Shown: positions 1 to 46,197 of the stretch, piece by piece
Layout: every line of letters begins with the position of its first letter
Position numbering within the stretch: position 1 is the first letter of the stretch
Assembly (NCBI GenBank): GCA_945865695.1
Contig: CAMBFX010000006.1
Span: 1-46,197, forward strand
Direction of reading: 5' to 3'
Length of the DNA: 46,197 nucleotides
Source of the DNA: Chryseobacterium gleum
Lineage (GTDB): Bacteria > Bacteroidota > Bacteroidia > Flavobacteriales_D > UBA2798
Position numbers and translations under genes: made by a program
Notes under the pieces: generated by a model
Told to the model about the DNA's origin: nothing
The model's input: only the letters and a program-made list of their open reading frames with translations
Database searches by the model: none

Positions 1-1
1 G

Positions 2-1246
2 AATGGGGCCTCTTGTGGAAATGTAGTTGACAACGTTCAGAATTTTATGGATTATGCTTATTGCGCAAGAATGTTTACCGAAGGACAAAAAACAAGAATA
101 CATGCTTGTTTGAATGATACCATTGCCAATAGAAATAATTTATGGCAACCTGCTAATTTGATTGCAACAGGAACTGATGGAACAAATTATTTATGCGCAG
201 CAGATTTCAATGTAGATAATCGAATTATTTGTGAGGGAGAATCAGTCATTTTTACAGACAATTCTTATCATGGAATTACACAAAGAAACTGGACTTTCAC
301 TGGAGGAATTCCAAGTTCAACCACTGATTCTGTTGTAACGGTTACTTATACTACAGCTGGAACCTATAATGTGACTTTGATTGCGGGCAATGGAAGCTCT
401 ACCGTAAATGAAACTAAAAATAATTTTATCACTGTGGTTCCTGCCAATGGAATTGTGGCGCCATTAATAGAAGGATTTGAATCAACGGTTTCTTTACCTT
501 CTTCTGAGTGGTATGTAAATAATCCGCATAATGATGCTGAATTTGAAATTTCAACTACTGTTTCTTCATCCGGAAATAATTCAGTGATTTTAGATCTTGC
601 TACTGCAGAAATAGATTATTTTGATGAATTGTTTTCACGAACTTTTGATGTTTCGGCACTTTCGGTTGTTCAAGTAAGCTTCAGGTATGCATTTGCCAAT
701 AGAGATACTGTTCCCGGTGCTAATCTTTTGAAATTTTCTGTTTCGAATGATTGTGGAAATAGTTGGATTGTGAGAAAACAATACACATCTTCCGTATTGA
801 ATACTGCTCCTGGAATTTCAACCGGAAATTTTATTCCCGATGGAACGCAATGGAAAACGGCTGTTGTGAATAATATTTCGGCTTCCTATCTGGTGAATGA
901 TTTTAGATTTAAGTTCACGTATGAAAATGTGGATGGTGTGGCATTGTATATTGATGATATTAATATTTCGCCTACTGCATCAATCGATGAGTTAGAATTG
1001 AATGATTTGAATTTTTATCCTAATCCGGGTGAAGATGAAATTCTATTGAATTTGGAACAAAAAGGGTGGTTTGAAATCAAGATTTACGATATGAGTGGAC
1101 GTGAAATATCCTCAGAAAAGAGGTTGATGGAGTTGGGTAATCAAAGGATTAACACTTCTGCTTTATCCAATGGAACTTACTTGATAAACTTGATTTCATT
1201 TGAAAATCAAATGATTTACAGAGGAATTTGGGTAAAATCAAAGTAG
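2..1246 (+). CDS. Secreted M43-family (cytophagalysin-like) metallopeptidase, C-terminal part; T9SS type A tail
   Basis: The 5' end lies outside the window; the reading frame is open from base 2, and the first ATG at 47 is internal (the Met-turn), not a start. The visible N-terminal stretch, with NFMDY followed by an MFTEGQKTRI segment and paired cysteines, is what follows the HExxHxxGxxH zinc site in M43/pappalysin-type peptidases, so the catalytic core is only partly present here. Next comes a PKD-like beta-sandwich (roughly residues 75-145 of the visible part), then a domain resembling a jelly-roll/MAM-like module, and a final ~75 residues (FYPNPGEDEILL ... GTYLINL) that match the T9SS type A sorting domain. 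Inferred role: secreted or surface-attached protease. Confidence in T9SS export is high; the peptidase family rests on the Met-turn region alone. Confidence 0.8.
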   Translation, partial: NGASCGNVVDNVQNFMDYAYCARMFTEGQKTRIHACLNDTIANRNNLWQPANLIATGTDGTNYLCAADFNVDNRIICEGESVIFTDNSYHGITQRNWTFTGGIPSSTTDSVVTVTYTTAGTYNVTLIAGNGSSTVNETKNNFITVVPANGIVAPLIEGFESTVSLPSSEWYVNNPHNDAEFEISTTVSSSGNNSVILDLATAEIDYFDELFSRTFDVSALSVVQVSFRYAFANRDTVPGANLLKFSVSNDCGNSWIVRKQYTSSVLNTAPGISTGNFIPDGTQWKTAVVNNISASYLVNDFRFKFTYENVDGVALYIDDINISPTASIDELELNDLNFYPNPGEDEILLNLEQKGWFEIKIYDMSGREISSEKRLMELGNQRINTSALSNGTYLINLISFENQMIYRGIWVKSK

Positions 1247-1276
1247 GAAACTATGAACTTTCGATTATTAATAATA

Positions 1277-1307
1277 TTTGGTCGGAACGATAAAAAGACT
1301 ATATTTG
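1277..1307 (+). promoter_or_regulatory. Bacteroidota-type promoter for the RRM operon
   Basis: TTTG at 1277-1280 and TATATTTG at 1300-1307 are separated by 19 nt, matching the known Bacteroidota -33/-7 consensus (TTTG, TAnnTTTG). It leaves a leader of about 115 nt before the first RRM gene at 1430. That leader has no gene and is rich in short AATTTCAAATCTCAAA-type runs. Confidence 0.6.
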
Positions 1308-1429
1308 TTGAAATTAATGTTTAACTAATCTCATATCTAACTCAAGGGCAAAATTTTAAATTTCATTTCAGATTCTAAAAACGCCCGTTTATTCCCAATT
1401 CAAATTTCAAATCTCAAAATAAAATCAAA

Positions 1430-1687
1430 ATGGCAACAATCTACGTTGGTAACCTGAACTACAGGTCTACAGAAAATGATCTCGGTACTCTTTTTTCAGA
1501 GTTCGGAAATGTCGAATCAGTAAAAATCATCATGGACAAGATGACGGGCAGAGCAAAAGGCTTCGCTTTTATCGAAATGCCCAATGAAGAAGAAGCAAAT
1601 CGCGCTATTGAAGCTTTGCATAACAAAGAATTCATGACACGAAATATTCTTGTGAATAAGGCTCGTCCAATGGAGAAAAAATTCTAA
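1430..1687 (+). CDS. Single-RRM RNA-binding protein, copy 1 of 4
   Basis: An 85-residue protein that is one RNA recognition motif and nothing else. RNP2 is IYVGNL at residues 4-9 and RNP1 is KGFAFIEM at residues 43-50, with the aromatic residues that stack on RNA bases present (Tyr5, Phe45, Phe47). It lacks the glycine-rich tail of cyanobacterial Rbp proteins. It is the first of four tandem paralogues in one apparent transcription unit; the next starts 20 nt downstream. Family knowledge suggests binding to single-stranded RNA in the cytoplasm, often linked to cold or stress in other bacteria; nothing in this sequence shows a particular target. Confidence 0.93.
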   Translation: MATIYVGNLNYRSTENDLGTLFSEFGNVESVKIIMDKMTGRAKGFAFIEMPNEEEANRAIEALHNKEFMTRNILVNKARPMEKKF

Positions 1688-1707
1688 TTCAAAAAAAGAA
1701 CATCACT

Positions 1708-1965
1708 ATGGCAACCTTATATGTAGGAAATCTTAATTACCGTTCAACAGAAAATGATCTTGGAACTCTTTTCTCTGAATATGGTACAGTAGAGTCGGTA
1801 AAATTAATCATGGATAAAATGACGGGCCGTGCTCGTGGTTTTGCCTTTGTTGAAATGCCGAACGAAGAAGAAGCAAATCGTGCAATCGAAGCTTTACACG
1901 ACAAAGAATTCATGACAAGAAATCTTTTGGTGAACAAAGCTCGTCCGATGGAGAAAAAATTCTAA
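1708..1965 (+). CDS. Single-RRM RNA-binding protein, copy 2 of 4
   Basis: The second 85-residue RRM paralogue, with RNP2 LYVGNL (4-9) and RNP1 RGFAFVEM (43-50). It differs from copy 1 at only a handful of positions, mainly conservative ones (for example Phe to Tyr near residue 25 and Lys to Arg in front of RNP1), and keeps the same C-terminus ending in EKKF. It starts 20 nt after copy 1 and ends 35 nt before copy 3, so it is almost certainly co-transcribed. The closeness of the copies points to local tandem duplication. Confidence 0.93.
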   Translation: MATLYVGNLNYRSTENDLGTLFSEYGTVESVKLIMDKMTGRARGFAFVEMPNEEEANRAIEALHDKEFMTRNLLVNKARPMEKKF

Positions 1966-2000
1966 TCAGTAATCAATTTAAAAACAAAATAAAAATTTCT

Positions 2001-2258
2001 ATGGCAACTTTGTATGTAGGTAACTTGAACTATCGCGCAACTGAAAATGATCTTGGATCACTTTTTTCAGAATTCGGAAATGTTGATTCAGTAAAATTAG
2101 TAATGGATAAAATGACAGGTCGCGCTCGTGGTTTTGCATTTATTGAAATGCCTAATGAAGAAGAAGCAAATCGCGCAATCGAAGCTTTACACGATAAGGA
2201 GTTTATGACTCGTAACTTATTAGTGAATAAGGCTCGTCCAATGGAGAAAAAATTCTAA
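2001..2258 (+). CDS. Single-RRM RNA-binding protein, copy 3 of 4
   Basis: The third 85-residue RRM paralogue: RNP2 LYVGNL (4-9), RNP1 RGFAFIEM (43-50), same EKKF end. It carries Ala where copies 1 and 2 have Ser in the YRATEND segment, a change shared with copy 4, so copies 3 and 4 look like sisters. No Shine-Dalgarno sequence is visible; the AT-rich upstream spacer is typical of Bacteroidota translation starts. It lies between copies 2 and 4 with gaps of 35 and 30 nt. Confidence 0.93.
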   Translation: MATLYVGNLNYRATENDLGSLFSEFGNVDSVKLVMDKMTGRARGFAFIEMPNEEEANRAIEALHDKEFMTRNLLVNKARPMEKKF

Positions 2259-2288
2259 TTAAATTAAACAAAAAAACAAAATACAATT

Positions 2289-2543
2289 ATGGCAACTTTA
2301 TATGTAGGTAACTTGAATTACCGCGCAACAGAAAACGATCTTGGAAATTTATTTTCAGAATTCGGAAATGTAGAATCAGTTAAATTGGTAATGGACAAAA
2401 TGACGGGTCGTGCTCGTGGTTTTGCTTTCGTAGAAATGCCAAACGAAGATGAAGCTAACCGTGCAATTGAAAGCTTGAATAACAAAGAATTCATGACACG
2501 TAACATGATCGTGAACAAAGCGAAACCAATGGAAAAACGCTAG
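2289..2543 (+). CDS. Single-RRM RNA-binding protein, copy 4 of 4
   Basis: The last RRM paralogue, 84 residues. RNP2 and RNP1 (RGFAFVEM) are intact. It is the most divergent in the C-terminal third: the helix reads SLNNKEF instead of ALHDKEF, and the tail ends in MEKR rather than MEKKF. It is followed 19 nt later by a strong intrinsic terminator, which closes the four-gene unit. The sequence supports RNA binding; whether the four copies have different targets cannot be told. Confidence 0.93.
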   Translation: MATLYVGNLNYRATENDLGNLFSEFGNVESVKLVMDKMTGRARGFAFVEMPNEDEANRAIESLNNKEFMTRNMIVNKAKPMEKR

Positions 2544-2562
2544 TATTCGATTTTAGAATATT

Positions 2563-2596
2563 AAAAAAACCCTGATGGAAACGTCAGGGTTTTTTT
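2563..2596 (+). terminator. Intrinsic terminator of the RRM operon, probably bidirectional
   Basis: CCCTGA (2570-2575) pairs with TCAGGG (2584-2589) around an 8-nt loop, and the stem is flanked by A7 on the left and T7 on the right. The symmetry lets it work on both strands, so it may also stop transcripts from the convergent Xre gene ending at 2660. Confidence 0.85.
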
Positions 2597-2659
2597 GTTT
2601 AGAATAATCGAACTAAATTTCGCTTGAGAAAGGAATTGTGAAAGAATCAACCGACATGG

Positions 2660-2893
2660 TTATTTTTTTTCAGATTTAAGTAAATCTTCAGGTTTTACTC
2701 CTAGAGCATCGGCTATTTGAAAAATCTTAATAATACTTGTATTCACTGCTCCATCTTCAATTCTATTCAAATGTTTTTCAGAAGATTTAATTTCAAATGC
2801 CAATTGTGTTCTGGATAATTTTTGTTGCAACCTGATTTTTTTAATTTTCAAGCCAACTTGTTTAAGAAACTGATTCTCTTCCTTTTTTGACAC
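2660..2893 (-). CDS. Xre-family helix-turn-helix transcriptional regulator
   Basis: A protein of 78 residues that consists of one lambda-Cro/Xre-type DNA-binding domain: helices LKIKKIRLQQK, LSRTQLAFEI, SEKHLNRIEDG and a final IFQIADALGVKPEDLL. The recognition helix is the segment around SSEKHLNRIE. There is no in-frame ATG; GTG at 2893 (protein starts MSKKEE) seems best, with TTG at 2899 as alternative. It is divergent from the secreted-protein operon starting at 2978, and a perfect 8-bp inverted repeat lies between the two starts, which makes local repression or autoregulation plausible. No toxin gene or phage gene is adjacent, so a toxin-antitoxin or prophage role is not supported. Confidence 0.85.
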   Translation of the reverse strand: MSKKEENQFLKQVGLKIKKIRLQQKLSRTQLAFEIKSSEKHLNRIEDGAVNTSIIKIFQIADALGVKPEDLLKSEKK

Positions 2894-2919
2894 ATACAAA
2901 ACTGAACTAACTTAATTTC

Positions 2920-2947
2920 AATAATCCGTCATATGTGAAGGATTATT
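2920..2947. promoter_or_regulatory. Inverted repeat, candidate operator for the Xre regulator
   Basis: AATAATCC (2920-2927) and GGATTATT (2940-2947) are perfect reverse complements separated by 12 nt, with a CATATG palindrome near the centre (2930-2935). The half-sites are 20 bp apart centre to centre, about two helical turns, as expected for a dimeric HTH protein. It lies between the Xre gene and the divergent operon. Binding is inferred. Confidence 0.5.
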
Positions 2948-2977
2948 TATTAAATTGCTATCCTAAAATCATTTGCT

Positions 2978-4033
2978 ATGAAAAATATACTTTTAACTAT
3001 CGGATTAGTTACACTAATTCAAATGGGAATGAACGCCCAATCAATCAACACTTATCCTTCTAACGGTAATGTTGGACTAGGTACATCCTCTCCTAATACC
3101 AAACTTCAAGTATGCGGAAATGTAAAAATTGATTCCTCTTTAATTGTAAAAGAACAACTAGATGCCAAAGCCGATGTGAAAGTGGATGGAGATGTATATT
3201 TAGGTGGTGATTTCTATTTTTTAAATCCAATTGATATTTCTGTCAACATGGATAAAATTGCAGTTATTGATGCAAATGGTCAATTAAGAGGAGCAAGTAG
3301 GGCTTCCATGACAGCTGAACTCTATAAAGAAACTTGTATTCCATTTACCGATGGAATAAATAATTATTTCAATGCACCAGCATGGCAAAGTTTTGGCGGT
3401 CCAAATATTGATGACCCGAAATTAGTTACAGGAATTAATTGTCCTGCAAAAGTTGGAATTGGTGTTCTAAACCCTACAACCACATTTGATGTTTCTGGTA
3501 CTGGTCATTTTTCTCAAAATGTTTCTATTGGTACACCAACCACAAGCGTTGCACAAGTTACCATTAAAACTTCTAATCCCTCTCAATATGGTTTGAATGT
3601 TCAAATGCCTTTTGTTCAAACACAAGAATACGGAATCCTCGCAACTGTAAAAAGCAATAATATAAAAGCCTTAGCTGTGGATAGAGAAGATACCGGAGAA
3701 GATGTTTTTAGAGTTTACGGTGATGGAAAAGTGGAAGCCAAATCTTTGAGACTTTCGTTGAATATTTGGTCGGATCATGTTTTTGCCGATGAATATTCAT
3801 TAATGTCATTGGAAAAAATAGCTGAATTTATAAATACAGAAAAGCATTTACCAGGCGTACCAACCGAAAAAGAAGTGAAAGAAAATGGAATTGATGTGGG
3901 AGTAAATGATGCCATTCTATTAGAAAAAATAGAAGAAACTTATTTGTATTTGATTCAAATGAACACAGAATTAAAAAAATTAAAAGAAGAAAATATTTTA
4001 TTGAAGAATGAAATTGAAATTTTAAAGAAATAA
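2978..4033 (+). CDS. Secreted protein with endosialidase-chaperone-like C-terminal tail
   Basis: 351 residues with a signal peptide ending near residue 20 (GMNAQ). The N-terminal part has the phrase VGLGTSSPNTKLQVCGNVKI and later VGIGVLNPTTTFDVSG, short beta-strand units typical of Bacteroidota surface proteins and phage-tail-like fibres. The last ~100 residues (WSDHVF ... HLPGVPTEKEVKENGID ... AILLEKIEE) match the tail found in many Bacteroidota proteins annotated near the chaperone-of-endosialidase family, and the final ~30 residues are a Leu/Lys/Glu coiled coil suited to trimerisation. It starts the operon with the glycoside hydrolase 3 nt downstream. No catalytic residues are recognised; I infer a structural or adhesive role. 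Confidence 0.8.
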   Translation: MKNILLTIGLVTLIQMGMNAQSINTYPSNGNVGLGTSSPNTKLQVCGNVKIDSSLIVKEQLDAKADVKVDGDVYLGGDFYFLNPIDISVNMDKIAVIDANGQLRGASRASMTAELYKETCIPFTDGINNYFNAPAWQSFGGPNIDDPKLVTGINCPAKVGIGVLNPTTTFDVSGTGHFSQNVSIGTPTTSVAQVTIKTSNPSQYGLNVQMPFVQTQEYGILATVKSNNIKALAVDREDTGEDVFRVYGDGKVEAKSLRLSLNIWSDHVFADEYSLMSLEKIAEFINTEKHLPGVPTEKEVKENGIDVGVNDAILLEKIEETYLYLIQMNTELKKLKEENILLKNEIEILKK

Positions 4034-4036
4034 ATC

Positions 4037-6832
4037 ATGAGAATTAAACTGATTTTAGCAACTTCGTTGCTATGCGCAGGTATGAATGCTCATGCGCAGA
4101 ATTATAACCCATCACCAATACCGTGTAAAAAAATTACACCAACTTTGTTGAATAATTACAATGGAACAATTGATGCAAATTGTATAGAAGATGAAAACAA
4201 CACGAATACTGACATTAATATTAATGGAAATCAAAATGTAGAATTAAAAGCTGGTGAAGAAATAAATTTAGATGGCGAAGTTTGGGTGAACCCGAATGCA
4301 AATGGAAATTTTTATGCACATATCGAACCCAGTGAAGTGGGGTTGGCTTGGTATCAACCTTATGATACACCTGGTTCAGTTTTGAAATTTGATAAAGTAG
4401 AAATAGGAGTTGATATGCCAGATGATGTGAATCAGAAAATAGAAAACTATATAATGAATTCTGGTTTACTGAAATTAAATCCATTTAATCCGGAAGATAT
4501 TGATGTTAAAGCTGAGTTCTTCAGAAATTCAAATGCAAATGGCAACGGAGGATGGTATGCCCCTCTTAATGTTTACGGATTTTACTACGAAGAGTTTTTT
4601 GAGAATACAACAAATGCCAGTTCTCTTAGTTGGGCGATTGATCCTGTTACTAGTGAACATAAATTCAGGGTTAGATTCGCTCCTCCGGAAGTAGGGTTAT
4701 GGCGTTGTAAAATCACGATTACAATTAATAACGATACTCCTCAGGAAGTTACTTATACTGCTTCTGAATTTACTTTCACAGTCATTCAATCTGCCAATCC
4801 TGGGTATGTGAAAGTCTCAAATAATAAACATTATCTCGAATTAGGTGGGTTTCCTTTTTTTCCTTCTGGAAGAAATATTCCACAACCGGCTTTAGATTCA
4901 AATGGTTTGAACGATCAACAATTTGGAGTCTTCTTGGTAGACAAAAACCAACCTTTTGATACCAGAAAGATTAATCCTGCTTATCACAAAAGTTTTCGAG
5001 CTGAATTGAATGAATTCAAAAATGGAGGCGGTGAAGATTTTCGTTTTCTTTTCTTTGGAGACTGGTATGAAATTGAGTTTGAAAAACTCAACAACTATTA
5101 TGACCGATTAAATACTGCCTGGGAAATGGATCGATTAGTAGATCATTGTAGTGCAATTGGAGTAAGAATGTTTATGAATTTTCAAAATCACGAGGCTTTT
5201 CAGTGGGCTGGTGATTATTCTAATATTTGGGATTGGCCTGCATTTAACCAAATAAATAATGCTCAATGTTATTCATGGAATACAAATGATGTAGGTTATT
5301 GCTATAATTCAGAATTAGGAATTCCTACTCCCGAAGAATTTCTTACAGACCCCCAAGCTAAGAAATATTATAAATATCGCTTGAGATATATAACATCTCG
5401 TTGGGGATATAGTACTGGAATTTCTATGGAAGAACTTAGAAGTGAAATGAATAATCATGCAAAATATAATGATATTGTCTATTACCCTTCCACCAATAAA
5501 TGTGAAAGGGAAGTAAATCATTTTCCCTATTACCAAAATAATAATAATTTTTTGAAAAATGTTTCTGATTGGACACATGAAATGGCAGAATATTTAAAAA
5601 CTCATCAATACAATCCACATCTACTTTCAGTAGATTATACTGGTTGTCCAAGAAGTGTTGAAGGTATTGAAGCAATTAATGATGGAGATAGTTCTTACTT
5701 TTCTCCTTTTGTAGATGTAATTGCGTATAACCATTATGACGATAATTTTAACCGATTTGAGTCAATGACCAATGCGGTTAGGGATTTAACACATTCTGAT
5801 GAATCAACTAATAATATTGTATTGGAAATAATTAATAAACCAATTATCATCAGTGAAACTGGGCTTGATTATGGCTCATGTGATAATGGTGTAGAATATT
5901 ATAAATTTGTTTGGTGTTCTTCATTCACTGGAATAGCAGGAAGCGGAATGGAATGGCATCATCAACATGATTACTCATTAATGCAGCATAATGTTAACTT
6001 GAGAAATTTCATAGGAAACTTACAATTCGGAGCAAACTTAGCAAGTATCTGGTATCCTGAATATGACGTACGCCAAGATAAATTAGCAGCAATGTATTGT
6101 ATGAGAAGCCAAGAAATAGATAAAAGAGTAATTGGCGTAATTGATAATAGGACCGTTAATTACTGGACAATGGCTGCTGATCCAAACTCAAAATGCCGAA
6201 AAATCGAACATCAACCAAGCAAACAAAATCCTGATGATACAGTTTCAACAACTGTTTACGATTATTTATATTCAGTTACTTCAGATGATGGACCAAACAG
6301 ATTGATGGTTCCTAACTTAAAAGCTTTGCAGAAATACAAAGTTGATTTTTATGATGTCCTAACAGGGAATTGGCTAGGTAGCGATGTAAGACGTGCTAAT
6401 TTATCTGGTAAGTTTCGATTAGGATTTACTGTATTAGACAGTAGTCATCCTTTGATAGCATTTAAGTTAAGGGAAAACGGCCACCCATTATTTTCACATG
6501 AATATGATAGCATTTACCATTACGAGGATGAATTGGCTGAAGTGATGATTGATAACTTACCCGAAATTGAATTAACTTCGTGGAAAGAGGAAGATAAATT
6601 ACTAGACATCAATATCTCACCTAATCCAACCTCAGGAATATTGACTGTAAAATGTAATTTTGATGGGGCTTTTAATGTAACAATTAGTGATAATCAAAAT
6701 AAGATTGTAATGACCACGATAGCATCCTGCAACGAAAATAACATTGATATATCGCAACTCCAAAGCGGAATTTACGTTTTAAACGTTAATAGCAATTTAG
6801 GAAATATTAGTAAAAAAATTGTTAAACTATGA
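4037..6832 (+). CDS. Secreted glycoside hydrolase-like protein: DUF5060-like domain, clan GH-A-like barrel, T9SS type A tail
   Basis: 931 residues. The signal peptide ends near residue 20 (MNAHAQ). Residues ~150-250 resemble DUF5060, a beta-sandwich found before glycosidase barrels. From about residue 255 (HYLELGGFPFFPSGRNIP) a TIM-barrel-like region runs to ~690. Two glutamates sit where clan GH-A enzymes have theirs: Glu470 in MEELRSEMN as likely acid/base and Glu607 in IIISETGLDYG as likely nucleophile, 137 residues apart. A beta-rich module follows, and the last ~75 residues (SPNPTSGILTV ... GIYVLNV) are a T9SS type A sorting domain. The substrate cannot be told from sequence. The stop overlaps the start of the next gene (ATGA). 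Confidence 0.78.
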   Translation: MRIKLILATSLLCAGMNAHAQNYNPSPIPCKKITPTLLNNYNGTIDANCIEDENNTNTDININGNQNVELKAGEEINLDGEVWVNPNANGNFYAHIEPSEVGLAWYQPYDTPGSVLKFDKVEIGVDMPDDVNQKIENYIMNSGLLKLNPFNPEDIDVKAEFFRNSNANGNGGWYAPLNVYGFYYEEFFENTTNASSLSWAIDPVTSEHKFRVRFAPPEVGLWRCKITITINNDTPQEVTYTASEFTFTVIQSANPGYVKVSNNKHYLELGGFPFFPSGRNIPQPALDSNGLNDQQFGVFLVDKNQPFDTRKINPAYHKSFRAELNEFKNGGGEDFRFLFFGDWYEIEFEKLNNYYDRLNTAWEMDRLVDHCSAIGVRMFMNFQNHEAFQWAGDYSNIWDWPAFNQINNAQCYSWNTNDVGYCYNSELGIPTPEEFLTDPQAKKYYKYRLRYITSRWGYSTGISMEELRSEMNNHAKYNDIVYYPSTNKCEREVNHFPYYQNNNNFLKNVSDWTHEMAEYLKTHQYNPHLLSVDYTGCPRSVEGIEAINDGDSSYFSPFVDVIAYNHYDDNFNRFESMTNAVRDLTHSDESTNNIVLEIINKPIIISETGLDYGSCDNGVEYYKFVWCSSFTGIAGSGMEWHHQHDYSLMQHNVNLRNFIGNLQFGANLASIWYPEYDVRQDKLAAMYCMRSQEIDKRVIGVIDNRTVNYWTMAADPNSKCRKIEHQPSKQNPDDTVSTTVYDYLYSVTSDDGPNRLMVPNLKALQKYKVDFYDVLTGNWLGSDVRRANLSGKFRLGFTVLDSSHPLIAFKLRENGHPLFSHEYDSIYHYEDELAEVMIDNLPEIELTSWKEEDKLLDINISPNPTSGILTVKCNFDGAFNVTISDNQNKIVMTTIASCNENNIDISQLQSGIYVLNVNSNLGNISKKIVKL

Positions 6833-7278
6833 GATTAATTATTTTAATTTTTTTAGCTTCACAACTGTTATTTTCATGTGGAAAAGATAGATTGCGAGGA
6901 GATAAAGAAATTCTTGAGGGAAAATGGAGATGGGTAAAGACCACTGTTAAAGGTCCATCTTGTAATCCACCAGAAACACCTTCTGACATAACACCTATAA
7001 CCAAAGGAAGAGAAGAATCCGTTGAATTTCTAAAAAAGGGTTACTTCAGAACGTTTATAAATGGAGAACAACAACAGGAATTTAAATTGAAATTTGAGAG
7101 TTGGTTTGTAAGTGGTTTGGGTTATTCGTTCACAATTGAACTTAATAAAGATGAGAATTTTCAAATTGGAGGTGGTGTTACCTCAGATACATTGATGTTG
7201 GGAAGTTTTTTCATACCAGTTATTGGTGTCGATGATGGCTCGTGTTATCAATACCGAAGTTATTTCGTTCGAGAATAG
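6829..7278 (+). CDS. Small lipoprotein of unknown function
   Basis: 149 residues starting inside the stop codon of the glycoside hydrolase gene (ATGA overlap), so translation is likely coupled. The N-terminus is a short hydrophobic stretch ending in LLFSC, a lipobox with Cys17 as the lipidated residue. The mature part begins with ILEGKWRWVKTTVKG and alternates strands (EESVEFLKKGYFRTF, YSFTIEL, DTLMLGSFF), which looks like the lipocalin-like fold common in Bacteroidota lipoproteins; that assignment is by pattern only. It is the third gene of the secreted-protein operon, and is probably at the outer membrane. Function is unknown. Confidence 0.8.
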   Translation: MRLIILIFLASQLLFSCGKDRLRGDKEILEGKWRWVKTTVKGPSCNPPETPSDITPITKGREESVEFLKKGYFRTFINGEQQQEFKLKFESWFVSGLGYSFTIELNKDENFQIGGGVTSDTLMLGSFFIPVIGVDDGSCYQYRSYFVRE

Positions 7279-7326
7279 TTTTTGATTAAAGAAAAAATGT
7301 CTAATGCTCCCCATAATTTTGACTGT

Positions 7327-7810
7327 TCATTGAGTTAAATTAAACAAATCTAGCTGTGTAGAACTTCCAGGAATTCTAAAAGCACCCAAATTAAATTCAA
7401 ACTCACTTTCTTTTGGAAAATATTTTGCTTTTGAAATCTTAAACAATCTATTTATCGCCATCGCTATATTTCCTTCACCTTTCATTCTTGTTCCGAATCT
7501 TGAATCATTTGTTTTTCCCCCATGTGCATCTTCAATTTGATGAATGATTTTTTCTTTTGCATCCGGAAAATTCTTTTCTAACCAATCTTCAAAAATTGTT
7601 CGAATACTTCCGTTTAATCTCACCATTGTATATCCTACCGAACTGGCTCCGTTTTCTGAAGCGGCTTTTAATAAATTCGGAATTTCCATACTGTTCAATC
7701 CTGGAATAATTGGTGCCCTCATCACATCATATGGAATTTCATTCTCTGAAAAATCTAATCGAGGTATTCAATTGCGAGCCACGGCCTTTTATGTATTCTT
7801 TATCTTCCAT
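7327..7810 (-). pseudogene. Radical SAM protein (PA0069/SPL-like family) remnant with internal deletion
   Basis: The minus strand from ATG at 7810 encodes MEDKEYIKGRGSQLNT, the typical beginning of PA0069-type (spore photoproduct lyase-like) radical SAM proteins, then hits a stop after 23 codons. In another frame directly beside it begins PRLDFSENEIPYDVMRAPIIPGLNS and the rest of the C-terminal region, ending in a TQLDLF motif, to 7327. The two segments normally flank ~200 or more residues that hold the CxxxCxxC iron-sulphur motif; none of that is present. So the gene lost its catalytic core by an internal deletion that also shifted the frame. The 132-codon open frame from GTG at 7725 could still be translated, but would not be a radical SAM enzyme. 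Confidence 0.82.
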
Positions 7811-7879
7811 TTCTTGCCGAAAATTAAAGAGAGATTTTTGATTGTAATAATTAAACTAAATTTTGTAGTTTTAATATAA

Positions 7880-8281
7880 ATGAAATGGATCGGATTACTT
7901 TTTTTACTTTTTTTATTTACAGGAAAAACTTTTGCCCAAAGAGTTTCTTCTACCCATTTTTTTTATTTTGAAAGTAGTTCGGCTCGATTGAGTTCTTGGG
8001 AAGAAAAAAACTTAAAAGAAGTTTGTGATACATTAAAACAATTTTCTGTGATTTCTATTTCTGTTGCTGGACATACCGATGATACGAATACCGAAGAGGA
8101 AAATTTGATTTTATCAGAGGAGAGAGCTAAATATGTTAAAGAAATATTGATGAAGAATAATATTTCAGCATCAAAAATTACCTTGGTTGCCATGGGAGAA
8201 ACCAATCCTCTTGAATTGAATACAACCGAAAAAGGAAAAGCAAGGAATAGAAGAGTGGAGGTGAAGGTGGTTTATGAATAG
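7880..8281 (+). CDS. OmpA C-terminal domain protein (peptidoglycan-associated)
   Basis: 133 residues: a signal peptide (GLLFLLFLFTGKTFAQ, about residues 5-20) and then one OmpA-like domain to the end. The diagnostic segments are VAGHTDDTNTEEENLILSEERAKYVKEIL and a final GKARNRRVEV, which in the family bind diaminopimelate in peptidoglycan through the Asp and Arg residues. There is no beta-barrel and no lipobox, so it is likely a periplasmic or outer-membrane-associated wall-binding protein. It stands alone: the radical SAM pseudogene precedes it on the other strand, and the ~75 nt after it hold only AT-rich AATTCAAAATTC-type repeats. Confidence 0.88.
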   Translation: MKWIGLLFLLFLFTGKTFAQRVSSTHFFYFESSSARLSSWEEKNLKEVCDTLKQFSVISISVAGHTDDTNTEEENLILSEERAKYVKEILMKNNISASKITLVAMGETNPLELNTTEKGKARNRRVEVKVVYE

Positions 8282-8355
8282 ATTGCGAAATTCAAAATTC
8301 AAAACAGTTTCGCTACTGAAAGGAGTAATTCAAAATTCATTTCTCGATTCCGATT

Positions 8356-8562
8356 TCAAATGTCGCCTGTAAGCATTAATAAAATGATAATGACAATCAC
8401 TAAAAAAATAAAAGCAATTGGATTTTTATATAATGGAACTTTCGGTCGTTTGGTGATTGAATCGTAATTCGCTCTTAACCGCCCAAAATCTTTACTTGAT
8501 TCAATTTCTTCATTAGAAGGAATCGAATCTAATTTTTCTTTATTTAACTTATACTTTGTCAT
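8356..8562 (-). CDS. Small tail-anchored membrane protein, possible partner of the sigma factor
   Basis: 68 residues. The first ~45 are charged and polar (KLDSIPSNEEIESSKDFGRLRANYDSITKRPK) and the last ~20 (AFIFLVIVIIILLML) form one transmembrane segment, so the protein should sit in the inner membrane with its N-terminus in the cytoplasm. The ATG overlaps the stop of the upstream ECF sigma gene by four bases, the usual layout of sigma/anti-sigma pairs. No known anti-sigma domain is recognised; it is smaller than typical ones. An anti-sigma or sigma-tethering role is inference from position and topology. Confidence 0.72.
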   Translation of the reverse strand: MTKYKLNKEKLDSIPSNEEIESSKDFGRLRANYDSITKRPKVPLYKNPIAFIFLVIVIIILLMLTGDI

Positions 8563-9125
8563 TCGAGATGACCTCCAGTCATTTTTTTTAATTTTTCTAT
8601 AGTGCGATATAATCTAATCTTAGCATTGTCTTCTGTTATCATTAATAAATCTCCCATTTCTTTAAATGTTAGTTTATCAAAAAAACGTAATTGAATTAAA
8701 CGTTGTTGTTCTTCTTCCATTTTTTCTAAAAAAGAAAGAATAGTTTCGATATTTTTTTCCTTTAATTCAATGTCCATTTCATCCAAAAATTCGATGGCAT
8801 CTTTTTCTCTTACTTCTACCTCTTTGTATTTTGAATTTTTTCGATGAAGCATATTCATTTCATTGAAGGCAATACGAAATAACCATGCCGAAAATGGAAA
8901 ACCTTTATCCTGATACTTTTGGATATTCAACATTGCTTTTAGAAAAACTTGAGAAGTTAAATCAGCTGTCAATTCTTTATCATGATATCTTTTATAAATA
9001 AAAAGATAAATGGGTTTATAATAATGGTCATACAATGGCGCAAAATTAGCCGAGTTGAGTTTAGCTGACTCAATCCATTTCAGTTCTTCCTCTTGGCTAT
9101 ATTTGGGTGGTTTGCTAGACATCAT
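8559..9125 (-). CDS. ECF-type RNA polymerase sigma factor
   Basis: 189 residues from ATG at 9125 (another ATG follows at 9122). Region 2 covers the segment YDHYYKPIYLFIYKRY ... ADLTSQVFLKAM ... FPFSAWLFRIAFNEM, with the helix that melts and reads the -10 element; region 4 covers LEKMEEEQQRLIQLRFFDKLTFKEMGDLL through the recognition helix AKIRLYRTIEKLKK. There is no region 1 or 3, as in ECF/group 4 sigma factors. It is followed by the overlapping small membrane protein. No copy of the GGCAACC/CGTC element found at the other sigma gene is visible upstream, so this one is probably regulated differently. Confidence 0.9.
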   Translation of the reverse strand: MMSSKPPKYSQEEELKWIESAKLNSANFAPLYDHYYKPIYLFIYKRYHDKELTADLTSQVFLKAMLNIQKYQDKGFPFSAWLFRIAFNEMNMLHRKNSKYKEVEVREKDAIEFLDEMDIELKEKNIETILSFLEKMEEEQQRLIQLRFFDKLTFKEMGDLLMITEDNAKIRLYRTIEKLKKMTGGHLE

Positions 9126-9247
9126 TATCAATCATTAAGATAATGCAATTAATAGAAAAGAGAACAATTTTTTTTAGGATTGAGTCAAATTAGTTTTAAA
9201 GGTGATAATAATTAAGGTAAAGGCGGCATAATTAAACTGTTTTTAGG

Positions 9248-9255
9248 TAAATTTG
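9248..9255 (+). promoter_or_regulatory. Candidate -7 element directly in front of the peroxidase gene
   Basis: TAAATTTG matches TAnnTTTG but ends only 4 nt before the ATG at 9260. If used, the transcript would be leaderless or nearly so. No clear TTTG lies 17-23 nt upstream, so the call is weak. Confidence 0.35.
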
Positions 9256-9259
9256 TGAT

Positions 9260-10333
9260 ATGAAAAGAGGGTTGACATTTTTCTTATTTATGCTTTTTAT
9301 CATCGCTTTTAAATCTTGTAAAAAGGACGATGAGATTTTAATTTACCGCCCTACGCCTTATAATTTGGTTATTCCTGCGGGCTTGCCTCCTATGCCAATT
9401 CCCATTGATAATCCTTTAACAGTTGAAGGTGTTGAATTAGGAAGAAGATTATTTTATGACGAATTATTATCAGGAAATAATACCATGTCTTGCGCTACTT
9501 GTCATCATCCTTCTATGTCTTTTACAGATAACGCTAGCGTTTCCGTTGGAATTGATGGAATAGCCGGCACTAGGAATTCTATGCCATTGATTAATTTAGG
9601 TTGGCAAACGTCATTTTTCTGGGATGGAAGAGTAAATACTTTAGAAGAACAAGTTTTGCATCCGGTGATAGATCCAATTGAGATGAAAGATCTTTGGCCC
9701 AATGTGGTTTGGGAATTAGTTCAGGATGAAAAATACCCAGAAATGTTTAGACGTGCATTTGGTGAAAGAGGAATTGACTCGGTTAAAGTTTCAAAAGCAT
9801 TAGCTCAATTCTTACGAATTATGATTTCGGGAAACTCAAAATATGATAAAATGAGAAGGAATGAATTAGTTTTTACCACTGATGAATTACTGGGAATGGA
9901 ATTGTTTAATCGCGATAAAGATGAAGCCAATAATATTGCTGGTGGCGATTGTTTTCATTGTCACGGAGAGCCGATGTTTACCAGCAATCAATTTCATAAT
10001 AATGGTTTGGATGCAATTTTCACGGATTTAGGAAGAGGTTTTTTTACAAATAACCCCAATGACAATGGAAAGTTTAAAGCGCCTAGTTTAAGAAACATTG
10101 CCTTAACTGCTCCCTATATGCATGATGGAAGGTTTGAAAATTTAGATGATGTGATTAATCATTATAGCACTGGATTAGTTTATTCAACCACCATTGACCC
10201 ATTAATGAAATTTGTTGCAGATGGTGGAGTAGGATTAACAACCATTGAAAAGAATCAATTGAAAGCTTTTTTAAATACATTAACCGATGATGATTTCGCT
10301 GTTAATCGAGCATTTCAAGATCCGGAAAATTAG
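9260..10333 (+). CDS. Di-haem cytochrome c peroxidase (CcpA/MauG family), probable lipoprotein
   Basis: 357 residues. A hydrophobic N-terminus ends in KSCKKDDE, so Cys20 is a probable lipid anchor (relaxed Bacteroidota lipobox). Two c-type haem sites are clear: CATCH at residues 78-82 (low-potential haem) and CFHCH at 231-235 (high-potential haem). Met287 in APYMHDGRF is where the family has the axial ligand of the second haem. The FWDGRVNTLEEQV and PIEM segments are also typical. In the family these enzymes reduce hydrogen peroxide to water in the periplasm using cytochrome c electrons. Its length (about 340 mature residues) is normal. It is divergent from the ECF sigma gene and appears monocistronic. 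Confidence 0.93.
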   Translation: MKRGLTFFLFMLFIIAFKSCKKDDEILIYRPTPYNLVIPAGLPPMPIPIDNPLTVEGVELGRRLFYDELLSGNNTMSCATCHHPSMSFTDNASVSVGIDGIAGTRNSMPLINLGWQTSFFWDGRVNTLEEQVLHPVIDPIEMKDLWPNVVWELVQDEKYPEMFRRAFGERGIDSVKVSKALAQFLRIMISGNSKYDKMRRNELVFTTDELLGMELFNRDKDEANNIAGGDCFHCHGEPMFTSNQFHNNGLDAIFTDLGRGFFTNNPNDNGKFKAPSLRNIALTAPYMHDGRFENLDDVINHYSTGLVYSTTIDPLMKFVADGGVGLTTIEKNQLKAFLNTLTDDDFAVNRAFQDPEN

Positions 10334-10350
10334 AACTTAATTTATTGAGA

Positions 10351-10375
10351 TTCTAATCACACATTTTTATTAGAA
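10351..10375 (+). terminator. Weak stem-loop after the peroxidase gene
   Basis: TTCTAAT (10351-10357) pairs with ATTAGAA (10369-10375) around an 11-nt loop, 18 nt past the stop codon. It is AT-rich and lacks a clean T tract, so it may only be an mRNA-end structure. Confidence 0.25.
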
Positions 10376-10466
10376 GAAATAAATAAAATGATTAAAACTA
10401 CAAATAAATTTTATTTGATAATGTTTAACTCATACGAACTTACAGCTAATAATGAAAGGAAATCTA

Positions 10467-11438
10467 TTAGAATGATGCTCTAACTCTCTTACGTTTAATT
10501 TTACCATAACCACCAGATTTGTTTTTAAACTTATAACTAACGCTTAAAATGGCGAAAAGATATCCATCACGATCGTCTGCATCTCCACGTGGTTGACCAG
10601 GAGAAGTTGGGTCATAATAATTGGGTGTACCAAAATAGTCTGCTATAGATCCATCCGATGGATTAGACATAAGAGCCGATTGATTTCCATAAGCTGATGC
10701 TAATTCAGCAGGGTCATAATAATATCCTGAAACATCATCGATATAATCGGTGAAAGTAAATGAGTGAGAAATATCTAATGCTATTCCCCAATTCAAATTA
10801 AGTGCTTTACTGAAGCCAAAACCAACTGGAATACTAACACTAAAATTACTATATTGTTTTGGCCCTCCAGGCAAACCTTGACCTTCGGTATGTAAATCTT
10901 TTAAAGGAATCCAAACATCTCCATACAATCCTTTCGGGTTAAAATAAAAACCGCCTATTCCAGCAAAAAGATAAGCGCCAATACCTAATGGTCTTACACC
11001 AATTTTTTTCTTTTTTGTATTTTTCAAGTTATATCTATTCCCGCCTTTTTCTTTAATAAGATACCATTGAAAAACTAAAGATACCTCGTGTAAATTAGAC
11101 TTGAAATTTAAATTTCTATTGTTTCGAAAAGGTTCTGTTGTTAACTTATCATCACCTTCTAATTTTCCATATCGATAAGAAGTTCTAAGAGCAGTTGAAG
11201 CACTAATGTGGTAAATCCATGTAAATTGATTTCCTGTTCTTGTTTTTGGAATTTCGAGATCCCAAATAAATTCAGATCCAATTCTATTTCTTCCTCCTAG
11301 TTCTCCTAAAAAATTGGATACGCCAGAGCCAAAAGTAATTTCATGGCGGTATTTTTTCCAGCCATTCGGGTTCATGAATGATTGACTGAAGCCCATAACG
11401 GGTAAAATAAACAATAAGAAGAAGGCAAGTAGTCGCAT
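10467..11438 (-). CDS. Outer-membrane beta-barrel-like protein (DUF6089-like)
   Basis: 323 residues from ATG at 11438, which begins a classical signal peptide (MRLLAFFLLFILPVMGFSQ); a TTG 18 nt upstream is in frame but less likely. The mature protein alternates aromatic and small residues in short strands (HEITFGSGVSNFLGELGG, FTWIYHISASTALRTSYRYG, LGIGAYLFAGIGGFYF) and ends in a strand with Phe-Lys-rich tail. The start, with a gliding-like YRHEITFGSGVSNFLGELG, resembles DUF6089 proteins of Bacteroidota. A Tyr/Asp/Ser-rich loop near residues 245-290 is likely extracellular. Probable small barrel in the outer membrane; no function is visible. Confidence 0.78.
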   Translation of the reverse strand: MRLLAFFLLFILPVMGFSQSFMNPNGWKKYRHEITFGSGVSNFLGELGGRNRIGSEFIWDLEIPKTRTGNQFTWIYHISASTALRTSYRYGKLEGDDKLTTEPFRNNRNLNFKSNLHEVSLVFQWYLIKEKGGNRYNLKNTKKKKIGVRPLGIGAYLFAGIGGFYFNPKGLYGDVWIPLKDLHTEGQGLPGGPKQYSNFSVSIPVGFGFSKALNLNWGIALDISHSFTFTDYIDDVSGYYYDPAELASAYGNQSALMSNPSDGSIADYFGTPNYYDPTSPGQPRGDADDRDGYLFAILSVSYKFKNKSGGYGKIKRKRVRASF

Positions 11439-11457
11439 TTTGTTTTTTTTCAACAAT

Positions 11458-11491
11458 CAAATGTATGAAATCTAAAAGTAAATAATGCAAA
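11458..11491 (-). promoter_or_regulatory. Candidate promoter of the barrel gene
   Basis: On the minus strand TTTG (plus 11488-11491) and TACATTTG (plus 11458-11465) are 22 nt apart and end 19 nt before the ATG at 11438. The -7 element fits TAnnTTTG well, and the spacing is at the long end of the known range. Confidence 0.4.
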
Positions 11492-11612
11492 AAATGGATT
11501 TATTATTGTAAAAATAACGAGCACTTAATAATTTGAAAAGCAATAGTTTATGTTGCGGATTTAAAAAATATTTTTAGGAATTACCAACAAAACAAGTAAT
11601 TGATGAGCCTCT

Positions 11613-12632
11613 TTATACCAAATTGACTTCGCATTCGAGTTGAATTCCGAATTTTTCTTGGATAGAATGAATAATTTGAATGGATAATTCAACTATTTCT
11701 TGGCCTGTTGCGTTGCCATAATTAACTAAAACCAAGGCTTGATTTTTATGCACTCCAAAATCTCCCTTTTTATAACCTTTCCATCCGGCATTTTCGATTA
11801 ACCAACCCGCAGCAACTTTAGTTGTTTTTTCATTGATGGGAAATGAAATCAAATTAGGAAATTTTTCTTTTAATTGATCGGCCTGCTCTTTTGAAATTTC
11901 TGGATTCTTAAAGAAACTTCCGGCATTACCAATTTCTTTTGGATTAGGTAATTTTCTTTCACGAATACGAATCACGGCATCACTTATTTTGCGAATAGAA
12001 ATGGGTGATTCTGCATCGTTTTTCAATTCATCTTCAATTGCACCGTATTTAATTTTAAAATCAGGTTTTTTATGCAGTTTAAAAACAACTCCAGTAATGA
12101 AATGTTTACCTTTTACTTCATTTTTAAATATGCTTTCTCTGTATCCGAATTTACATTCTTTATTGGTAAAAACACAGGATTCTAAATTGTCGAGTTGTAA
12201 AGTTTGTACAGAATCAATAACGTCTTTTACCTCCACGCCATAAGCTCCAATATTTTGCATGGGGGCTGCGCCAACACAACCTGGAATCAATGATAAATTC
12301 TCGATTCCCGCCCAGTTTTTTTCTATACAATAAAGTACGAATTCATGCCAGTTTTCGCCTGCTCCTGCAAATACCCAAACATAATCTTCGTCTTCTTTTA
12401 TCTTTTCAATTCCTTTAATTTCATTTTTAACTACCATTCCATCAAAATCTGAAAGTAAAAGAATATTACTTCCTCCTCCAATAATCAGTTTTTTTTCAAA
12501 ATCATTATTTTTTTTAGAGTAAACTTCACTTACATCTTCCAGATTTGAAATGCGGACAAAAAAACGTCCTTTTACATCCAATCCGAATGTATTATAGGGC
12601 TTAAGCGATATGTTTTCTTCTATTTGGACCAT
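11613..12632 (-). CDS. murB: UDP-N-acetylenolpyruvoylglucosamine reductase (MurB)
   Basis: 339 residues, close to the E. coli enzyme (342). It carries out the second step of UDP-MurNAc formation: NADPH-dependent, FAD-bound reduction of the enolpyruvyl group. The FAD-binding part is seen in NTFGL (14-18), IIGGGSNILL (50-59) and LIPGCVGAAPMQNIGAYG (115-132). The catalytic residues of the family are present: Arg165 in FGYRES, Ser239 in GNAGSFFKNP and Glu335 in LECEVNL. The presence of the GYRES-type loop places it in the type I group. It is divergent from the glycosyltransferase pair and acts in the cytoplasm. Confidence 0.97.
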   Translation of the reverse strand: MVQIEENISLKPYNTFGLDVKGRFFVRISNLEDVSEVYSKKNNDFEKKLIIGGGSNILLLSDFDGMVVKNEIKGIEKIKEDEDYVWVFAGAGENWHEFVLYCIEKNWAGIENLSLIPGCVGAAPMQNIGAYGVEVKDVIDSVQTLQLDNLESCVFTNKECKFGYRESIFKNEVKGKHFITGVVFKLHKKPDFKIKYGAIEDELKNDAESPISIRKISDAVIRIRERKLPNPKEIGNAGSFFKNPEISKEQADQLKEKFPNLISFPINEKTTKVAAGWLIENAGWKGYKKGDFGVHKNQALVLVNYGNATGQEIVELSIQIIHSIQEKFGIQLECEVNLV

Positions 12633-12643
12633 TATACTAAATT

Positions 12644-12651
12644 CAAAGCTA
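12644..12651 (-). promoter_or_regulatory. Candidate -7 element of murB
   Basis: The minus strand reads TAGCTTTG (TAnnTTTG) 11 nt before the murB ATG at 12632. A TTG (plus CAA at 12674-12676) lies 22 nt further upstream as a possible -33 contact. Confidence 0.4.
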
Positions 12652-12731
12652 ATGCGTTTGTTTATGCTAAAAGCAACAAAGCTTTATGAATAACTAACAT
12701 TTGAAATTGAAAAAGTAATATTCACAAGCGT

Positions 12732-12739
12732 TAATTTTG
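12732..12739 (+). promoter_or_regulatory. Candidate -7 element of the glycosyltransferase pair
   Basis: TAATTTTG fits TAnnTTTG and ends 10 nt before the ATG at 12750; TTG at 12707-12709 lies 22 nt upstream. With the murB element it would make the 12633-12749 gap a back-to-back promoter region. Confidence 0.4.
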
Positions 12740-12749
12740 ATTCAAATTG

Positions 12750-13871
12750 ATGAAAAGAAAAGCTATAGTATGCGTAACGAATGATTTGTTCACTGATCAA
12801 AGAGTGGATAAGGTTTGTCGTTATTTAACTGATAAAGGAGTAGAGGTATTACTCGTAGGCCGAAAATTGAAAAATAGTAAAGAACTTTCTCCACGCGTTT
12901 ATCCAACTCATCGAATGAATTTAAAGTTTACAAAAGGGGCTTTATTTTATGCGGAGTATAATTTTCGTTTATTTTTCTTTTTACTTTTTCATCCATTTGA
13001 TTTTTTAGTGAGTAATGATTTAGACACACTTCCAGCTTGTGATTTTGCGGCCGCTGCCAAAGGGAAAAAAGTAGTTTATGATTCACATGAATATTTTACA
13101 GAAGTTCCAGAATTACAAAACCGAAAAGCAGTAAAAAAGATTTGGGAAATTTTTGAAATAATGATTTTTCGAAACTTGGGTAAAACGTATACCGTTAACG
13201 ATTCTATTGCTAAAATCTATAACGATAAATACAAAATGAATTTCAGAGTAGTGAAGAATCTTCCTGAAATGTTTGTAATAGAAAAAACTAAATCAAGAAA
13301 AGATTTAAACCTGCCAGAGGATAAAAAAATACTAATCATTCAAGGGGCTGGCATTAATATTCAACGTGGTGCCGAAGAATTAACCGAAGCGATGAAATAT
13401 TTAGACCATTGCTTTTTGGTGATTATTGGCTCTGGTGATGTTTTTCCAATTCTAAAAGAAAAAATTGCAAATGATTCCGTTTTAGCTCAACGAATTTTAT
13501 TAGTGGATAAATTGCCTTATGATCAAATGATGCAATATACCATGAATGCGGATATTGGCTTTTCGTTGGACAAAAATACTAATCCCAATTATTTGTATAG
13601 TTTACCCAATAAGATTTTTGATTATATCAAAGCAGGATTACCCATTATTGTTTCAGATTTAGTTGAAATTGGAAAAATTGTTCGCCAGTTTGAAGTGGGT
13701 AGAATTTTAAAAACACATGACCCAGAACAAATAGCTGTTTTCATTAAAGAATTTATAAATGATAAAAATGCAATGGAAATTTATAAGGCGAATTGTTTAA
13801 AAGCCATGAATGAACTTAATTGGGACAAGCAGAAAAATGTTTTAGATGAAATTTATTCAGAACTAATTTGA
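12750..13871 (+). CDS. Glycosyltransferase, GT4-like (GT-B fold)
   Basis: 373 residues from ATG at 12750. The N-terminal Rossmann-like half begins KAIVCVTNDLFTDQRVDKVCRYL and includes the DSHEYFTEVPE segment common in bacterial GT4 enzymes. The C-terminal half starts with KKILIIQGAGINIQRGAEEL and holds a donor-binding stretch, YSLPNKIFDYIKAGLPIIVSD, in the place of the E-x7-E region. It has no membrane segment. It overlaps the next glycosyltransferase by four bases, so the two are translated together. A role in cell-surface polysaccharide or glycolipid synthesis is likely; donor and acceptor are not known. Confidence 0.85.
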   Translation: MKRKAIVCVTNDLFTDQRVDKVCRYLTDKGVEVLLVGRKLKNSKELSPRVYPTHRMNLKFTKGALFYAEYNFRLFFFLLFHPFDFLVSNDLDTLPACDFAAAAKGKKVVYDSHEYFTEVPELQNRKAVKKIWEIFEIMIFRNLGKTYTVNDSIAKIYNDKYKMNFRVVKNLPEMFVIEKTKSRKDLNLPEDKKILIIQGAGINIQRGAEELTEAMKYLDHCFLVIIGSGDVFPILKEKIANDSVLAQRILLVDKLPYDQMMQYTMNADIGFSLDKNTNPNYLYSLPNKIFDYIKAGLPIIVSDLVEIGKIVRQFEVGRILKTHDPEQIAVFIKEFINDKNAMEIYKANCLKAMNELNWDKQKNVLDEIYSELI

Positions 13872-14995
13872 TCCAAAAATTACATATCGTTTCGCTCGAA
13901 AACCCCTATCCACCAGATTACGGTGGCGTAATGGGAATTTTTAATAGAATTAAAGCTTTGCATGAATCAGGATTAGAAATTCACTTGCATGTTTTTTATT
14001 TTGAGAGGGAACCAAGACGAGAGCTTGAATCTTTTTGCCATAAAGTTTATTATTATAAACGGGATATGCGCAAGATTTTATTGTTTTCAAAATTCCCATT
14101 TATTGTTGTATCCAGAAGCTCCAAGAAATTAGTAGATAATTTGAAATTAATTGATGCCCCTGTTTTATTTGAAGGACTTCATGTTTGCTTTTATTTGCAA
14201 CATCGCGATTTGAAAAACAGAATACGATTGGTGCGAATGCATAACGTAGAGCATGATTATTATCATCATCTTTCATTGGCTGAAAAGAGTATTTTTAAGA
14301 AATGGTATTTAAAACGGGAGAGTATTAAACTGAAAGAATATGAGAATGTATTAAAAGATTGTAATAGAATTTTATCGGTCGTAGAATCAGATCAGGAGTA
14401 TTTTAAGAACAAATATTCTCATAGCGAATTAATGCCTGTTTTTATTGATGAAACAAAATTTCATTATTCGGAAAAACATAACGAGGCAATTTTATACCAT
14501 GGCAATTTAGCTGTATCAGAAAATAATGTAGCTGCCGAATGGTTAATTGAAAATGTGTTTTCAAAGATGGATCGAAAATGCATCATCGCTGGTAAAAATC
14601 CATCTGCATCGTTAACAAGAAATAGTGCAAATTTTAAAAACATAGAACTCATTCCTAATCCTTCTTCCGAACGATTAAACACCTTGATTCAGGAATCGAA
14701 TATTTGCGTATTACCCACTTTTCAATCCACTGGAATTAAATTAAAGTTGATTGATTCATTGATGCAAGGCAAACATTGTATTGTCAATGGTCAGATGCTA
14801 ACAGGAACTTCATTAGGGGAATTTTGTCATCAAGCTGAAACTTCTCAGGATTTTATTTCAAAAATTAACGAATTATTCTCTTTGAATTTTACCAGCGAAG
14901 ATTTTGAAAAAAGAAAATCTCATTTGAAATCTTATTTTAACAATCAAAAATCTGTAGAAAGAATGAAGGAATTGATTAAGGGCGTAAAGGATTGA
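13868..14995 (+). CDS. Glycosyltransferase family 4-like protein
   Basis: 375 residues. The only start that keeps the conserved N-terminal strand-turn (IVSLENPYPPDYGGVMGIFNRIKAL) is TTG at 13868, which overlaps the upstream stop (TTGA); the next Met is residue 22 and would remove this glycine-rich motif. Translational coupling to the previous gene would explain the weak start. The C-terminal half has NICVLPTFQSTGIKLKLIDSLMQGKHCIV, a typical donor-nucleotide-sugar site in GT-B enzymes. It probably works with the upstream glycosyltransferase on the same glycan. Its 3' end overlaps the convergent ftsE by 20 bp. Confidence 0.85.
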   Translation: MIQKLHIVSLENPYPPDYGGVMGIFNRIKALHESGLEIHLHVFYFEREPRRELESFCHKVYYYKRDMRKILLFSKFPFIVVSRSSKKLVDNLKLIDAPVLFEGLHVCFYLQHRDLKNRIRLVRMHNVEHDYYHHLSLAEKSIFKKWYLKRESIKLKEYENVLKDCNRILSVVESDQEYFKNKYSHSELMPVFIDETKFHYSEKHNEAILYHGNLAVSENNVAAEWLIENVFSKMDRKCIIAGKNPSASLTRNSANFKNIELIPNPSSERLNTLIQESNICVLPTFQSTGIKLKLIDSLMQGKHCIVNGQMLTGTSLGEFCHQAETSQDFISKINELFSLNFTSEDFEKRKSHLKSYFNNQKSVERMKELIKGVKD

Positions 14996-15680
14996 AAAAG
15001 GCGGCATGTTGAACATCGTTCAATTTACCATTTTCGGTTTTTAACGTTCTGAAAGGAAATTTCTCCATGATGGTATAATCATGTGTGGCCATTAAAACAG
15101 CCCTTCCACTATTTGAAATCTCAAATAATAATCGCAATATCTCTTCAGATGTCTCTGGATCCAAATTTCCCGTAGGTTCATCTGCTAAAATCAAAACTGG
15201 ATCGTTAATCAAAGCACGTGCAATTGAAACTCGTTGTTGTTCTCCACCCGAAAGTTGGTGAGGTAGTTTATTTTCTTTTCCAGATAATCCAACTCTTTCT
15301 AATAATTCTAAAATTCTAGCGGTCATTTTGTTTTTATCTTTCCAACCTGTAGCTTTCATCACAAATTTTAAATTCTCCTCAACAGTTCTATCCGGGAGTA
15401 ATTGAAAGTCTTGAAAAACAATACCTAGTTTTCTTCTTAGAAAGGGTATCCATCTTCTTTTTAGCTTTTTTAAATCATATCCTACAATATTTCCAGTTCC
15501 TTCAGTTAAAGGTAACTCGCCATAAAGTGTTTTTAAAAGACTACTTTTTCCGCTACCCGTCTTACCGACCAAATAGACAAATTCCCCATTTTCAATACGA
15601 ACATTTACCTGATCTAGAATCAGATTTTTGTTTTGGAAAATTTTTCCATCTTTTATTTCGAGAATTGCAGTTTCCACCAT
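14976..15680 (-). CDS. ftsE: FtsE-like ABC transporter ATP-binding protein
   Basis: 234 residues, one ABC ATPase domain of normal FtsE length. Walker A is GKTGSGKS at residues 39-46, the Q-loop Gln is residue 90, the signature LSGGEQQ is at 143-149, Walker B LILADEP at 163-169, and the switch His is residue 200. The FRRKLGIVFQDFQLL segment is characteristic of FtsE, which with FtsX in the inner membrane controls cell-wall hydrolases at division. FtsX is not beside it here, so an assignment to a related LolD/MacB-type ATPase cannot be excluded, but the sequence favours FtsE. It is convergent with the second glycosyltransferase, overlapping 20 bp. Confidence 0.85.
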   Translation of the reverse strand: MVETAILEIKDGKIFQNKNLILDQVNVRIENGEFVYLVGKTGSGKSSLLKTLYGELPLTEGTGNIVGYDLKKLKRRWIPFLRRKLGIVFQDFQLLPDRTVEENLKFVMKATGWKDKNKMTARILELLERVGLSGKENKLPHQLSGGEQQRVSIARALINDPVLILADEPTGNLDPETSEEILRLLFEISNSGRAVLMATHDYTIMEKFPFRTLKTENGKLNDVQHAAFFNPLRP

Positions 15681-15842
15681 GTTAATATTTCGCTTTGTAA
15701 AGATGCATCAAATTATTCGATCGAATTTGCCTGCAATCGACATTCTAACAGAATAATTCTAACAGATTAGCGTTGAAAACTTCAAGGTGGTGTATTCTAT
15801 GTCCTCATGGCATGGAGTAATTTTAACATTCAATATTTTATT

Positions 15843-18800
15843 ATGGATAAGTCTGTTTTTATGAGGTTCATCTTCCTATTTTCATTTTTGCTTTTTACAG
15901 GGCAATTTACCTGGTCGCAAAAAACGGCAATCATCTTAGATCAATATTCCGATTACCGGGATGCAATGGATCTTTATGATAAATCCAAATTTAGCGCCGC
16001 TCAGGATAAATTTAATTTGGTGATGGAGAAATTGGATTCTGATGATGAGATTTATATTAACGCGGAATTTTATGCGGCTTTATGTGCATTAAAATTACTT
16101 CATCCAGATGCAGAGTATCTTTTACAAAAGTTTATCATGAATCATCCCGAAAGTCCACAAGTACGAACGGTGTATATGCATTTAGGAAGGCATTATTTTG
16201 ATCGCAAACAATATAAAAAATCAATAGAGTATTTTGAATTAGTAGAATTATTTGATTTATCCGATGCTGATGTAGCGGAATATTATTTCAAGACAGGTTA
16301 TGCCTATTTTTCTTTGAATGATTATGATAAAGCGGCTACTAAATTTTTTGAAATTAAAGATAAAGAAAGTGAATATCAAATTCCGGCTTTGTATTATTAT
16401 TCTCATATTGCTTATCAAAATGGCAAATATGAAGCAGCACTTTCTGGATTCTTAATTCTAAAAGATAATGCCAATTTTAAAAGCGTTGCTCCATTTTATA
16501 TTTCACAGATTTATTTCCGACAAAATCGTTATGATGAAGTGGTAAAATTTGCTGTTCCATTAGTTGATTCGGTAAAGCAAGAAAAGGCAGTAGAAATGAA
16601 TAAATTGATTGGTGACTCCTATTATAATTTGGCAAAATATCCCGAAGCAATTCCTTACCTCAAAAAATATAATTCAACAGGTTTACCTAATCGCCAAGAT
16701 CATTACACTTTAGGATATGCTTATTATCGTTCTGCTGAATATAAAAGTGCAACCATTGAATTGAATCATGTGGTGAGTAATGATGATGTTTTAGCTCAAA
16801 CAGCCTATTATCATATGGGTGATGCCTATTTAAAAATAAACGAGAAAATTTTTGCAAGAAATGCATTTCAAGGCGCTTCAAAAATGTCATTTGATAAAAC
16901 AATTGAAGAAGACGCCACTTTTAGTTATGCTAAATTAGCCTATGAACTTTCTTATAATCCCTTTCACGAAGCTATTGTAGCTTTGCAAAATTATCTCGAA
17001 AAATATCCCAATAGTAAAAGAAAAGAAGAAGCCTATTCATTTTTGATTAATGTTTATCTCACTACTAAAAACTATCAATCAGCCATTGATGCCTTGGATA
17101 AAATAAAAGATAAAGATATTAGAATGCAATCTGCTTATCAATTCGTGGTTTATAATAGAGGAATTGAGAGTTATTTGAATGGACGATTTGTTGAATCAAT
17201 CACCTATTTGAAAAAGGTAAAAACTTATCCTTTAGATAAAGAATTAAATGTTTTAAGTAAATACTGGATTGCCGAATCAAATTATTCTCTTTTTGAATAT
17301 GAAAAAGCAATTGAAGCCTACAATGATTTTATTTCAGAACCAGGAGCAATTAACTCTGAATATTATAGCACGGCACAATATAATTTAGGATACTCTTGGT
17401 ATTCACGATCTTTTTCTAATGGAAAATATGATGTAGAATTTTTTAAAAATTCATTAGCTGCTTTTAGAAATTTTATTACTCAAGCCAATGCTACCGATTA
17501 TAAAAAATTAGCTGATGCTTGCCTAAGAGCGGGAGATATTTATTATGCACAAACTGATAATGAAAATGCAATAAAATATTATGAGCAATCATTACGCCAT
17601 TCACAAGATAATGCTGATTATGCTTATTTTCATCAAGGATTAGCCTATAAATTATCCGATAAGAAAACAGAAGCTATTGCCACATTTAAAAAATTAATTA
17701 ACGGATATTCAAGTTCCAAATATGTGGCTGAATCTAAATTTGAGATTGCAGATATTTTTCGTGTAAATGATAATCGTTCGGAGGCAATTGAATATTATAA
17801 CGAATTCGTTTATGCTTACCCCAATCATCCTAAAGTAAAAGACGCATTGATTTATTTGGGCCAATTACATTACCTCAATAAAGATTATACGAAGTCGGAA
17901 ACATTCTACAAAAAAGTTTTAAAGGAATACAAGGACAAAGAAAGTATTACCAGTGCATTGAATGGATTAAATCCAGTTTACATTGCTACGAATAGAATGG
18001 ATGAATATAAAGAATTAGTGGAATTGTATGGAATGGGTGATGAAATGAAAGATAAATTAGAAGATGATTATTATGATGCAGCAGTAAAATACGTAACCGA
18101 AGAAAAAGATTGCGAAAAGGCTATTGAAGGATTTAATAAATATTTACGTGATTTTTTCAATGGAAAACACGCATTAAAAGCACATCATTATCGTGGAGAA
18201 TGTTTGTATGAAGCTAAACAATATGATTTGTCTATTACCGATTTTGAATATGTAGTAACACAAACTTCTAATACCTATAGCTTGAATGCAGCTTGGAGAT
18301 TAGCGGTTACTTATTACTATCAAAAGAAGGATTATTCGATGGCATTGAAGTGCTATGATAAAATGGAAATTTATTCTACTAAACCTAAAGATTTGCATAA
18401 TGCCTATGTAGGTAAATTGTATTGTTATGGTAAATTAGGTGATCATGCAAATGGATTGAAATATGCAGATTTGATTTTACAGGATGCAACCTCTACTGAG
18501 GATGAAAAGTTGCGATCAAATTACGCAAAAGGAAATGCCTATATGAATGCATCAGATTATGTTAATGCAATTACGGCTTATCAAACGGTTTATAAAACTT
18601 CTACTAATCAATTAGCAGCTGAATCGAGATATCAGGTAGCCTACATTTATTATTTACAAAAGGATTATAAAAAATCAGAAAAAGAGATTTTTGATTTGGC
18701 GAAACAAAAACCGTCATATGATTATTGGGTGGCAAAAGGATATATTTTATTAGCGGATAATTATGTGGAAATAGAAGATAATTTTCAAGCAAAGGCTACT

Positions 18801-19037
18801 CTTCAAAGCATCATAGACAATTATTCTTATGAAGATGATATTATTCCAACAGCCAAAGAAAAGCTGCAAAAGATTTTAGACTCTGAAGAATTACAAAATC
18901 AGCAAAGAAAAGTTTTAGATGGAGGCGGATTTGAAATTGATATTGAAAATGGCGGAAAAGTAGAAGAAGTTAAAGAAGAAATTCCAAGTGGAGATCCTGA
19001 AAAGAAGCCAGAAGAAATTAAACCTGATAATAAATAA
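15843..19037 (+). CDS. Large tetratricopeptide-repeat protein, exported
   Basis: 1,064 residues from ATG at 15843; ATG at 15861 (MRFIFLFSFLLFTGQFTWSQ) would give a tidier signal peptide and is the alternative, while ATG at 15807 adds a non-signal extension. Almost the whole mature protein is made of TPR units, each with the A-x-Y-Y pattern (for example YPEAIPYLKKY, YEKAIEAYNDF, RSEAIEYYNEF, YKKSEKEIF). The last ~60 residues are acidic and disordered (EEVKEEIPSGDPEKKPEE). It is followed 4 nt later by an outer-membrane barrel gene and the two are surely one operon. Inferred role: periplasmic or outer-membrane scaffold for the barrel; a specific complex is not recognised. Confidence 0.88.
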   Translation: MDKSVFMRFIFLFSFLLFTGQFTWSQKTAIILDQYSDYRDAMDLYDKSKFSAAQDKFNLVMEKLDSDDEIYINAEFYAALCALKLLHPDAEYLLQKFIMNHPESPQVRTVYMHLGRHYFDRKQYKKSIEYFELVELFDLSDADVAEYYFKTGYAYFSLNDYDKAATKFFEIKDKESEYQIPALYYYSHIAYQNGKYEAALSGFLILKDNANFKSVAPFYISQIYFRQNRYDEVVKFAVPLVDSVKQEKAVEMNKLIGDSYYNLAKYPEAIPYLKKYNSTGLPNRQDHYTLGYAYYRSAEYKSATIELNHVVSNDDVLAQTAYYHMGDAYLKINEKIFARNAFQGASKMSFDKTIEEDATFSYAKLAYELSYNPFHEAIVALQNYLEKYPNSKRKEEAYSFLINVYLTTKNYQSAIDALDKIKDKDIRMQSAYQFVVYNRGIESYLNGRFVESITYLKKVKTYPLDKELNVLSKYWIAESNYSLFEYEKAIEAYNDFISEPGAINSEYYSTAQYNLGYSWYSRSFSNGKYDVEFFKNSLAAFRNFITQANATDYKKLADACLRAGDIYYAQTDNENAIKYYEQSLRHSQDNADYAYFHQGLAYKLSDKKTEAIATFKKLINGYSSSKYVAESKFEIADIFRVNDNRSEAIEYYNEFVYAYPNHPKVKDALIYLGQLHYLNKDYTKSETFYKKVLKEYKDKESITSALNGLNPVYIATNRMDEYKELVELYGMGDEMKDKLEDDYYDAAVKYVTEEKDCEKAIEGFNKYLRDFFNGKHALKAHHYRGECLYEAKQYDLSITDFEYVVTQTSNTYSLNAAWRLAVTYYYQKKDYSMALKCYDKMEIYSTKPKDLHNAYVGKLYCYGKLGDHANGLKYADLILQDATSTEDEKLRSNYAKGNAYMNASDYVNAITAYQTVYKTSTNQLAAESRYQVAYIYYLQKDYKKSEKEIFDLAKQKPSYDYWVAKGYILLADNYVEIEDNFQAKATLQSIIDNYSYEDDIIPTAKEKLQKILDSEELQNQQRKVLDGGGFEIDIENGGKVEEVKEEIPSGDPEKKPEEIKPDNK

Positions 19038-19041
19038 GTTT

Positions 19042-20739
19042 ATGAAATATTGTTTTTTAATTGTAATTTTTAGTACAAGTTTCGTGTCTTTAAATGCCCA
19101 AATGAACGAGCAGGTGGATATAAATACGCCTACAGGTAGACCTATTTCTAAAGCAACGAGAATTTCTTCATCACCTGTTGTTAAAGATACGTTAACGCCT
19201 AAACCTAATTTGACTTATCAAAATGAATCTGCATTTGTAAAAACGTCATATTCTCCAGCCATAATCAATGCTGCGAAATTGAAAATGGATATAACGAAGG
19301 AAAAGTTAGATAAATTTTATGTCAGAGGAGGAATTGGTTTTTACACTACTCCTCTTTTGGATTTTTATTTTAATGATGGATATAATAAAAACGGAACCTA
19401 CGGAGTAAAAGCTCATCATTTTTCCTCTCAAGGCGGAGTAAAAAATCAAGGTTATCCAGGTTTTTCGGATAATTCAATTGGTTTGTTTGGCAAGTTTTTC
19501 GAAAGAAAATTAGAATTTGGTGGTGCATTGGATTATGATCGAAACGTAGTTCATTATTATGGGTATAATGGAGATTCATTATATTTTGATAAAGAGGATA
19601 TCAAACAACGATTCAATAAAATAAATACAACACTTTACATGGGAACTTTCACTCCTGATTCAATGAAGTTAAATCACCGTGAAGAAATCAATTATCAATA
19701 TACGGATGATCATTTTGGCGCAATGGAAAATAGATTTCAAATTGGAACATCTTTGAGTAAAATTGTAAATGATGAATGGTATGGATTGAATTTTAATTTT
19801 GATTATAATAATTTTGTTCCAACTTTTAATTATCCTGGATGCACAGATTGTTTAGAACAAGGTGAATTAGGTGCAACTCAAAATAATGTTTTATTAACAT
19901 TAAATCCTCACGTAAAAAGTTTGGGTAAAAATTGGAATTTGAAGGTGGGATTGATTTTAACCGGAGATTTTAAGGATGATGGGGCCAAATTTCACTTTTA
20001 TCCAGATGCTGAATTCAGATATAGTTTATTCAATGATATGTTCATACCCTATGTGGGTGTAACAGGTGGAATGAAACGAAATAATTATCGTTCATTGACT
20101 ACCGAAAATCCATTTATGATGAGTAATATAGATTTATTAAATACCAATAATAAAATAAATATTTTCGGAGGCATTAGAGGAACAATTAGTAGCACCACTT
20201 CTTTTAATGCACAAGTTTCTTATTTGAAAACAGAAAATTTGCCCTTGTTTTATAATGACGCCTTATTTTCTATTGGGAATAAATTCAGAGTGGATTATGA
20301 TTCTGTAGATATCATTAACATTAGTGGGCAGATGCATTATCGTCAAAAGGAAAGATTAAAAATATTTTTGCGAGGTGATTATTTTATTTATTACATAACA
20401 AATGCACTTGCTGCATGGAATCTTCCTAATTTCAAATTTACATTAGGGATGAATTATGATATGATGGATAAAATTATTGTTCGTGCTGATTTTTATTTAG
20501 TGGGTTCTCGTGATGTTTTAACCTATGAAAATGTAGAAGGATTTACTCCTGTTAATGGAGTTTCCGCTATGAATTTAAAACCCTATGTAGATTTAAACTT
20601 GGGAGTAGAGTATAGGTATTCTTCTAAAATTTCTGCCTTCCTGAATGTCTATAATTTCGCAGCGCAGAAATATCAGCGTTACATGAATTATCCGGTGCAA
20701 AACATCAATGCAATTTTAGGATTTACAATGAGCTTTTAG
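19042..20739 (+). CDS. Outer-membrane beta-barrel protein (TonB-dependent-receptor-like barrel without plug)
   Basis: 565 residues from ATG at 19042, which begins a clean signal peptide (MKYCFLIVIFSTSFVSLNAQ). The first ~70 mature residues are Thr/Pro/Lys-rich and may be periplasmic. From FYVRGGIGFYTTPLLDFYF onward the protein has many amphipathic strands with aromatic girdles, ending in INAILGFTMSF, a C-terminal strand closing in Phe as outer-membrane barrels do. No plug domain or TonB box is recognised. The gene sits 4 nt after the TPR gene and ends with a terminator-like hairpin, so the two form a compact unit. Function unknown. Confidence 0.85.
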   Translation: MKYCFLIVIFSTSFVSLNAQMNEQVDINTPTGRPISKATRISSSPVVKDTLTPKPNLTYQNESAFVKTSYSPAIINAAKLKMDITKEKLDKFYVRGGIGFYTTPLLDFYFNDGYNKNGTYGVKAHHFSSQGGVKNQGYPGFSDNSIGLFGKFFERKLEFGGALDYDRNVVHYYGYNGDSLYFDKEDIKQRFNKINTTLYMGTFTPDSMKLNHREEINYQYTDDHFGAMENRFQIGTSLSKIVNDEWYGLNFNFDYNNFVPTFNYPGCTDCLEQGELGATQNNVLLTLNPHVKSLGKNWNLKVGLILTGDFKDDGAKFHFYPDAEFRYSLFNDMFIPYVGVTGGMKRNNYRSLTTENPFMMSNIDLLNTNNKINIFGGIRGTISSTTSFNAQVSYLKTENLPLFYNDALFSIGNKFRVDYDSVDIINISGQMHYRQKERLKIFLRGDYFIYYITNALAAWNLPNFKFTLGMNYDMMDKIIVRADFYLVGSRDVLTYENVEGFTPVNGVSAMNLKPYVDLNLGVEYRYSSKISAFLNVYNFAAQKYQRYMNYPVQNINAILGFTMSF

Positions 20740-20789
20740 TCAGACTTAATTTTTATTAAAACTTATCGAAATAAAAATGATTAGTCTGA
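20740..20789 (+). terminator. Long hairpin terminator of the TPR-barrel operon
   Basis: Directly after the stop codon, TCAGACT pairs with AGTCTGA (20783-20789), and an inner arm TTTTTATT pairs with AATAAAAA; a T-rich tract (TTTATTGTTTAT) follows. It covers the whole 3' end of the barrel gene's transcript. Confidence 0.65.
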
Positions 20790-20817
20790 TTTATTGTTTA
20801 TGAATTTTTGTATTTTT

Positions 20818-20859
20818 CAATACTCAATACTCAATACTCAATACTCAATACTCAATACT
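20818..20859. repeat. Six perfect tandem copies of the heptamer CAATACT
   Basis: Units at 20818, 20825, 20832, 20839, 20846 and 20853, no mismatches. The array ends two bases before the stop codon of the minus-strand PhyH gene. A 7-bp perfect array can slip and is likely to vary in copy number between strains; it lies outside coding sequence. Confidence 0.95.
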
Positions 20860-20860
20860 T

Positions 20861-21826
20861 TCATCCTATTTTCCTTATCAACGCTGGCCTCTGCGTAATT
20901 TCATGATAACAAATTACATCTTCACAGAAATAATGCAACACCATGCTTTTTCTCGTTCTTGCTTTGTCTAAAATTGCTTTGCCTCCATGTAATAAGTTTC
21001 CATGCCAAATTAAAACATCTCCTTTTTTTGCATGAAATTCGATTTTTTCAAAAGATTGTTTCGCAATAATTTCATCCAACTGATCTTCATATTTTTTATA
21101 GGCCGAATTATTCAATAACCATTTCGAATGTTCTGGGTCAAATTCAGGATAGAGTAGATAAGGTAATTTATGACTCCCTGGAAAATATTCCAATGGCCCA
21201 TTGGTAGAATCTACATCCTCTAATGCAATCCAAGCTGCAATCAAATAACCTTTTGGATAGGTAGCCATGTGAACAAAATCAGAATGAGCAGCCTGCTCAC
21301 TGCCTTGAATAAAATTAATGCTTTGAAATAATTTTACATTTCGCCCCATTAATAAATCTAAAATTTCAGTAAGACGTTTCGAATTTACAGTATGTAAAAG
21401 TTTTTTTGATTTCAGAACAGCAAACATCAGTTTATGATATTTGTTCATAGTTCCTTTGCCTTTTTTTAAAATTTTCTCTACTTCTTCTTCAATAATGTTT
21501 GTTTCACTTTCATTGTAAAATTTTGGCAAAACAGCAAAACCATTTTTCGACCAATTTAATAATGGTTCTTTGCAAATTTCAGGAAGAGAATTAAAAAAAG
21601 AATTATGAGGTAATAGTTGGCGCGAATCTTCTTTATCCAACCAAGGAATTCTAGTTTGATCTAATTGATAAAAATCTTTGGTACTTACCGGTTCGAAATA
21701 TCTTTTTTTTAAACCGAGTTTTTTATACTGCTCATCTAAATGACGCAATTCCTCCGGAGAAAATGCATTATACAATTGATGCAATGGGCGAAAACGTTTG
21801 GCTTTATCTAAGATAGAATGAATCAT
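20861..21826 (-). CDS. Phytanoyl-CoA dioxygenase (PhyH) family Fe(II)/2-oxoglutarate oxygenase
   Basis: 321 residues from ATG at 21826 (an upstream in-frame TTG is less likely). The metal-binding facial triad is visible: His181 and Asp183 in AAHSDFVHM and His280 in NLLHGG, and Arg290 or Arg292 shortly after is placed to bind 2-oxoglutarate. The segment WIALEDVDSTNGPLEYFPGSH is typical of PhyH proteins. The family hydroxylates small molecules or fatty acyl groups; the substrate here is not known. The gene is preceded by its own upstream gap (with the mdh terminator) and followed by the CAATACT array. Confidence 0.88.
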   Translation of the reverse strand: MIHSILDKAKRFRPLHQLYNAFSPEELRHLDEQYKKLGLKKRYFEPVSTKDFYQLDQTRIPWLDKEDSRQLLPHNSFFNSLPEICKEPLLNWSKNGFAVLPKFYNESETNIIEEEVEKILKKGKGTMNKYHKLMFAVLKSKKLLHTVNSKRLTEILDLLMGRNVKLFQSINFIQGSEQAAHSDFVHMATYPKGYLIAAWIALEDVDSTNGPLEYFPGSHKLPYLLYPEFDPEHSKWLLNNSAYKKYEDQLDEIIAKQSFEKIEFHAKKGDVLIWHGNLLHGGKAILDKARTRKSMVLHYFCEDVICYHEITQRPALIRKIG

Positions 21827-21899
21827 ATTCAATGGCTAAATTAAGAAAATCATCTTGGAAAAATATTGATATTCGTCATTTCAAATTATAAAAACACAA

Positions 21900-21926
21900 A
21901 ACCCCAAAACTTATAGTTTCAGGGTT
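21900..21926 (-). terminator. Intrinsic terminator of mdh
   Basis: AACCC (21900-21904) pairs with GGGTT (21922-21926) and AAACT (21907-21911) with AGTTT (21915-21919), with a 2x2 internal loop and a TAT loop. On the minus strand a T-rich tail (TTTTGTGTTTTTAT) follows, 22 nt past the mdh stop. Confidence 0.75.
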
Positions 21927-21947
21927 AGTGTAAATATTTTACTTGCT

Positions 21948-22886
21948 TTAAGCAACTACATTCATTGCATCAAGAACATTCATTACATCTTTCACTGATT
22001 TAGCAGAAGCATCTAATAAAGCTTTTTCATCAGCATTCAATTGTAATTCGATGATTTTCTCAATACCATTTTTACCAAGAACCACAGGAACACCTAAGTA
22101 AATATCTTTATGGCCGTATTCTCCTTTTAACCATGCGCACACAGGGAAAATACGTTTTTGATCTTTAACAATAGCGGCTACCATTTGAGCAGCTGCAGCT
22201 CCTGGAGCATACCATGCTGAAGTTCCCAATAATTGAACGATTTCTCCTCCACCTACTTTGGCACGTTGGATGATTGCATCCAATTTGTCTTTCGAAATCA
22301 ATTCTGTCACCGGAATTCCTGCAACGGTTGTATATCTTGGTAGGGGAACCATTGTATCACCATGTCCACCCATTAACACTGCTTGAATATCTTTAGGAGA
22401 AATATTTAATTCTGTAGCTAAAAATGCTTTGTAACGAGCCGTATCTAAAATTCCAGCCATTCCCATTACTCTATTTGAATCAATTTTCGCTGTTAAATAA
22501 GAACAATAAGTCATTACATCTAACGGATTCGAAACAACAATCACAATTGTATTAGGTGAATGCTTAATAATATTTTCTGTAACTGATTTTACAATATTCG
22601 CATTAGTAGAAATTAAGTCATCACGACTCATACCTGGTTTTCTTGGAAGGCCAGATGTAATCACAACCACATCCGAATTAGCCGTTTTTGTATAATCATT
22701 GGTTGATCCAGTAATACGAGTATCGAATAAGTGAATAGGAGAAGTTTGCCAAGCGTCAAGTGATTTACCTTCTGCGAATCCTTCTTTGATGTCTAATAAT
22801 ACGATTTCGTTTACTACATCCATTTGTGCTAATACATCGGCACAAGTTGCACCAACGTTTCCTGCTCCAACTACAGTTACTTTCAT
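21948..22886 (-). CDS. mdh: Malate dehydrogenase, LDH-like (NAD-dependent)
   Basis: 312 residues, the usual length. It interconverts malate and oxaloacetate with NAD in the citric acid cycle. The dinucleotide site GAGNVG is at residues 7-12, and Asp32 at the end of the second strand favours NAD over NADP. The substrate-binding residues Arg82 and Arg88 (PRKPGMSR) are those that mark malate rather than lactate specificity, with Arg151 and the catalytic His175 in GGHGDTMVPL. It is divergent from the ECF sigma gene at 23107; the shared upstream gap of 220 bp holds that gene's promoter. No clear TAnnTTTG element was seen on the mdh side. Confidence 0.97.
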   Translation of the reverse strand: MKVTVVGAGNVGATCADVLAQMDVVNEIVLLDIKEGFAEGKSLDAWQTSPIHLFDTRITGSTNDYTKTANSDVVVITSGLPRKPGMSRDDLISTNANIVKSVTENIIKHSPNTIVIVVSNPLDVMTYCSYLTAKIDSNRVMGMAGILDTARYKAFLATELNISPKDIQAVLMGGHGDTMVPLPRYTTVAGIPVTELISKDKLDAIIQRAKVGGGEIVQLLGTSAWYAPGAAAAQMVAAIVKDQKRIFPVCAWLKGEYGHKDIYLGVPVVLGKNGIEKIIELQLNADEKALLDASAKSVKDVMNVLDAMNVVA

Positions 22887-23062
22887 GATTTTTTTGATTT
22901 TATTTTAGCTCTAAAGGTAGAAAAATGAAATGGCTCCTTATTATTCAAATTCCTTTTTTATTTTTGAATATGTTTATTAACTTTATGAAATAAATTGTTG
23001 ATTTTGTATTTATATAAAAATCAATTACTTATAACTAAATATATTTTTTTTAAACCTAAGAT

Positions 23063-23088
23063 GGCAACCCTGTTAAAAGGTCTGCGTC
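23063..23088 (+). promoter_or_regulatory. ECF-like promoter in front of the sigma operon
   Basis: GGCAACC (23063-23069) and CGTC (23085-23088) are separated by 15 nt and end 18 nt before the ATG at 23107. An AAC-containing -35 and CGTC-type -10 are the usual pattern of ECF promoters. The same pair occurs at 35989-36013 before the second giant operon (14-nt spacer). Autoregulation by the sigma factor is inferred. Confidence 0.6.
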
Positions 23089-23106
23089 TTTGAACTGAAA
23101 TGAAGG

Positions 23107-23700
23107 ATGAAACTGTCGGAAAATGAATTAAATCAACTTGTAAAAGGCTGTATTGCAGGAAACCGAAAGGACCAGCAGCAACTTTTCAAGTGCTTTTTCG
23201 GCAAGATGATTGTAGTTTGTATGCGTTATACTAAAGATCGTGATACAGCTCAAGACATCTTGCAAGAGGGGTTCATCAAAGCATTTGAAAAAATGGTTGA
23301 CTTCACTTTCACTGGTTCTTTCGAAGGTTGGTTAAGACGAATTATGGTAAACACTGCCATTGATCATTTCAGAAAGTCGAAACATATTGTTGAATTATTT
23401 GATAATAAACAATACGATTCAGAAGACGAAGATGGTGACCATAGCGATTTTGAAGACAAAAAATCAGACACGGATGAAACGTGGGGGAATTTAAGTCCAG
23501 AAAAAGTGCTAGCAGCCATGCAGGGACTTTCACCTGCCTATCGCACCGTTTTTAACTTATATGTAATGGAGAATTATTCTCATAAAGACATTGCAGAAAT
23601 GTTAAATATAAATATCGGAACGAGTAAAAGTAATTTGTCCAAGGCAAGAGCGAACTTGAAAAAGATTTTAGAGAAAAATATGTTTATAAACGCTAAATAG
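23107..23700 (+). CDS. ECF-type RNA polymerase sigma factor heading the giant-adhesin operon
   Basis: 197 residues. Region 2 (about 24-91: FFGKMIVVCMRYTKDRDTAQDILQEGF ... FEGWLRRIMVNTAIDHFR) and region 4 (about 131-190: LSPAYRTVFNLYVMENYSHKDIAEMLNI ... SNLSKARANLKKIL) are complete; regions 1 and 3 are absent. A strongly acidic linker (102-124) separates the two, longer than usual. The stop is 4 nt before the start of the membrane protein with an anti-sigma-like layout, which is followed closely by a small secreted protein and a giant T9SS substrate, so it probably controls this operon and, by shared promoter motif, the second giant operon. The ATG at 23107 is the only one consistent with the frame. 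Confidence 0.93.
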   Translation: MKLSENELNQLVKGCIAGNRKDQQQLFKCFFGKMIVVCMRYTKDRDTAQDILQEGFIKAFEKMVDFTFTGSFEGWLRRIMVNTAIDHFRKSKHIVELFDNKQYDSEDEDGDHSDFEDKKSDTDETWGNLSPEKVLAAMQGLSPAYRTVFNLYVMENYSHKDIAEMLNINIGTSKSNLSKARANLKKILEKNMFINAK

Positions 23701-23704
23701 ATTA

Positions 23705-25123
23705 ATGAGTAAATTGAATAATATAGATGATGCAATCAGAAACTCCTTCGAAAATTTCGAGGTTCCTTTCGATGCTTCTTTATGGAACAATATTGATAGT
23801 AAATTGGATAACGTGCATTCTAATGATTTGACCTCATTCGACAAAAAAATTCAAGAAACAGTTTCTGGTCATGAAGCCATTTATAATCCTGCTGCATGGA
23901 CTGCAGTAGAATCTCAATTAGCTTCTTCTTATTCATATACCAAATGGTTTTTAGCCGCTGGTTTTATTTGTTTAATTTCATTAGGGATTTATTTCTTATC
24001 AAATAATGAAAATGAAAAATCAATAATCACAGAAAACTCAACTAAAGTTAAAATGGTTGAAAATAAAACTGCTGGGGATTTAGAAAAGAAAACCTCAATT
24101 GATAATGAAAAATTAAATAATAATTCTAATTCTTCTATTGATACGGATAATAATTCAAATGAATTTTTAGAAAATCCAATAACTAATAATAAAGAGATTG
24201 AAAATTCAGAAACTAAAAAAGTAAAGACAGAAAATTCAAGTAATTCAAATTCAAACAATAATTCGATTAATCAAAATAATCCAATTATTACAAATCATAT
24301 TCCCGACTTAAAAATTTCAGAAAAAAAATGGTCAATATCTTATCCAATTATTTCTGGAAAAACAGAGATGTGCGAAGGTTCAGAAGTTAAATTAGTATCC
24401 TCTTCAGTATCTGAAAAAGTAAGTATTCAATGGATGTTGAATGGTGTGTTAGTTAGCAATAATGAAGAGATTACACTTAAGAATTTAACTTTGGGAACTC
24501 ATGAAATTGAATTAATTCATACCTCTAAAACAGAATACAAAAACCAATGTTTAGATCCAGAATTAAAGAAGTCTGTAGAAATTATTGTAAAGGAAAATTC
24601 TTCAGTGGATTTTAAATTCGAACAAGTAGGTGACGCATTTTATCCAGAAACGAAATTCCAAGTTTTATCTCCCGAAAAGAATATCAAATATACTTGGTCA
24701 ATAGATAATTTTACTTTCCAAGGAAACGAAACTACTCACCTATTTAACAATAAAGGAAACTACCCAGTTCAATTATTGGCAGAAAATGAAAATGGTTGTA
24801 GTTCAACAGAAATTAAAAATGTAGAAATTAGTACAGATTACAATTTACTTGCACCTAATTCATTTAGCCCTAACTTTGATGGAATAAATGATGCTTTTAT
24901 TCCTGAAGCATTAAAGTATTTGAATCTTCCTTTCAAGATGATTATTTACAGTCGTCAAAACAATATAGTTTTCCAAACAAATAGGGTTGATTTACATTGG
25001 GATGGACGAAATATGAACAATGGTGAAACATGTGGTCAAGGAGCTTATCTTTGGATAGTAGAACTCACGAATAAACAGGGCGAGATGGAGAAATACAGTG
25101 GAACAATTACATTATTGAAATAA
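23705..25123 (+). CDS. Single-span membrane protein, candidate anti-sigma factor, with T9SS type B C-terminal domain
   Basis: 472 residues with no cleavable signal peptide. The first 80 are cytoplasmic-like and contain two related segments: FENFEVPFDASLWNNIDSKL (15-34) and a weaker copy around EAIYNPAAWTAVESQL (57-72); this E-x-P-x-LW-x-x-I motif occurs at the start of many sigma-linked Bacteroidota membrane proteins. One transmembrane helix (81-98) follows, then an Asn/Ser/Glu-rich disordered linker (~105-200), an Ig/PKD-like region (~215-375) and a type B/gliding-motility C-terminal domain (378-472: APNSFSPNFDGINDAF ... SGTITLLK). Gene order (4 nt after a sigma factor) suggests an anti-sigma role. 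A sorting domain on a protein that is anchored in the inner membrane is unusual. Confidence 0.85.
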   Translation: MSKLNNIDDAIRNSFENFEVPFDASLWNNIDSKLDNVHSNDLTSFDKKIQETVSGHEAIYNPAAWTAVESQLASSYSYTKWFLAAGFICLISLGIYFLSNNENEKSIITENSTKVKMVENKTAGDLEKKTSIDNEKLNNNSNSSIDTDNNSNEFLENPITNNKEIENSETKKVKTENSSNSNSNNNSINQNNPIITNHIPDLKISEKKWSISYPIISGKTEMCEGSEVKLVSSSVSEKVSIQWMLNGVLVSNNEEITLKNLTLGTHEIELIHTSKTEYKNQCLDPELKKSVEIIVKENSSVDFKFEQVGDAFYPETKFQVLSPEKNIKYTWSIDNFTFQGNETTHLFNNKGNYPVQLLAENENGCSSTEIKNVEISTDYNLLAPNSFSPNFDGINDAFIPEALKYLNLPFKMIIYSRQNNIVFQTNRVDLHWDGRNMNNGETCGQGAYLWIVELTNKQGEMEKYSGTITLLK

Positions 25124-25145
25124 AATAACGAAATACGATACACGA

Positions 25146-25532
25146 ATGACAAATATAAAGAAGCTAATTATGATGGGAATCCTTACGATTCCCTTTCTGC
25201 TTTTAACCGAAATGACTATAGCGCAGAATTATTCCAAAATGCCAATTGAAGTTCAAGCTAAAATTGATCAAAATAAATATGATGGACTCCCCATCTATTC
25301 AGGAGTCATTTTTAATTATGAAGTTGCTGTAACTGGTTTAGACCAAAGTGAACGTCAAATTTTACTTGATCGAGCTGAAAAAATGAATGAAATTATTTCA
25401 GTTACATTCGATGCTATTGGAAATGTTAACGTAAAATGCAAAAGTGGAACTGAATTCGTTACTGTTAAACCTATTTTCCAAATCATTGTTTCAGGTATTA
25501 CTAGTATTAAAGACACTTATTCTCTAAAATAA
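25146..25532 (+). CDS. Small secreted protein upstream of the first giant, unknown function
   Basis: 128 residues with a signal peptide ending near residue 27 (LLLTEMTIAQ). The mature ~100 residues suggest a beta-alpha-beta-beta arrangement (IFNYEVAVTG, SERQILLDRAEKMNEI, SVTFDAIGNVNVKCK), possibly a ferredoxin-like fold, though no family is recognised. There is no sorting domain or lipobox, so it probably stays in the periplasm. It is 22 nt downstream of the membrane protein and 12 nt upstream of the giant adhesin. A similar-sized secreted protein sits just before the second giant, which suggests a helper for the giant, for example as a periplasmic chaperone. That is inference. Confidence 0.8.
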   Translation: MTNIKKLIMMGILTIPFLLLTEMTIAQNYSKMPIEVQAKIDQNKYDGLPIYSGVIFNYEVAVTGLDQSERQILLDRAEKMNEIISVTFDAIGNVNVKCKSGTEFVTVKPIFQIIVSGITSIKDTYSLK

Positions 25533-25544
25533 CCAATCATAAAA

Positions 25545-28500
25545 ATGAAAAAATTTTATTTTCTTTTAATGTTTTTATGGACTGGCTTTACTTCTTATAG
25601 CCAATGTACAAATACGTCTTCTTTTGGATCAGCAACTGCTCCTGCTTCAATTGGGGCATCAGCTACGATAAGCACATGTAGTTTTCAAACGGAATATAGC
25701 ACTGTTAGTGGATTAGTAGCAGGCAATACTTATAGCATAGCTATGAGTAGTGGAGGTTGTGTTACTGTTCATAGCGGAACGCCAAATGGACCCGTAGTAG
25801 CTTTCGGAACGGCTCCACTTTCATTTACACCTACTGCAGGAGGAACCTATTATTTTCATTGGAATGTAAATTGTGGTCCATGTGCAACTAATACAGCTTG
25901 TATAACAACTTCAATCACGATGACGGCAGGAACTGGCCCACCACCCCCACTTCCTTGTAGTGGTGGAGCAAATTCTTCTTGTGCAACAGCTGATCCATTT
26001 TGTACAGCTACGGTTTATAATTATTGTAATACCACTGGTACTCCATCTTTGGGACAATACGCTTGTTTGTTTACAACCCCCAATCCAGTTTGGTATTATT
26101 TGAATATTGCAACCTCTGGACCAATAGATATTTTTATGTCTCAAACGGCAACAGGAACAGGATTACCGATTGACGTAGATTTTATTTTATACGGCCCTTT
26201 CACAAGTACTGCAGCAGCTTGTGCAGCCATTGCTCCAAGTACAACAATTCCTGCTACCTACCCAAGTGGAAATATTGTTGATTGTTCTTACTCTGGGTCA
26301 GCAACTGAAACAGCAAATATTCCAAACGCAATTGCAGGACAATGGTACATGTTATTAATGACTAATTTCTCTAACCAATCAGGCCAGATTGATTTTTCAC
26401 AAACAGGTGGATCTGGCGTCAGCAATTGTGCCATTTTAACCTGTTCAAGTAATGCTGTTGCAACACAACCTGCTTGTTCTGGTGGAAATGGCTCTATTTT
26501 AGTTACCGCAGTTAGTGGAACAGCTAACTATAATGTTAGTTGGACTGGAACCTCTTCTGGAAATCCAGGTGGAAGTGAAATGATAGCTACAGGAGGAACA
26601 TATAATATTACAGGTTTGGCTGCTGGAAATTATAACGTAACTGTTACTGATAATACTGGTTGTACATCTACGAACTCAGTAACCATTACAAATCCAACAG
26701 TTGTCACAGCAACACAAGCTCACTCCAATTTATTATGCGCAGGAACAACAACTACAGCCACCATTACAGGGTCAGGCGGAACAGCGCCCTATAATGTTAG
26801 TTGGACAGGTACAACTTCAGGAAATCCTGCAGGAACAGAAATTGCTGCTTCAGGTGGAACTTATAATATGACGGGTTTAGGAGTTGGAGCATACAATGTA
26901 ACTGTAACTTCTGCCAATGGATGTACTGCTACTGTAACAGTAATAGTAACTGGTCCTGCCACGCTAACAGCTTCGGATGTTGAAACCAACGTTGCTTGCT
27001 CTGGAGCAACAACAGGAAACGGAGCAATTACTGCCACAGGTGGAACTGCATTATACAATGTAAGTTGGACAGGTACAACTTCAGGAAATCCTGCAGGAAC
27101 AGAAATTGCTGCCTCAGGGGGCACTTATAATATGGCTGGTCTTGGTGCTGGAGTTTATAATGTAACGGTTACAGATGCGAACGGATGTACAGCGACTACA
27201 ACTGTAAATATTGCAGCAGGTGTAGTATTGAATGCAAATATTACTCCTACCGCAGCACAATGCTTAACAGGAAACTCATTTAGTTTTTCAGGATCGACTT
27301 CAACTATTTCTAGTGGAGCAATTACATCTTATACATGGAATTTTGGTGCAGGGGCAACTCCTGCTACTGGAACAGGAGTAAATCCTCCTGTAGTAACATA
27401 TAGTGGAGCAGGAACGATGACAGTTACATTAACAGTTTCTAATGGACCTTGTACAAATGTTGAAACTTTAAATATTACTGTTAATGCAAATCCAAACGTA
27501 GCTACTGTGCCCGTAAATCCACTATGTAATGGTGGTTTAACAGGAAGTATTGCTGTTACTGGATCTGGCGGAACAGCTCCATACAATGTAAGTTGGACTG
27601 GAACCACAACTGGAAATCCTGCAGGAAATGAAATCGCTGCCTCTGGCGGAACTTATAATATGACAGGATTAGGAGCTGGTTCATATACTATCACTGTAAC
27701 AAGTGGAAATGGATGTACTGCTGTAACAACAGTTAATTTAACAAACCCAACTTTACTTACCGCTTCAGATGTTGAAACGAACGTTGCTTGTAATGGTGGA
27801 ACAACGGGTAATGGTGCAATCACTGCTACAGGCGGAACAGCTCCATATAATGTAAGCTGGACAGGCATTACCACTGGAAATCCAGCAGGAAATGAAATAG
27901 CTGCTTCTGGTGGAACTTTTAATATGACTGCTCTTGGTGCGGGAACATATAATGTTACTGTAACAGATGCAGCAGGATGTACTGCGACAACAACTGTAAA
28001 TATTACACAACCAACATTAACAACCGCTTCCAATTCTGTAACAAATGTTTTATGCTTTGGTGCTACAACTGGTTCTGCAGTAATTACTGCTACAGGAGGA
28101 ACAGCAGGTTACAATGTAAGTTGGACAGGTACTGCTTCAGGAAATCCTGCAGGAACAGAAATTGCTGCCTCAGGCGGAACTTTCAATATGACAGGATTAG
28201 GCGCTGGAACGTATAATGTTACAGTAACAAATGCTAACGGATGTACAGCTACAACAACAGTAACAATTACTCAACCAACAGCAGCTTTAACAGCTTCTAA
28301 TACTTTTATTTCTCCTCTTTGTAATGGAGGAACCAATGGTTCAGTTACTGTTACTGCAACCAATGGAACAGCTCCCTATAGTATAAGTTGGACTGGAACC
28401 ACCACTGGTAATCCAGCAGGAACAGAAATCGCTTCTTCTGCAGGTACATTTACAATGACGACTTTAGGTGCAGGAACTTATACTATTACTGTAACGGATG

Positions 28501-31500
28501 CCAATGGATGTACAGCTACAACAACAGCAACGGTAACACAACCAACTTTAACTACTGCAACGGATGTTGAAACGAATGTTGCTTGTAATGGAGGCTTAAC
28601 TGGATCAGGATTAATTACTGCAACAGGTGGAACTGCTCCTTACAACGTTAGCTGGACAGGAACAACTGCAGGAAATCCCGCAGGAACAGAAATCGCTGCT
28701 TCTGGCGGAACTTTTAATATAACAGGATTAGGTCTTGGAGTTTACAACGTAACCTTTACCGACGCAAATGGATGTACAGCAACCACTACAGTAAATATCA
28801 CACAACCCGCTGCTATTACTTTAACGCCTTCTTCTACAAATACAAATTGCGGTTCTAGTACAGGAACGGCAAGTGTTGTGGCAGCAGGTGGTGCAGGTGG
28901 ATTTACCTATGTTTGGTCTCCAGCTCCTGGAGGTGGACAAGGTACTGCTAGTGCCAATGGTTTAGCTGCTGGAAGTTATACAGTAACAGTTACTGACGCC
29001 AGCGGTTGTGCTGCTGTTTCAAATATTGTTGTAAATGCAAATTCAGCTCCAACTGGTTCTTTAGCTTCACAAGTAAATGTATCATGTAATGGAGGAACAA
29101 ATGGTTCTGCAATTGTAAGTGCTACAGGAGGAACGCCAGGATATAATGTTAGTTGGACTGGTCCAACTTCTGGAAATCCAGCAGGAACAGAAATTGCGGC
29201 TTCTGGAGGTAATTACAATGTTACACCAATGTCTGCTGGTATTTATACGGTAACATTAACTGATGCTGGTGGATGTTTCGCAACAGTAAATGTTACAATT
29301 ACTCAACCAACTTCTATTTCAGTTTCTAATACTGTTGTAAATGCTACTTGTAATGCAAGCTTAACTGGTTCTTCCATTATTACTGCTTCAGGCGGAACGG
29401 CTCCTTATAATGTTAGTTGGACAGGAACAACTACAGGAAACCCTGCAGGAACAGAAATTGCTGCTTCAGGAGGAACTTTCAATCTGACATCTTTGGGCGT
29501 AGGAACCTATAACATTACTGTTACTGATGCAAACAGCTGTACAGGAACTACTACTGTGACTATAACACAACCAACAGCAGTTACTGCTTCAAATACGGTT
29601 AGCCCCGTTTTATGTAATGGTGGCTCTACAGGTTCTTCTGTAATTACAGGTTCAGGTGGCACAACTCCTTATAATGTTAGTTGGACAGGAACAACTTCAG
29701 GTAATCCAGCAGGTATAGAAATTGCTGCATCAGGAGGAACTTTTAATATGACGTCTTTAGCTGTCGGAACTTATAACGTTACAGTAACGGATGCAAATGG
29801 ATGTACAGGAACTACAACGGTAACTATTTCTCAACCTGCCACAATTACACTTACCCCATCTTCTACTAACGCAAACTGTGGAGCTTCCAATGGAACTGCT
29901 TCTGTTGTTGCTTCCGGTGGCGCTGGTGGATTTACATACTTATGGGCACCCGCCCCAGGAGCTGGACAAGGAACTGCTAATGCAACAGGATTAGTTGCGG
30001 GTAGTTATAATGTTTTAGTAACGGATGTGAATGGTTGTACAAATAATACAAATATTATTGTTGGTTCAAATTCAGCTCCAACAGCCTCTGAAGTTTCACA
30101 TGTAAATATTCTTTGCAATGGAGGAGCTACAGGATCAATTTTGGTAACTTCTACTGGAGGCGCTCCAGGTTATAATATTAGTTGGACAGGTGCTTCTTCT
30201 GGAAATCCTGCAGGAACAGAAATTGCTGCTTCAGGAGGTAACTATAATATTACAGGATTAATCGCTGGAGCTTATACAGTGACAGCTTCTGATGTCAATG
30301 CATGTACTTCCTCTTTTAATGTTACCATTACACAACCTACTGCCTTATCTGCTTCAAATGTGGCCAATAATGTTTTATGTAATGGAGGGAATAATGGATC
30401 AGCGATCATTACTGCTACTGGTGGTAATGCTCCTTACAATGTGAGTTGGACAGGAACAACCACTGGTAACCCAGCAGGAACTGAAATCGCTGCTTCTGGA
30501 GGAACTTTCGCAATGCCTGCTTTGACAGTAGGAACTTATAATATTACTTTAACTGATGCTAATGGTTGTACTACTACAACTACTGCTGTTATTTCACAAC
30601 CAACTGCAATTTCAATTACGAGTTCCACTTCAATTAACGCTCTTTGTTTTGGGAACTGTAATGGTTCTGTGAATGCAACTTCAACTGGTGGAACTGGAAC
30701 TTTAGTATTTAATTGGGTATCGGTTGGAACAGGTGCAAATCAAACTGGATTATGCGCAGGATCATATACATTAATTGTGACGGATGCCAATAACTGTTCT
30801 GCTACACAAACAATTCTAGTAGGGCAACCATCAGCAGTTTCTGGAACCACTTCTGTAGTCAATGCAAATTGCGGGTCTGCTAATGGATCAGCAACGGTTG
30901 TTCCTTCGGGTGGAATGGGTGGTTATACATTTAGCTGGGGAACTACCCCTGTTCAAACAGGAGCTACAGCAACAGGACTAATACCTGGTGTTTATAATAT
31001 TACTGTGACTGATGCGAATCTTTGTACATTCAACACTACTGCAACTGTAGGAAACAATACTTCAGGATCAGTAAATGCTGTAACCACTAGCAATATTTCT
31101 TGCTTTGGTGCAGCAAATGGTGTAATGACTGCCACAATGGTTGGTGGGTCGCCCACTTTTACGTATAGCTGGAATACTGTTCCAGTTCAAACCACCGCTG
31201 TTGCTACAGGTGTTGGACCGGGTAGTTATACAGTAACAGTAACTGATATCAATGGATGTATCGTAACTGGAACAACAACCTTAACAGAACCGCCATTATT
31301 AACGGTTTCAACTATTGCTACGGATGTTAGTTGCCCAGGAGGAAATGATGGAATTGTTTCATCAACCATTGCAGGTGGAACTTTAGCATATGGAATTAGT
31401 TGGTCAAATGGACCAATCACAGGAAATATTAATGGATTGACAGCGAATACTTATACGATTACTGTAACAGATGGAAACGGATGTATTGCTACTTCTTCTT

Positions 31501-34500
31501 CTGTTGTCGCTCAACCCAATGCTTTTGCACTTACATTCACTACTACTGATGTTAGTTGTAAAAATAATTGCACAGGTAGTGCAACAGCTAACTTGACAGG
31601 AGGAACAAGCCCTTATAATTATCAATGGAATGATGCATTAAATCAGACTACGGTAGGTGCTGGATTTTTGTGTGCGGGAACATACAATTTAATTATTACG
31701 GATGATAATGGTTGTATCACCAATGGAACAACCACAATCCTTGAACCGACTTTATTAGTTTTAAATACAACATCTGTTAATTCGAATTGTGGACAAGCGG
31801 ATGGTTCTGCTTGTGTTATTGCTTCTGGTGGTGTTGCACCTTATTCATATTTATGGAATACTGGTCAAACTACTTCTTGTTTAACAAATGTACTTGCAGG
31901 AACATATGTTGTGGATGTAACAGATGCAAATGGATGTACAGAAACAGTTTCAATAACAGTACTTGATTTGAATGGTCCTTCAGCTGCAATAATTGCACAA
32001 ACCAATGTTTCTTGTTTCGGTCTTGCCGATGGAACAGCAACGGTTGATATGTTAGGAGGAAGTGGATTCTTCACTGTACAATGGGATCCTACTGCTGGAA
32101 GTCAATCTACACCTACTGCTTCTAATTTACCGGCAGGAACCTATGGTGTAACAATTACAGATGCTCTTGGATGTAATGCATCTACTTCTGTAATTATTAC
32201 CGAGCCAAATGATATCGTTTATATCCAATCTTTCAATCAACCAAGCTGTTTTAATTATTGTGATGGAGGAGCAAGCTTAGCTACTGTAGGTGGAACCACA
32301 CCTTATAGCTTTAGTTGGTTAGATGCATTAAATAATCCAATTGGAACTAATAGCAGTTCTATTACTGGATTATGTAATGGAACATATGGTTTAACTTTAG
32401 TTGATGCCAATGGTTGTGCAGAAAACATGAATTATACTCTAATTAATCCGGCTCAAATTACAGGAACAATTTCTTCTACTAATGTAATTTGTAATGGAGC
32501 TTGTGATGGAACCGCTACTATTGTTCCAATTAATGGAGTACCTCCTTTCTCATTCTCTTGGAATGATCCAGCTACCCAAACAACTTCGGTTGCAAATGGA
32601 TTATGTCCTGGAGCTTTTAATGTTACTTTATCAGATGACAATGGTTGTTTTGAAATTTTTAATACAACTATTTCTGAACCTACATTACTTACAAGTTCTA
32701 TTACTGTTTTTGGAGATGTTTCTTGCTCTGGTTCTTGTGATGGATTTGCACAAATAGATTTTGTAGGTGGCGTTGCTCCTTATCAAATTCTATGGAGTAA
32801 TGGATCAAGCAATCAAGTGGCAACCAATCTTTGTACAGGTTCTTATGATGTAACAGTAACAGATGCGAATGGTTGTACTTCATTAAGTACAATTGTTTTA
32901 ACCACTCCAAATCCTCTAGTATTAGTTGAAAGCCAAGTAAACTTATTATGTAATGATGTTTGTATTGGCGAAGCTAGTGTAGTTGCAAGTGGAGGAACTA
33001 CTCCTTACAATTACCAATGGAACAATCCAACATTTGATACGAATCCAGAAATTTTAAATCAATGTGCTGGAACCTATACTGTATTAGTTACAGATGATAA
33101 TGGCTGTACAGCGTCATCAATAGTTACAATTACAGAACCGGTTGCTCTTGATTTTACATATGTTTCACAAAATTCAAATTGTAATCAAGCAAATGGCCAA
33201 ATTTGCACCAATCAAATTGGAGGCGTTGCACCATTCTTTTATCAATGGGATGATCCCTTCCTTCAAACTTCCGCTTGTGCATTTAATATTACAGCCGGTT
33301 GTTATAATCTAACTTTAACAGATGGGAATGGTTGCGTGAAAGATTCTTTGATTTGTATCAATGATATCGCTGGCCCAACAATTAATCTAGTAAGTTTTAC
33401 TGATGTAACTTGTCAAGGAGCGAACGACGGTACTATAGCAGTTGCAGTGAGTGGCGGAGTAGGTGCTTTGACAATCGAATGGTATGATGGAGCAAATACA
33501 CTCATACCCACATTTACGAATTTGACTTCAGTTAATAATTTGAATGGAGATACATATGGCGTTGCTGTGAGCGATACTGCAGGGTGTTTAGTTTCATTGA
33601 CTCAATTTATTTTTGAACCAAATTCAGTTTTTGCTGCAGTCACTGCAACTACCCAACCTTTATGTTTTGGTGGTTGTGATGGAACAGCCACTGTTTCTGC
33701 TAGTGGTGGAGATGGAAATTACACTTACCTATGGAACGCAGGATCAGCCTCTACAGTTGCTAATAATTCTGGTCTTTGTGCTGGCCCTGTTTCAGTAACA
33801 GTTTCTGATGGAAATGGTTGTTCATTTACAACTAGTGCAACTATTACTCAGCCAACTTTAATAACAGCAAATACAACTTCAGCTACTAATGTAACTTGTT
33901 TTGGTTTCTGTAACGGTTCGGTGATAGTTTCGGCTAATGGTGCAACGCCACCATACACCTATAATTGGACATTAGGCGCGAGTACAGGCCCAACAGCAAC
34001 TAATCTTTGTCCTAATACTTATACAACCATTATTACTGATGCAAATGGATGTTTCACTGCTTTGATTAATAACATTAGTGAGCCTGGTCAACTAGTAGTA
34101 GCAACAACAACGGTTAATTCAACCTGTTCTCAATGCAATGGTGAAGCTACCGCTATTGTAAGTGGGGGAACAACTCCATTTAATTATCAATGGTCTTCAG
34201 GAGCCAGTTTAACAACGCCTACAAATTCTGGTTTATGTCCAGGAGCACATACAATAAACATCACTGATGGAAATGGTTGTACCATTTCTGGAAGTACAAC
34301 GGTTATTGATGAGGCAGGACCAACCATTACCGGAATGACTTTTACTCCACCTTTATGTTCAGGATTGAGTAATGGAACTGCAACGGTAAACACTAATGGT
34401 GGAATTGGACAAATTATTTATGATTGGAATGACCCTGCATCACAAAATACACAAACTGCTTTTGGGTTAATTTCAGGAAATTATTGTGTAAGTATTCAAG

Positions 34501-35888
34501 ATCAAAATGGTTGTCCCGCTGCACAATGTATCAACGTAACTCAACCAAGTCAATTAAATGCTATTGGTGATTTGGATGCAACTATTTGCTTTGGTGATTC
34601 AACACAAGTATGGGCTAGTGGACAAGGAGGAACCGCTCCTTATACAATAAATTGGAGTACTGTAGGTATGGTCGGAACAGGGCCAACAATGGTTTATCCT
34701 GCTGTATCAACAAATTATTGCTTCAATGTTACAGATGTAAATGGATGTGCATCTCCAAATGAATGTGTTGTAATTACGGTTACACCGCCATTAACAATGA
34801 CGTTAACACCTCCATCTGAAATTTGTGATCTAGGATCTATTTCAGTTGTTGCTAACGCATCAGGAGGAAATAGCGGGCCTTATACGTTCACATGGACAGA
34901 TGATAACGGAAATCCAATTACTTCAACACAAACAGGAAACTCATCTACGATTGTTGTGAGCCCTACCGTGGCAACTTGGTATTATGTAACATTAACAGAT
35001 GGCTGTACAACACCAATAACTGATTCAACATTAATTTCTGTTAATGCATTGCCAGTATTATTTGTGAATGTGGTTGACGCAAATGGTTGCGAGCCTTTCA
35101 CTGCTCAATTTATTGTGAACTCAAATATTGGAGTCACTTATGATTACGATTTCCAATGTGATGGAACAATTGATTTAGCAAATACGGCTAATACCAACCC
35201 AACTTCAACCTATCCTTTAGCTGGATTATATGATGTTTGTGTAACGGTTACCTCTGCAGATGGTTGTTCAACGACATCAAATAATATTGGTATGGTTACT
35301 GTTTTTCCTGTACCTGTTGCTGATTTCACATTTACGCCAACAACTACTACCATTTTAAATCCAATTATTGATTTTACCAATACAACAGCAGGTGGCTCTA
35401 CTTATAGTTGGGATTTTGGTGATGGAAATATTTTACCGGCTGGAAGTGGAAATATTGCCAATGGAACGCATAGTGGAACTACAAGTGGTACATACATGAA
35501 TCCAACTCATATTTATGGTGATACTGGAACATATACAATTACATTAACAGCCACTAATCAATTCGGATGTACCGATGTTATTTCTTACGATATCATTATC
35601 GAAGGTGAATATGTAATTTATGTTCCGAATTCATTCACACCAGATGGAGATGGTATAAATGATTATTTCTTATCTCAAGGAATAGGAATTGATCGAGATA
35701 ATTACAAAATGATGATTTTCAATAGATGGGGTGAGTTGATTTTTGAGACAGAAAATCCTGATTTAGGTTGGGATGGTATGTATCGAGGAGTAATGTCTCA
35801 AACCGATGTTTATGTTTGGAAAATCCGAACCCTAGATCACAAAACATTACCACACGAATATATTGGCAACGTAACATTATTGAAGTAA
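25545..35888 (+). CDS. Giant SprB-repeat surface protein 1 with T9SS type B tail
   Basis: 3,447 residues. Signal peptide 1-20 (MKKFYFLLMFLWTGFTSYSQ). Residues ~21-300 hold two N-terminal modules, the second (DPFCTATVYNYC ... VWYYLNIATSGPIDIFM ... IVDCSYSGSATE) being a cysteine-rich module seen at the start of other Bacteroidota gliding-type proteins. Then come 13 long SprB-like repeats of 88 residues marked YNVSWTG, one PKD-like unit and two 79-residue variants, and next ~1,760 residues of shorter SprB-type repeats (GGxxPYxYxW ... TDxNGC). Two cysteines per repeat could form a disulphide. Residues ~3,225-3,350 are a PKD domain (YSWDFGDGN), and the last 95 the type B sorting domain. In Flavobacterium, SprB repeats belong to the mobile gliding adhesin; role here is inferred. 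Confidence 0.93.
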   Translation: MKKFYFLLMFLWTGFTSYSQCTNTSSFGSATAPASIGASATISTCSFQTEYSTVSGLVAGNTYSIAMSSGGCVTVHSGTPNGPVVAFGTAPLSFTPTAGGTYYFHWNVNCGPCATNTACITTSITMTAGTGPPPPLPCSGGANSSCATADPFCTATVYNYCNTTGTPSLGQYACLFTTPNPVWYYLNIATSGPIDIFMSQTATGTGLPIDVDFILYGPFTSTAAACAAIAPSTTIPATYPSGNIVDCSYSGSATETANIPNAIAGQWYMLLMTNFSNQSGQIDFSQTGGSGVSNCAILTCSSNAVATQPACSGGNGSILVTAVSGTANYNVSWTGTSSGNPGGSEMIATGGTYNITGLAAGNYNVTVTDNTGCTSTNSVTITNPTVVTATQAHSNLLCAGTTTTATITGSGGTAPYNVSWTGTTSGNPAGTEIAASGGTYNMTGLGVGAYNVTVTSANGCTATVTVIVTGPATLTASDVETNVACSGATTGNGAITATGGTALYNVSWTGTTSGNPAGTEIAASGGTYNMAGLGAGVYNVTVTDANGCTATTTVNIAAGVVLNANITPTAAQCLTGNSFSFSGSTSTISSGAITSYTWNFGAGATPATGTGVNPPVVTYSGAGTMTVTLTVSNGPCTNVETLNITVNANPNVATVPVNPLCNGGLTGSIAVTGSGGTAPYNVSWTGTTTGNPAGNEIAASGGTYNMTGLGAGSYTITVTSGNGCTAVTTVNLTNPTLLTASDVETNVACNGGTTGNGAITATGGTAPYNVSWTGITTGNPAGNEIAASGGTFNMTALGAGTYNVTVTDAAGCTATTTVNITQPTLTTASNSVTNVLCFGATTGSAVITATGGTAGYNVSWTGTASGNPAGTEIAASGGTFNMTGLGAGTYNVTVTNANGCTATTTVTITQPTAALTASNTFISPLCNGGTNGSVTVTATNGTAPYSISWTGTTTGNPAGTEIASSAGTFTMTTLGAGTYTITVTDANGCTATTTATVTQPTLTTATDVETNVACNGGLTGSGLITATGGTAPYNVSWTGTTAGNPAGTEIAASGGTFNITGLGLGVYNVTFTDANGCTATTTVNITQPAAITLTPSSTNTNCGSSTGTASVVAAGGAGGFTYVWSPAPGGGQGTASANGLAAGSYTVTVTDASGCAAVSNIVVNANSAPTGSLASQVNVSCNGGTNGSAIVSATGGTPGYNVSWTGPTSGNPAGTEIAASGGNYNVTPMSAGIYTVTLTDAGGCFATVNVTITQPTSISVSNTVVNATCNASLTGSSIITASGGTAPYNVSWTGTTTGNPAGTEIAASGGTFNLTSLGVGTYNITVTDANSCTGTTTVTITQPTAVTASNTVSPVLCNGGSTGSSVITGSGGTTPYNVSWTGTTSGNPAGIEIAASGGTFNMTSLAVGTYNVTVTDANGCTGTTTVTISQPATITLTPSSTNANCGASNGTASVVASGGAGGFTYLWAPAPGAGQGTANATGLVAGSYNVLVTDVNGCTNNTNIIVGSNSAPTASEVSHVNILCNGGATGSILVTSTGGAPGYNISWTGASSGNPAGTEIAASGGNYNITGLIAGAYTVTASDVNACTSSFNVTITQPTALSASNVANNVLCNGGNNGSAIITATGGNAPYNVSWTGTTTGNPAGTEIAASGGTFAMPALTVGTYNITLTDANGCTTTTTAVISQPTAISITSSTSINALCFGNCNGSVNATSTGGTGTLVFNWVSVGTGANQTGLCAGSYTLIVTDANNCSATQTILVGQPSAVSGTTSVVNANCGSANGSATVVPSGGMGGYTFSWGTTPVQTGATATGLIPGVYNITVTDANLCTFNTTATVGNNTSGSVNAVTTSNISCFGAANGVMTATMVGGSPTFTYSWNTVPVQTTAVATGVGPGSYTVTVTDINGCIVTGTTTLTEPPLLTVSTIATDVSCPGGNDGIVSSTIAGGTLAYGISWSNGPITGNINGLTANTYTITVTDGNGCIATSSSVVAQPNAFALTFTTTDVSCKNNCTGSATANLTGGTSPYNYQWNDALNQTTVGAGFLCAGTYNLIITDDNGCITNGTTTILEPTLLVLNTTSVNSNCGQADGSACVIASGGVAPYSYLWNTGQTTSCLTNVLAGTYVVDVTDANGCTETVSITVLDLNGPSAAIIAQTNVSCFGLADGTATVDMLGGSGFFTVQWDPTAGSQSTPTASNLPAGTYGVTITDALGCNASTSVIITEPNDIVYIQSFNQPSCFNYCDGGASLATVGGTTPYSFSWLDALNNPIGTNSSSITGLCNGTYGLTLVDANGCAENMNYTLINPAQITGTISSTNVICNGACDGTATIVPINGVPPFSFSWNDPATQTTSVANGLCPGAFNVTLSDDNGCFEIFNTTISEPTLLTSSITVFGDVSCSGSCDGFAQIDFVGGVAPYQILWSNGSSNQVATNLCTGSYDVTVTDANGCTSLSTIVLTTPNPLVLVESQVNLLCNDVCIGEASVVASGGTTPYNYQWNNPTFDTNPEILNQCAGTYTVLVTDDNGCTASSIVTITEPVALDFTYVSQNSNCNQANGQICTNQIGGVAPFFYQWDDPFLQTSACAFNITAGCYNLTLTDGNGCVKDSLICINDIAGPTINLVSFTDVTCQGANDGTIAVAVSGGVGALTIEWYDGANTLIPTFTNLTSVNNLNGDTYGVAVSDTAGCLVSLTQFIFEPNSVFAAVTATTQPLCFGGCDGTATVSASGGDGNYTYLWNAGSASTVANNSGLCAGPVSVTVSDGNGCSFTTSATITQPTLITANTTSATNVTCFGFCNGSVIVSANGATPPYTYNWTLGASTGPTATNLCPNTYTTIITDANGCFTALINNISEPGQLVVATTTVNSTCSQCNGEATAIVSGGTTPFNYQWSSGASLTTPTNSGLCPGAHTINITDGNGCTISGSTTVIDEAGPTITGMTFTPPLCSGLSNGTATVNTNGGIGQIIYDWNDPASQNTQTAFGLISGNYCVSIQDQNGCPAAQCINVTQPSQLNAIGDLDATICFGDSTQVWASGQGGTAPYTINWSTVGMVGTGPTMVYPAVSTNYCFNVTDVNGCASPNECVVITVTPPLTMTLTPPSEICDLGSISVVANASGGNSGPYTFTWTDDNGNPITSTQTGNSSTIVVSPTVATWYYVTLTDGCTTPITDSTLISVNALPVLFVNVVDANGCEPFTAQFIVNSNIGVTYDYDFQCDGTIDLANTANTNPTSTYPLAGLYDVCVTVTSADGCSTTSNNIGMVTVFPVPVADFTFTPTTTTILNPIIDFTNTTAGGSTYSWDFGDGNILPAGSGNIANGTHSGTTSGTYMNPTHIYGDTGTYTITLTATNQFGCTDVISYDIIIEGEYVIYVPNSFTPDGDGINDYFLSQGIGIDRDNYKMMIFNRWGELIFETENPDLGWDGMYRGVMSQTDVYVWKIRTLDHKTLPHEYIGNVTLLK
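26529..30698 (+). repeat. Array of 264-bp long SprB-like units in giant 1
   Basis: Position of the YNVSWTG tyrosine codon: 26529, 26790, 27054, 27582, 27846, 28110, 28377, 28641, 29142, 29406, 29670, 30171, 30435. Intervals are 261, 264, 528, 264, 264, 267, 264, 501, 264, 264, 501 and 264 bp. The 528-bp step holds a PKD-like unit; each 501-bp step holds a 237-bp variant unit starting TLTPSSTN. Some units share long nearly identical DNA stretches. Confidence 0.92.
28641..30698 (+). repeat. Higher-order tandem repeat of 1,029 bp in giant 1
   Basis: Three marker codons at 28641, 29142 and 29406 are followed by three at 29670, 30171 and 30435: offsets are 0, 501 and 765 bp in both sets, and the two sets start exactly 1,029 bp apart. 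Both blocks contain one 79-residue TLTPSSTN unit in the same place. A block duplication inside the gene is the simplest reading. Confidence 0.8.
35282..35888 (+). repeat. 3' end of giant 1, duplicated at 44577-45183
   Basis: Aligned with the second giant at a constant offset of 9,295 with no gaps. From 35282 to about 35630 only a handful of mismatches are seen by eye (for example 35400 A/G); divergence rises in the sorting-domain part after that. Upstream the two genes are clearly more different. Confidence 0.9.
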
Positions 35889-35911
35889 AATACTTTCCAC
35901 TTGATTTTGTG

Positions 35912-35941
35912 AAAGAGAATCGGGTAACCGTTTCTCTTTTT
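35912..35941 (+). terminator. Intrinsic terminator after giant 1
   Basis: AAAGAGAA (35912-35919) and CGG pair with CCG and TTCTCTTT (35932-35939) across a T-T mismatch and a GTAA loop, followed by a T run. It closes the sigma operon 23 nt past the stop. Confidence 0.85.
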
Positions 35942-35969
35942 AAATGATAATGTTGCGAATAAGTTCCGT

Positions 35970-35977
35970 TATATTTG
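35970..35977 (+). promoter_or_regulatory. Candidate -7 element (TATATTTG) before the second giant operon
   Basis: TATATTTG matches TAnnTTTG and lies between the giant 1 terminator and the small secreted gene at 36093. No well-placed TTTG partner is seen, so the ECF-like promoter just downstream is the stronger candidate. Confidence 0.3.
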
Positions 35978-35988
35978 TAACATTCCTA

Positions 35989-36013
35989 GGCAACCATAAA
36001 AAAAATTATCGTC
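35989..36013 (+). promoter_or_regulatory. ECF-like promoter in front of the second giant operon
   Basis: GGCAACC (35989-35995) and CGTC (36010-36013) with a 14-nt spacer repeat the pair seen at 23063-23088 before the sigma gene. The start codon of the first gene is 79 nt downstream. If bound by the sigma factor encoded at 23107, it makes the second giant part of the same regulon. Confidence 0.55.
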
Positions 36014-36092
36014 AATTTAGTGCGAAAATTTTCGTTTTAGTACGTTAATTATATGAAATCAATTGATTATCAAAAACAATGAAATTCATTTT

Positions 36093-36509
36093 ATGAAAAA
36101 TAAATTATTTAATCCGGCTGTTTTAAGCCTGCTTTTTCTTTTTAGCCTAGGCTTTTTCTCTGCCTCTGCTCAAAATCAATCCTTGATCGAGAAAGAAAAG
36201 GAAACCTATAAAATCACTAATCCTGAGTTAACAACCGATTTAGGTTCTTACACTAGAGCACTTGATAAAGCAAATCTTAGCCTTTATCGACTTCAATCTA
36301 AATCCTTCACTATTAAATTTGAAGGTGGCGTAATCGTAGAAGTCTTTTCGGCAGAATCTTTATTATCCAAAAACATCATAATCGATCAATCTTACGAATA
36401 CCCCCAAGATTTTTCTTTAGAACGATATGAATCTGTTTTCAGTCTAGCTGAGAATGATATAATTGTTGAAATACGCCCAGTTTCTAATGCTAAAAAAACA
36501 TCCAGATAA
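36093..36509 (+). CDS. Small secreted protein upstream of the second giant, unknown function
   Basis: 138 residues from ATG at 36093, the start that gives a proper signal peptide (MKNKLFNPAVLSLLFLFSLGFFSASAQ); an in-frame TTG at 36063 adds a non-signal tail. The mature part is ~110 residues, with a helical beginning (LIEKEKETYK), then strands such as SFTIKFEGGVIVEVFSA and a final DIIVEIRPVSNA. No known family, lipobox or sorting domain is seen. It ends one base before the ATG of the second giant, so the pair is translated as one unit. Position matches the small secreted gene before giant 1, although the sequences do not align obviously. Confidence 0.8.
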   Translation: MKNKLFNPAVLSLLFLFSLGFFSASAQNQSLIEKEKETYKITNPELTTDLGSYTRALDKANLSLYRLQSKSFTIKFEGGVIVEVFSAESLLSKNIIIDQSYEYPQDFSLERYESVFSLAENDIIVEIRPVSNAKKTSR

Positions 36510-36510
36510 A

Positions 36511-39500
36511 ATGAGAAAGTCAATATTCAAATTAACCATTGCACTCGGCCTCTTTTGTTGTGGAGGTTTTAATGTTGTATTCGCGCAACCGGCAAATAAC
36601 GTTCCCTGCAGTGCAACCAACATGGGTACGCTACCTACACCTGGTGCCTGTACCTCGGGATTACAGAATGGTGCTGCTACCACTTTAAATAGTCAAACTA
36701 CGGTTGGTGCTACTGGTGCAACTCCTTATGTTTATCAAACGGGATGTAGTGGTGGTGGCCAACAATCTGCTCCTGCTTTAGATACCTGGTATACTTTTAC
36801 AGCCTCAGGTACAATAGTTAATATTGCGCTTGCTAATTTTCCCAATGCAAGTGTTGCTATTTGGACAGGTAGTTGTAACAATTTAACTGCTTGGGGTTGT
36901 ATGAATGTACCCAATGGTGGCTCAGCTTCTTTTACAGTTCTTCAAACAGTTGTTGGCCAACAATATTGGGTTCAAGTAAGTGGAGGTACTGCCTCTGCAA
37001 CCGATGCGAGCTTTAGTTTATCTCTTGATAATGATATTGACTGTAATGACTGTTTAACTGCTGGAGCTATGACTGCATCTCCTGCTCCTGTAAATGGTGG
37101 TTATACTGCTGGACAAACGGTTACCTTTTGTTATACTATTACTGGATATACTCAGGTTAATACAAACTGGCTTCATGGTATTCAAATAACTTTTGGTGCT
37201 GGTTGGTCGGGTGGAATTCAAAATCCTGTTCCGGCAAATACTTTGCAGAATATTCCTGGCCCAGGTTCTAACGGTGATTGGTTATATTATCCAACAGGTA
37301 TTGGAAATGTAAATGGAACAAGCTGGGGACCAGGTTTCTATTTTGACACTCCTGATGGTGGAACTTCGGCTTCAGATAATTTTGGTGATGATTGTGGTGG
37401 AACTACTTGTTCTTGGACATTTTGCTGGGACATGACCGTTGGTACTTGTACGCCCGGCACAAGCTTAAATGTTACTGTTAATACGAGTGGTGATGGTGAA
37501 TCAGGATCTTGGCTTAGTAACGGATGTAATGATGATAATGCTACCAATTTTTCTGCAATAGAAATTTGTTGTACACCTCCCATTATGTCGCAGGTAAATG
37601 TCTTGTGTAATGGTGCTGCAACAGGTACCGCCACCGCTACTGGCCAAGGCTCAAGCCCTTGGGATTATGTTTGGGTAAATGGCGCAGGAACTACAATACA
37701 AACAATTACTAATGTGGCTGGCGCAAATACCGTAACGGGCCTTGCTGCAGGTACTTATACTGTAACTGTTACTGATAATGCGAATTGTGTTTCTTCCGCA
37801 ACAGTTACAATAACTCAACCTACATTAACCACCGCTACAGAGGCTCATGTAAACCCATTATGCTTTGGAGGAACAACTACGGCTACCATTACTGCTACTG
37901 GAGGAACTCCTGGCTATAATGTAAGCTGGACAGGAACCACCTCAGGTAATCCTGGAGGTACAGAAATTGCTGCCTCTGGTGGAACCTACAATATGACCGG
38001 ACTTGGAGCAGGAACTTATAATGTTACTGTAACTAATGCCAATGGTTGTATCGCTACCACTACCGTAATCGTTACTGTACCAACTGCTGTCGTTGCATCA
38101 AATGTCCCAACGGCAGTTACCTGCTCGGGTTTGTTGAACGGTTCAGCTGTGATTACCGCCTCTGGAGGCACACCTGGCTATAATGTTAGCTGGACAGGAA
38201 CCACAACAGGTAATCCTGCAGGTACAGAAATTGCCGCTTCGGGCGGAACTTTTAATATGACAGGTTTAGGTGCTGGAACTTATAATGTAACGGTAACTGA
38301 TGTTAATGGTTGCACAGCAACTACTACAGTTACTATAAATACAGGTGTTGTTATTGATGCTAATATTTCTCCTATTGCTGCACAGTGTTTAGTTGGAAAT
38401 AGTTTTTCTTTTTCTGGATCTACTTCAACTATTTCGAGCGGATCAATTACTTCATATAACTGGAATTTTGGGGCAGGTGCAACTCCTGCAACGGCTACCG
38501 GTGTAACCCCTGCTGCTGTAACCTATAGTGGTGCAGGAACAATTACAGTTACCTTAACTGTTTCTAATGGTACTTGTACCAATGTAGAAACTTTAAACAT
38601 CACTATCAATGCAAATCCAACTATAACAGCTCCACCGACTCCTCCTTTATGTTTTGGCGGTAGTACGGGCTCAATTTTAGTTACAGCGTCAAATGGAACT
38701 CCAGGATATAATGTAAGTTGGACTGGAACTTCATCAGGTAATCCTGCAGGAACAGAAATTTCTGCGTCAGGTGGAACTTTTAATATGACAGGTTTAACTA
38801 CAGGCTCATATACTATTACCGTTTCTACTTCGAATGGTTGTACTTCTACATTGGTGGTTCCTGTGTCTCAACCTACGGTAGTGACAGCTTCTGATTTAGA
38901 AACGAATGTAGTTTGTAATGGTGGTTTAACGGGTTCTGGATTAATAACCGGCTCGGGAGGAACAGCTCCATACAATGTAAGTTGGACAGGAACAAGCACT
39001 GGAAATCCAGCGGGAACAGAAATTGCTGCTTCCGGTGGAACATTTAATATGACTGGTTTAGGTATTGGAACCTATAATGTCACAGTTACCGATTCACAAG
39101 GATGTGCAGCAACGACTACCGTTAACATCACTCAAACTACAGCAATAACTTTAGTTCCATCATCTGTAAATGCAAATTGTGGTGTAAGTAATGGAACTGC
39201 AAGTGTCGTGGCATCTGGAGGAACAAATACTTTTTCATATGTATGGGCACCAGCTCCTGGAGGAGGACAAGGCACACCCAATGCTACAGGATTAGCTGCA
39301 GGAAGTTATACAGTTACGTTAACAGATGGAAATTTATGTACAGCAAACACCACTATCATCGTTGGATCTAATCTTGCTCCAATAGCAACATTGGTTTCGC
39401 AAGTAAATGTTTTATGTAATGGAGGATCTACAGGTTCTGCCATTGTATCTGCAACAGGAGGTTCACCTGGCTACAATATAAGTTGGACAGGTCCTACAAC

Positions 39501-42500
39501 TGGTAATCCTGCAGGAACGGAAATTGCGGCTTCTGGTGGAACTTTTAATATAACAGGAATGCCAGCTGGAGTTTATACAGTAACGGTTAGCGATATTGGA
39601 ACTTGTACTGCCGCATTGAATATTACTATTACACAACCGACGCCAGTTGTTGCTGCTAATATAACCACAGCTGTTTTATGTTTTGGAGCAACCAATGGTA
39701 CAGCAATTATTACTGGCTCAGGTGGTACTGCGCCTTATAACGTAAGTTGGACTGGAACTACTACAGGTAATCCTGCAGGAACTGAAATTGCTGCTTCAGG
39801 TGGAACTTTTACTATTCCTGCATTAGGAGTAGGAACTTATAATGTTACAGTTACTGATGCTAATGGTTGTGCAGCTACAACTACCGCAACGGTTACGCAA
39901 CCTACGGCAATTACTATTACAAGTGCTACTTCCATTAATGCTTTGTGTTTTGGTAGTTGTAATGGTTCAGTTAATGCAACAGCAACAGGCGGAACAGGAG
40001 CTTTAGTTTTTAATTGGGTAACGGTAGGTACTGGAGCTAATCAAACAGGTTTGTGCGCAGGAAATTATAATTTGATTGTTACTGATGCAAACAATTGTTC
40101 AGCTAGTCAAACAGTGGTAGTTGGTCAACCTACAGTTTTATCTGCAATAACAAATGTTGTCAATGCCAATTGCGGATCTGCAAATGGAACTGCAACGGCA
40201 ACACCAGCAGGAGGAACATCAACTTATACTTACAGCTGGAATACTACACCGGTTCAAACCACACAAACTGCTACAGGATTGATTCCAGGTTCCTATATTG
40301 TAACAGTAACCGATTTTAACGGATGTACTACAACGGCAACAGCAATTGTTGGAAATAATGCTGCTGGAACTTTAACTGCAATCACAAATAATAACGTAAC
40401 ATGTTTCGGTGCTGCAAACGGACAAATGACCGCTAATTTAGCGGGTGGTGCCGCTCCGATTAGTTATAGCTGGAATACAGTTCCTATACAAAATACAGCA
40501 GTTGCTACAGGTGTTGGTCCAGGTACCTATACCGTAACTGCAACCGATGGAAATGGATGTGTTGTAGTAGCTAATACAGTCGTTACTCAACCAATCGCTT
40601 TAATAGTAAATACTACACCAATAGCAACTACTTGCCCAGGCGGAAATAATGGTTCAGTTTCTTCAGTAGTTTCCGGTGGAACTACACCTTATAATTTATC
40701 TTGGTCAAATGGGCCTACAACTGGAACAATTTCTGGATTAACTGCTGCTAGTTATACATTGACTGTAACGGATGGAAATGGATGTACAGCAACCTCTACT
40801 TCGATTGTAACGCAGCCTGCTCCATTTGTTGTCAATATTAGTCCAAACGATGCTACTTGTAAAAGTACTTGTAATGGAAATGCAGCTGCCACTGTGAGTG
40901 GGGGAACATCACCTTATACTTTTTTATGGAATGATCCATTAACACAAGTAACTTCTACAGCAAGTTTTTTATGTGCTGGAAATTATAATTTAACTATTAC
41001 CGATAACAATGGTTGTCCCGCTACAGCAAGTACTACTATTAACGAACCAACATTAATTGTTCTTAATACCAGTTTTGTTAATGCAAATTGTGGGCAAGCC
41101 AATGGTTCTGCTTGCGTAGTTGCAAGTGGAGGAACAGCTCCTTTTACTTATTCTTGGAGTAATGGTCAAACAACAAGTTGTATTAATAATGTACTTGGAG
41201 GAACTTATTTAGTTACGGTTACAGATGCTAATTTATGCACACAAAATACGAGTGTAACAGTTCCAGATTTAAATGGACCTTCTGTAGCAATTATTGCTCA
41301 AACCAATGTTACTTGTAATGGATTAAACAATGGTTCTGCCACCGTAAATATGCTTGGTGGAACAGGAATTTTTACTACACAATGGAGTGCTTCTGCGGGA
41401 AGTCAGACAACACCAACAGCTTCTAATTTAACAGTAGGAGTATATAGTGTTACCATTACAGATGCAGTTGGATGTGTTGCATCAACTTCAATTACGATTA
41501 CTGAACCAAATAGTTTATTAACTATTCAGAATTCTACTGACCCGTCATGTTTTAATATTTGTGATGGTGTGCTTTCGCTTGCTGCTTCTGGAGGAACAAT
41601 TCCTTATACTTATTTGTGGCAAGATGCTCTTAATAATCCTGTAGGTGGAAATACTAATTCGATTACTGGTTTATGTAGTGGTAATTATACTTTAGTGTTT
41701 ACAGATGCAAATGGATGTACGAATAATTTTAATTATTCATTGATAAATCCTACACAAATTACTGGAAGTACTAGTTCAACAAATGTAATTTGTAATGGTG
41801 CTTGTGATGGAACATCAACAGTAACTCCCAATAATGGTTTTATACCCTACACTTACTTGTGGAGTGATCCAAGCGCTCAAACTACTCAAACAGCAAGTAA
41901 TCTTTGTACAGGAGCATTTACTGTTACTGTAACTGATAATAATGGATGTCAAGAAATTTTTAATTCAACTATTACTGAACCTCCTTTATTAACTTCTTCT
42001 ATTACTATTTTTGGTGATGTATCTTGTTCTGGTCTTTGTGACGGTTTTGCACAAGTAGATATTGCTGGTGGGGTTGCACCTTATCAAATTCTATGGAGTA
42101 ATGGTAGTTCGAATCAAGTAGCCACCAATCTTTGTTTGGGTTCTTATACAGTAACAATAACCGATGCTAATGGATGTACAACAGAAAGTAATATTACCAT
42201 TACAACTCCCAATCCTATTGTCTTAGGAACTTCGAAAGTAGATTTAACTTGTAATAATGTTTGTATTGGACAAGCTACTGTAAATATTTCTGGTGGAGTT
42301 ACGCCTTACGCTGTTCAGTGGAATAACCCAACTTTTGATATTACAACCAATATTACTAATCAATGTGCAGGCACTTACACTGCTTCAGTGATTGATGATA
42401 ATGGATGTACGGCAAATACAACAGTTGTAATTACTGAGCCAGGAATACTTGATTTTACTTATACTGCGCAAAATTCAAATTGTTTGCAGGCAAACGGCCA

Positions 42501-45183
42501 AATTTGTACTAATGTTATTGGTGGTGTAGCACCTTATTTTTATCAATGGGATGATGCATTTTTACAGACAACCGCTTGTGCCTTTAATATTGTTGCAGGA
42601 TGTTATAATTTAACTGTTACGGATGGAAATGGTTGTGTGAAAGATTCATTAATATGCATTAATGATATTGCAGCGCCTACTTTAAATTTAGTAAGCTTTA
42701 CGGATGAAACTTGTAACCCATCAAATGATGGATCAATTACAGTTGTTGCAGCAGGTGGAACAGGCGCATTAACGATTGAATGGTTTGATGGTTTGAATGC
42801 TATAATTCCACCTTATACAAACCTAACTACAGTTTCAAATTTAGATGGAGATAATTATGCCATTAGTGTAACAGATGCTACAGGGTGTGTTTCTTCTTTA
42901 ACACAATTTATTTTAGAACCAGCACCAGTGGTGGCTGCCATTACTTCTACAACAGATCCTCTTTGTTTTGGAGCTTGTGATGGGTTGGCTACTGTTTCGG
43001 CAAGTGGTGGTGATGGATCTTATATTTATCTATGGACAGCTGGAAGTGCACCTGCTTCAATTAATAATACTGGATTATGCGCAGGAAATATTTCGGTAAC
43101 AGTTACTGATGGAAATGGATGTTCATCTACAGCAACAAATATATTGGGCCAACCCACATTGGTCACTGCTAATACTAATTCAGTAACCAACATTAGTTGC
43201 TTTGGTGTATGCGATGGCTCCATTAGTACCGCTGGGGCAGGAGGAACACCACCTTATACCTATAGCTGGACATTAAATGTCAGTGCAGGACCATTAGCTA
43301 CCAATCTTTGCTCTAATACCTATACAACAGTTGTAACAGATGCGAATGGCTGTTTTACTGCTTTAATTAACGATGTTATTGAGCCAGCTAATTTAACAGT
43401 TTCAACTGCTGTTGTAAATTCAACATGTACGCAATGTAATGGTGAAGCTACTTCAAATATCATTGGAGGAACTGCTCCTTATAATTATCAATGGTCAACT
43501 GGTGCAAGTTTAACAACTCCAAATAATACTGGAATTTGTCCTGGTCCAATTACCTTAAATATTACTGATGATAATGGGTGTATAGCTACTTCATCTAATA
43601 CTATAATTGATGAAGCAGGTCCTAGTATTACAGGAATGACATTTACTGCTGCAACTTGTTTTGGGCTTAATAATGGAACAGCTACAGTCAATACAACAGG
43701 AGGAACCGGAACCATTATTTATGATTGGAATCCTGGAACTCAAACATCACAAACAGCAACAGGTTTAGCCGCAGGAAACTATTGCGTAAGTATCACCGAT
43801 CAAAATGCATGTCCTGCTGCACAATGTATCAACGTAACTCAACCAAGTCAATTAAATGCAATTGGAGATTTGGATGCTACCATCTGTTTTGGAGATTCAA
43901 CACAAGTATGGGCTAGTGGTCAAGGAGGAACGCCTCCTTACACGATTAACTGGATAAATCCTGGTTTGACTGGTGTCGGTCCAATTATGGTAAACCCTGC
44001 TGTATCTACCAATTATTGTTTTAATGTTACAGATGCTAATGGATGTGAATCACCCAATGATTGTGTGATCATTACTGTAAGACCTCCATTAACATTGACG
44101 TTATCACCCGATACGGATATTTGTATTCAATCTGGCACTTCTTTAACAGCAAATGCTTCTGGAGGGAACGGAGGCCCTTATACATTTACTTGGACAGATG
44201 ATTCTGGAAATCCAGTGACTTCTACAGTTACAGGAAACTCTTCAACTATTAATGTAAATCCTACTGCTACGACCACTTATTATGTAGTTCTTTCAGATGG
44301 TTGTACTTCACCAATAAATGATTCCGTAATTGTTACTGTAAGTCCTTTACCTCTTGTATTTGTAAATGTGGTTGATCCATCTGGATGTGCACCATTCGGA
44401 GCTCAATTCATTACCAATTCAGATATCGGAGTTCTTTATGAATACGACTTCCAATGCGATGGAATTATTGATGTAAGTAGTGCAAATCCAAATGGAAATT
44501 TCCTTTATCCTGCAGCAGGAACTTATGATGTTTGTGTAACAGTTACCACTGCAGATGGTTGCTCAACGACCTCAAGTAATATTGGTATGGTTACTGTTTT
44601 TCCTGTACCTGTTGCTGATTTCACATTTACGCCAACAACTACTACCATTTTAAATCCAATTATTGATTTTACCAATACAACAGCAGGTGGCTCTGCTTAT
44701 AGTTGGGATTTTGGTGATGGAAATATTTTACCGGCCGGAAGTGGAAATATTGCCAATGGAACGCATAGTGGAACTACAAGTGGTACATATATGAATCCAA
44801 CTCATATTTATGGGGATACTGGAACATATACAATTACTTTAACAGCAACTAATCAATTCGGATGTACCGATGTTATTTCTTACGATATTATTATCGAAGG
44901 TGAATATGTAATTTATGTTCCGAATTCATTTACACCGGATGGAGATGGTATTAATGATGATTTCTTCCCTCAAGGAATAGGAATTGATAGAGATCATTTC
45001 AAATTCATGATATTTAATAGATGGGGTGAATTGATTTTTGAGACTGAAAATCCAGATAATCATTGGGATGGAAAATATAAAGGAATATTATCTCAAACGG
45101 ATGTTTACGTTTGGAAAATTCAAACGAGAGACCAAAAAAACTTACAGCATGATCATATAGGCCATGTGACACTATTAAAATAA
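36511..45183 (+). CDS. Giant SprB-repeat surface protein 2 with T9SS type B tail, paralogue of giant 1
   Basis: 2,890 residues from ATG at 36511, one base after the previous stop; it opens with a signal peptide (MRKSIFKLTIALGLFCCGGFNVVFAQ). The N-terminal ~370 residues differ from giant 1: a module with DTWYTFTASGTIVNIALANFPNASVAIWTG, then a glycine- and tryptophan-rich module (WLHGIQITFGAGW). Six long 88-residue YNVSWTG repeats follow, with one PKD-like and one 79-residue variant unit, and then ~1,760 residues collinear with giant 1 to the end, including PKD and the 95-residue type B sorting domain (VPNSFTPDGDGINDDF ... GHVTLLK). From the QPTAI motif onward the two differ in length by two codons. 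Probable cell-surface adhesin exported by the T9SS. Confidence 0.93.
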   Translation: MRKSIFKLTIALGLFCCGGFNVVFAQPANNVPCSATNMGTLPTPGACTSGLQNGAATTLNSQTTVGATGATPYVYQTGCSGGGQQSAPALDTWYTFTASGTIVNIALANFPNASVAIWTGSCNNLTAWGCMNVPNGGSASFTVLQTVVGQQYWVQVSGGTASATDASFSLSLDNDIDCNDCLTAGAMTASPAPVNGGYTAGQTVTFCYTITGYTQVNTNWLHGIQITFGAGWSGGIQNPVPANTLQNIPGPGSNGDWLYYPTGIGNVNGTSWGPGFYFDTPDGGTSASDNFGDDCGGTTCSWTFCWDMTVGTCTPGTSLNVTVNTSGDGESGSWLSNGCNDDNATNFSAIEICCTPPIMSQVNVLCNGAATGTATATGQGSSPWDYVWVNGAGTTIQTITNVAGANTVTGLAAGTYTVTVTDNANCVSSATVTITQPTLTTATEAHVNPLCFGGTTTATITATGGTPGYNVSWTGTTSGNPGGTEIAASGGTYNMTGLGAGTYNVTVTNANGCIATTTVIVTVPTAVVASNVPTAVTCSGLLNGSAVITASGGTPGYNVSWTGTTTGNPAGTEIAASGGTFNMTGLGAGTYNVTVTDVNGCTATTTVTINTGVVIDANISPIAAQCLVGNSFSFSGSTSTISSGSITSYNWNFGAGATPATATGVTPAAVTYSGAGTITVTLTVSNGTCTNVETLNITINANPTITAPPTPPLCFGGSTGSILVTASNGTPGYNVSWTGTSSGNPAGTEISASGGTFNMTGLTTGSYTITVSTSNGCTSTLVVPVSQPTVVTASDLETNVVCNGGLTGSGLITGSGGTAPYNVSWTGTSTGNPAGTEIAASGGTFNMTGLGIGTYNVTVTDSQGCAATTTVNITQTTAITLVPSSVNANCGVSNGTASVVASGGTNTFSYVWAPAPGGGQGTPNATGLAAGSYTVTLTDGNLCTANTTIIVGSNLAPIATLVSQVNVLCNGGSTGSAIVSATGGSPGYNISWTGPTTGNPAGTEIAASGGTFNITGMPAGVYTVTVSDIGTCTAALNITITQPTPVVAANITTAVLCFGATNGTAIITGSGGTAPYNVSWTGTTTGNPAGTEIAASGGTFTIPALGVGTYNVTVTDANGCAATTTATVTQPTAITITSATSINALCFGSCNGSVNATATGGTGALVFNWVTVGTGANQTGLCAGNYNLIVTDANNCSASQTVVVGQPTVLSAITNVVNANCGSANGTATATPAGGTSTYTYSWNTTPVQTTQTATGLIPGSYIVTVTDFNGCTTTATAIVGNNAAGTLTAITNNNVTCFGAANGQMTANLAGGAAPISYSWNTVPIQNTAVATGVGPGTYTVTATDGNGCVVVANTVVTQPIALIVNTTPIATTCPGGNNGSVSSVVSGGTTPYNLSWSNGPTTGTISGLTAASYTLTVTDGNGCTATSTSIVTQPAPFVVNISPNDATCKSTCNGNAAATVSGGTSPYTFLWNDPLTQVTSTASFLCAGNYNLTITDNNGCPATASTTINEPTLIVLNTSFVNANCGQANGSACVVASGGTAPFTYSWSNGQTTSCINNVLGGTYLVTVTDANLCTQNTSVTVPDLNGPSVAIIAQTNVTCNGLNNGSATVNMLGGTGIFTTQWSASAGSQTTPTASNLTVGVYSVTITDAVGCVASTSITITEPNSLLTIQNSTDPSCFNICDGVLSLAASGGTIPYTYLWQDALNNPVGGNTNSITGLCSGNYTLVFTDANGCTNNFNYSLINPTQITGSTSSTNVICNGACDGTSTVTPNNGFIPYTYLWSDPSAQTTQTASNLCTGAFTVTVTDNNGCQEIFNSTITEPPLLTSSITIFGDVSCSGLCDGFAQVDIAGGVAPYQILWSNGSSNQVATNLCLGSYTVTITDANGCTTESNITITTPNPIVLGTSKVDLTCNNVCIGQATVNISGGVTPYAVQWNNPTFDITTNITNQCAGTYTASVIDDNGCTANTTVVITEPGILDFTYTAQNSNCLQANGQICTNVIGGVAPYFYQWDDAFLQTTACAFNIVAGCYNLTVTDGNGCVKDSLICINDIAAPTLNLVSFTDETCNPSNDGSITVVAAGGTGALTIEWFDGLNAIIPPYTNLTTVSNLDGDNYAISVTDATGCVSSLTQFILEPAPVVAAITSTTDPLCFGACDGLATVSASGGDGSYIYLWTAGSAPASINNTGLCAGNISVTVTDGNGCSSTATNILGQPTLVTANTNSVTNISCFGVCDGSISTAGAGGTPPYTYSWTLNVSAGPLATNLCSNTYTTVVTDANGCFTALINDVIEPANLTVSTAVVNSTCTQCNGEATSNIIGGTAPYNYQWSTGASLTTPNNTGICPGPITLNITDDNGCIATSSNTIIDEAGPSITGMTFTAATCFGLNNGTATVNTTGGTGTIIYDWNPGTQTSQTATGLAAGNYCVSITDQNACPAAQCINVTQPSQLNAIGDLDATICFGDSTQVWASGQGGTPPYTINWINPGLTGVGPIMVNPAVSTNYCFNVTDANGCESPNDCVIITVRPPLTLTLSPDTDICIQSGTSLTANASGGNGGPYTFTWTDDSGNPVTSTVTGNSSTINVNPTATTTYYVVLSDGCTSPINDSVIVTVSPLPLVFVNVVDPSGCAPFGAQFITNSDIGVLYEYDFQCDGIIDVSSANPNGNFLYPAAGTYDVCVTVTTADGCSTTSSNIGMVTVFPVPVADFTFTPTTTTILNPIIDFTNTTAGGSAYSWDFGDGNILPAGSGNIANGTHSGTTSGTYMNPTHIYGDTGTYTITLTATNQFGCTDVISYDIIIEGEYVIYVPNSFTPDGDGINDDFFPQGIGIDRDHFKFMIFNRWGELIFETENPDNHWDGKYKGILSQTDVYVWKIQTRDQKNLQHDHIGHVTLLK
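37915..39897 (+). repeat. Array of 264-bp long SprB-like units in giant 2
   Basis: Tyrosine codons of the YNVSWTG marker at 37915, 38179, 38707, 38971, 39472 and 39736; intervals 264, 528, 264, 501 and 264 bp, the same three lengths that occur in giant 1. The 528-bp step again holds a PKD-like unit and the 501-bp step a TLVPSSVN variant unit. Confidence 0.92.
44577..45183 (+). repeat. 3' end of giant 2, duplicated from or with 35282-35888
   Basis: Gap-free counterpart of the giant 1 end, offset 9,295. The PKD-encoding part is nearly identical in DNA including synonymous positions, while the sorting domain differs at several residues (for example DDFFPQG against DYFLSQG). Confidence 0.9.
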
Positions 45184-45206
45184 AAACATACAGATTCACT
45201 TTTGTT

Positions 45207-45239
45207 AAAAAAAGGGGAGACATGGTCTTCCCTTTTTTT
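45207..45239 (+). terminator. Intrinsic terminator after giant 2
   Basis: A7-GGGGAGA (45207-45220) pairs with TCTTCCC-T7 (45226-45239) with one G-T wobble around a 5-nt loop, 23 nt past the stop codon. Confidence 0.88.
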
Positions 45240-45345
45240 AGTTTTAGATTTTTTAATCCATTACATACCATTGAAATAAATGATTATCTTTAAAAAGTTA
45301 AACGTCTAAAAACAACCATTTATGAATATTATCGTCCTAATTAAC

Positions 45346-45702
45346 ATGAAAAAGATCTTTTTTACTTTAGCTTTCCTTAGTTTGATAACGGGAAGCTTTG
45401 CCGCTAATATTGGAATTGGACCTGATAAGTTTGTTCAATTTTATGTTTCTTCACTTGAAAATCGTGAAAAAGCAACTGAACTAAATGAGTTTTTGAAATC
45501 CAAGGATGGTGTTAAAATAAGTAGAGTTGATTCTCATAGCAAGATTGTTTTTGTCATTTTTAATGCTGATAAAAATTATACAGAATCAGATTTTACAAAT
45601 TGGATGAATGAAAAAGGTTATACCTTTTCTTGTTTTAATGCAGGAATACAAGGTGTAGATAAGTTTATCCAGCTAAAATCAGAGGATTGCGCTAAAAAAT
45701 AA
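45346..45702 (+). CDS. Small secreted protein after giant 2, unknown function
   Basis: 118 residues from ATG at 45346, chosen because it opens a canonical signal peptide (MKKIFFTLAFLSLITGSFA); ATG at 45322 adds eight hydrophobic residues and is possible. The mature part looks like two beta-alpha-beta units: FVQFYVSSLENREKATELNEFL followed by VKISRVDSHSKIVFVIF, then ESDFTNWMNEKGYTFSCFNAG. This is a ferredoxin/HMA-like pattern without the CxxC metal site. It lies behind a strong terminator, so it has its own promoter, but none was recognised. Similar size and placement to the small secreted proteins before the giants; a link is only suggested. Confidence 0.78.
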   Translation: MKKIFFTLAFLSLITGSFAANIGIGPDKFVQFYVSSLENREKATELNEFLKSKDGVKISRVDSHSKIVFVIFNADKNYTESDFTNWMNEKGYTFSCFNAGIQGVDKFIQLKSEDCAKK

Positions 45703-45708
45703 CCTAAA

Positions 45709-45993
45709 ATTAAAAGATTAGCCTTAAAATTCTTTACGCTTTTATTCTTTTTTCGATTGGAATAAATCTATTTGCACAAGTAACATTTCCAAGCTGTACG
45801 GATGCAATTAATGCCCTTACAAATCCAAATTTTATTATTCACGCAAATAGTTTTGGTTTGGTCAATCAAATTGCTTTTTCTAGTTCTGTTTCAAATCCTT
45901 TAATAAATCGAGGCAGGACAAATTCTGTTTGTTTGCGGTAGAACAAAATTTTACTTGGATAATAATTACGGTTGTTATACCAATTGTATTTAA
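45709..45993 (+). pseudogene. Remnant of a small secreted protein, frameshifted twice and without start codon
   Basis: Frame 1 from 45709 reads IKRLALKFFTLLFFF and stops at 45763. In the neighbouring frame, SIGINLFAQVTFPSCTDAINAL and following residues continue to a stop at 45939. Back in the first frame, GQILFVCGRTKFYLDNN runs from about 45916 to a stop at 45991. Joined, they give a normal signal peptide ending in FAQ and a Cys-containing mature part. The first shift lies at a run of six Ts; one more T would restore the signal peptide. No ATG, GTG or TTG starts the frame (stop codon of the previous gene lies just upstream). Decay is most likely; a sequencing error at the T run is possible for the first shift only. 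Confidence 0.65.
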
Positions 45994-46197
45994 ATTTTAG
46001 TCCAAAATAAAATTTAAAATTACAATGGCTAATAAAGATTGACATTTAGTTATGACTTAAATAATAAAAGAGGGTTGAACTATTTTAAATGTCACATCGG
46101 TATAACCGAGGCACGAGCGTATCGAAGGATAAAAAAAGCACCGCCCTTTCGAACGACGCTTCTTTCATTATTAATTATTAATTTCTAATTTTTAATT
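45994..46197. other. Non-coding 3' edge with small hairpins
   Basis: No supported gene. TCGGT (46097-46101) and ACCGA (46105-46109) form a 5-bp hairpin with an ATA loop; an imperfect inverted repeat (GCGT, TCGAAGG against CCTTTCGA, ACGC) spans 46117-46159; the last ~30 bases are ATTAATT-type AT repeats. Confidence 0.5.

Follow-up and report, generated by a model that had tools for sequence, protein, structure and literature searches.

We describe a conserved gene pair of Bacteroidota in which an ECF sigma gene is followed directly by a gene for a single-span membrane protein whose tail resembles the type B C-terminal domain (CTD) of type IX secretion system (T9SS) cargo. Judged from their sequences, the two products are very probably a sigma factor and its anti-sigma factor. 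The conserved pair, its topology, the homology of the tail, a shared promoter motif and a predicted regulon all have support at this level. An anti-sigma factor with a cargo tail could match the synthesis of giant cargo to the export capacity of the T9SS, an explanation which, taken whole, we consider evenly poised; for its inferred step, the sensing of the T9SS by the tail, we would put the chances at even or slightly below.

Results and discussion

The locus

The window (the whole stretch of DNA analysed, 46,197 nucleotides) had earlier been read from its letters alone, and this sequence-only reading described four co-directional genes running from a sigma gene to a giant gene. We reproduced these open reading frames, with gaps of 4, 22 and 12 nt (Table 1), and found just downstream a second operon that had been missed (36093-45183), in which a small secreted protein gene is followed by a SprB/CHU_C giant. 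The first gene was rightly called an ECF sigma factor: its product matched Pfam Sigma70_r2 (1.9e-13) and Sigma70_r4_2 (4.7e-15), scored over the cut-off of the sigma70-ECF model TIGR02937 and, in about 200 residues, contains sigma-70 regions 2 and 4 only, as ECF factors do. The giant, read as a SprB-repeat protein with a type B end, indeed has 30 SprB-repeat stretches (26 in the second giant; Pfam) and a CHU_C match at 9.7e-14; TIGR04131 gave 50.9 and 48.7 bits on the two giants.

Table 1. Features of the window around the sigma gene
Feature	Position	Strand	Description and basis
ECF sigma gene	23107..23700	+	197 aa; ORF list, Pfam and TIGRFAM-type models
Putative transmembrane anti-sigma gene, type B CTD-like tail	23705..25123	+	472 aa; ORF list, Pfam, AlphaFold
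Cytoplasmic N-terminus, residues 1-77, putative sigma-binding domain	23705..23935	+	two helix-hairpin repeats, AlphaFold
Single transmembrane helix, residues 78-102	23936..24010	+	hydrophobicity, AlphaFold
Disordered Asn/Ser-rich periplasmic linker, residues 103-213	24011..24343	+	AlphaFold, composition
Ig-like + PKD + CHU_C (type B CTD-like) ectodomain, residues 214-472	24344..25120	+	Pfam, AlphaFold, profile match to giant
Small secreted protein gene	25146..25532	+	128 aa; signal peptide by eye, no known family
Giant SprB-repeat gene with type B CTD	25545..35888	+	3,447 aa; Pfam, TIGR04131
Second small secreted protein gene	36093..36509	+	138 aa
Second giant SprB-repeat gene with type B CTD	36508..45183	+	about 2,890 aa
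Malate dehydrogenase-like gene	21948..22886	-	divergent neighbour of sigma gene; context marker, outside the system
ECF-type promoter motif GCAACC-N15-CGTC	23064..23088	+	5' of sigma gene, predicted autoregulation
Second promoter motif GCAACC-N14-CGTC	35990..36013	+	5' of second giant operon

A conserved unit of two genes

Near full-length members of the family of the 472-residue protein were found in at least 126 of the 159 genomes of the order to which the source genome belongs, and full or partial matches in at least 141 of them. The pair of an ECF sigma factor and a single-span protein with a type B CTD tail, for which the sequence-only reading had proposed a search, is thus kept outside the source genome. 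In each of the 64 loci checked, the family gene lies directly 3' of an ECF sigma gene; its start overlaps the sigma gene in 39 loci and is at most 30 nt away in 62, making the sigma gene and its single-span partner a conserved unit, probably translationally coupled. Where an ECF sigma gene is followed by one for a single-span protein, that protein is usually the anti-sigma factor.

With the N-terminal 101 residues as query, 14 of 40 genomes gave matches; those read out were frames of 419-498 residues after an ECF sigma gene, mostly with a divergent malate dehydrogenase gene, and one of the weakest, in L053, proved to have a barrel as its tail. A scan of named genomes with the sigma alignment gave 80 loci, most of them a sigma gene and then a protein of 400-470 residues with a transmembrane (TM) segment and a CTD-like end. 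Named sources of the family include Cryomorpha, Crocinitomix, Fluviicola, Lishizhenia and Brumimicrobium; the titles Chryseobacterium, Chitinophaga and Kuenenia of some MAGs are probably mislabelled and were left out of the taxonomy. A phylum-wide search with the full-length model was swamped by PKD and CHU_C matches and only full-length matches were used; among the matches listed, both full-length ones belong to the order. SprA was found in 157 of the 159 genomes. Mapped on the sigma tree, the adjacency of giant genes to the sigma operon shows at least 5-8 changes. Four loci of a sister sigma clade (L099, L109, L111 and L115) have, after the sigma gene, short single-TM proteins (226-248 aa), long-tailed and lacking any recognised beta domain; the promoter motif described below is present there.

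Anatomy of the anti-sigma candidate

The 472-residue protein was modelled with AlphaFold from an alignment of 62 sequences. Its N-terminal part forms helices at residues 6-16, 25-34, 44-54 and 62-73. The one TM span read in it earlier was recovered as a hydrophobic peak at 81-99 and an AlphaFold helix at 78-102, and the linker that follows (103-213), described as rich in Asn and Ser, has 25 Asn and 16 Ser in 111 residues. Beyond it AlphaFold places an Ig-like domain (about 214-297), a PKD domain (about 300-375) and the CTD (about 380-472); the three beta domains are mostly confident, with pLDDT >90 in the last two. Pfam found PKD at 318-371 and the type IX signal domain CHU_C (PF13585) at 383-470 (2.8e-13; 50.2 bits, cut-off 27), and TIGR04131 fell marginally under its cut-off (34.4 against 35 bits). 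The ectodomain as a whole is homologous to the tail of the adjoining giant (family model 199-443 against C6:35088-35882, E=1.3e-41), and both proteins end, as had been noticed, in G-x-[IV]-TLLK. Foldseek against the PDB returned general Ig/PKD matches only, the best being the grappling-hook protein GhpA; according to PMC12618676, no structure of a type B CTD has been solved.

Across the family the mean charge is +1.9 before the TM segment and -0.7 after it, which fits an N-in, C-out topology. The hydrophobic segment begins at residue 30-83 (median 46) in all members, and with at least 29 residues ahead of it in every one, the cleaved Sec signal peptide that had been raised as an objection is ruled out. 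The N-terminal hairpin is duplicated in the family of the source genome (window 23705-23935) and also in L041 and L101, and occurs about five times in L089; such repeats could possibly serve sigma titration or avidity.

Might the protein be no anti-sigma factor, and simply be anchored in the inner membrane and co-transcribed with sigma? Its N-terminus weakly matched the N-terminus of barrel-tailed anti-sigma-like proteins, with a profile probability of 91% (E 1.1e-6) over 35 columns, and the template of this match, four sequences, speaks for this alternative. It is most improbable, however, because adjacency with overlapping starts is kept in dozens of loci while the downstream neighbours vary, and because the protein has the place and topology of the dual membrane-spanning anti-sigma (Dma) factors of the Dma/Das pairs of Bacteroides thetaiotaomicron, whose action by way of their sigma factors has been demonstrated (PMC13088901).

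A shared promoter motif and the predicted regulon

The motif GCAACC-N14/15-CGTC occurs exactly twice in the window, against 0.04 expected, and none of 100 shuffles reached two. The site at 23064 ends 18 nt 5' of the sigma start. The motif was derived from these two window promoters and then tested in other loci: in the form GCAAC-N15/17-CGT[CT], and with a nearly constant spacing, it stands at one and the same place before the sigma gene in 58 of the 63 loci compared, against 0.11 expected, from which autoregulation is predicted.

Together with two other genomes of its family, the source genome holds 37 strict sites, 21 of them intergenic. Twelve of the 21 stand 5' of CHU_C or SprB operons, three of these being the sigma operon, whereas the reversed pattern, used as a control in the three genomes, gave 20 sites, four intergenic and none before CHU_C or SprB genes. 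With the sigma operons set aside, 9 of 18 intergenic sites precede CHU_C or SprB operons against 0 of 4 in the control, or 9 of 34 sites against 0 of 20 (p = 0.0099, orthologous sites being non-independent across the three genomes). Genome-wide, the motif count in the source genome was not above that of the reversed control (8 against 10), so the analysis relied solely on where the sites lie; taken by itself, the relaxed motif GCAACY..CGTY is too frequent to be interpreted.

In the source genome the motif stands 5' of genes for CHU_C proteins of 590 and 1,346 aa, the second with a 16-nt spacer; in G001 it precedes 2,103-aa and 146+2,190-aa operons, and in G002 genes of 1,109 and 2,072 aa. Cryomorpha ignava (L238) has it at the sigma operon and at giants, the latter as GCAACT. 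In Brumimicrobium and Lishizhenia, with no giant beside the sigma operon, it stands 5' of operons that pair a small secreted protein with a larger one, likewise secreted (L255, L258), the larger genes running off the locus end so that their C-termini lie outside the data. The coupling of the sigma unit to giant T9SS cargo that had been proposed for the window is thus borne out by a shared motif and by a predicted regulon made up largely of type B CTD and SprB giants; giant type B T9SS cargo is quite probably what the sigma factor regulates. The motif is also found 5' of another ECF sigma gene of 194-195 aa (L160, L225; source genome and G002), which suggests either a cascade of sigma factors or a promoter type that they share, and it may serve other ECF sigma factors too.

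Tail of the anti-sigma factor and CTDs of real cargo

We compared nine cargo CTDs of the source genome with 76 anti-sigma CTDs. R-[WYF]-G is present in 9/9 and 0/76, respectively; PNxDGxND is present in 9/9 cargo CTDs, a circular count since 7 of the 9 were chosen by the pattern PN-x-DG-x-ND, and in 24/76 anti-sigma CTDs (absent in 52). The pattern [FW]-[ILMF]-[PV]-x-x-[LI] is common to 65 of the 76, and only 37 of 62 family members reached CHU_C at E 0.01. Judged by these motifs, the anti-sigma CTDs are a distinct subfamily under its own constraint, and the complete lack of R-[WYF]-G makes the tail resemble a specialised mimic more than an export signal. The proposal that the tail mimics a T9SS substrate therefore stands as far as homology to the giant's tail goes, but not in the sense of a plain sorting signal, in view of both motif counts; a mimic or a receptor-binding module would fit better than 'substrate'. 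Retention of PNxDGxND went only weakly with the presence of an adjacent giant (Fisher p = 0.078), and we claim no link between the two.

Type B cargo (PMC12618676, PMC9143113) has the same tail fold, and the neighbouring giant has the same order, Ig/PKD and then CTD. Cargo differs in bearing a Sec signal peptide and R-[WYF]-G, whereas the anti-sigma factor has an uncleaved TM segment after 30-80 cytoplasmic residues and lacks that motif. Could the tail nevertheless be a working export signal, such that the ectodomain is drawn in by the translocon, cut from the membrane and exported, its loss freeing sigma in a FlgM-like manner? The window member retains SPNFDGIND, WDG and a GTITLLK end, as in real cargo, and its ectodomain of about 259 aa is comparable to the longest minimal type B signal, of up to 235 aa (PMC12618676); given that no member of the family has R-[WYF]-G, however, such a mode of action is quite improbable.

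In F. johnsoniae the type B CTD has five conserved motifs, each needed for secretion or carrier recognition (PMC12618676), and R-[WYF]-G and PNxDGxND may or may not be among them. As motifs are lost in the anti-sigma CTD and all five are needed in F. johnsoniae, it cannot be taken for granted that the tail docks on the usual receptor.

A related sigma gene in L089 is followed by a gene (5283-7124) for a 614-residue anti-sigma-like protein. Its N-terminus has some five repeats; a TM-like segment and a linker lead from them to an outer-membrane barrel of the PorP/SprF type (1.5e-21). The next gene encodes a lipoprotein with a CHU_C-like end. PorP/SprF proteins are dedicated carriers of type B cargo (PMC12618676, PMC9143113), and the two are expected to be produced in matching, stoichiometric quantities (PMC12618676). 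It seems, then, that one lineage bears the cargo tail and another, a single MAG locus, the carrier in the same position.

These observations also bear on a different sensor: an anti-sigma factor of the same regulon whose ectodomain would detect envelope damage, a ligand or misfolded protein, the cargo fold having been borrowed as a stable periplasmic beta module that no longer meets the T9SS. The family-wide loss of typical cargo motifs and the modest share of members recognised by CHU_C (37 of 62) argue for it. We regard it as rather unlikely, however, since the predicted regulated genes encode the very proteins whose tail is copied, the protein in L089 has for its tail a carrier that serves this class of cargo, and the CTD fold is kept at high confidence even in the most degenerate branch, where AlphaFold gave L110 the same domain plan with pLDDT 94-98 for the CTD helix and strands.

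A possible mechanism

If the tail instead senses the T9SS, the reading that we prefer, the sigma factor would drive its own operon and the operons of giant type B cargo (SprB-repeat and PKD proteins), the latter often with a small secreted protein gene in front. The anti-sigma factor would hold sigma, presumably by direct binding, via its cytoplasmic helical repeats, and its disordered tether, some 110 residues long, could extend as far as the outer membrane. The periplasmic part, in effect a copy of the C-terminal module of the cargo (Ig-PKD-CTD), would dock on the type B export apparatus, either a free PorP/SprF-type carrier or the SprA translocon. Occupancy or release of the docking site, in whichever direction the signal runs, would alter the hold on sigma, and giant cargo would thereby be made to match export capacity. 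A broader version, which we offer tentatively, is a trans-envelope anti-sigma family whose sensor acts as a decoy by imitating either the cargo (CTD tail) or the carrier (PorP/SprF tail, L089) and which couples giant-cargo expression to free export capacity.

Relation to known systems

The closest known kind is the Dma anti-sigma factors of Bacteroides. Common to both are an adjacent ECF sigma gene, a single TM helix and, beyond it, a long disordered tether that leads to a beta domain at the C-terminus. Dma proteins also have an N-terminal sigma-binding domain, for which residues 1-77 are the candidate here, and a sigma factor of group ECF21 is a further mark of the Dma family. The CTD-tailed anti-sigma factor, by analogy, probably works like Dma. 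Dma proteins, however, end in an outer-membrane beta-barrel, in contrast to the T9SS cargo tail (Ig, PKD, CHU_C) of the 472-residue protein, which we do not file as a Dma because it lacks that barrel. The regulons differ too: vesiculation and glycan use for Dma, giant T9SS cargo as predicted here. The L089 protein, with its PorP/SprF barrel, looks intermediate between the two. Our findings widen the concept of Dma beyond outer-membrane barrels to take in secreted cargo and its carriers, and suggest that anti-sigma factors of Bacteroidota can carry varied outer-membrane or cargo modules as sensors. The logic resembles that of flagella, where FlgM ties the activity of sigma-28 to the condition of a secretion machine, but FlgM is small and soluble and is exported whole.

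Porphyromonas gingivalis has a T9SS-linked ECF sigma factor, SigP, and a CTD-bearing protein, PorA, that affects its activity (PMC7712824, PMC4800418). SigP differs in being two-component-driven (PorXY) and in controlling genes of the T9SS machine, and PorA in being a cell-surface CTD protein rather than an anti-sigma factor anchored in the membrane. The SM6 promoters of Flavobacterium psychrophilum (PMC9723704) share a CGT box at -10, an ECF/anti-sigma pair and T9SS genes in the regulon, but the SM6 set includes T9SS components such as GldN and PorU and is not mainly giant cargo. A literature search for the T9SS together with anti-sigma factors (open-licence PMC papers, preprints aside) found no such protein described.

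The published regulation that we found concerns mainly the machine (PorXY-SigP), rather than how Bacteroidota match the synthesis of very large surface proteins to T9SS capacity. Cells may gauge their secretion machine before they start on their largest cargo, which, if true, would be a general cargo-mimic feedback for type IX secretion. The gene pair, the promoter motif and the predicted regulon are directly testable in Cryomorpha ignava and Lishizhenia tianjinensis.

Other features of the window and related loci

The small secreted proteins of the window (25146-25532, 36093-36509 and 45322-45702) matched no Pfam family. Homologues of the first stand 5' of giants in two related genomes, and small secreted proteins of about 120-155 aa, from several families, recur immediately 5' or 3' of giant type B CTD genes (besides the window, in L209, L213, L228, L229, L238, L241, L246, L255 and L258); possibly they are dedicated export helpers. 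Most type B cargo genes of F. johnsoniae have a porP/sprF-like gene behind them, but no evident one follows either window giant (25545-45183). A 330-aa gene in L214 resembled SprF by eye; Pfam gave no confirmation, and it was not counted. Four nearly identical tandem genes at 1430-2543 of the window encode RRM-like RNA-binding proteins of 84-85 aa. At 15807-20739, upstream of the malate dehydrogenase gene, lie genes for a large TPR protein and an outer-membrane-protein-like product, and similar pairs are found near the sigma locus in L092 and L117.
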